The notes under the pieces were generated by a model that was given only the letters and a program-made list of their open reading frames with translations, was not told the origin of the DNA and searched no databases. A program made the translations under genes and the position numbers. A stretch of 33,327 nucleotides of DNA from Streptosporangium minutum (GTDB lineage Bacteria > Actinomycetota > Actinomycetes > Streptosporangiales > Streptosporangiaceae), in the NCBI RefSeq assembly GCF_002149035.1, contig NZ_NGFP01000084.1, positions 1-33,327 of the forward strand, read 5' to 3'. Positions within the stretch are counted from its first letter, which is position 1; the number at the start of each line of letters is the position of its first letter. Of this stretch, positions 1 to 33,327 are shown one piece after another.

Positions 1-214
1 TCGCCGCCCCCGTCCCCAGCCCCCCACACATTCATTCCCGCAAAGTCCTCCGGCATCCTCGACGCACCGTCCGCCGTGAGGCGGGGAGTTCCTCGGTGAG
101 CCGGGCGAGGCGGCGGGCGCCGTACGGGGCCGGTGGACACCGCTTCCGGGACCGGCGGGCCGGACGGCCACCCCCGGTGAAGCGATCGATCCCCCATTCA
201 ATATCGTCCGATGC

Positions 215-1615
215 ATGAGCACTCACTATGACGTGGTTGTCCTCGGCGCGGGTCCGGGCGGATACGTGGCCGCCATCCGAGCGGCCCAGCTGGGACTCAG
301 CGTGGCGGTCGTCGAGGAACGTTACTGGGGCGGTGTCTGCCTCAACGTGGGATGCATCCCCTCCAAGGCGCTGCTGCGCAACGCGGAGCTGGCGCACATC
401 TTCACGCAGGAGGCCAAGACGTACGGCATCCGGGTCGAGGGCCAGGTCACCTTCGACTACGGCGAGGCCTTCAAGCGCAGCCGCAAGGTCGCCGACGGGC
501 GCGTCAAGGGCGTGCACTACCTGATGAAGAAGAACGGCATCACCGAATACGACGGCCGCGGCACCTTCGTCGACGCCAACACGCTTCAGGTGGCCGGCAG
601 GGACGGCGGCGCGGAGACGGTGACGTTCGACCACTGCATCATCGCGACGGGCGCGACCACGAAGCTGCTGCCGGGGACCTCGGTGACGGAGCGGGTCGTG
701 ACGTACGAGGAGCAGATCCTGAGCGACAAGCTCCCCGAGAGCATCGTCATCGCGGGGGCGGGCGCGATCGGCGTCGAGTTCGCCTACGTGTTGCACAACT
801 ACGGCGTCAAGGTGACGATCGTGGAGTTCCTCGACCGCGTCGTCCCCCTGGAGGACGAGGAGGTCTCGGCGGAGCTCGCGCGGCGCTACAAGCGGCTCGG
901 CATCGAGGTGCTGACCTCGACCCGGGTGGAGTCCGTCGACGACTCCGGCGAGAAGGTGCGGGTGACGGTCTCGCGCGAGGGGCGGCAGCAGGTCATCGAG
1001 GCCGACAAGGTGATGCAGGCGATCGGCTTCCAGCCCCGCGTGGAGGGCTACGGGCTGGAGCGCACCGGGGTCGCCCTGACCGAGCGCGGCGCCATCGACA
1101 TCGACGGCCGGGGCCGTACGAGCGTGCCGCACATCTTCGCCATCGGCGACGTGACCGCCAAGCTGATGCTCGCCCACGCCGCCGAGTCCATGGGGATCAT
1201 CGCGGCGGAGACCATCGCCGACGAGGAGACGATGGAGCTGGACTACGTGATGATCCCGCGGGCGACGTACTGCCAGCCCCAGATCGCCAGCTTCGGCTTC
1301 ACCGAGGCGCAGGCCCGTGAGCTCGGCTATGACGTGAAGGTGGCCAAGTTCCCGTTCACCGCCAACGGCAAGGCCCACGGCCTGGGCGACGTCACCGGGT
1401 TCGTCAAGATCCTCAGCGACGGCGAGCACGGGGAGCTGATCGGCGCTCATCTGATCGGCCCGGAGGTCACCGAGCTGCTGCCCGAGCTGACGCTGGCCCA
1501 GCAGTGGGATCTGACGGTCCACGAGGTGGCGCGTAACGTGCACGCCCACCCCACGCTCGGGGAGGCGGTCAAGGAGGCGGTTCACGGCCTGGCCGGGCAC
1601 ATGATCAACATGTGA
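215..1615 (+). CDS. lpdA: Dihydrolipoyl dehydrogenase (E3 of 2-oxoacid dehydrogenase complexes)
   Basis: This FAD-dependent disulfide oxidoreductase reoxidises the dihydrolipoyl groups of pyruvate and 2-oxoglutarate dehydrogenase complexes and passes electrons to NAD+ in the cytoplasm. The 466 residues match the family length. Visible motifs are the FAD-binding GAGPGG (11-16), the redox-active disulfide [13 protein letters not shown] (Cys42 and Cys47), a second Rossmann motif AGAGAIG near 180, and the C-terminal catalytic dyad in HAHPTLGE (His445, Glu450). No Shine-Dalgarno precedes ATG 215. A TATCGT hexamer at 202-207 ends 7 nt before it, so the mRNA may be leaderless. An out-of-frame ATG lies at 211. 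The E1 and E2 genes are not in the window. A Nudix gene follows after 17 nt and is probably cotranscribed. Confidence 0.96.
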
Positions 1616-1632
1616 GACCGGAGGAGGGTGTC

Positions 1633-2034
1633 ATGGCGGACCCGATCGACAAGGTGGCGTGGATCCGGATCGAGGGCGGCAGGATCCTGGGGGCCCGCTC
1701 GCGTGGCAAGGACGTCTGCTATCTCCCCGGCGGCAAGCGTGAGGCCGGGGAGACGGATCTCGACACGCTCGTCCGCGAGATCGGCGAGGAGCTGTCCGTG
1801 GCGATCGTCCGGGAGAGCGGTCGCTTCGCGGGGGTCTTCGAGGCCCGGGCGCATGGTCACGGTGAGGGCCTGACCGTGCGGATGTCCTGCTACGAGGCCG
1901 ACTACCGGGGTGATCTGGCCCCCAGCGGCGAGGTCGAGGAGGTCGTGTGGCTCGCCTACGGTGACCGTCATCGCGTGTCGCCGGTCGTCCGGCTGATCTT
2001 CGACGCCCTGCGGGCCGAGGGCCGGTTGGCCTGA
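1633..2034 (+). CDS. Nudix hydrolase, small, substrate unknown
   Basis: This 133-residue Nudix-fold protein should cleave a nucleoside diphosphate linked to another moiety, using divalent metal. The Nudix box is GGKREAGE followed seven residues later by REIGEELS. It fits GX5EX7REUXEEXGU except that the usual Gly after EEX is Ser. The start at 1633 (MADPIDK) is chosen because GGAGGAGG lies about 6-8 nt upstream. An in-frame ATG at 1612 would overlap lpdA and has no better site. The gene sits 17 nt behind lpdA. Substrate cannot be read from sequence; small stand-alone enzymes of this type include nucleotide-pool sanitisers. Confidence 0.85.
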   Translation: MADPIDKVAWIRIEGGRILGARSRGKDVCYLPGGKREAGETDLDTLVREIGEELSVAIVRESGRFAGVFEARAHGHGEGLTVRMSCYEADYRGDLAPSGEVEEVVWLAYGDRHRVSPVVRLIFDALRAEGRLA

Positions 2035-2117
2035 GCGGGGCCGGCCGGAAGTGGGAGGGGAACGGTATTCGATCCGTGGCGTTATTCCATTTTAAGGGAA
2101 TTTTGTGATGTAAAAAA

Positions 2118-2142
2118 GTTATATCAACCTTTATAGGTGTAT
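2118..2142 (+). promoter_or_regulatory. Possible SigB/SigF-type promoter of the rsbQ-rsbP pair
   Basis: The roughly 100 bp from 2063 to 2165 is markedly AT-rich in a G+C-rich window. Within it GTTA (2118-2121) is followed 15 nt later by GTGTAT (2137-2142). This resembles the GTTT-N14-16-GGGTAT promoters read by SigB/SigF-family factors. An inverted repeat ATTCC-N8-GGAAT lies at 2084-2101. A second candidate is the -10-like TAAAGT (2169-2174), which ends 6 nt before the rsbQ ATG and would give a leaderless mRNA. Both assignments are pattern matches only. Confidence 0.35.
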
Positions 2143-2180
2143 TTGTTCTTCTTTGTCCATGTGATGGCTAAAGTCGGCCA

Positions 2181-2972
2181 ATGGACATCGTGGCCCGTAA
2201 CAACGTCAAGGTCTCCGGCCGGAGTGGCGGCAGACCCATGATCTTCTCCCACGGATTCGGCTGCGATCAGAGCATGTGGCGATATGTGGCACCCGCCTTC
2301 GAGGACGAGTACGAGACCGTCCTGTTCGACTACGTCGGAGCCGGGCGCTCGGAGCTGTCCGCCTACTCCGCCGAGCGTTACGCGTCGCTCGACGGCTACG
2401 CCCAGGACGTCCTCGACGTCTGCGAGGAGCTGGACCTCACCGGAGCCGTCTTCGTCGGGCATTCGGTCAGTGCGATGGTCGGCGTGCTCGCGGCCATCCG
2501 CGAGCCCCGCCGGCTGAGCACGCTGATCCTGGTGGCGCCCTCGCCCCGCTACATCGACGACGGCGACTACGTCGGCGGGTTCAGCGGCGCCGACATCGAG
2601 GAGCTCGTCGACTCGCTCGACAGCAACTATCTGGGATGGTCGAGCCAGATGGCGCCGGTGGTCATGGGCAATCCGGACCGTCCGGAGCTGGGGGAGGAAC
2701 TGACCAACAGCTTCTGCCGTACCGACCCGGAGATCGCCAAACAGTTCGCCAGGACGACGTTCCTGTCCGACAACCGGGACGACCTCGGGAAGGTCACCGT
2801 GCCCACGCTGATCCTGCAGTGCTCGCACGACGCGCTCGCTCCGCCGCAGGTGGGGCACTATGTCCACCAGGCGATCCCGGGCAGTGAGCTGACGCTGATG
2901 CGGGCCACCGGCCACTGTCCCAACCTGAGCGCCCCCGAGGAGACCATTGCCGCGATCAAGGCGTTCCTGTAG
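2181..2972 (+). CDS. rsbQ: RsbQ-like alpha/beta hydrolase, energy-stress regulator
   Basis: The protein resembles Bacillus subtilis RsbQ along its whole length, including NNVKVSG, HGFGCDQSMW, FDYVGAGRSEL, LDGYAQDVLDVCEELDL, FVGHSVSAM and the GHCP motif near the end. RsbQ is an alpha/beta hydrolase needed for the phosphatase RsbP to activate the general stress response when energy is low. The catalytic triad is visible as Ser95 (GHSVS), Asp217 (SHDA) and His245 (GHCP). Length is 263 residues, close to the 269 of RsbQ. No signal peptide is seen. The RsbP-like gene starts 11 nt downstream, reproducing the known gene pair. The small-molecule ligand of RsbQ proteins is not evident from sequence. 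Confidence 0.9.
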   Translation: MDIVARNNVKVSGRSGGRPMIFSHGFGCDQSMWRYVAPAFEDEYETVLFDYVGAGRSELSAYSAERYASLDGYAQDVLDVCEELDLTGAVFVGHSVSAMVGVLAAIREPRRLSTLILVAPSPRYIDDGDYVGGFSGADIEELVDSLDSNYLGWSSQMAPVVMGNPDRPELGEELTNSFCRTDPEIAKQFARTTFLSDNRDDLGKVTVPTLILQCSHDALAPPQVGHYVHQAIPGSELTLMRATGHCPNLSAPEETIAAIKAFL

Positions 2973-2983
2973 GCGGGCGCCCC

Positions 2984-4159
2984 ATGGCCGCCCGTGACGA
3001 CGCGCGGGTGACCGGCGAAGCCCCGGAGACCCTGGAAGACCTGTACGAGGACGCCCCGTGCGGCTATCTCTCCACGCGGGGCGACGGCATGATCATCAGA
3101 GTCAACCGTACGATGCTCACCCTGACGGGATATCGCCGGCAGGACCTGGTCGGACGGGTCCGGATCCACGACCTGCTGGCGGTCGGCGACCGCATCCTCT
3201 ACGAGACGCATTTCGCCCCGCTGCTGGCGTTGCAGGCCGGAGTCAAGGAGATCGCGGTCGACCTGAGGTGCGCGGACGGAAACAGGGTCCCGGTGCTGCT
3301 CAACGCGGTGATGAAGGAGCAGACCCCCACCCGGCCGGAGGAGATCTGGATCGGCGTCGTCGCCGCCGGCGACCGCAGGGGCTACGAACGCGAGCTTCTG
3401 CAGGCGCGGCACCGGGCGGAGGAGTCCCAGAGGCGGGCGGTCGAGCTCGCCCGGACCCTGCAGGAGAGCTTCATCCCGCCGGAGCTGCCCCGCATTCCCG
3501 GCATGGACGTCGCCGGGATGTACCGGCCGGCCGGACGGGGGGACGAGGTCGGCGGCGACTTCTACGACATGCACGAGGTCGTGGACGGCTGGGCCCTCGC
3601 CCTCGGCGACGTGTGCGGCAAGGGCGTGCAGGCGGCCGTCGTCACCAGCCTCGCCCGGTACACCATCCGAGCCGCTCCCCTCCGGGACAGCAGGCCTTCG
3701 GCGATCCTCGCCACCCTCAACGAGGTGCTGTTGAAGGAACGGACGGACCGGTTCCTGACGGCCGTCTACGCGCAGGTCCACCAGGACGCCCGGGACCGGT
3801 TCCGGCTCACCCTGTCCCTGGGCGGCCACCCGCCCGCCGTCCACCTCTCCGGGGAGGGGCTCATCAGCATGATCGGCCACCCCGGAACCGTGCTGGGCGT
3901 TCTGGACTCCGTGGAACTTCACGACGTCACCGTCGATCTCGCCCGGGGGGACGTCGTCGTCTTCTACACCGACGGGGTCGTCGAGGGGCGAGGCCCGACG
4001 GGGTTCTTCGGGGAGGAGAGGATGGGACGGGCGCTCAGCGACGCGCGGGACGCGGACGCGGCGGGCATCGCCGGGCGCCTGGTGGACGAGGTGGTGGCAT
4101 TCCAGTCCGGCATGCCCAGCGACGACATCGCCGTAGTGGTGCTCAAGATTCCGGAGTGA
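2984..4159 (+). CDS. rsbP: RsbP-like PAS-PP2C (SpoIIE-type) serine phosphatase
   Basis: This 391-residue protein should dephosphorylate an anti-sigma-factor antagonist (RsbV type) and so release a stress sigma factor. It has an N-terminal PAS domain (about 15-130), a helical, probably coiled-coil linker (about 133-165, ending in [15 protein letters not shown]) and a SpoIIE-type PP2C domain (about 170-390). PP2C metal and active-site motifs are GGDFYD (190-195), GDVCGKG (208-214), YTDGVVE (328-334) and SDDIAVV (379-385). No membrane segment is seen. It follows the RsbQ-like gene by 11 nt, the partner arrangement known from Bacillus. No RsbV, RsbW or sigma factor gene is in the window, so the downstream partner must be encoded elsewhere. 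Confidence 0.9.
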
Positions 4160-4201
4160 GCGGCGCGGCCCCCGCTACCACCGCGGCCCGGTCCGCGCGC
4201 G

Positions 4202-4231
4202 GGGAGAGTGGCGACCGGTCGCGCGTCTCCC
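4202..4231. terminator. Strong hairpin between convergent genes, likely bidirectional terminator
   Basis: The outer stem GGGAGA (4202-4207) pairs with TCTCCC (4226-4231). Inside it the self-complementary GCGACCGGTCGC (4211-4222) forms a second stem, separated by 3-nt mismatched bulges. It lies exactly between the rsbP stop and the stop of the leftward gene at 4233. There is no long T tract. Confidence 0.55.
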
Positions 4232-4232
4232 T

Positions 4233-4568
4233 TCAGGAACTCCTGTCGCGTCTGGCCGGAGTCCGCTGGTCCGCCTCGTCGGCGAGCTGGTCCTCCACGA
4301 TCGCGCACCAGCGGTGCCACCGCGCCAGGTCGAGGTGCTCGTCCACGTCGCCCACACCTGCTCTGGCCATGATCTCGTGATTGTCGGCCGCTGCCTCGTG
4401 TGCGTTGACCAGCGCGTGGTGGCCGTGGTTGGCGAGCGCCTCACTGACGGCCAGATTCACGGCGATCTCTCCCATCGTCCTGGGGCGGTCCGGAGATCCG
4501 CCCCCCAAGCTGTTTCCGCGGAAGTCGTGGCTCTGCGCGTCGTCACTCATAGGTGCTTGAGTGCCCAC
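4233..4568 (-). CDS. Small protein of unknown function, His/Ala-rich
   Basis: I do not recognise this 111-residue protein. The middle is a helical, His- and Ala-rich stretch ([19 protein letters not shown]) followed by a helix containing [17 protein letters not shown]. No membrane segment or signal peptide is seen. Codon use has strong G/C third positions on this strand, supporting a real gene. It is convergent with rsbP, with the hairpin at 4202-4231 between them, and divergent from nudK. The start could be GTG 4568, or ATG 4550 (MSDDAQSH). GGGGA lies only 3 nt before the GTG, and the ATG has no well-spaced ribosome site. Confidence 0.5.
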
Positions 4569-4573
4569 CTATC

Positions 4574-4589
4574 CCCAGATCTATCTGGG
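4574..4589. promoter_or_regulatory. Perfect inverted repeat in a divergent intergenic region
   Basis: CCCAGAT (4574-4580) and ATCTGGG (4583-4589) form a perfect 7-bp inverted repeat with a 2-nt centre. It lies just upstream of the leftward small gene (start 4568 or 4550) and about 100 bp upstream of nudK. It is a candidate operator for either gene; no family is assigned. Confidence 0.3.
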
Positions 4590-4691
4590 TCCTCCGATCG
4601 GATGCGGACATCCGGCCGGACCGGAGACCACCACCCCGCCGCCTGCGAGGACGGGCGTCGCCTCCTCGCGCGCTGGTGCAGACTGAGGGGC

Positions 4692-5411
4692 ATGAACACA
4701 CCTGCCGGACCGGATGGCGCGAAGACGGGGACTCCCGTGCCGGACGAGGTGCCAGGAGTCGACGTTCCCGACCGGCGCGGCCGTACCGGCCTCGACCGGG
4801 CCGGGCGCGACCTGGACGGCAACCCCCGGGTCCGGGTGCGGGAGGTGGAGCTGCTCTCGTCGAGCTGGTACGTCCTGCGCAGGACGACCTTCGACTACCT
4901 GCGCACGGACGGGAGCTGGTCCACCCAGGAGCGCGAGACCTACGACCGGGGCAACGGCGCGACGGTGCTCCTCTACGACGCCGAGCGGGCGACCGTCCTG
5001 CTGACCAGGCAGTTCCGTTACCCGGTCTACGTGAACGGCCACCCCGACGGGCTGCTGCTCGAAACCGCCGCCGGCCTGCTCGACGACGACGATCCGGAGA
5101 CCGCGATCCGGCGGGAGGCCGCCGAGGAGACGGGCTACGACATCGGCGAGGTCCGGCACGTCTTCGACGTCTACATGAGCCCCGGCTCGGTCACCGAGCG
5201 CCTCCACTTCTTCGCCGCGCCGTACACCGCGGACCGGCGGACCTCCGAGGGGGGCGGGCTGGCCGACGACGGTGAGGACATCGAGGTGGTGGAGCTGCCC
5301 TTCGCCAAGGCCCTCGCCATGATCGGCTCGGGGGAGATCGCCGACGCGAAGACCGTCATGCTGCTGCAGTGGGCGGCGCTGTCCGGTCCGTTCGCCGGCC
5401 GGGACAGGTGA
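4692..5411 (+). CDS. nudK: NudK-like GDP-mannose hydrolase (Nudix)
   Basis: Residues from about 48 onward follow Escherichia coli NudK, which hydrolyses GDP-mannose to GMP and mannose 1-phosphate. Shared blocks are [13 protein letters not shown] (84-96), [11 protein letters not shown], the Nudix box from GLLDDDDPE (128) to REAAEETGY (141-149), the [10 protein letters not shown] loop (160-169), [11 protein letters not shown] and [13 protein letters not shown]. The first Glu of the box (G-x5-E) is Asp134. Length is 239 residues versus about 191 for NudK, because of a Pro/Arg/Asp-rich N-terminal extension with no better internal start. GAGGGG lies only 1 nt before ATG 4692, so the start is not secure. 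The broken GNAT frame overlaps its 3' end on the other strand. Confidence 0.85.
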
Positions 5412-5571
5412 CGGGGCCGGGGCCGGCGATCGGGATCTCGTGGAAGCCGAGGCGGTTGTAGAAGGCCCGGGCCGGGGTGTCGACGGTGACCATGCCGAGA
5501 TGTACGGCCGGCACCCCCCTGTCGCGCAGCGCGGCGCGGTCGTCGGGGCGGTACGGCCGGACAGTGGTCAT
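5356..5571 (-). pseudogene. Internally deleted GNAT acetyltransferase remnant
   Basis: The 71-residue frame joins a typical GNAT N-terminus (MTTVRPYRPDDRAALRD) directly to a typical GNAT C-terminal segment (RGVPAVHLGM, then TPARAFYNRLGFHEI). The central part of the fold, including the acetyl-CoA binding R/Q-x-x-G-x-G/A loop, is missing. Intact relatives are roughly twice this size or more. The join falls where both flanks would encode similar residues (RAAL.. and AALRERG..), which fits a deletion between short direct repeats, and the frame is kept. Its promoter looks intact and carries a LacI-family type operator. Its 3' end overlaps nudK by 56 bp on the opposite strand. It is very unlikely to be an active enzyme. 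Confidence 0.7.
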
Positions 5572-5578
5572 GCGGGCG

Positions 5579-5607
5579 ATGATGCCCTTGTGGGAGCGCT
5601 CTCACAA
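5579..5607 (-). promoter_or_regulatory. Leaderless promoter of the GNAT remnant
   Basis: Read leftward, TTGTGA (5607-5602) and CATCAT (5584-5579) are spaced by 17 nt and match -35 and -10 consensus at 4 of 6 positions each. The -10 ends 7 nt before ATG 5571, so the transcript would be leaderless. The CebR-like operator overlaps the -35 and the spacer. Confidence 0.55.
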
Positions 5608-5608
5608 G
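5587..5608. promoter_or_regulatory. CebR/CelR-like (LacI family) operator
   Basis: A 22-bp palindrome with a single mismatched pair has the core TGGGAGCGCTCTCA at 5591-5604. This differs by one base from TGGGAGCGCTCCCA, the established box bound by Streptomyces CebR and Thermobifida CelR, which repress cellobiose/cellulose genes. It overlaps the -35 and spacer of the leftward promoter. No sugar gene is adjacent; the controlled frame is the GNAT remnant. Confidence 0.7.
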
Positions 5609-5683
5609 ATCTGTGGCAGGTGGGCGTCTCCGGCGCGGTATCCGCCTTCCCGCGCCTGCCGCCGGGGCAATACCCTGCACCGC

Positions 5684-6175
5684 ATGATTGAGGTGGAACT
5701 GAGGGGCTGGCGACCCGACGACGCGCCGGTCCTGATCCGGGCGTTCAGCTCGCCGGACATGGCGCAGCAGGCGGCACGGCCGATCGACACCCCTCAGGCG
5801 GCACTGGAGTGGATGGGGACGTGGGGCTTCCGGGACGACGCCCAGGCGTTCGCCGTGGTGCTGGACGGTCAGGTCGTGGGGAACGTCGCGGTGAGCAACA
5901 TCGACGCGCACGCCAACGGCTGGGTGTCCTACTGGACGTCACCGCAGGCCAGAGGGCGTGGGGTGGCCGTGGCCGCAGCTCGGAAGCTGGCGGAATGGGC
6001 GTTCCGGGAGCGGGGGCTGTTCCGGCTTGAGCTGGGGCACCGGCTCAACAACCCGGCCTCCTGCGCGGTGGCCACCAGAGCGGGCTTCCTGACCGAGGGG
6101 ATCGAACGGGCCAAGCTGAGCTACGAGGGCGTGCGATACGACGTGGAACGGCACGCCCGCCTGGCCACCGACTGA
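5684..6175 (+). CDS. GNAT family N-acetyltransferase (RimJ/RimL-like)
   Basis: This 163-residue protein should transfer an acetyl group from acetyl-CoA to an amine, probably a protein N-terminus or a small molecule. It has the RimJ/RimL-type arrangement: an N-terminal LRGWRPDDAPVL, a central AFAVVLDGQVVGNVAVSNID strand pair, the acetyl-CoA loop ARGRGVAVAAARKLAEWAF, and the C-terminal LGHRLNNPASCAVATRAGF. ATG 5684 has no Shine-Dalgarno. TACCCT (5671-5676) ends 7 nt before it, so a leaderless mRNA is likely. The gene is complete, unlike the unrelated-looking GNAT remnant just upstream on the other strand. Substrate is unknown. Confidence 0.85.
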   Translation: MIEVELRGWRPDDAPVLIRAFSSPDMAQQAARPIDTPQAALEWMGTWGFRDDAQAFAVVLDGQVVGNVAVSNIDAHANGWVSYWTSPQARGRGVAVAAARKLAEWAFRERGLFRLELGHRLNNPASCAVATRAGFLTEGIERAKLSYEGVRYDVERHARLATD

Positions 6176-6212
6176 CCCGCCGTACGGGCGGAGATGGGGA
6201 GACGCGGTCCCC

Positions 6213-6380
6213 CGGAGCGCCGGGAAGCGGCGGTCTGCGATGTCTGAGCCCGGGTCGCCGGGAAGCGGCGGGACGCGGTGTCTGAGTCCGGGGTTCGGAA
6301 GCGACGGGGCGCGGTGTTCTGAGCTTCGAGGTTCGGAAGCGGCGGAGCGCAGTGCCTGAGCCCGAGGCCCGGCAGCGGTG
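6213..6380. repeat. Degenerate tandem repeat, about 5 copies of 36-38 bp
   Basis: A core close to CGGAAGCGGCGG recurs, with GAAGCGG-like cores at 6224, 6262, 6298, 6336 and 6372, so the period alternates 38 and 36 bp. Most units continue with GCGGTGTCTGAG-like sequence. The array fills almost the whole gap between the convergent GNAT and DUF742 genes and runs up to the cvnC stop. No open frame or terminator was recognised within it. Confidence 0.7.
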
Positions 6381-6382
6381 GG

Positions 6383-6739
6383 CTACAGCGCCTTGAGTCC
6401 GGCGAGCACGTCGCGCAGCACGCTCTCCCGGGGGAGCGCGACGTCGTTCACCGGGAGCCGGACGGTGATCAGGCCGGACTCGCGCAGGTCGCCGAGGAGC
6501 ACCCGGATCACTCCGATCGGCATGCCGGTCTCCGAGGCCATCTCGGCGACCGAGACCGGCAGGCGGCAGGCCTTCATGATCTGAGCGTGTTCGGGCGGCA
6601 GGTCCTGCGGCGGGGTCCTGATCGCCACCACGATGGCGATCAGGTCGAACCGGGCCCCGGCGGCCCGGGTCCGGCCGCGGGTGAGCGTGTACGGGCGGAC
6701 GATGGGCCCGGCGTCCTGGTCAAGCCAGCGTTCCGTCAT
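6383..6739 (-). CDS. cvnC: DUF742 conservon protein (CvnC-like)
   Basis: The 118-residue protein matches the DUF742 family: an N-terminal GPIVRPYTLTRGRT segment, then a winged-helix-like part with DLIAIVV, LPPEHAQIMKACRLPVSVAE and VIRVLLGDLRESGLITVR. In actinomycete conservons this protein works with a histidine-kinase-like protein, a Roadblock/LC7 protein and a small GTPase in a membrane-associated signalling complex. The start at 6739 (MTERWL) forms an ATGA overlap with the cvnA stop, so translation is probably coupled. No Roadblock gene lies between cvnA and this gene and no GTPase gene follows; the next sequence is the tandem repeat. Confidence 0.85.
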   Translation of the reverse strand: MTERWLDQDAGPIVRPYTLTRGRTRAAGARFDLIAIVVAIRTPPQDLPPEHAQIMKACRLPVSVAEMASETGMPIGVIRVLLGDLRESGLITVRLPVNDVALPRESVLRDVLAGLKAL

Positions 6740-8787
6740 TCCGCCCCACTTTCCTGTTCCGCACGGCGCCATCCATCGCGGAACGACGTCATCACACTGC
6801 TCGGGGCCCGCTCCGCCGCCTCAGCCGGCACGGTCCGCCGCTCGGGTACGGCCTGGCGTACGCGCTTGGGCAGACCGCTGCCGGTGGTGACCCATTCGAC
6901 CTCGGCCGAGTAGGCGGCCTGGCGGTCGGCCGGCGCGACCACCAGCTCGCCGGGCAGGAGCACGATCGCCGTGGTGCCGCCGAAGGGGGAGGGGCGCAGC
7001 GAGACGCGGATGCCGTGCCGGGCGGCGAGCTGCGTCACGACGAACAGGCCGAGCCGGTCGCTGTCGGCCAGGTCGAGCTCCGGTGGGCCGGCCAGCCGCC
7101 GGTTGAGCTGGGCCATCTCGTCCGGGGTGATGCCGAGCCCGCGGTCCTCCACCTCGATGGCGTAGCCCCTGGCCACCATCTCGCCCTGGATGCTCACCGT
7201 GGTGTGCGGGGGAGAGAAGATGGCGGCGTTCTCCACCAGCTCGGCCACGAGGTGGATCACGTCGGTCACGACCGTGCCGATCACCGAGGGCCCCTGCGGC
7301 ACGTTCACCGTCACGCGCTGGTAGTCCTCGACCTCCTCGACGGCGGCGCGGACCACGTCGTAGATCGTGACCGGCGTCCGCCAGCCCCGGCCGGGGACCG
7401 CGCCGGACAGGATGATCAGGCCTTCGGAGTGGCGGCGCATGCGGGTGGTCAGGTGGTCCAGGCCGAACAGGTCGTCGAGGGTCTCCGGGTCGCTGGCCCG
7501 CTGTTCCATCGCCTCCAGCATGGAGAGCTGCCGGTGCAGGAGCGACTGGCTGCGCCTGGCCAGGTTCACGAAGACCTTGTTGACGCTCTTGCGCATCTGG
7601 GCCTGGCCGGCGGCGGCCTCGACGGCGGTCCGCTGGACGGACGAGAACGCCTTGCCGACGTTCACGATCTCGGTGGTGGTGCCGTAGTTCAGCTCCTGGG
7701 CCTCGGAGCAGACGTCCTCGCCCCGGCGGAGCCGCTCGACGACGTCCGGCAGCCGGCTGTGGGCCAGGTCGAGGGCCGCCTGCTGGAGGCCGACGAGCTC
7801 GGTGCCTATCCGGCGGCCGAACCGCACCGAGACGAAGATGGACAGCGCGACCGCGACCAGGCCGAGCCCGGCGGCGATGCCGATCTGGAGCAGGATGCCG
7901 GTGGCCAGCGGCCCGGACCGGTCGCTGATGCCCTTGCTGACGTCTCCGCCGAGGTCGTCGAAGGTGTCGGAGACCTTCGCCGCGACCGTCGCCCAGGAGG
8001 GAGCGGGTTTGCCCGCCGTGGTGACGGCCTTCTCGATCCGCTCGAACGAGGCGTAGGCGCCGGAGTTCTGCAGGCTCCGGTAGAGCTCCTGGAACTCCTC
8101 GTCGAACTGGTTGAAGCCCATGGAGTAGAGCAGCCTGCGGCCGGTGGCCAGCTCGCTGAACTTGGCGCGCTCGTCGGTGCTCATGCTGCCCTCGGCCACG
8201 GCGCCGGCGATCAGCGCGGCCTGCTGGCTGAGCATCTCGCGGCTCCGGCCCATCAGGACGACGGCGCGGGTCTGGTCGTTCAGATCGATGTCCGAGGACA
8301 GCCGGATCTTGTCGTAGACCTCGAAGGCGGCCCCGACGATCGCGTTGTAGGCGTCGAGGGTCTGCGTCTGGCCGGCGGTGCGGGTGTCCACCTCGCTCCG
8401 GATCTCGGTGAGCCGCTCCATCGAGCCCAGGAGCTTGACCAGACGGTCCCGCACGGCCGGGGCCGTACCCTCCCGGAGGGTGGGGGCCAGCCGCTCCAGA
8501 TCCGCCCGGGCGGTGTTCGTCCGGATCCGCTGGGCGTCGAGTTCGGCGCGTGAGATCGTCGAGCCGCCCAGGACGGACAGGGACAGCAGCCGCTCGTGCT
8601 GGATCGCGGTGGTGACCGTCCGGGTGGGGAGGACGCCGCGTTCGTATCCCTCGCGGGCCCGGAGCAGCTCCTGGCCGCTCTGGAGGGTGAGGGTTGCCGC
8701 AAATGCCCAAATCGCCACAAGGGAGACAATCGGCACGATAAGGAGGGTGAAAATCTTGACCCTGATCGAGTGGTTGCGGCCGACCAT
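6736..8787 (-). CDS. cvnA: Conservon sensor kinase-like protein with NIT domain (CvnA-like)
   Basis: This 683-residue membrane protein has a first transmembrane helix (about 10-34), an extracytoplasmic helical nitrate/nitrite-sensing-type (NIT) domain (about 45-290), a second transmembrane helix (about 298-322), a HAMP-like linker and a HATPase_c domain. The N-box is visible in HLVAELVENAAIFSPP, followed by the G1-type motif EDRGLGI and FGGTTAIVLLP. A canonical H-box was not recognised; DHLTTRMRRHSEGL occupies the dimerisation region. ATG 8787 is preferred because GAGG lies 4 nt upstream; a GTG at 8799 is the alternative. The gene overlaps cvnC by 4 nt and is divergent from the SWIM gene. Ligand and output are unknown. 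Confidence 0.88.
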   Translation of the reverse strand: MVGRNHSIRVKIFTLLIVPIVSLVAIWAFAATLTLQSGQELLRAREGYERGVLPTRTVTTAIQHERLLSLSVLGGSTISRAELDAQRIRTNTARADLERLAPTLREGTAPAVRDRLVKLLGSMERLTEIRSEVDTRTAGQTQTLDAYNAIVGAAFEVYDKIRLSSDIDLNDQTRAVVLMGRSREMLSQQAALIAGAVAEGSMSTDERAKFSELATGRRLLYSMGFNQFDEEFQELYRSLQNSGAYASFERIEKAVTTAGKPAPSWATVAAKVSDTFDDLGGDVSKGISDRSGPLATGILLQIGIAAGLGLVAVALSIFVSVRFGRRIGTELVGLQQAALDLAHSRLPDVVERLRRGEDVCSEAQELNYGTTTEIVNVGKAFSSVQRTAVEAAAGQAQMRKSVNKVFVNLARRSQSLLHRQLSMLEAMEQRASDPETLDDLFGLDHLTTRMRRHSEGLIILSGAVPGRGWRTPVTIYDVVRAAVEEVEDYQRVTVNVPQGPSVIGTVVTDVIHLVAELVENAAIFSPPHTTVSIQGEMVARGYAIEVEDRGLGITPDEMAQLNRRLAGPPELDLADSDRLGLFVVTQLAARHGIRVSLRPSPFGGTTAIVLLPGELVVAPADRQAAYSAEVEWVTTGSGLPKRVRQAVPERRTVPAEAAERAPSSVMTSFRDGWRRAEQESGAE

Positions 8788-8953
8788 AATACCTCGCACT
8801 ACAGATATGTGCGGTTAACAGTGGCGAAACCCTAGCAACGCGGATCATCGACGACCAGAGATGCGGGTGATTCATATCAAGAAAGGATTTGTAGCTTTCG
8901 GGTTACTGCGAACCAACGCCGCCCGGGGCACGTCTTCCAGAGAGAGGGGGGAT

Positions 8954-9301
8954 GTGTCCATGAAGCAGATCGCGGACCTGATCGGGCTGGAGGCCGACCG
9001 CGCGGCGGAGGCGGCTCTGGTGCGCGGCGGCGAGCTGGAGAGGTCGGGGGCGGTGCAGCTCGTCAGGTTCAGCCCGTCACTGATCACCGCGGAGGTGGAC
9101 GACGGCGCCGCGTACGTGGAGTTCCGGGTCGTCGACGGGGTCCTGCGCTGGTACTGCACCTGTGCCGAGGGGCGGGGCGGGGCCCTGTGCGCTCACTGCG
9201 TGGCCACGGCTCAGTCGGTCAGGAGGAGGACCGACAGGAAGGCCTCACCCGGGATGTCGTCGCCGACGAGTTCGGCGAGCACGGCGCGGATCACTCTGTA
9301 G
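8954..9301 (+). CDS. SWIM zinc-finger protein, small
   Basis: The protein of about 115 residues contains one SWIM motif, CxCxnCxH, as CTCAEGRGGALCAHC. A beta-rich lead-in of the usual kind precedes it (AAYVEFRVVDGVLRWY). SWIM domains bind zinc and mediate DNA or protein contacts; no other domain is visible. AGGGGGG lies about 3 nt before GTG 8954 and about 9 nt before ATG 8960, so either could be the start. The last 25 residues are Ser/Thr/Arg-rich and unlike a folded tail. In the same DNA the opposite strand has a more protein-like frame (see 9211-9387), so the 3' end may be altered. The gene is divergent from cvnA. Confidence 0.7.
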   Translation: MSMKQIADLIGLEADRAAEAALVRGGELERSGAVQLVRFSPSLITAEVDDGAAYVEFRVVDGVLRWYCTCAEGRGGALCAHCVATAQSVRRRTDRKASPGMSSPTSSASTARITL

Positions 9302-9387
9302 GCCCGGTGCTCCGCGGCCGGATCTCCTTCGCATGCCCTGAGCCGGACCTTCTTTACGCGCCCCAGGTTGACCGACTTGTCTAGTTG
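9211..9387 (-). other. Coding-like open frame without a start codon, possible gene fragment
   Basis: Read leftward, 58 sense codons end in a stop at 9213-9211. The C-terminal part, AVLAELVGDDIPGEAFLSVLL, is a natural-looking mix of acidic and hydrophobic residues, and the frame favours C or G in third positions. There is no ATG upstream within the frame, and the only GTGs lie near the 3' end. It overlaps the odd tail of the SWIM gene. It may be a decayed gene end or chance; I do not recognise a family. Confidence 0.2.
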
Positions 9388-9396
9388 TCAGACAAT
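9368..9396 (+). promoter_or_regulatory. Leaderless promoter with embedded GntR (FadR-type) operator
   Basis: TTGACC (9368-9373) and GACAAT (9391-9396) are separated by 17 nt, and ATG 9403 lies 6 nt beyond the -10, giving a leaderless mRNA. Over the spacer/-10 junction lies the palindrome TTGTCAGACAA (9385-9395). It fits the FadR-subfamily consensus TNGTNNNACNA exactly. A further TTGTC half-site begins at 9377. The operon's second gene encodes a FadR-type GntR regulator, so autoregulation is the simplest reading. Confidence 0.7.
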
Positions 9397-9402
9397 TTGA
9401 GG

Positions 9403-10275
9403 ATGAAGCTCGCCGTCGTGGGTGCCGCCGTGCTCTGGGGCACCGCGGGCACCGCCGGACTGCTCGTCGCCGGCGTCGACCCGATCTCCCTGGCCGCCGC
9501 CCGTCTGGTGATCGGCGGGCTGGTGCTCGCGGTCGCCGTGGGCCCGGCCATCCGATCCCTGCCGCGCCCGGCTGTGCTCCTGCCCGCCGCGGTGGCCGTG
9601 GCCGCGTACCAGCTCTGTTTCTTCGCCGCGGTCAGCCGGACCGGCGTGGCCATCGGCACCGTGGTCGCCATCGGCAGCGGCCCCGTCTTCACCGGCCTGC
9701 TCTCCTGGGCACTGGACCGGGTGCCCCCCACCCGGCGCTGGACCGGGGCGACCGCGGTGGCGATCGCGGGCTGTGCCGTACTCACCGGCGGGGGCGGTGA
9801 GGCACGGCTGGACGGGATCCTGCTCGCGCTGCTCGGCGGCCTGCTCTACGCGTTCTACGCGGTGACGGCGGCCCGGGTGATCGGTACGGGAGCCTCCTCC
9901 GACGCGGTGATGGGCGCCATGTTCGGCGGGGCCGCGGTCGTGATGCTCCCGGTCCTGCTGTGGACGGGCACCGCCTGGCTCACCGAGCCGCGCGGCCTGC
10001 TCACCGCCCTCTATCTCGGCTGCGCCACCACCGCACTGGCCTACATCCTGTACGGCAGGGGCCTGCGCACCACCCCTGTGGCGACCGCCGCCACCCTCGC
10101 GCTCGCCGAGCCCGCGGTCGCCGCCCTGCTCGGCGTCGTGGTTCTCGGCGAGCGGCTCACGCTCATCTCGGCCGCGGGGCTGGTGCTGCTCGGCGCGAGC
10201 CTGGTCGTGGTGGCCCTTCCCGAACGGTGGCCCAGCCGCCAGGGCCGAGCCGCGGCAATAGAGTCGTCGGCGTGA
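9403..10275 (+). CDS. EamA/DMT-family membrane transporter
   Basis: This 290-residue protein is a drug/metabolite transporter superfamily permease with about ten hydrophobic helices in two EamA repeats. The first repeat begins MKLAVVGAAVLWGTAGTAGL. The second begins near LDGILLALLGGLLYAFYAVTAAR and ends with LAEPAVAALLGVVVLGERLT, a typical EamA motif. The family mostly exports amino acids or other small metabolites; the substrate here is unknown. ATG 9403 is favoured because it is preceded by a well-placed promoter and no Shine-Dalgarno; upstream in-frame TTG codons (9385, 9397) fall in the -10 region. The gene overlaps the GntR regulator by GTGA, so the pair is translationally coupled. Confidence 0.88.
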   Translation: MKLAVVGAAVLWGTAGTAGLLVAGVDPISLAAARLVIGGLVLAVAVGPAIRSLPRPAVLLPAAVAVAAYQLCFFAAVSRTGVAIGTVVAIGSGPVFTGLLSWALDRVPPTRRWTGATAVAIAGCAVLTGGGGEARLDGILLALLGGLLYAFYAVTAARVIGTGASSDAVMGAMFGGAAVVMLPVLLWTGTAWLTEPRGLLTALYLGCATTALAYILYGRGLRTTPVATAATLALAEPAVAALLGVVVLGERLTLISAAGLVLLGASLVVVALPERWPSRQGRAAAIESSA

Positions 10276-10895
10276 CCATTCCGCTCCGCCCCGTCTCCGC
10301 CGTCAGCGCCCTCGCCGACGCCCTGCGCCGCCGGGTCCTGTCCGGAGAGATGCCGCCGGGCACCCCGCTGCCGGAACAGGAACTCTCCGCCCTGTACGGC
10401 GTGGCCCGGCCGACCGTCCGGGAGGCTCTGGCCGTGCTCGTGCACGAGGGGTTGCTCAGACGCGAACGGCACCGCAGCGCCCAGGTGGCCGAGGTGACCC
10501 TGGCCGATCTGGACGACCTGATGTTCGTGCGGCGTCCGCTGGAGGACCTGATGGCCACCTCACTGGCCGGGCGGCGGGTGGAGGAGGCGGACGGCGCGCT
10601 GGTGCGGATGGCCGGGCTGCCCGGCGACGCCCCCTGGTCCGACGTGGTGGCCGAGCACATGGCGCTGCACCAGGCGCTGATCGTCGCGGTGGGCAGTCCC
10701 CGGCTGGAGCGGCTCTACGCCGCGCTGGCCGCCGAGACACGCCTGGGCCTGGTACGGCTGCGCGCCGTCTACGCCGACCGGGACGTGCTGGTGGCCGAGC
10801 ACCGGGACCTGCTCGACGTGATCGGCCGGGGACCGGTGGAGACGGCGAGACGGGCCGTGGCCGCGCACCTGGATCACGGCTGGGGCGCGGAGTAG
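10272..10895 (+). CDS. GntR-family regulator, FadR subfamily
   Basis: The protein (207 residues, GTG start overlapping the exporter stop) has an N-terminal GntR winged helix. Its motifs are ALADALRRRVLSGEMPPGTPL, EQELSALYGVARPTVREALAVL and HEGLLRRERHRSAQVAEV. The C-terminal all-helical FCD-type domain contains HMALHQALIVAVGSPRLERLY and AEHRDLLDVI, where FadR-type regulators bind metal and a carboxylate effector. It probably represses the operon through the TTGTCAGACAA palindrome at 9385-9395, with the effector related to the exporter's substrate. That regulatory link is inferred from the operator fit and gene order. Confidence 0.88.
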   Translation: MTIPLRPVSAVSALADALRRRVLSGEMPPGTPLPEQELSALYGVARPTVREALAVLVHEGLLRRERHRSAQVAEVTLADLDDLMFVRRPLEDLMATSLAGRRVEEADGALVRMAGLPGDAPWSDVVAEHMALHQALIVAVGSPRLERLYAALAAETRLGLVRLRAVYADRDVLVAEHRDLLDVIGRGPVETARRAVAAHLDHGWGAE

Positions 10896-11040
10896 CCGTG
10901 CGGGGCGGGCTGGTCACGTGCCCGGGTCGTGGCCAGGGCGCGCGGTAGCGGCCGTGCGGGGGCGGGCGGCGGTCAGGCGCTCGGGTCACCGCCGGGGCGT
11001 GCGGTAGCGGTGCGGGTCGCGTGCCCGCGCCGGTCGCCCG
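10892..11040. repeat. Degenerate tandem repeat, about 2.5 copies of 53-59 bp
   Basis: GTAGCsGTGCGGG-like units start at 10892, 10945 and 11004. Each is followed by a CGGGTC-containing G/C-rich stretch. The first unit begins on the stop codon of the GntR gene. No open frame was recognised in the array. Confidence 0.5.
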
Positions 11041-11055
11041 ACTTGCGTGCTTCTC

Positions 11056-11085
11056 TTGCACCGGATGCCCTGGAGTCGTCACAAT
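11056..11085 (+). promoter_or_regulatory. Leaderless promoter of the small unknown gene
   Basis: TTGCAC (11056-11061) and CACAAT (11080-11085) are spaced by 18 nt, and the -10 ends 7 nt before ATG 11093. No Shine-Dalgarno precedes the ATG. Confidence 0.5.
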
Positions 11086-11092
11086 CGCGGCC

Positions 11093-11437
11093 ATGCACGG
11101 CAATTCAGTGCCGGACTCCTACGTGTATGTCACCGAAGAAGGCGTGACCCGCCACTACGCGGACGGCAGCGTTGACGCCCTCGCGTGGGAGGACGTCGTC
11201 GAGGTGCGCGTCGTGGGTGACCCGGACATCCTGTACATACTCCTCGATCGTGACGGTCAGGGGTGCGTGGTCCCCCAGTCGGCCACCGACACCGCTTTCC
11301 TCGCCCGTCTCCGCTACCTTCCGGATTTCGACCTCGACCGGCTCGGCGAGGCGGTGGACGCCGCCCGCGACGACTACGTCGTCGTCTGGCGCAGCCCCGA
11401 GCCCCCGTCCCCTCTGCCGGATTTCGAGTACGACTAA
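11093..11437 (+). CDS. Small acidic protein of unknown function
   Basis: I do not recognise this 114-residue acidic protein. The N-terminal half looks like a small beta-sheet domain: SYVYVTEEGVTRHYADGSVD, then WEDVVEVRVVGDPDILYILLDRDG. The second half is helical and ends in an acidic, Pro-rich tail (SPEPPSPLPDFEYD). No membrane segment, signal peptide or cysteine cluster is present. The pattern recalls PH-like or immunity-type small domains, but this is only an impression. ATG 11093 is chosen for its fit to the leaderless promoter. It is the last gene before the polysaccharide locus and has its own promoter. Confidence 0.65.
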   Translation: MHGNSVPDSYVYVTEEGVTRHYADGSVDALAWEDVVEVRVVGDPDILYILLDRDGQGCVVPQSATDTAFLARLRYLPDFDLDRLGEAVDAARDDYVVVWRSPEPPSPLPDFEYD

Positions 11438-11558
11438 TTCCTCGTCACCGGGCGGATCGGAAGCGGCAAACTTACATGTTTGGACCGTTCCGTCAAGATG
11501 TTCCGTCTGCCCCACTTAGGCCAGTAGTGGACAGGGGGCAGTATTCCCCTGCCAAATC

Positions 11559-11655
11559 TTGATCACTAGGATTTCCATGGGTATCCACGCTCCTGATGCA
11601 TTAGAGAAATCTGTCAACCAATGAAACGAGGCGGGCGTCTCGTTATCTGTTAACG
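11559..11655 (+). promoter_or_regulatory. Leader of the polysaccharide locus: weak promoter and overlapping hairpins
   Basis: A weak promoter, TTGATC (11559-11564) and TATCCA (11582-11587) with 17-nt spacing, would give a leader of about 90 nt. The leader holds two perfect inverted repeats. AACGAG (11625-11630) pairs with CTCGTT (11639-11644), and CGTTA (11641-11645) pairs with TAACG (11651-11655). They share CGTT and cannot both form, as in attenuator-like switches. A separate repeat, CAAAC-N6-GTTTG, lies at 11467-11482. No known riboswitch class was recognised. Confidence 0.35.
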
Positions 11656-11680
11656 CTGGGGCATCTGGGTGGGGTGGGGT

Positions 11681-13135
11681 ATGAGGGTGGGGACACAGGA
11701 GCCCGCTGTCGCGCTCCTCGGCAGTTCGGTACGCGCCGCTCCGAGCATCTGGACGCGGTCCTACGCAAGGATTCTGCTGGCCGGGGACCTCGCGTGCGCG
11801 GTGGTCGCCTGCGAGGCGGTCCTGGGGGTCCGCCTCTGGTTCGGCGCCTACATCCCGGGGACGGAGGCGCTCCTGGGGCTCGGACTCGCCCTGGCGTGGC
11901 CGTTCTCCCTGGCGGTGGGAGGCGCTTACCGCAAGCGTGCGCATGGTGAGGGGACGGAGGAGTTTCGGGCGGTTTTCGACGGCGGGGTTGGTTTGACCGC
12001 TGCTGTCGCAATAGGGGCTTATGCCACGCAAACAACTATTGCTCGTAGTTTCGTAATGGCGATGTTCCCTCTCGCCCTCATCCTCACGATCATTTTCCGC
12101 TACCGGATGCGCAAGCGGCTCCACCGGCGGCGCTCCTTCGGGGAGTACATGCGCCAGGTGGTCGCCGTCGGGCACCGGGAGTCGGTGCTCGATCTGGTGA
12201 TGCAGCTCCGGAGGCAACCGCACCACGGCATGACGGTGGTCGCCGCGTGCCTGCCGTCGGGCTCGGAGGGCCTGGACATCGACGGGGTCCCGGTCCTCGG
12301 AGGCTTCGGCGACGTCCCCGACGTGGTGGCCGAGGTCAACGCCGACACCGTCGCCATCCTGGCCTGTCCCGAACTGGACGGCGCGGCACTGCGCCGGCTC
12401 GCCTGGGGCCTGGAGGACGCCCGCACCGACCTGTTCGTGGCGCCCGCGCTCATGGACGTGGCGGGCCCGCGCATCAGCATCCGCCCGGTGGCCGGGATGC
12501 CGCTGCTCCACGTCGAGCATCCCGAGTTCGACGGCGCCAAGCACCTCGCCAAGAACCTGTTCGACCGGGTCGGCGCGGGCCTGGCCCTGCTGGTGCTGTC
12601 CGTCCCCATGCTGGTCATCACCCTGCTGATCCGCACGACCAGCACGGGGCCGGCCCTGTTCCGGCAGGTCAGAGTCGGCAGGGGCGGCAGGGAGTTCAAC
12701 GTCGTGAAGTTCCGCACCATGGTCAACGACGCGGAACGGCTCAAGATGGACCTCCAGCGGCAGAACGAGTTCGACGGCGTGCTCTTCAAGATGAGGAACG
12801 ATCCACGGATCACCCGCGTGGGCGCCTTCCTCCGCCGTTACTCCCTCGACGAGCTGCCGCAGCTGCTCAACGTGCTCCGCGGGGAGATGTCGCTGGTCGG
12901 GCCGCGGCCCCCGCTGCCCGAAGAGGTCAAGCAGTACGGCGAGGACGTGCGCCGCCGCCTGGTCGTCAAGCCCGGCATGACCGGCCTGTGGCAGGTCAGC
13001 GGCCGCTCCGACCTGACGTGGGAGGAGTCGGTCCGCCTGGACCTGCGCTACGTCGAGAACTGGTCGCTCTTCCTGGACCTGCAGATCCTCTGGAAAACCT
13101 GGAGCGCCGTCACCGGCGGAGAAGGGGCCTACTAG
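11681..13135 (+). CDS. Polyprenyl-phosphate glycosylphosphotransferase (initiating enzyme)
   Basis: This 484-residue membrane enzyme should transfer a sugar 1-phosphate from a UDP-sugar to undecaprenyl phosphate, starting each lipid-linked repeat unit. The N-terminal half has four hydrophobic helices and a nucleotide-binding-like CoA_binding_3 region. The last 200 residues are the Bac_transf catalytic domain: the hydrophobic stretch after KNLFDRVGAGLALLV, then VKFRTM, LDELPQLLNVLRGEMSLVGPRPP and KPGMTGLWQVSGRSDLTWEE. This is the WbaP/CpsE type. ATG 11681 follows a GGTGGGG stretch; an in-frame GTG at 11669 is possible. It opens the polysaccharide locus, and rmlA follows after 2 nt. Sugar specificity cannot be read from sequence. 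Confidence 0.93.
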   Translation: MRVGTQEPAVALLGSSVRAAPSIWTRSYARILLAGDLACAVVACEAVLGVRLWFGAYIPGTEALLGLGLALAWPFSLAVGGAYRKRAHGEGTEEFRAVFDGGVGLTAAVAIGAYATQTTIARSFVMAMFPLALILTIIFRYRMRKRLHRRRSFGEYMRQVVAVGHRESVLDLVMQLRRQPHHGMTVVAACLPSGSEGLDIDGVPVLGGFGDVPDVVAEVNADTVAILACPELDGAALRRLAWGLEDARTDLFVAPALMDVAGPRISIRPVAGMPLLHVEHPEFDGAKHLAKNLFDRVGAGLALLVLSVPMLVITLLIRTTSTGPALFRQVRVGRGGREFNVVKFRTMVNDAERLKMDLQRQNEFDGVLFKMRNDPRITRVGAFLRRYSLDELPQLLNVLRGEMSLVGPRPPLPEEVKQYGEDVRRRLVVKPGMTGLWQVSGRSDLTWEESVRLDLRYVENWSLFLDLQILWKTWSAVTGGEGAY

Positions 13136-13137
13136 CC

Positions 13138-14205
13138 GTGAAAGCACTCGTGCTCGCCGGGGGGTCGGGCACTCGGCTGAGGCCGATCACCCACACCTCC
13201 GCCAAGCAGCTCGTCCCGGTGGCCAACAAGCCCGTCCTGTTCTACGGGCTTGAGGCCATCGCCGCGGCCGGCATCCGGGAGATCGGGATCGTCGTGGGCG
13301 ACACGCAGGCCGAGATCGAGGCCGCCGTCGGCGACGGCTCCGCGCTCGGCCTGCAGGTGACCTACATCCGCCAGCACGCCCCGCTCGGGCTCGCCCACGC
13401 GGTGCTGATCGCCCGCGACTACCTGGGTGACGACGACTTCGTCATGTATCTCGGCGACAACTTCATCCTCGGTGGCATCAACGGCATCGTCGACCGGTTC
13501 GTCCACGACCGTCCGTCCGCCCAGATCATGCTCACCCGGGTCGGCGACCCTCGCCAGTTCGGCGTCGCGGAGCTCGACGCCGGGGGTCGTGTGGTCGGGC
13601 TGGAGGAGAAGCCGGCCGACCCCAAGAGCGACCTGGCTCTCGTCGGCGTCTACCTGTTCACCCCCGCGATCCACGAGGCGGTGGCCGAGCTCAAGCCGTC
13701 GTGGCGGGGCGAGCTGGAGATCACCGACGCGATCCAGTGGCTGATCCAGGAGGGGCACGAGGTCGAGTCCACCGTCATATCCGGCTACTGGAAGGACACC
13801 GGGAACGTCACCGACATGCTGGAGGTCAACAGGCTGGTCCTGGAGTCCCTGGACGGCCGCGTCGACGGCCGGGTGGACGGCGCCAGCGAGCTGATCGGCA
13901 GGGTGGTCGTCGAGCCGGGCGCCGTGGTCGAGCGCTCCCGCATCGTCGGCCCGGCGATCATCGGCGCCGGAGCCCGGGTCCTGGACAGCTACGTCGGCCC
14001 CTTCACCTCCATCGCCGCCGACTGCGTGGTCAGCGGCAGCGAGATCGAGTACTCGATCGTGCTGCCCCGCTCCTCGATCTCCGGGGTGTCCCGGATCGAG
14101 GCCTCGCTCATCGGCCACGACGTCGAGGTCACCCCGGCCCCCAACACCCCCAGAGCCCACCGTCTCGTGCTGGGCGATCACAGCAAGGTGCAGATCAGCT
14201 CTTGA
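13138..14205 (+). CDS. rmlA: Glucose-1-phosphate thymidylyltransferase, long form
   Basis: The enzyme makes dTDP-glucose from dTTP and glucose 1-phosphate, the first step to dTDP-6-deoxyhexoses. The 355 residues match the long family with a C-terminal left-handed beta-helix found in many actinomycete deoxysugar loci. The signature LAGGSGTRLRP and QLVPVANKPVLFYGLE are present, with YLGDNFILGG and EEKPADPKSDLALVGVY. The C-terminal hexapeptide repeats run from about 240 and end in HRLVLGDHSKVQ. GTG 13138 follows the upstream stop by 2 nt. The stop codon coincides with the end of an IS605-type remnant, so the last residues may be altered. A short in-frame duplication gives GRVDGRVDG near 240-250. 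Confidence 0.92.
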   Translation: MKALVLAGGSGTRLRPITHTSAKQLVPVANKPVLFYGLEAIAAAGIREIGIVVGDTQAEIEAAVGDGSALGLQVTYIRQHAPLGLAHAVLIARDYLGDDDFVMYLGDNFILGGINGIVDRFVHDRPSAQIMLTRVGDPRQFGVAELDAGGRVVGLEEKPADPKSDLALVGVYLFTPAIHEAVAELKPSWRGELEITDAIQWLIQEGHEVESTVISGYWKDTGNVTDMLEVNRLVLESLDGRVDGRVDGASELIGRVVVEPGAVVERSRIVGPAIIGAGARVLDSYVGPFTSIAADCVVSGSEIEYSIVLPRSSISGVSRIEASLIGHDVEVTPAPNTPRAHRLVLGDHSKVQISS

Positions 14206-14400
14206 CATCTTCTCCGCGGCTGAAGCCGAGAGATTCCGACCCTCACAGGTTGGAGTTCCTGTTTCACAGCCGATCGCGGGCACTCGGAACGAGTGCCGTG
14301 TCTTACATCAGCTCCGCAGGCGTTGCACCTCTCCACCAGCCCGGCGGCGAGGTCCTTGCGACCGTACAGGCCCGCTTGGTTATCGCAAGCCCGTGCACGA
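14202..14400 (-). mobile_element. IS200/IS605-type remnant: TnpB tail and right end
   Basis: Read leftward, the DNA encodes a tail typical of actinobacterial TnpB proteins: NACGADVRHG, then AVKQELQPVRVG and RLQP. It runs into a right-end structure. At the boundary the top strand reads TTGACATCTTCTCCGCGGCT, the degraded form of the common TTGACATCCTCCCC right-end sequence. The subterminal hairpin at 14211-14233 has CGGCT/AGCCG and TCTC/GAGA arms. On the element strand it ends in TCAA, the right-end cleavage tetranucleotide known from IS608. Most of TnpB, the left end and any TnpA are missing. The upper limit is approximate. A functional omega-RNA is possible but not shown. Confidence 0.65.
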
Positions 14401-14469
14401 CCATAACCGAAAGGGGGCAGGGGTGTACCGCCCATGGCTGAGGCAAGGGGTCTCCACCCCGGAATACCG

Positions 14470-15492
14470 ATGAAGATCTTGGTCATCGGTGGGGCCGGGT
14501 TCATCGGTTCCCACTACGTCCGCACGCTCAGCGCGGACGGCGTCGCCGTGACCGTTCTCGACAAGCTCACCTATGCCGGGAACCGGGCGAACCTGGAGGG
14601 CGCCGCCCACGAGTTCGTACACGGTGACATCTGCGACGCCGGGCTCCTGGCCGAGGTGGTGCCCGGCCACGAGGTCGTCGTCAACTTCGCGGCCGAGTCC
14701 CACGTGGATCGGTCCATCGACGGCGCCGGGGAGTTCGTGCGGACCAACGTGCTCGGCACGCAGACCCTGATGCAGGCGTGCCTCGACGCGGGCACCCGCC
14801 GGGTGGTCCAGGTCTCCACCGACGAGGTGTACGGGTCGATCGACACCGGCTCCTGGAAGGAGGACGCGCCGGTGCGGCCACGCTCGCCGTACTCCGCCGC
14901 CAAGGCGGGCGGCGACATGATCGCCCTCGCCTACGCGGTCACCCATGGCCTGCCGGTCTCCATCACGCGCTGCGGCAACAACTACGGGCCCCACCAGTAT
15001 CCGGAGAAGGTGATCCCGCTCTTCGTCACCAACCTCCTGCGGGGACGCAAGGTCCCGCTCTACGGCGACGGCGGCAACGTCAGGGACTGGATCCACGTCG
15101 CCGACCACTGCGCGGGCATCCGGCTCGTGGCCGAGCGGGGCGAGCCGGGCGAGGTCTACCACATCGCCGGTACGGCGGAGCTGACCAACACCGAGCTGAC
15201 CGCCCGGCTGCTGGCGGCCTGCGGCGCCGGCTGGGACATGGTCGAGCACGTCAAGGACCGCAAGGGGCACGACCGCCGCTATTCCCTGGACGACTCCCGG
15301 CTGCGTGCCCTGGGCTACCGGCCGAAGGTCCCGTTCGAGCAGGGCCTGGCGGAGACCGTCCGCTGGTACGCCGACAACCCGGACTGGTGGGAGGCCGCCG
15401 CGGACCACGGCGACGGCGCGACCGCGGGCGCCGGACGCCCGGCCGGGATCGCGGCCGTGGGCGCCGGGCGGACGGGCGGGGAGATCGCATGA
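14470..15492 (+). CDS. rmlB: dTDP-glucose 4,6-dehydratase
   Basis: This short-chain dehydrogenase-fold enzyme converts dTDP-glucose to dTDP-4-keto-6-deoxyglucose with bound NAD+. The 340 residues include the nucleotide motif GGAGFIGS (7-14), NFAAESHVDRSI, the catalytic STDEVYG (Thr-Asp-Glu), the YSAAK active-site Tyr/Lys, CGNNYGPHQYPEK and KDRKGHDRRYSLD. The last 25 residues are Gly/Ala-rich and extend beyond the usual end. ATG 14470 is supported by homology; only GGA about 6 nt upstream resembles a ribosome site. GGGGT/ACCCC with a 4-nt loop (14447-14460) lies just upstream and could affect initiation. It overlaps rmlD by ATGA. It is separated from rmlA by the IS remnant. Confidence 0.95.
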   Translation: MKILVIGGAGFIGSHYVRTLSADGVAVTVLDKLTYAGNRANLEGAAHEFVHGDICDAGLLAEVVPGHEVVVNFAAESHVDRSIDGAGEFVRTNVLGTQTLMQACLDAGTRRVVQVSTDEVYGSIDTGSWKEDAPVRPRSPYSAAKAGGDMIALAYAVTHGLPVSITRCGNNYGPHQYPEKVIPLFVTNLLRGRKVPLYGDGGNVRDWIHVADHCAGIRLVAERGEPGEVYHIAGTAELTNTELTARLLAACGAGWDMVEHVKDRKGHDRRYSLDDSRLRALGYRPKVPFEQGLAETVRWYADNPDWWEAAADHGDGATAGAGRPAGIAAVGAGRTGGEIA

Positions 15493-16346
15493 GCCGGTGG
15501 TTGATCACCGGGGCTTCCGGCATGCTCGCGACCGAGCTGCTGGGCCGCCTGCAGGCCGCCGGGGAGTCCGTCCTCGCCCTGCGCAGGGACGAGCTCGACC
15601 TCCGTGACGGGCCCGCCGTACGGCATCTGGTGTCGGCCTGCCGGCCGGACACCGTGGTGAACTGCGCGGCGTGGACGGCGGTGGACGACGCCGAGACCCA
15701 CGAGGCCGAGGCGCTCGCCGTCAACGGCCACGGGGTGCGGGCGCTGGCCGAGGCGTGCGAGCGCCTCGGCGCGCGGCTGATCCAGCCCTCTACGGACTAC
15801 GTCTTCGACGGGACCGCGCTGGACCCCTACCGGGAGGACGCGCGGACCTGCCCGGTCAACGCCTACGGGCGCACCAAGCTCGCCGGTGAGCGGGCCGTGC
15901 TGGAGGTGCTGCCCGAGACCGGCTACGTCGTGCGGACCGCCTGGCTGTACGGCGCGACCGGGAAGAACTTCGTCCGGACGATGGCGGACCTGGAGAGGAC
16001 CCGGCCGACCCTGGACGTCGTCGACGATCAGGTGGGCCCGCCCACCTGGGCCGGAGACCTGGCCGCCGGGATCATCGAGCTGGGCCGCACCGGACCGCCG
16101 CCCGGGGTCTACCACGCCACCGGCTCCGGCCAGACGAGCTGGTACGGCTTCGCGCGGGAGATCTTCAAGCTGGTCGGCGCGGACCCGGACCGGATCACCC
16201 CGGTCTCCACCAAGGAGTTCGCGCGGCCCGCGCCGCGGCCGGCCTACAGCGTGCTGGGACACGAGCGCTGGAGCCGGGCGGGACTGCCGCCGATGCGGGA
16301 CTGGCGAGAGGCGTTGCGGGGGTCCGATGTTCTCGTCAGAGGCTAG
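15489..16346 (+). CDS. rmlD: dTDP-4-dehydrorhamnose reductase
   Basis: This NAD(P)H-dependent reductase performs the last step to dTDP-L-rhamnose or a related sugar. The 285-residue SDR protein has the nucleotide motif TGASGMLA (8-15), NCAAWTAVDDAE, STDYVFDG, the active-site Tyr-x3-Lys in YGRTKLAGE, VVRTAWLYG and VDDQVGPPTWAGDLA. These are diagnostic RmlD blocks. ATG overlaps the rmlB stop (ATGA), so the two are coupled. The 3' end overlaps the convergent rmlC by 11 bp, and there is no room for an intergenic terminator. Confidence 0.94.
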   Translation: MSRWLITGASGMLATELLGRLQAAGESVLALRRDELDLRDGPAVRHLVSACRPDTVVNCAAWTAVDDAETHEAEALAVNGHGVRALAEACERLGARLIQPSTDYVFDGTALDPYREDARTCPVNAYGRTKLAGERAVLEVLPETGYVVRTAWLYGATGKNFVRTMADLERTRPTLDVVDDQVGPPTWAGDLAAGIIELGRTGPPPGVYHATGSGQTSWYGFAREIFKLVGADPDRITPVSTKEFARPAPRPAYSVLGHERWSRAGLPPMRDWREALRGSDVLVRG

Positions 16347-16986
16347 GCGCGGCGCGGCCCCGGCCACGGGCGGCGGGGTCCCGGTCGCGGCCGGACGCGG
16401 CCAGGTCGTCGTAGTGGGCCGCGCACGCGCCGTGGTCCGGCAGCAGGCCCGCGTCCAGGGCCTCCTTGAGGGTGGGGGCGGCGGCGTCCTTGTCCGACAG
16501 GATCGGCTCCACACCGGCCGGCCAGTCGATCCCCAGGTCCGGGTCGAGCGGGTGGATCCCGTGCTCGCGCGCGGGGGCGAAGGGCTGCGAGCACAGGTAG
16601 ACGACCGTGGCCTGCTCGCTGAGCGTCAGGAACCCGTGGCCCAGCCCCTCGGCGACGTAGAGCCCGCGCCGGGACTCGTCGTCCAGCAGGACGCTCTCCC
16701 AGCGGCCGAAGGTGGGCGAGCCGGCACGGATGTCCACGACGACGTCGAGGACGGCCCCGGAGACGCACGTGACGTACTTGGCCTGGCCGGGCGGCACGTC
16801 GGCGAAATGGATGCCCCGCAGGACTCCCCGCCTGGAGACCGAGCAGTTGACCTGGGCGAGGTCCAGCCGGTGACCGAGGGATTCCTCCAGGTCGGCGGCA
16901 CGGTAGCTCTCAAGGAACGATCCACGGGGATCAGCGTGGATGCGCGGCGTATGACACCAGGTTCCGTCGATGCTGAGGGGTTCCAT
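16336..16986 (-). CDS. rmlC: dTDP-4-dehydrorhamnose 3,5-epimerase family protein
   Basis: This cupin-fold epimerase should act on dTDP-4-keto-6-deoxyglucose between RmlB and RmlD. Visible blocks are DPRGSFLE, the active-site His in RGVLRGIHF, GAVLDVVVDIR, the GLGHGFLTLSEQATVVYLCS segment and PLDPDLGIDWP. The VVYLCS form with EHGIHPLDPDL resembles epimerases of antibiotic-sugar pathways as much as classical RmlC, so the product could be a sugar other than L-rhamnose. The start is placed at 16986 (MEPLSIDG), where homologues begin; ATG 16998 is possible. The C-terminus is a long Arg/Ala-rich tail. The gene is inverted relative to rmlABD and divergent from the next block. Confidence 0.88.
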   Translation of the reverse strand: MEPLSIDGTWCHTPRIHADPRGSFLESYRAADLEESLGHRLDLAQVNCSVSRRGVLRGIHFADVPPGQAKYVTCVSGAVLDVVVDIRAGSPTFGRWESVLLDDESRRGLYVAEGLGHGFLTLSEQATVVYLCSQPFAPAREHGIHPLDPDLGIDWPAGVEPILSDKDAAAPTLKEALDAGLLPDHGACAAHYDDLAASGRDRDPAARGRGRAAPSL

Positions 16987-17010
16987 GGGCCGAAGCATGC
17001 CACAGCGGAA

Positions 17011-17046
17011 CGGTGTAACACCGCCGAAGGATCGGGCGAAATCCTA
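17011..17046 (-). promoter_or_regulatory. Probable rmlC promoter -10 and operator-like palindrome
   Basis: On the leftward strand TAGGAT (17046-17041) is a good actinobacterial -10 hexamer about 45-60 nt ahead of rmlC; no convincing -35 is seen. Just downstream lies a perfect palindrome, CGGTGTAACACCG (17011-17023), 6-bp arms around one base, placed like a repressor site. Read rightward, a TTGACG at 17071-17076 might be a -35 for the methyltransferase block. Confidence 0.4.
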
Positions 17047-17117
17047 GGGTTCGCGCTCGATGGAATGATCTTGACGGAGAACGGTCGAGCCGCGTTCCGC
17101 GGCGAGGGAGCGTATTG

Positions 17118-18353
17118 ATGACAACCTGCCGGCTGTGCGGCTCCACGAGCCTCGCCAGCGTCGTCGACCTCGGTGCGACACCGCCCTGCGAGCGGTTCCT
17201 CACCGCTGAGCAGCTCGACGAGCCCGAGGTCACCTACCCGCTGCACCTGCGGGTGTGCACCGGTTGCTGGCTGGCGCAGATCCCGCCGCTGATCACGCCG
17301 GAGGACACCTTCACCGAGTACGCCTACTTCTCGTCCTACTCGACCTCCTGGGTGGAGCACGCGCGGGAGTACGTGAACGGGGCGGTCGAGCGGCTGGGGC
17401 TGGACGAGGGCTCGTTCGTGGTCGAGGTGGCCAGCAACGACGGATACCTGCTGCAGCACGTGGTCGAGCGGGGGATCCGGTGCCTGGGCGTCGAGCCGTC
17501 GAAGAACGTCGGCGAGGCGGCCAGGGAGCGGGGCGTGCCGACGGTCACGGCGTTCCTCGGCCCCGAGACCGGCGCCGCGGTGCGCGCGGAGCACGGGCCC
17601 GCCGACCTCGTGGCGGCCAACAACGTCTACGCCCACATCCCCGACGTCATCGGGTTCACCAAGGGCCTGCGCGCGCTCGTGGCCGACGACGGGTGGGTCT
17701 CCATCGAGGTGCAGCACCTGCTCACCCTGATGGAGCACAACCAGTACGACACGATCTACCACGAGCACTTCCAGTACTACACGGTCGCCTCCGCGCAACG
17801 CGCCCTGGCCTCCGGCGGGCTGTCCCTCGTGGACGTCGAGCTGCTGCCGACCCACGGAGGCTCGATCCGCCTGTGGGCGCGGCCGCAGGAGGCGGCCGGC
17901 GAGCCGGGCGAGCGGGTGGACCAGGTGCTCGCCGCGGAGAAGGCGGCGGGCCTGCACGAGCTGGCCGGATACACCGAGTTCGCCGCCCGGGTGGCCGGCG
18001 TCCGGCGGGACCTGCTGAGGTTCCTCGTCGAGGCCGCCGAGCAGGGCAGGACGGTGGTCGGCTACGGCGCGCCGGGCAAGGGCAACACGCTGCTCAACCA
18101 CTGCGGGGTCCGCGCGGACCTGCTGCAGTACACGGTGGACCGCAACCCCTACAAGCACGGCAGGTTCACCCCCGGCGCGCGGATCCCGATCCTGCCGCCC
18201 GAGCGGATCGCCGAGGACCGGCCCGACTACGTGCTGGTCCTGCCGTGGAACCTCCGCGAGGAGCTCACCGCCCAGCTGTCCTTCGTCCATGACTGGGGAG
18301 GCCGGCTGGTCTTCCCCATCCCCCGTCTGGAGATCGTCGAGGTGAACCCGTGA
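17118..18353 (+). CDS. Sugar C-methyltransferase-like protein (TylC3/NovU type)
   Basis: This 411-residue SAM-dependent methyltransferase has the three-part architecture of deoxysugar C-methyltransferases. An N-terminal zinc-binding part has Cys4, Cys7, Cys47 and Cys50 (CRLCGS, CTGC) around VVDLGATPPCERF. The Rossmann core has the SAM motif VEVASNDGYLLQ near 105. The C-terminal domain contains GYGAPGKGNTLLNHCG. Such enzymes act on NDP-4-keto-deoxysugars, often at C-3, but some relatives in sugar clusters have other roles. GAGGGAG lies 7 nt before ATG 17118. It opens a block of six tightly spaced genes and overlaps the next by GTGA. Confidence 0.88.
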   Translation: MTTCRLCGSTSLASVVDLGATPPCERFLTAEQLDEPEVTYPLHLRVCTGCWLAQIPPLITPEDTFTEYAYFSSYSTSWVEHAREYVNGAVERLGLDEGSFVVEVASNDGYLLQHVVERGIRCLGVEPSKNVGEAARERGVPTVTAFLGPETGAAVRAEHGPADLVAANNVYAHIPDVIGFTKGLRALVADDGWVSIEVQHLLTLMEHNQYDTIYHEHFQYYTVASAQRALASGGLSLVDVELLPTHGGSIRLWARPQEAAGEPGERVDQVLAAEKAAGLHELAGYTEFAARVAGVRRDLLRFLVEAAEQGRTVVGYGAPGKGNTLLNHCGVRADLLQYTVDRNPYKHGRFTPGARIPILPPERIAEDRPDYVLVLPWNLREELTAQLSFVHDWGGRLVFPIPRLEIVEVNP

Positions 18354-19144
18354 AGGTCGTGCTCTTCTGCGGCGGGTACGGAACGCGGATGCGCACCGGC
18401 ACCCCCGGTGACGCGCCCAAGCCCATGCAGCTCGTGGGTCCCCGCCCGCTCATCTGGCATGTGATGCGCTACTACGCGCACTTCGGGCACACGGAGTTCA
18501 TCCTCTGCCTCGGCTACGGAGCGCACCACATCAAGGACTTCTTCCTGAACTACCAGGAGACCACCTCCAACGACTTCGTCCTGCGCGGAGGCAGGATCGA
18601 GCTGCTGTCCGCCGACATCTCCGAGTGGTCGATCTCCTTCGTGCAGACGGGGATCGAGTCACCGATCGGCGAGCGGCTGCGCCGGGTCCGCGACCACCTC
18701 GACGGCGAGGAGATGTTCCTGGCCAACTACGCCGACGTGCTCACCGACGCGCCGCTGCCGGAGATCATCGACCGCTTCGCCGCGTCCGACGCGGGAGCCT
18801 CCATGATGGTCGTCCCGCCGTCGGACACCTTCCACTGCGTCGAGCTCGGGGAGCACGGGATGGTCGGCGGGATCACGCCGGTCAGCGAGATGCCGCTCTG
18901 GGTGAACGGCGGATACTTCGTGCTCCGCCAGGAGGTCTTCGACCACATCCCGCCGGGAGGCGACCTCGTCGCGGACGGCTGCGCCGAGCTGGCCAAGCGC
19001 GGCCGGATGCTCGCCTACCCCCACCGCGGCTACTGGCGGCCGACCGACACGGTCAAGGAGCGGGTCGCCCTCGACGAGGCGTACTCGCGAGGCGAGCGGC
19101 CGTGGGCGCTGTGGGAACGCGGACCGGCGGTGCGGACCGCATGA
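18350..19144 (+). CDS. Glucose-1-phosphate cytidylyltransferase-like nucleotidyltransferase
   Basis: The 264-residue protein belongs to the sugar nucleotidyltransferase superfamily and is closest in pattern to RfbF, which makes CDP-glucose. It has the pyrophosphorylase signature [10 protein letters not shown] with PKPM following, [34 protein letters not shown] and [12 protein letters not shown], where family members carry the metal-binding Asp. VNGGYFVL and [10 protein letters not shown] complete the fold. The nucleotide preference is inferred, not read from a diagnostic residue. No obvious CDP-glucose 4,6-dehydratase (RfbG) is present; the SDR protein two genes downstream is the only candidate dehydratase or epimerase. 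GTG start overlaps the methyltransferase stop, and its own stop overlaps the PIG-L gene (ATGA). Confidence 0.82.
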
Positions 19145-19827
19145 TCGGATTTCGGCCGGCCGGGGCGGACGGGGCGACCGGGAACGGCGGGAACGGCGGT
19201 CTGGGGAGCGTCGCGCTGCTCGCCGCCCACTGCGACGACCTCGCCATCGGCGCGGGCGGCAGCCTGCTGACCGTCTGCTCGGCACGTCCCGGCCTGCGGG
19301 TGGACGCGCTGGTGCTCTCCGGCGGCGGCACCGAGCGGGAGGACGAGGAGCACGCGGCGCTGGCCGCCTTCTGCCCCGGCGCCGACCTGCGGCTCACCGT
19401 GCTGAAGCTGCCCGACGGGCGGCTGCCCGCGCACTGGGAGGAGGCGAAGGCCGCCGTGGAGGAGCTGCGCGCACGGTCCGACCCCGATCTGCTGTTCGCG
19501 CCGCACCCCGGAGACGCCCACCAGGACCACCGGGGTCTGGCACGGCTGGTGCCCACCGCCTTCCGCGACCACCAGGTGCTCGGCTACGAGATCGTCAAGT
19601 GGGACGGCGACCTCGGGCGGCCGCAGGTCTACCAGCCGCTCGCCCCCGAGGTGGCCGAGGCGAAGGTGACCCTGCTCCAGCAGCACTACCCCTCACAGCG
19701 GCGACGTCCCTGGTACGACCGCGAGGCGTTCCTCGGGCTGGCCCGCATCCGCGGAATCGAGTGCCACGCGCGCTACGCGGAGGCGTTCCACGTCAACAAA
19801 CTGACCATCGATCTGGCTGGAGGATGA
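19141..19827 (+). CDS. PIG-L family deacetylase
   Basis: This 228-residue protein belongs to the LmbE/PIG-L zinc deacetylases, which remove N-acetyl groups from sugars or sugar conjugates (as MshB and BshB do in thiol biosynthesis). The zinc-binding motif usually written AHPDD appears as AHCDD (29-33), followed by HPGDAHQDH (122-130) with the third ligand. LLQQHYPSQ near the end is typical for members in sugar clusters. A Gly/Asn-rich stretch of about 20 residues precedes the domain. ATG overlaps the upstream stop. Context suggests it deacetylates an amino-sugar intermediate, but the target is not known. Confidence 0.85.
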
Positions 19828-19832
19828 ACCGG

Positions 19833-20876
19833 ATGCGCGTGCTGCTGACCGGGCACCAGGGTTACCTGGGAAGTGTGATGGCCCCGATGCTCGCCGAGGC
19901 GGGCCACGAGGTGATCGGCCTGGACTCCGGGCTCTTCGCCGACTGCGTCCTGGGCCCCGTGCCCGACGACCCCCCGGGCCACACGGTCGACCTGCGGGAC
20001 GTCACCGCCGCCGAGCTGGCGGGGATGGACGCCGTGGTGCACCTCGCCGCGCTGTCCAACGACCCGCTCGGCTCGCTGGCGCCCCAGCTCACCTACGACA
20101 TCAACCACCACGCCTCGGCGCGCCTGGCCCGGCTGGCCCGCGAGGCGGGCGTGCGCCGGTTCCTGTACGCCTCCACCTGCTCGGTCTACGGCGCCTCCGG
20201 CGGCGGCGACCTGGTCGACGAGGACGCGCCGCTGCGCCCGGTGACCCCCTACGCCGAGTCCAAGGTCCGGGTCGAGGACGACCTGGCCGAGCTGGCCGAC
20301 GACGACTTCACCCCGGTCTTCCTGCGCAACGCCACCGCGTTCGGGTTCTCGCCCCGGCCGCGCGCCGACATCGTGCTGAACAACCTCGTCGGGCACGCGC
20401 TGCTCACGGGCGAGGTCCGGGTGCTGTCCGACGGCACCCCGTGGCGGCCGCTGGTGCACGCCCAGGACATCGCGAGCGCCTTCGTCCTGGCCCTGACCGC
20501 TCCCCGTGAGGCCGTGCACGCCAGGGCGTTCAACGTGGGCACCGAGCAGAACAACGTGACCGTGGCGGAGATCGCCGCCGAGGTCGTCGAGGTGGTGCCC
20601 GGCTCCGAACTGGTGATCACCGGGGAGGCCGGGGCGGACCCGCGCTCCTACCGGGTGGACTTCTCCCGCATCCGCGCCGCGCTGCCCGGCTACCAGGCGC
20701 ACTGGACGGTCAAGGAGGGCGCGGTCGAGCTGGTCGAGGCCTACCGGCGGTTCGGCCTGACCGAGCGGGACTTCCAGCACCGTTTCACCAGGCTCGCGCG
20801 GCTGTCGGCCCGGCGCGCCGAGGGCAGCGTCGACGACGCGTTGCGACCGCACGAGGTGGCCGCAGGTGACGATTGA
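19833..20876 (+). CDS. NAD-dependent epimerase/dehydratase (SDR)
   Basis: This extended short-chain dehydrogenase of about 347 residues has the nucleotide motif TGHQGYLGS near the N-terminus, [11 protein letters not shown], the catalytic YASTCSVYG and Tyr-x3-Lys in [17 protein letters not shown], and the [16 protein letters not shown] block of sugar epimerases. It should oxidise or epimerise a nucleotide-sugar. ATG 19833 is chosen because GGAGG (19819-19823) is 9 nt upstream; ATG 19824 overlaps the PIG-L stop (ATGA) but abuts the GGAGG directly. The 3' end overlaps the DUF4910 gene by 11 bp. Reaction and substrate cannot be fixed from sequence. Confidence 0.87.
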
Positions 20877-22155
20877 GACCGTGGGGCGTGAGATGCACGC
20901 CCTGGTCGAGCGGCTCTACCCGCTGTGCCGGAGCATCACCGGCGACGGGGTGCGCCGCACTCTGGAGATCGTCGGGGAGTCCGTGCCCCTGCGGATCCAC
21001 GAGGTGCCGACGGGGACCGAGGTCCTCGACTGGACGGTGCCCAGGGAGTGGAACATCCGTGACGCCTACATCAAGGACGCGTCAGGCGCCCGGGTGGTCG
21101 ACTTCGCGGAGTCCAACCTCCACGTGGTCGGCTACAGCGTCCCGGTGTCGGCCACCATGTCCCTGGAGGAGCTCCGCGGCCACCTGCACACCCTGCCCGA
21201 CCAGCCCGACCTGATCCCCTACCGGACCAGCTACTACGCGGAGACCTGGGGGTTCTGCCTGCGGGAGAGCACCCTGGCCGGCCTCCCGGAGGGCGACTAC
21301 GAGGTCCGGATCGACTCGACCCTGGCCGACGGCCACCTGACCTACGGCGAGCATGTGGTGCCCGGCCGGGTACCCGACGAGGTGCTCGTCTCCTGCCACG
21401 TGTGCCACCCCTCGCTGGCCAACGACAACCTGGCGGGCATCGCCGTGGCGACCAGGCTCGCGCGGCGGCTGGCCGAGTCCGACCCGTGGTACACCTACCG
21501 CTTCCTGTTCATGCCCGGCACGATCGGCGCGATCACCTGGCTGGCGCGTAACCGGGAGCGCGTCGGAAGGGTCAAGCACGGGCTCGTGCTGGCCTGCGCG
21601 GGAGACAGCGGCGCGCTGACCTACAAGCGCAGCAGGCGCGGGGACGCGGAGATCGACCGGGTGGTGCGGCACGTCCTGCGCACCTCTGGCCGCGACCACG
21701 AGATCGTGGACTTCTCCCCGTACGGCTACGACGAGCGGCAGTTCTGCTCGCCCGGTTTCGACATGCCGGTCGGCTCCCTGACCCGCACGCCGTACGCCGG
21801 CTACCCGGAGTACCACACCTCGGCGGACAACCCGGACTTCGTCTCACCCGAGGCGATGACGGACACCCTGGAGACCTGCTGGGAGATCACCCGGGTGCTG
21901 GAGCGCAACCACCGCTATCTCAACCTCAGCCCGTACGGCGAGCCACAGCTCGGCAGGCGGGGCCTGTACGGCTCGCTGGGGGGACGCAGCGACACCAAGC
22001 AGGCGCAGATGGCGATGTTGTGGGTGCTGAACCTCTCCGACGGAGAGCACAGCCTGCTGGACATCGCGGAACGGTCCGACCTGCCCTTCGCCACCGTGGC
22101 GGATGCGGCACAAGCCCTGCGTGGTGCGGGACTCGTCAAGGAGAAGGGGAAATGA
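20866..22155 (+). CDS. DUF4910 aminopeptidase-like protein with C-terminal winged helix
   Basis: The 429-residue protein resembles DUF4910/DUF2172 proteins, a branch of the M28-like zinc peptidase fold often found in surface-sugar clusters. An N-terminal segment ([14 protein letters not shown], then [14 protein letters not shown]) is followed by the peptidase-like core with [16 protein letters not shown] (His and Asp ligands), [32 protein letters not shown] and [11 protein letters not shown]. The C-terminal 80 residues form a winged-helix-like domain. In the motif where a catalytic Glu would be expected (PETIG) the sequence is PGTIG, so peptidase activity is doubtful. GTG 20866 overlaps the upstream gene by 11 bp, and its stop overlaps the next gene (ATGA). 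A role on a peptide- or amino-acid-bearing sugar is a guess. Confidence 0.82.
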
Positions 22156-23207
22156 CGCAGGTTCAGACCGTCACGGGTTCCGGGGTGCTCAACCTCCGGG
22201 TCGGTGAGGTGGTGGAGGTCCTCAGCGAGGCCGAGATCATGGCCACCCTGGACGAGAGGGGCGAGCTGGACGAGCTGCCCTTCATGCCGGAGATGCTCGC
22301 CTTCTGCGGGCGGCGGCTCACCGTGCACAAGGTGGCCTACAAGCTCTGCGACACGATCAGCCGTACCGGCATGCGGCGGATGGAACGTGCCGTACACCTG
22401 ACCGGGGCGCGCTGCGACGGGCAGGCGCACGGCGGCTGCCAGACGGCCTGCCTGATGTACTGGAAGGAGGCCTGGCTCAAGCGGGTGGACCCCGGCGCCC
22501 CCGCGGCGCCCGCCCCGGCGGCCTCCGGGGAATCCGCGGCGACCGGGGGATCGGGCGGCCTCGCGGCGGGCCGCCGCCTCCTGCCGATCCTGGAGGTCGC
22601 CGCCAGGAAGGAGCCCGGTCCCGACGGGGAGGAGCGCTTCTCCTGCCAGGCCACCGAGCTGCTGCGGGCCGCGCCCACCTGCCTGCCGCTCAAGGACCTC
22701 CGGCAGTACGTCACGGACGTGCGCACCGGCAACGCGGGCACGTTCTTCGCGCTCCGCGCCCTTCTCGTCGGGCTTTTCAACCGCTTTCAGGACCGGAGCG
22801 GGCGGGTGCTGCCAAGCTGGCTGCAGATCAAGGGGGGCCTCAGGTGGGGCTTCGTCAGGGGCCGGCTCGTCGGCGCGACGCCGAGCGTCACCCTCGACCT
22901 CCAGCCGGGAGAGCTCGTCCGGATCAAGTCCAAGGAGGAGATCGTCGAAACCCTCAACCAGGACCTGCTCAACCGCGGGATGGGGTTCGAGGAGGAGATG
23001 TCGCGTTACTGCGGGCAGACGGCACGGGTGCTCTCGCGCGTCGATCGGTGCATCGACGAGAAGACCGGCCGGATGCTCCAGATGAAGACCCCCTGCATCG
23101 TCCTGGAGGGCATCGTCTGCGCGGGTGCGTACACCGTCAGCTGCCCCCGGGAGTTCATCCCGTTCTGGCGAGAGATCTGGCTGGAACGGGTCGAGGAACC
23201 CGCCTGA
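22152..23207 (+). CDS. Unrecognised protein with duplicated Cys-rich domain
   Basis: I cannot assign a known enzyme function to this 351-residue protein. It contains a clear internal duplication: residues 16-111 and 250-346 align. Both copies have GE-V, S-EI-TL, EM-CG, V-L-G-C, a second Cys eight residues on, and W-E-WL-RV at the end (KEAWLKRV, REIWLERV). Aligned cysteines are Cys52/287, Cys88/323 and Cys96/331; unpaired ones are Cys66, Cys100, Cys300 and Cys315. An Ala/Gly/Pro-rich linker (114-140) and a middle segment with Cys165 and Cys177 separate the copies. No signal peptide or transmembrane helix is evident. The cysteines suggest metal binding or a redox role. It is translationally coupled (ATGA) to the DUF4910 gene behind AAGGAGAAGGGG, which places it in the sugar-modification block. 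Confidence 0.75.
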   Translation: MTQVQTVTGSGVLNLRVGEVVEVLSEAEIMATLDERGELDELPFMPEMLAFCGRRLTVHKVAYKLCDTISRTGMRRMERAVHLTGARCDGQAHGGCQTACLMYWKEAWLKRVDPGAPAAPAPAASGESAATGGSGGLAAGRRLLPILEVAARKEPGPDGEERFSCQATELLRAAPTCLPLKDLRQYVTDVRTGNAGTFFALRALLVGLFNRFQDRSGRVLPSWLQIKGGLRWGFVRGRLVGATPSVTLDLQPGELVRIKSKEEIVETLNQDLLNRGMGFEEEMSRYCGQTARVLSRVDRCIDEKTGRMLQMKTPCIVLEGIVCAGAYTVSCPREFIPFWREIWLERVEEPA

Positions 23208-23216
23208 CCGGATCAG

Positions 23217-23237
23217 GGCACCGGCTGCGGCGGTGCC
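23217..23237 (+). terminator. GC-rich hairpin between sugar block and flippase
   Basis: GGCACCG (23217-23223) and CGGTGCC (23231-23237) form a perfect 7-bp stem with a 7-nt loop, 10 nt after the stop of the duplicated-domain gene and 32 nt before the flippase. There is no T tract, so it may be a partial terminator or RNA-processing element. Confidence 0.4.
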
Positions 23238-23268
23238 GGTCCGGGGGGTGAACCGTGAAAGGTAAGAG

Positions 23269-24786
23269 ATGGAAGACAGACAGGGCGCGGAGCCGGCGAC
23301 GGCCGACGCGGAGCCGGCCGCGGCCACCTCCCAGGTCGGGGAGATCGGCCGCCAGGCCGGTCGCGGGCTGCGCTGGAGCCTGCTGGGCAACCTGGTGATG
23401 AAGGTCGGCTCGTTCGCCATGAGCCTGGTCCTCGCCCGGCTGCTGGTACCGGAGGACTTCGGCGTCTTCGCCATCGCGCTGGCGGCGAGCCAGATGGTCA
23501 TCCACATCAACGACGCCGGCATCATCGCGGCGACCGTGCAGTGGCGGGGCAGACTTGAGGAGATGGCGCCCACGGCGACGGTCGTGGCCATCACCTCCAG
23601 CGGCGTCCTGTACGGGATCTTCTGGATGATCGCGCCGTACTTCGCGCAGCTGTCCGGCAGCGAGGAGGCCACCTGGGTGATCCGGGTGCTCGCGGCCACC
23701 AACGTCGTCTACGGCCTGACCGCCGTGCGCAGCGCGGCGCTGCTGCGCAGGTTCGAGCAGGACAAGCTCACCAAGGCCAACCTGGTGGGCTTCCTGGTCA
23801 ACGCCACGGTCTCCATCTCGCTCGCCGCCGGCGGCGCCGGCGCCTTCAGCTTCGCCTGGGGCCAGCTCGCGGGCGCCTCGGTCACCGGGGTGCTGGTGGT
23901 CGCCTTCGCGCGGCTGCGGATCCGGTTCGGCCTCGACCGCGCGGTCGCCAGGCGGCTGCTGGTCTTCGGGCTCCCGCTGTGCGTGAGCCTCGGCATCGAG
24001 GGCGTGCTGCTCAACGCCGACTCCGTCATCGTCGGCAACGCCCTCGGGCCCACCCTGCTCGGCCTCTACCTGCTCGCGTTCAACATCTCCAGCTGGGTGC
24101 CCGGCCTGATCGGCACGGCCGTGCGCTACGTCGCGCTGCCCAGCTTCTCGCGGCTGGCGGAGGAAGACCCGAAGTCGCTGTCGCTGGGCGTGCAGCGGGC
24201 GGTCCCGCTGCTGCTGTCCATCGTGCTGCCGATCGCGGTGGTGATGGGCACGCTCGCCCCCGCGCTGGTGGTCTTCCTGTACGGCGAACGCTGGGCCCCC
24301 TCCGCCGAGGTGCTGCGTTTCCTGGCGATCGTGATGACCGTGCGGATGCTGACCGCCCTGGCGTTCGACGTCCTGGCCTCTCTCGGCGCCACCAAGGCGA
24401 CCGTCTGGCTCAACCTGGGCTGGGCGGTGGCGCTGGTGCCCGCGCTGACGACCGGTGCGCGCGTGGACGGCATCCGGGGCGCGGCGATCGGGCACGCGGT
24501 GGTCGCCGTCCTGGTCGCGCTGCCGCTGGCGACGCTCGCCCTGCACAGAGCGGGGGTGGTCCTCGCCCCGATCGCCTCCGCCCTGGTGCGCCCGCTGCTC
24601 GGCGGCGTGCTCGCGGCGGCCGTCATGACGTCGCTGGCCCAGGCCGTCCACGGCGTCCCGCTGGTCCAACTGTGCGTGGCGGGCGGCACGGGACTGCTCG
24701 CCTTCATCCTCGTCGTCGTGCCGCAGGCCGTGCTCAGGCAGCTGGGCGGCAGGGTGACCGAGCTGATCCCCGCACGCTCCCGCTGA
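23269..24786 (+). CDS. wzx: Wzx-type oligosaccharide flippase
   Basis: The 505-residue integral membrane protein belongs to the polysaccharide transporter branch of the MATE/MOP superfamily and should flip undecaprenyl-linked repeat units across the membrane. After a hydrophilic N-terminal 30 residues come about 12-14 hydrophobic segments. Family-like blocks are GRQAGRGLRWSLLGNLVMKV, LARLLVPEDFGVFAIALA, a pair of basic loops (RSAALLRRFEQDKL), and PSFSRLAEEDPKSLSLGVQR. This is the WzxC-like subtype. AAAGGTAAGAG precedes ATG 23269. It sits with the GT2, polymerase-like and chain-length genes needed for a Wzy-type pathway. Confidence 0.88.
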   Translation: MEDRQGAEPATADAEPAAATSQVGEIGRQAGRGLRWSLLGNLVMKVGSFAMSLVLARLLVPEDFGVFAIALAASQMVIHINDAGIIAATVQWRGRLEEMAPTATVVAITSSGVLYGIFWMIAPYFAQLSGSEEATWVIRVLAATNVVYGLTAVRSAALLRRFEQDKLTKANLVGFLVNATVSISLAAGGAGAFSFAWGQLAGASVTGVLVVAFARLRIRFGLDRAVARRLLVFGLPLCVSLGIEGVLLNADSVIVGNALGPTLLGLYLLAFNISSWVPGLIGTAVRYVALPSFSRLAEEDPKSLSLGVQRAVPLLLSIVLPIAVVMGTLAPALVVFLYGERWAPSAEVLRFLAIVMTVRMLTALAFDVLASLGATKATVWLNLGWAVALVPALTTGARVDGIRGAAIGHAVVAVLVALPLATLALHRAGVVLAPIASALVRPLLGGVLAAAVMTSLAQAVHGVPLVQLCVAGGTGLLAFILVVVPQAVLRQLGGRVTELIPARSR

Positions 24787-24803
24787 CTGGAGAGGGAAAC
24801 CGG

Positions 24804-25724
24804 ATGCTTGGAACCGACACGCTGGTGTCCGTCGGGCTGCCCGTGCGCAACGGCGCCGCGAGGCTGGAGGGCGTGGTCAGGTCGGTGCTGGCGCAGGACC
24901 ACGAGAACATCGAGCTGGTGATCTGCGACAACGCCTCCACCGACGACACCGAGGAGTTCTGCCGGGAGCTGGCGCGCTCCGACAGCCGGATCACCTACCA
25001 CCGGCAGCCGGAGAACGTGGGGCTGCTCAACAACTTCATCCACGCGGGGCGGATCGCCCGGGGGACGTTCTTCCGCTGGGTCGGCGACGACGACTGGCTG
25101 GCCCCCGAGTGCGTCTCCCGGTCCCTGCGCGCCTTCGCCGAGGACGAGCGGCTCATCCTGGTCACCACGCAGGTGTCCTACTCCGACCCCGACGGGACGG
25201 ACCGGACCGGCGTCTACGAGGGCACGGGACTGCTGTCCGACGACCCGGTCGAGCGGTTCGCCGAGATGCTGCGCATGCTCAACGAGAGCCACCTGCTGAT
25301 CGACCCCCTGTACGGCCTGATGCGCCGCGCCGCCGTCGTCGGCATCCCCCGGCGCAACATGCTCCGCGAGGACGAGGTGTTCGCGGCGAAGCTCGCGCTG
25401 GCCGGGCCGTGGGGTCACGTGCCCGAGGTGCTGGCCCGCCGCAACTGGAAGCACGAGCGCATCGGGGTGGTCGGACGCCGCCTCGGCGTGCCCGCCTGGC
25501 AGGCGCACTTCTCCTCCACCCTGCAGTACCGCGAGATCCTGCGCTGGCTGGGTGAGATCGACCTCACCCGGGAGCAGCGCGGCCGCGCGCGCGCCGCCGC
25601 GCACCGGATGTACGCCCGCCGCCAGTGGCGGACCGTGTCCCACCGCGGCCGCAAGCTCGCGCGGCTGGGCACCGGGCTGCTCCTGCCCGGCCGGTCCTCC
25701 GGACGCTCGGCGGCCGGAAGCTGA
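24804..25724 (+). CDS. Family 2 glycosyltransferase
   Basis: This 306-residue inverting GT-A glycosyltransferase should add one sugar to the lipid-linked intermediate on the inner membrane face. The N-terminal region shows VSVGLPVRNGAARLEGVVRS, VICDNASTDDTEE and the metal-binding DDD in RWVGDDDWLAPE (near 96). The C-terminal part is Arg-rich (RKLARLGTGLLLPGR), possibly an amphipathic membrane-contact helix. GGAGAGGG lies about 6 nt before ATG 24804. It is the only clear GT2 in the locus, so the repeat unit is either short or completed by enzymes encoded elsewhere. Donor and acceptor are unknown. Confidence 0.92.
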   Translation: MLGTDTLVSVGLPVRNGAARLEGVVRSVLAQDHENIELVICDNASTDDTEEFCRELARSDSRITYHRQPENVGLLNNFIHAGRIARGTFFRWVGDDDWLAPECVSRSLRAFAEDERLILVTTQVSYSDPDGTDRTGVYEGTGLLSDDPVERFAEMLRMLNESHLLIDPLYGLMRRAAVVGIPRRNMLREDEVFAAKLALAGPWGHVPEVLARRNWKHERIGVVGRRLGVPAWQAHFSSTLQYREILRWLGEIDLTREQRGRARAAAHRMYARRQWRTVSHRGRKLARLGTGLLLPGRSSGRSAAGS

Positions 25725-25782
25725 TCATGAATCACCGTGTGCGTACGAGCCACACCCGTCGCGAACAAGGAGAGCGTTCAGG

Positions 25783-26685
25783 ATGACCACCGTCTTTTCC
25801 AACAGCGTGGTGGACGACGACACCCGGCGCGGCCTGCTCTACGAGGGGAAGGTGTTCACCTACTCCGCGACGCCGGCCTCCAAGGAGCTCGTCGGTCTCG
25901 CCCAGCAGCTGATCGCCGAGGCGTTCGGCGACCACGACCCGCAGACCGCCCAGTTCGACATGCCGGTCGAGGAGTTCGCGGCCCTGCTCGCCGGCCTCAA
26001 GCCGAGGTTCATCCACCATCCCCGGTGCAAGGAGCTGCTGCCGGCCGTGCTGGAGGAGCTCGGCTGCTCCCTCGACCGGACCTACTTCGACGTCCCCCGG
26101 CTGCGCACCTCCACCTCCAACGACTACCTCACCTCGGGCATCTCCTACGCCTTCCACCCGCACCGCGACTGCTGGTACTCCGCCCCGTTCAACCAGCTCA
26201 ACTGGTGGATCCCGGTCTACCCGGTGGTGCCGGAGAACGTGATGGCCTTCCATCCCCAGTACTTCGACCGCCCCGTGCGCAACGGAAGCGCGCGCTACGA
26301 CTACGCCGAGTGGAACCGGACCAGCCGGCTCAGCGCGGCCCGGCACGTGCGCAGCGACACCAGGGAGCAGCCCAGGCCCGAGGAGCCGATCGAGCTCGAT
26401 CCGCAGGTGCGGGTGGTGCCCGAGCCGGGCGGGGTGATGCTGTTCTCCGGCGCGCAGCTGCATTCGACGGTCCCCAACACCTCGGGCAGGACCCGCTTCA
26501 GCATCGACTTCCGTACCGTGAACATCGACGACGTGCGCGCCCGCCGGGGCGCGGCGAACGTGGACGCGGCGTGCACGGGCACGACCCTGCGCGACTTCGT
26601 GCGCTGCTCCGACCTCGACCCGATGCCGGAGGGGCTGGCACTGGAGTACGAAGCCGAGGCCGAGGCGCTGGCCCGGGTGAGGTGA
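25783..26685 (+). CDS. Fe(II)/2-oxoglutarate oxygenase-like protein
   Basis: The 300-residue protein looks like a PhyH-type Fe(II)/2OG dioxygenase. The HxD iron ligands appear as His127-Arg-Asp129 in FHPHRDCWYS. Downstream come NWWIPVYPVVPENVMAFHP, a typical strand/loop of the jelly-roll, and GGVMLFSGAQLHSTVPN with the distal ligand His227. RTRFSIDFR supplies the likely 2-oxoglutarate-binding arginine. AAGGAGAG lies 8-10 nt before ATG 25783. In this setting it could hydroxylate or oxidise a nucleotide-sugar, lipid-linked sugar or substituent. It ends 23 bp short of the convergent acyltransferase. A different substrate unconnected with the polysaccharide cannot be excluded. Confidence 0.75.
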   Translation: MTTVFSNSVVDDDTRRGLLYEGKVFTYSATPASKELVGLAQQLIAEAFGDHDPQTAQFDMPVEEFAALLAGLKPRFIHHPRCKELLPAVLEELGCSLDRTYFDVPRLRTSTSNDYLTSGISYAFHPHRDCWYSAPFNQLNWWIPVYPVVPENVMAFHPQYFDRPVRNGSARYDYAEWNRTSRLSAARHVRSDTREQPRPEEPIELDPQVRVVPEPGGVMLFSGAQLHSTVPNTSGRTRFSIDFRTVNIDDVRARRGAANVDAACTGTTLRDFVRCSDLDPMPEGLALEYEAEAEALARVR

Positions 26686-26708
26686 CGGCTCCGGCCGCCG
26701 TCCGCTGC

Positions 26709-27944
26709 CTACGGCGCGGGACGTATGGCCGCGCGCATCCGTGACAGCCTGGCCCGTGCCGCCTCGCGCAGCGCGGGCCAGCTGCGGTGACGCTGGAACG
26801 GTAGCTCGAAGACCGCCGCGAACGCCCGGGCCGTCAGCAGGGCCACCGGTACGGCCAGCACGAGGGCGGTCAGGAACGCGGGCAGGCCCGCGGGCACGCG
26901 CGGCGCGACGATCAGCTGGTGGATCGCCACGACGATCGGGGCGTGGATCAGGTAGAGGGTGTAGGAGAAGGAGCCGAGACTCCGGATCGGCCGCAGGTCC
27001 AGCAGCCGGACCAGGGCCGCCGGCCGGCCCGTCGCCACCCCGGCCAGCAGCAGGCCCACCGCGGGGCCGAGCGCGATGTCGACCCAGAAGTAGTGCTCCA
27101 CCGTCCAGACCGAGCCCCGCACGACGATCACCACGAGCACCGGGAGGGCGGCGAGCGGCGCCAGCCAGTGCCAGGGCAGCCGCCGGACGCGTCCGTCCGC
27201 GGCGATGACGCCCGCGGCGACCACGCCCACCGCGAACAGCACCGCGAACTGGGGCGTCAGCCGCATCAGCATGCCCACGGCGGGCACACCGGGCGCGAGC
27301 AGGCCGATCGCCGCCACGAGCGCGGTGACGATCCCGAGCATCACGGCCGCGCCCGCCCTGCGCAGGATCAGCAGCAGAAGCGGGAAGACCAGGTAGAGCT
27401 GGGCCTCGATGGCGATGGACCAGAAGGCGCCGTTGGGGCTCGGCGCGCCGAAGAGGTCCTGGAGCAGCAGGCCGTAGACGGCCACCGACTTGGCCGTGGG
27501 CGGTCCCTCGCCCGGCTGGGCGACCAGGGTCCACGCGATCAGCAGGCTGAACGCCAGGGCGGCCCAGTAGGGCGGCAGGATGCGCCAGGCGCGGCGCTGG
27601 GCGAACCGGCCCATGCCGCCCAGCCGCCATTGCGACCGCGCGGGGGAGACGGCCAGGGAGAAGCCCGACAGGACGATGAACACGACCACCGCGAAGTGCC
27701 CGTAGAGCAGCCAGCCGAGCCAGCTCGGGCCGGTGTTGGCCGGGTATCCGGGAAAGGCCATCAGCCAGCAGTGGTGAACCATGACGAACAGGGCCGCGAC
27801 GCCGCGGATCCCGTCCAGTCCCGCCAGCCGGCCGCGGCCGCCGGCTGCCCGCTCCGGATCGCCGGCCGCCCGCTCCGGACCGTCGCCCGCCCGCTCCGGA
27901 CCGTCGGCCGGATCAGGCTGAACATCCCTTTCGGGTGATTTCAT
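26709..27944 (-). CDS. OafA/YrhL-type membrane acyltransferase
   Basis: This 411-residue acyltransferase-3 family protein should acylate (usually O-acetylate) the polysaccharide or its precursor. It has about ten transmembrane helices. The family start motif LAGLDGIRGVAALFVMVHH carries the conserved His, followed by GHFAVVVFIVLSGF, FAQRRAWRILPPYWAAL, FWSIAIEAQLYLVFPL and SYTLYLIHAPIV. The first 38 residues are hydrophilic and made partly of a heptapeptide repeat. ATG 27944 has no clear ribosome site. It is inverted relative to the export genes and divergent from the first Wzz-like gene. Confidence 0.9.
   Translation of the reverse strand: MKSPERDVQPDPADGPERAGDGPERAAGDPERAAGGRGRLAGLDGIRGVAALFVMVHHCWLMAFPGYPANTGPSWLGWLLYGHFAVVVFIVLSGFSLAVSPARSQWRLGGMGRFAQRRAWRILPPYWAALAFSLLIAWTLVAQPGEGPPTAKSVAVYGLLLQDLFGAPSPNGAFWSIAIEAQLYLVFPLLLLILRRAGAAVMLGIVTALVAAIGLLAPGVPAVGMLMRLTPQFAVLFAVGVVAAGVIAADGRVRRLPWHWLAPLAALPVLVVIVVRGSVWTVEHYFWVDIALGPAVGLLLAGVATGRPAALVRLLDLRPIRSLGSFSYTLYLIHAPIVVAIHQLIVAPRVPAGLPAFLTALVLAVPVALLTARAFAAVFELPFQRHRSWPALREAARARLSRMRAAIRPAP
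27847..27909 (-). repeat. Three 21-bp tandem repeats inside the acyltransferase start
   Basis: GCCCGCTCCGGA recurs at 27847, 27868 and 27889 with an exact 21-bp period. It encodes three PERA-type heptapeptides (PERAGDG, PERAAGD, PERAAGG) in the hydrophilic N-terminus. Copy number could vary in frame. Confidence 0.75.
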
Positions 27945-27967
27945 CCGCTAAAACCCCGTCTCAGACT

Positions 27968-28107
27968 GATAGGGGCTGTCGCGTCTCCCCTTTTTGGCCT
28001 ATCGACGGGTCTATCGCTGTATGGTCACCAGACGTAACATCCGATGAGGAATGCCGGGCGGCCTGGCTCCATGCCCGGCCGATGTAACGGGAGCTCTCTG
28101 CTTCCCG
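27968..28107. promoter_or_regulatory. Divergent regulatory region with nested inverted repeats
   Basis: Between the acyltransferase and wzz-like starts lie several repeats. GATAGG (27968-27973) pairs with CCTATC (27998-28003), with GGGG/CCCC followed by TTTTT nested inside. GCCGGGC (28053-28059) pairs with GCCCGGC (28073-28079), and CGGGA with TCCCG at 28088-28107. ATGGTCAC at 28021 recurs upstream of the second wzz-like gene (30065). The last two hairpins would lie in the leader of the rightward gene. No regulator or riboswitch class is recognised. Confidence 0.35.
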
Positions 28108-28169
28108 ATGGGTAATTGTATTGTCGCGGGGGGTGGCGGTGCCCCGTCATAAATTAGGGGCGGATAAAT

Positions 28170-29096
28170 ATGGACTTCTGGAAGGCCATATTCGGGCTCG
28201 TCAAGCGTAGACTCATCGGCCCTCCCCTGGCCGTGCTCGCGCTCGCGGCGGCGACCCTGGTCTTCTTCCTGATGCCCACCACCTACGTGTCGACCGCGTC
28301 CATGGTGCTCACCACCCCCGCGACCGGTGGAACGCTCCCATCCGACCCGACCAAGCCCCTCGGGCTGACCAACCCGTTGCTTCAGTTCAGCGACGGCCTC
28401 CGGGTCACGGCCGGCATCCTCATCCTCTCCATGAACGCCCCCGAGGTCGCGGCCGAGCTGGGCGTGCTGCCGAACGGCACCACCGAGATCACGATCAACG
28501 ACGGCCGCACCAACCCGAACCTGCTGGGCATCAGCACCAACGGCCCGTTCGTCTACGTGGAGGTCCAGAGCCGGTCCGCCGCCACCGCCCAGGACGTGGT
28601 GGTCAAGGCGAAGCAGCGCGTCCGCCGGGAGCTGACCAACCGCCAGCAGGCGCTCAAGGCCCCGCGCTCCACCTTCATATCGATCGTCGACGTGGTGCCC
28701 TCCTCCACCCCCGAGGCCAAGCTCTCGGGGAAGCTGACGGCCGCCGGCGGGACCCTGTTCCTCGTGTTCCTGGTCGGCATCGGCATCGCCTACGCCATGA
28801 CCCAGATGCGGCAGGGCGGGCGGTCCGCCGATCCCGCGCGTCCCTCCGAGGGGGGCGGCGGGCCGAAGGAGGACGCCCCCGGGGCCGCCGCGTTCTCCGA
28901 CACCGGGGCGGGCGCCGACCCGTTGACCGTCTACCCGCGGATGGACACGCGGGAGGCCGTGGAAGGACCGTTCCACGACGACCCCGAGCCGCTCGTCGTC
29001 GTGATCGAGAACGAGCCGTTCACGCACCGCGACGACGACGCCGGCGACACCATCGTGTTCATGCGCGCCAGCGGCCGGGACGACCACGAGAAGTGA
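28170..29096 (+). CDS. Wzz-like chain-length/co-polymerase protein, copy 1
   Basis: The 308-residue protein has the polysaccharide co-polymerase layout: a short cytoplasmic N-terminus, transmembrane helix 1 (about 16-35), an extracytoplasmic domain (36-187), transmembrane helix 2 (about 188-210) and a long acidic cytoplasmic tail (211-308). The extracytoplasmic part starts with TTYVSTASMVLTTP and has GLTNPLLQFSDGL and AAELGV, shared with the paralogue at 30246. No Walker A motif follows, so it has no fused tyrosine kinase. Its likely role is to set polymer length with the Wzy-like protein. AGGGG lies 9 nt before ATG 28170. The tail (NEPFTHRDDDAGD) is not shared with copy 2. Confidence 0.75.
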   Translation: MDFWKAIFGLVKRRLIGPPLAVLALAAATLVFFLMPTTYVSTASMVLTTPATGGTLPSDPTKPLGLTNPLLQFSDGLRVTAGILILSMNAPEVAAELGVLPNGTTEITINDGRTNPNLLGISTNGPFVYVEVQSRSAATAQDVVVKAKQRVRRELTNRQQALKAPRSTFISIVDVVPSSTPEAKLSGKLTAAGGTLFLVFLVGIGIAYAMTQMRQGGRSADPARPSEGGGGPKEDAPGAAAFSDTGAGADPLTVYPRMDTREAVEGPFHDDPEPLVVVIENEPFTHRDDDAGDTIVFMRASGRDDHEK

Positions 29097-29099
29097 GCG

Positions 29100-29136
29100 G
29101 GCCCTCCGACGGCCGCGCTCCGGCCGCCGAAGGGCC
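29100..29136. terminator. Two-stem hairpin between convergent genes, likely bidirectional terminator
   Basis: GGCCCT (29100-29105) pairs with AGGGCC (29131-29136). Inside, CGGCCG (29110-29115) pairs with CGGCCG (29121-29126) around a 5-nt loop. It lies 3 nt after the wzz-like stop and 23 nt before the stop of the convergent DUF6492 gene. Confidence 0.55.
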
Positions 29137-29159
29137 GGGCACATCGCCGGCGGCCCACG

Positions 29160-30035
29160 TCATCCGGTGATCTGGGCGCACCGTTCGATGGCTGCCCGCC
29201 GTACGTCCCACGGAGTCTCCGACTTCGCCGAGATCATCATCGCCACCGCCTCCGGGCCCAGCCGGTCGGCGAACGCGATGGCCCCCTCATGGTCCAGCGG
29301 GGTCCGCTGCCAGTTCTTGTGGCAGATCGTGGTGTTCGAGGGCGGAGGCTCCGCGGACCCGCCCAGGACCTCGTCGACGAACACGCCGTAGAGCATGAAC
29401 TCCGAGATGTGCAGGCGGGAGTTGAAAGCGTCCATCCAGTGCCGCCCGGTGGTCTCGCTCACCCGCCGCTGCATGGCGCGGACGGTGGCGGGGGCCCAGA
29501 AGTTCAGCGCGGTCACGTAGTCGGTCAGCGGGGGCGGCGGCGCCGGGGGAAGGCCGAGCAGCTCGCGGGAGACCTGGTGCCACAGGACGTGCCGCTCCAT
29601 GTCCGCGGTCACCCCCTTCTCCTCGCGGTGCAGGCACAGCCGCCCGTCGGCGGTGAAGCTCTCCAGGGTGGTCGGGCGGACCAGCACCACGTCGGAGTCG
29701 GCGATCATCACGGCGTCCACGTCGAGCCGGGCGGCGAGGGCGATCTTGAGCGTCTGCTGCATGACCCAGCCCCGGACCGGAGGCCACGGCCTCCGGGCGT
29801 TGACCCACAGGGGGTAGGGCGCCAGGCGGAAGTAGTACTTCGGGAGAAGCTCCTGGTAGGTCCATATACGGCAGCGCGGACCGGCGTACTTGGCGAAGAC
29901 GCTCGTCCACACCGGAGAGATGATCACATGGTGTACGGTCTCGTCCGAGGTGTATTCCAGGACCGAACGGTGAAGATCGGCGAACAGCTCCGCGTCGGGC
30001 CCGTGGCTCGGTGTGATGACGGCAAGCTCGGTCAT
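29160..30035 (-). CDS. DUF6492-type putative glycosyltransferase
   Basis: This 291-residue protein resembles DUF6492 proteins, thought to be GT-A fold glycosyltransferases. It begins MTELAVITPSHGPDAELFADL, like a GT-A nucleotide-binding strand. It carries a DxD-like motif in MIADSDVVLVRP near 115 and has WVMQQTLKIALAA before it. Late motifs are HISEFMLYGVFVDEVL and NTTICHKNWQRTP. No transmembrane helix is seen. It is inverted between the two wzz-like genes and has its own promoter region (30036-30120). Donor and acceptor are unknown; activity has been inferred for this family rather than read from a catalytic residue here. Confidence 0.75.
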   Translation of the reverse strand: MTELAVITPSHGPDAELFADLHRSVLEYTSDETVHHVIISPVWTSVFAKYAGPRCRIWTYQELLPKYYFRLAPYPLWVNARRPWPPVRGWVMQQTLKIALAARLDVDAVMIADSDVVLVRPTTLESFTADGRLCLHREEKGVTADMERHVLWHQVSRELLGLPPAPPPPLTDYVTALNFWAPATVRAMQRRVSETTGRHWMDAFNSRLHISEFMLYGVFVDEVLGGSAEPPPSNTTICHKNWQRTPLDHEGAIAFADRLGPEAVAMMISAKSETPWDVRRAAIERCAQITG

Positions 30036-30137
30036 GGACAGTGGACTCCAGTCATGCGGAATCGATGGTCACGAAACACCCGCAATCAGTATCGTCACAC
30101 CGGTTGGACCGTTACGGCAGGCGTTCGGGGCAACCTC

Positions 30138-30162
30138 GGTCCCATTCCGGGGTCCCATTCCG
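30138..30162. repeat. Direct repeat upstream of the second wzz-like gene
   Basis: GGTCCCATTCCG occurs at 30138-30149 and again at 30151-30162, a 13-bp period, 84 bp before the start of the second wzz-like gene. It may be a tandem regulator site or a small duplication. Confidence 0.5.
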
Positions 30163-30245
30163 AGTAACGCCCCGCCCAGGTCCGGGCGATGACCATTAGC
30201 GGGCTTCTGTGCGGTCGCCCGCCGTTCGGTTCGGGGAGGAAACGC

Positions 30246-31007
30246 ATGGACTTCTGGGGAACGGTCCTCGTCGTATTCCGCCGCTGGTACATCTTCCTGC
30301 CGATATTCGCGCTGTCCCTCACCGCCGCCGGCGGCATCTATTCGACGGTCACGACGACCTACACCTCCAGCGCCGTCCTCATCCTGACCACGCCGACCAC
30401 CGGCGGCAGCCTGCCGACCAACCCGGACATCCCCAACGGCCTGACCAACCCCATGCTCAACTTCGACCACGGGCTGAGCATCTCCGCCTCGATCCTCATC
30501 GCGGCGATGGGGACGTCGGACATGGCGGCCGAGCTCGGCGTGAGGGACGGCGGGGACTTCGCCTTCAGGGTGACCAACGGCGGCAACAACCTGGAGTCGC
30601 TCGCCACTGGACCGTTCCTGTTCATCGAGGGCGAGGCCTCCTCCGCGGCGGCCGCGCAGGACATCGTGAGGCGGGTCATCGTCCGGGCGAAGGCCGAGCT
30701 CGATCACCGGCAGAAGGCGGTGCGGGCCCCCATGGCGACCTACATCACCACCTACGAGGCGGTGCCGCCGACCACCCCGATGGCGCAGCGGGGCCGGAAG
30801 CTGCGCGCCGTCGCGGCGGCGATGGGCGTGGGCGTCGTGGCGAGCCTGTGCGCCTCGTTCATGGCCGAGAGCTTCTTCCAGAGACGGAAGGCCCGTCGCC
30901 AGGCCGGCGCCCCGGACCCCGCCGACGCGGCGGGCGAGCGGCCCCTGCCGGACCGGGCCGCCCTCAACGGCCGGGCGCACGCCGACGGCCCGGTTGCGAG
31001 GCACTGA
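30246..31007 (+). CDS. Wzz-like chain-length/co-polymerase protein, copy 2
   Basis: The 253-residue protein is a paralogue of the gene at 28170. Both start MDFW and share the TTP-TGG-LP segment, GLTNP-L-F-GL, a similarly placed ILI-M segment and AAELGV. Transmembrane helices are at about 14-32 and 186-207, enclosing an extracytoplasmic domain, and the short cytoplasmic tail is Arg/Ala/Pro-rich. No kinase motif is present. GGGGAGGA lies 4-11 nt before ATG 30246, a strong site. It is followed after 4 nt by the Wzy-like gene, so the two are probably cotranscribed and act together in polymer-length control. Confidence 0.75.
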   Translation: MDFWGTVLVVFRRWYIFLPIFALSLTAAGGIYSTVTTTYTSSAVLILTTPTTGGSLPTNPDIPNGLTNPMLNFDHGLSISASILIAAMGTSDMAAELGVRDGGDFAFRVTNGGNNLESLATGPFLFIEGEASSAAAAQDIVRRVIVRAKAELDHRQKAVRAPMATYITTYEAVPPTTPMAQRGRKLRAVAAAMGVGVVASLCASFMAESFFQRRKARRQAGAPDPADAAGERPLPDRAALNGRAHADGPVARH

Positions 31008-31011
31008 CCCC

Positions 31012-32400
31012 ATGTCGGCCAAACTCACCCTGCCGGTCCGCCGGCGTGCCGACGGCGCGACCCTGGCCAGCCTCTTCGCCGTCGCGCTGCTGATCGTCCC
31101 GGCCCGCATGGTCTTCCGGGCGCTGCCGCTGTCGATCACACCGGCCAGCCTCATCGCCCTCGCCGCGGCCCTTCTCTGGCTGTGCGCGCACCTCACTCTC
31201 ACGCTGGGCATGGCCAAGGGCCGCAACCCGGTGCGTACCGCGCTGTTCGTCTACCTGACCGCGATCGTCGCCACGTACGGCTACGCCACCTACGGCTACA
31301 TGCCGTCCGACGAGCTCAACCTGGCCGACCACGCCCTGATCCTGCTGGTGGCCAACGCCGGTCTCGCGCTCATGATGTGCGACGGGGTCCGCGGCGCCGC
31401 GCGCCTCGACTTCGTGCTCCAGGCCGTCGTGGTGGCCGCGTCGGTCATCGCGGTGATCGGGGCCTTCCAGTTCCTGTTCGACCTCGACCTCACCCAGTAC
31501 ATGCAGATCCCCGGACTCCGCTACACCTCCGAGGACGGATTCATCACCGAGAGATCCGACTTCCGCCGGGTCGCCGCGACGACCGGCCATCCCATCGAGT
31601 TCGGTGTCGTGTGCGCGATGCTCCTGCCGATCGCCGTCCACTACGGCTTCCAGGCCGGCGAGCGCGCCGAGCCCGCCCTGCGGTGGTGGGTGTGCTCCGG
31701 GCTGATCGGGATGGGCCTGATGTTCTCGGTCTCGCGCTCCGCGGTGCTCGGGCTGGCCGGCGTCGGCGTCGTCCTGTTCCTCGGCTGGCCCGCCCGGCGG
31801 CGGCTGCACGCGATGGGAGTCGTCCTCGTCTTCCTGATCCTGATGAGGATCATGGTCCCGGGGCTCCTGGGCACGTTCTACGGCCTGTTCGCGAACTTCG
31901 GCAACGACGACAGCATCCGCTACCGCACGCACGACTACGAGGTCGCCGCCCACGAGATCGCCAAGCATCTGTGGCTGGGCCGTGGAGCGGGCACGTGGTA
32001 CGCCCCGAAGCATCAGGTCTTCGACAACCAGTACATCCTGTCCACGGTGGAGACCGGTCTGATCGGCATCGGGGCGATCGTCGGGATGTTCGCGTGCGCG
32101 ATCTACGCGGGGCTCCGGGCCCGCCACCTGAGCAGCGATCCCGGCACGCGCGACCTGGGCCTCACCCTGGCCGCCTGCATGGTGGTCCCGCTCATCGGTG
32201 CGGCGACCTTCGACCTGCTCTCCTTCGCCACCGTCACCGGTCTGGCGTTCCTGCTGATCGGCGCCGCGGGGTCGCTCCTGCGCAGCGCCACCGAGACGGC
32301 CGCGCTCCATCCCCGCGACACCGGTACGTTCTGGCGCGTCCGCACCCCCAAGGATCTGTTCCGCGGATCAGGCGGGAGGAGCGACCAGGTCGTGTCCTGA
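31012..32400 (+). CDS. Wzy-like O-antigen polymerase/ligase family protein
   Basis: The 462-residue membrane protein has about ten to twelve hydrophobic segments and the long extracytoplasmic loop (about 145-190 and 280-340) usual for Wzy/WaaL proteins. Family-like features are TTGHPIEFGVVCAMLLP, MFSVSRSAVLGLAGVG, and the late loop YEVAAHEIAKHLWLGRGAGTWY followed by VFDNQYILSTVETGLIG, the Wzy_C-type motif. It should polymerise flipped repeat units outside the membrane. ATG 31012 follows GAGG at 11 nt; an in-frame TTG at 30994 is less likely. Sequence alone does not separate polymerase from ligase, but the wzx and wzz neighbours favour polymerase. Confidence 0.85.
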   Translation: MSAKLTLPVRRRADGATLASLFAVALLIVPARMVFRALPLSITPASLIALAAALLWLCAHLTLTLGMAKGRNPVRTALFVYLTAIVATYGYATYGYMPSDELNLADHALILLVANAGLALMMCDGVRGAARLDFVLQAVVVAASVIAVIGAFQFLFDLDLTQYMQIPGLRYTSEDGFITERSDFRRVAATTGHPIEFGVVCAMLLPIAVHYGFQAGERAEPALRWWVCSGLIGMGLMFSVSRSAVLGLAGVGVVLFLGWPARRRLHAMGVVLVFLILMRIMVPGLLGTFYGLFANFGNDDSIRYRTHDYEVAAHEIAKHLWLGRGAGTWYAPKHQVFDNQYILSTVETGLIGIGAIVGMFACAIYAGLRARHLSSDPGTRDLGLTLAACMVVPLIGAATFDLLSFATVTGLAFLLIGAAGSLLRSATETAALHPRDTGTFWRVRTPKDLFRGSGGRSDQVVS

Positions 32401-32424
32401 CCGCTCCCGCCCGCCGGGCCCGTC

Positions 32425-33308
32425 TCAGCCGTCGCACTCCAGCGGTCCGACGACGGAGGTGATCCGGTAGTTCTGATCGATCTTCACCAGGGAGTTGCCG
32501 GCCCAGTCGATGGCCTTGCAGTCGGCCTCGACCGGTCCGTAGATCCAGGAGTCGTCGACCAGCTTGTTGCCGCGCACGACCAGCTTTCCGCGCGCGTTCT
32601 TCAGCTGGATGCTGTAGGTGCCGCCCATCACGAGGTTGTCCGTGACGACGGCGTCGACGATCTGCTTGTCGACGAGGAAGATCGGCGCGGTGACGTCCTT
32701 GGCGTTGCGCTGGTCGATGGTGTTGTGGTCGAAGGTCAGGCCCCTGCCGGTGTTGTAGGTCTGGATGCCGTCGGAGTGGTCACCCGGGTTGGAACACAGG
32801 TTGGCGTATGAGTCGCGGATGACGACGTCGTCGCCGGAGGCGCGGAAGCCGTCACCGTGGTTGCGGACGTGCACCCGCAGGGCGGTGTACTTGTCCTGCC
32901 CGATCCCCGGCAGTGTCTTGCAGCCCTGGGCGGGGCCGACGGTCGAGTCGGTGATGGTGAACCGGTAGGTCCGGGGGCCGTCGGCGTTGATGACGCTCCC
33001 GTCGATCTGGCTGTTCCTGACCGTGACGTTCTCGGCGTGGATCAGCAGGTCGCCGGGGATGTGCACGCCGTCCAGCACGGCTCCGGGCTTGGTGACCCGG
33101 TAGGCGGCGCCGTCCTCGTTGAGGGTGCTCCTGCTCAGCTGGGTGCCGGCGGGCACGCCGGTGCAGGCCGGGGTCGGATGCCCCGCACAGCTGCTGCCAC
33201 CGTCGTCCGGCCGGGGGGTCAGCGTCGGCCCCGGGGTCAGTGTCGGCCGGGAGGTCGGTGTGGGCTTCGGGGTGACCGTGGGCCGGGGGGTCGGCGTCGG
33301 CTTCGGGG
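32425..33308 (-). CDS. Secreted right-handed beta-helix protein, 5' end missing
   Basis: The frame reads leftward from the contig edge, so the N-terminus (and any signal peptide) is absent; about 294 residues remain. The visible N-terminal 35 residues are a Pro/Thr-rich linker (PTPTPRPTVTPKPTPT and similar), then CAGHPTPACTGVPAGTQL. After it comes a parallel beta-helix with repeated short strands: VLDGVHIPGDLLIHAENVTV, VVIRDSYANLCSNPGDHSDG, LTFDHNTIDQRN. Such proteins are often surface polysaccharide lyases, glycosidases or binding proteins. No specific catalytic set is assigned. The GTG at 33156 is an internal Val, not the start. It is convergent with the Wzy-like gene, and a role in trimming the locus's polymer is plausible. 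Confidence 0.75.
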
Positions 33309-33327
33309 CTGTCTCTTATACCAATCT
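33309..33327. other. Probable sequencing-adapter (Nextera mosaic end) residue
   Basis: The last 19 bases, CTGTCTCTTATACCAATCT, match the Tn5/Nextera mosaic end CTGTCTCTTATACACATCT at 17 of 19 positions; only two adjacent bases differ. The AT-rich run is unlike the G+C-rich repeat beside it and sits exactly at the window edge. Confidence 0.85.

Follow-up and report, generated by a model that had tools for sequence, protein, structure and literature searches.

A large, unnamed family of duplicated eight-cysteine proteins mostly encoded beside flippase and glycosyltransferase genes in bacterial polysaccharide loci

The locus and its unnamed gene

What is the role of a protein that is covered by no curated family, consists of two related halves and is encoded between the sugar-nucleotide genes and the flippase gene of a polysaccharide locus? 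The question is raised by a gene of Streptosporangium minutum that lies in the window, the whole 33,327-nucleotide stretch of DNA that was analysed. Its 351-aa frame (22152-23207, + strand) contains no internal stop, and its ATG at 22152 overlaps the stop codon of the upstream DUF4910 gene (22153-22155) in the sequence ATGA (22152-22155). This direct 4-bp overlap supports the translational coupling to the DUF4910 gene that an earlier sequence-only reading of the stretch had proposed. A protein 97% identical to that of the window is encoded at a Streptosporangium canum locus (L007).

The gene order of the locus is initiating sugar transferase, RmlA, RmlB, RmlD, sugar C-methyltransferase, nucleotidylyltransferase, epimerase, DUF4910 protein and eight-cysteine protein, followed downstream by a Wzx-type flippase, a GT2 glycosyltransferase, an oxygenase-like gene, an acyltransferase, Wzz-like genes and a Wzy-like ligase. 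The features are:

11669..13135, + strand: initiating sugar transferase (PF02397)
13150..16346, + strand: RmlA, RmlB, RmlD block (dTDP-rhamnose)
13150-14205, + strand: RmlA (TIGR01208, E 2e-133, above cut-off)
14434-15492, + strand: RmlB, named from sequence
14778-16346, + strand: ORF containing RmlD (TIGR01214, E 5e-95, above cut-off)
17115..18353, + strand: sugar C-methyltransferase (PF08421, PF13489, PF08484)
18350..19144, + strand: sugar-1-phosphate nucleotidylyltransferase (PF00483, E 3e-6; TIGR02623, E 6e-54, below its cut-off)
19599..20876, + strand: NAD-dependent epimerase/dehydratase (Pfam E 8e-47, from residue 81 on)
20866..22155, + strand: DUF4910 protein (PF16254, DUF2172, HTH_47; Pfam E 7e-118), the coupled upstream gene
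22152..23207, + strand: unnamed duplicated eight-cysteine protein gene, 351 aa (open frame, thousands of relatives, ATGA overlap)
23269..24786, + strand: Wzx-type flippase (PF13440, Polysacc_synt_3; Pfam E 1e-54), the next gene downstream
24804..25724, + strand: GT2 glycosyltransferase (PF00535; Pfam E 8e-26)
28170-29096 and 30189-31007, + strand: two Wzz-like proteins, named from sequence, with no Pfam or NCBIfam match
30994-32400, + strand: Wzy/O-antigen-ligase-like protein (PF04932, E 1e-12)

The true start of the epimerase gene probably lies inside its ORF. The eight-cysteine gene had been thought to close a block of sugar genes; it does not, since the flippase and the GT2 glycosyltransferase come next on the same strand.

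The two halves of the protein are true repeats

An ungapped alignment of the two ends of the 351-aa protein spans 109 aa with 28% identity (blastp E 2e-13, phmmer E 6e-14). When residues 16-111 are aligned to residues 250-346, the Smith-Waterman score is 97, a value that none of 2000 shuffles attained (mean 25.4, sd 4.5, maximum 51). We also used 94 of the 97 rows of alignment A4 to make one profile of the N repeat and one of the C repeat, and in a profile-profile comparison these matched over 99 columns with a probability of 99.7 (E 6.2e-26). The halves are thus true repeats, and all three comparisons agree with the homology that the sequence-only reading had assigned to these two segments. 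The three aligned cysteines and the shared ending that it described are likewise present, the cysteine pairs being C52/C287, C88/C323 and C96/C331 and the common ending W-(K/R)-E-x-W-L. The repeats were delimited from their alignment and from the cysteine columns:

22191..22487, + strand: N repeat, residues 14-112, holding C66, C88, C96 and C100
22896..23192, + strand: C repeat, residues 249-347, holding C287 (23010-23012), C323 (23118-23120) and C331 (23142-23144)

One stand-alone single-repeat gene is claimed here, L109:7043-7627 (P0316). Read by eye, it has four cysteines in its one repeat, the first at the position of C52/C287 and the others arranged as C-x7-C-x3-C. Many of the best 120 of 1547 short relatives look like pieces of long proteins, and a few (e.g. 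P0207 and P0213) may be whole single-repeat proteins.

Searches of curated families and solved structures

No Pfam or NCBIfam family covers the protein. More generally, no curated family in Pfam, NCBIfam, PHROGs or PADLOC matched it above its cut-off or, for models that have none, at E <0.001, and no solved structure related by sequence was found; the earlier statement that it could not be placed in a known enzyme family therefore holds for Pfam, NCBIfam and solved structures. Profile matches in the PDB to Mdm4, an odorant-binding protein, amphiphysin 2 and a designed protein (E 0.11 to 1.8), as well as four single-sequence PDB matches (E 1 or more), were taken as chance. The PF16254 (DUF4910) domain is absent from the eight-cysteine protein and present in its upstream neighbour.

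The one recurrent similarity, a weak one, is to SH3_15 (PF18346, Mind bomb SH3 repeat), which 43 of 97 relatives match at E ≤1 (best 2.8e-5). In some members the match covers the beginning of the N repeat, in others that of the C repeat, and the likeness consists of the G-(D/E)-x-V-x-V motif with which either repeat begins. The window protein reaches 12.3 bits against a curated cut-off of 24 bits, and together with five other scored members it spans 12.3 to 16.6 bits; the best member (E 2.8e-5) may lie near the cut-off. The SH3_15 model has 67 positions, whereas the repeats here are of about 100 residues with a cysteine cluster and fall below the cut-off in all six scored members. Each repeat of about 100 residues is thus a putative SH3-like barrel domain. 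The other Pfam families listed for the 97 relatives (25 of 32) each matched at most five members, at E values of 0.0026 or higher, and NCBIfam gave nothing below 0.013.

A phage or defence protein was also considered and rejected. For three members, PADLOC gave nothing at E ≤1 and PHROGs nothing below 0.03, phage records queried with the relative P0238 gave no match, and none of 23 pattern matches in viral contigs was a relative.

Invariant cysteines and predicted metal sites

Conservation was examined in a 275-row alignment of full-length relatives, 192 of them from protein searches and translations and 83 from loci; these sources overlap, the rows are the best-scoring members, and short relatives were excluded. 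Eight cysteines, and no more, are the same in every one of the 275 rows (C66, C88, C96, C100, C165, C287, C323 and C331). The next cysteine column, C52, is cysteine in 271 of 275 rows. The same eight cysteines occur in six sequences outside the alignment (L104, L110, L111, L118, L119 and L120).

Four of the eight lie in the N repeat, where C66 is followed by C88-x7-C96-x3-C100. The C repeat contains three, and the eighth, C165, sits in the linker motif CQATE. Since the eight are invariant and divide in this way, the protein probably has two Cys4 metal sites, the second of which would be formed by the C repeat together with the linker, although the pairing of ligands is our reading of the pattern:

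22347..22451, + strand: predicted Cys4 site 1, read as a single site; C66 (22347-22349), C88 (22413-22415), C96 (22437-22439) and C100 (22449-22451), each in 275/275 rows
22644..22646, + strand: C165 of the linker motif CQATE, 275/275 rows, predicted fourth ligand of site 2 by pairing with the C repeat

The four cysteines of the single-repeat gene L109:7043-7627 would fit one site per repeat, and the invariance of this set of possible ligands favours the metal binding that had been suggested from the sequence. Metal sites appear likelier than disulphides because the N-terminus, read by eye, has no signal-peptide-like stretch and no transmembrane helix is convincing: only 4 of the 275 sequences have a 19-residue stretch with a mean hydropathy of at least 1.6. 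We accordingly assume a reducing cytoplasm and bound metal for these cysteines. A transmembrane helix in the linker was dropped after the same hydropathy scan.

Besides the cysteines, many polar residues are near-invariant in the 275 rows (K60, R87, Q166, T168, Q185, N194, R257, E303, R333 and R340). Position 93 of the window protein is H in 220 rows, Y in 45 and F in 10.

Family size and distribution

The family is unnamed, large and widespread in bacteria. The protein search yielded 4371 relatives among 8000 scored candidates, and once the proteins of Bosea and Mesorhizobium had been added to the profile it yielded at least 7987 (7987 of 8000 scored candidates); the protein, earlier called an orphan, is not one. 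Relatives were found in Actinomycetota, in Alphaproteobacteria (on Mesorhizobium and Bosea plasmids) and in metagenome-assembled genomes labelled Rokubacteria and Binatia, and the window and Bosea proteins are 43% identical over 320 aa. Among the best 120 matches of each search, source names were hypothetical, uncharacterized or unnamed with one exception, a 144-aa piece (P0199) named 'predicted DNA-binding antitoxin AbrB/MazE fold protein', a name that its Pfam scan did not confirm.

Occurrence is patchy. Among 296 genomes of the phylum, 3 clearly carry the gene, one of them the genome of the window itself; two partial matches (G120 and G139, E 3e-4) were set aside as marginal. It was found in 39 of 150 genomes at the level of the taxonomic family, in 3 of 149 and 2 of 66 genomes of two other classes and in 4 of 298 of one order; each of the class and order sets was chosen around a genome in which the gene had been found before. 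A Bacteroidetes occurrence (L062) was rejected: it is probably a misplaced contig, because L062's own genome is the one carrier among 198 of that phylum, the contig is 3.2 kb long and the gene product is 65% identical to the window protein.

Gene neighbourhoods and co-inheritance

We examined the neighbourhood of the gene at 95 loci, made up of 80 of 200 relatives, four plasmid-collection records and eleven further genome stretches; most of the named loci are, going by genus, presumably Streptosporangiales and are not independent of each other. Counting as next gene the first one on the same strand within 400 bp, a flippase follows at 66 loci, a GT2 glycosyltransferase at 14, an Acetyltransf_6 gene at one and an RmlB-like gene at one; no marker gene follows at 12 and the contig ends at one. 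The next gene is therefore a flippase or a GT2 gene in 80 of 95 loci, and where a flippase follows, GT2 comes after it in 55 of 66. DUF4910, as frequent as the flippase, is the upstream neighbour in 66 of 95. A marker-gene search of 93 loci found the methyltransferase and the epimerase in 72 each, the nucleotidylyltransferase in 71 and a Wzy-like gene in 62. Linkage to a Wzx/Wzy polysaccharide locus is thus conserved, and the steadiest partners of the eight-cysteine gene are the flippase and GT2, together with DUF4910.

DUF4910 is absent from the DNA examined around 27 of the 95 loci, a few of which are short contigs; the next gene is a flippase in five of these 27 and GT2 in eight, so that 13 keep such a neighbour. 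Several genera repeat the arrangement independently. A flippase without DUF4910 is seen in Rhodococcus, Mycolicibacterium and Nocardioides (L032, L043, L064 and L083), and GT2 is the next gene in Nocardia, Aldersonia and other Rhodococcus and Nocardioides (L035, L038, L057, L070, L071, L074 and L079). In Mesorhizobium the eight-cysteine gene overlaps the flippase gene by 4 bp and DUF4910 lies about 3 kb off on the other strand. In Bosea (L088) the adjoining flippase gene is divergently oriented, and the 21.7 kb around it contain no further annotated sugar gene. The window flippase is 24-26% identical to those of Bosea and Mesorhizobium.

Five loci (L066 and L068 of Crossiella, and L104-L106) had no polysaccharide marker match in the DNA examined, and the ORFs within 3.8 kb of them include no clear polysaccharide gene except a methyltransferase beside L106. 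The Crossiella genes are flanked by a YdcZ exporter gene (scan for L066) on one side and a FolD-like gene (read from sequence) on the other, and L104-L106 lie near DUF305 (scan for L105) and near genes that, by eye, look metal-linked. Although these five loci showed no polysaccharide marker, homologues do occur near sugar genes, as the sequence-only reading expected. Overall, the protein's lack of a known family and its sugar setting are borne out, and metal binding is favoured; its orphan status and its specific tie to sugar modification or DUF4910 are not supported. It may catalyse an undescribed step, as that reading had also suggested. A role in sugar modification alone is weakened by the 27 loci without DUF4910.

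In the 150 genomes of the family-level set, where at most 10 to 13 first-look candidates were scored per genome, DUF4910 was found in 37, all within the 39 that carry the eight-cysteine gene, and a flippase of at least 53% identity in 36, again all within the 39. G480 and G527 carry the eight-cysteine gene with no DUF4910 match. Because 22 further genomes have a distant flippase alone, flippases in general do not need the eight-cysteine protein. Over 60 loci, the distance matrix of the eight-cysteine gene correlated with those of DUF4910 (0.77), the Wzz-like gene (0.76), the flippase (0.70) and GT2 (0.70), and at 0.42-0.49 with those of the methyltransferase, nucleotidylyltransferase and epimerase, whose paralogous copies were left in; all these correlations share one locus history.

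Comparison with known systems

The family is absent from the curated libraries searched, yet it sits inside a known kind of locus. DUF4910 has been tied to operons for modified cell-surface carbohydrates that contain epimerase, nucleotidyltransferase, methylase and export genes (PMC4000134). In comparison with the DUF4910 / CA_C2195 (PDB 3k9t) operons described there, DUF4910 is directly upstream here, and the eight-cysteine protein belongs to a different family; the main-text passages of that paper make no mention of a duplicated cysteine-rich protein, which its supplementary neighbourhood tables may list (PMC4000134). As in Wzx/Wzy-dependent loci, an initiating transferase, GT2, a Wzx-type flippase and a Wzy-like ligase surround the gene. 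We know of no such cytoplasmic cysteine-rich component in the standard Wzx/Wzy set. A search of titles and abstract starts, with most subscription papers outside its scope, found no paper on the family.

The RCDGxAH motif at C88-H93 superficially resembles CDGSH iron-sulfur proteins, whose ligand set is C-x-C ... C-D-G-(S/A/T)-H with an invariant histidine. This family was rejected: H93 is replaced by Y or F in 55 of the 275 rows, there is no invariant CxC, and no CDGSH model is among the 25 of 32 Pfam families listed for the 97 members.

To our knowledge, little is understood about the coupling between Wzx flippases and the enzymes that make their substrates. The present family, large, uncurated and strict in its eight-cysteine pattern, adjoins very different flippases in two phyla and offers a concrete gene to study, and its characterisation would name thousands of proteins now called hypothetical.

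Proposed role and alternatives

Starting from three direct observations, the duplication, the eight invariant cysteines and the conserved neighbours, we propose that the protein is cytoplasmic, binds two metals and assists in assembling and flipping the lipid-linked repeat unit, a reading to which we give a probability of about 0.4; its metal, fold, location, contacts and function we infer from sequence. Two divergent copies of one domain of about 100 residues, probably an SH3-like barrel, would be joined by a conserved linker and would bind two metal centres, probably zinc and possibly an iron-sulfur cluster. Site 1 (C66/C88/C96/C100) would lie wholly in the N repeat, and site 2 would combine C287/C323/C331 of the C repeat with C165 of the linker, clamping the halves together. 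Its place in Wzx/Wzy-type surface-polysaccharide synthesis would be at the inner face of the membrane, where, as an accessory or adaptor, it would aid the last glycosyltransferase or glycosyltransferases and the flippase in handling the lipid-linked repeat unit. The recurrence of flippase adjacency in Mesorhizobium and Bosea, despite the low flippase identity, would argue for this role, as would the distance correlations, which are higher for the flippase and GT2 than for the three sugar-nucleotide genes. Against it stand the SH3_15 scores below the cut-off, the failure of sequence searches to find a solved relative, the absence of a convincing transmembrane helix, DUF4910, an equally frequent neighbour (66/95) with the highest distance correlation, the five loci without a polysaccharide marker and the 22 genomes with a distant flippase and no such protein; the dense polar conservation, too, would be expected of an enzyme no less than of an adaptor. 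A bolder form of the proposal, which we regard as unlikely, sees in the protein a core component so far missing from the scheme of Wzx/Wzy polysaccharide assembly: as a duplicated SH3-like adaptor with two metals, it would couple the last glycosyltransferase and the flippase, with site 2 stapling the linker to the C repeat, in a family widespread in the sense of about 8000 clusters at ≥90% identity.

The main rival, itself doubtful, is a Zn- or Fe-S-dependent metalloenzyme that modifies a nucleotide sugar or a lipid-linked oligosaccharide and whose active site would be formed by the linker (CQATE, QY, D, GN) and invariant Arg, Lys and Trp residues. The high polar conservation outside the cysteines across phyla, with 43% identity to the Bosea protein, and the sugar-nucleotide genes around most loci (72, 72 and 71 of 93) speak for it, and the loci away from polysaccharide markers would be less surprising if the protein were an enzyme and not a partner of the flippase. 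However, no enzyme family matched at E <0.001 in Pfam or NCBIfam, for the window protein and the listed matches of the 97 relatives, or in PHROGs or PADLOC for three members; and the protein persists where DUF4910 is absent from the DNA examined, so that no single sugar pathway explains it.

Alternatively, the eight-cysteine protein could be a dedicated partner of DUF4910, the two forming one complex that acts on a modified sugar, and the link to the flippase a by-product of locus layout. The 4-bp overlap, the upstream position in 66 of 95 loci, the confinement of DUF4910 (37/150 genomes) to the 39 genomes with the eight-cysteine gene and the highest distance correlation (0.77) all fit such a pair. 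We consider it improbable, given the 27 loci without DUF4910 in the DNA examined (a few on short contigs), the two genomes, G480 and G527, with no DUF4910 match, and the arrangement in Mesorhizobium, where the flippase gene overlaps the eight-cysteine gene while DUF4910 is distant and on the opposite strand.

Least probable of all is a metal- or redox-responsive switch of polysaccharide output, neither structural nor catalytic, which the two predicted Cys4 centres and the genes beside L104-L106 (such as DUF305, in the scan for L105, and by eye a P-type-ATPase-like ORF) might suggest, but which has no DNA-binding or sensor domain above cut-off in Pfam or NCBIfam, weak AbrB/MazE-type matches in just 3 of 97 members (best E 0.067 and 0.19) and a gene conserved inside biosynthetic operons.

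The 12 loci at which no marker gene follows comprise the five without any polysaccharide marker, the Bosea case (L088) and six more. At L108 (G349) the match is interrupted by an in-frame stop, and the marker search alone gave no polysaccharide marker match. L107, L109, L111 and L120, with neither a flippase nor a GT2 marker adjoining, lie among sugar genes, and L118 lies among transposase-like genes and an epimerase fragment, named by reading.

Gene order and neighbourhoods around relatives of the eight-cysteine protein

In five of the loci that carry a relative of the eight-cysteine protein (L073, L076, L078, L080 and L081), the gene order is broken, with the methyltransferase, DUF4910, eight-cysteine and GT2 genes preceding those for the nucleotidylyltransferase, epimerase and flippase. 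Because the order is broken in these loci, the DUF4910, eight-cysteine and GT2 genes may be mobile as one unit.

A second repeated neighbourhood was found in loci L110 and L111, where the eight-cysteine gene is accompanied by genes for a polysaccharide deacetylase, a GT2 and an Acetyltransf_6 protein (PF13480). The gene at L109:7043-7627 encodes a single-repeat relative, which has its own C-x7-C-x3-C motif and one further cysteine, and is flanked by an Acetyltransf_6 gene on one side and a B12-binding radical SAM gene on the other. The relatives in L104, L105 and L106 (two in genome G162 and one in G430) have DUF305 nearby in place of the polysaccharide marker genes, and other metal-linked genes, named by sequence reading, are also found near them.

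Other genes of the window

The remaining genes considered here are:
6736-8799 (-), histidine-kinase-like protein, about 3 kb ahead of the initiating sugar transferase gene
25552-26685 (+), oxygenase-like gene
28170-29096 (+), first Wzz-like protein
29160-30035 (-), DUF6492 protein, within the polysaccharide locus on the opposite strand
30189-31007 (+), second Wzz-like protein

Both Wzz-like proteins were named from their sequences, and neither had a match in the Pfam or NCBIfam scan. Relatives of the first, the only one counted, are carried by 62 of 93 loci. The oxygenase-like gene resembles the 2OG-Fe(II) oxygenase family PF13759 weakly, at E 1.4e-4 and under the family's cut-off; tblastn identified relatives of the gene in 25 of 85 loci. 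All NCBIfam matches of the histidine-kinase-like protein were far under their cut-offs.
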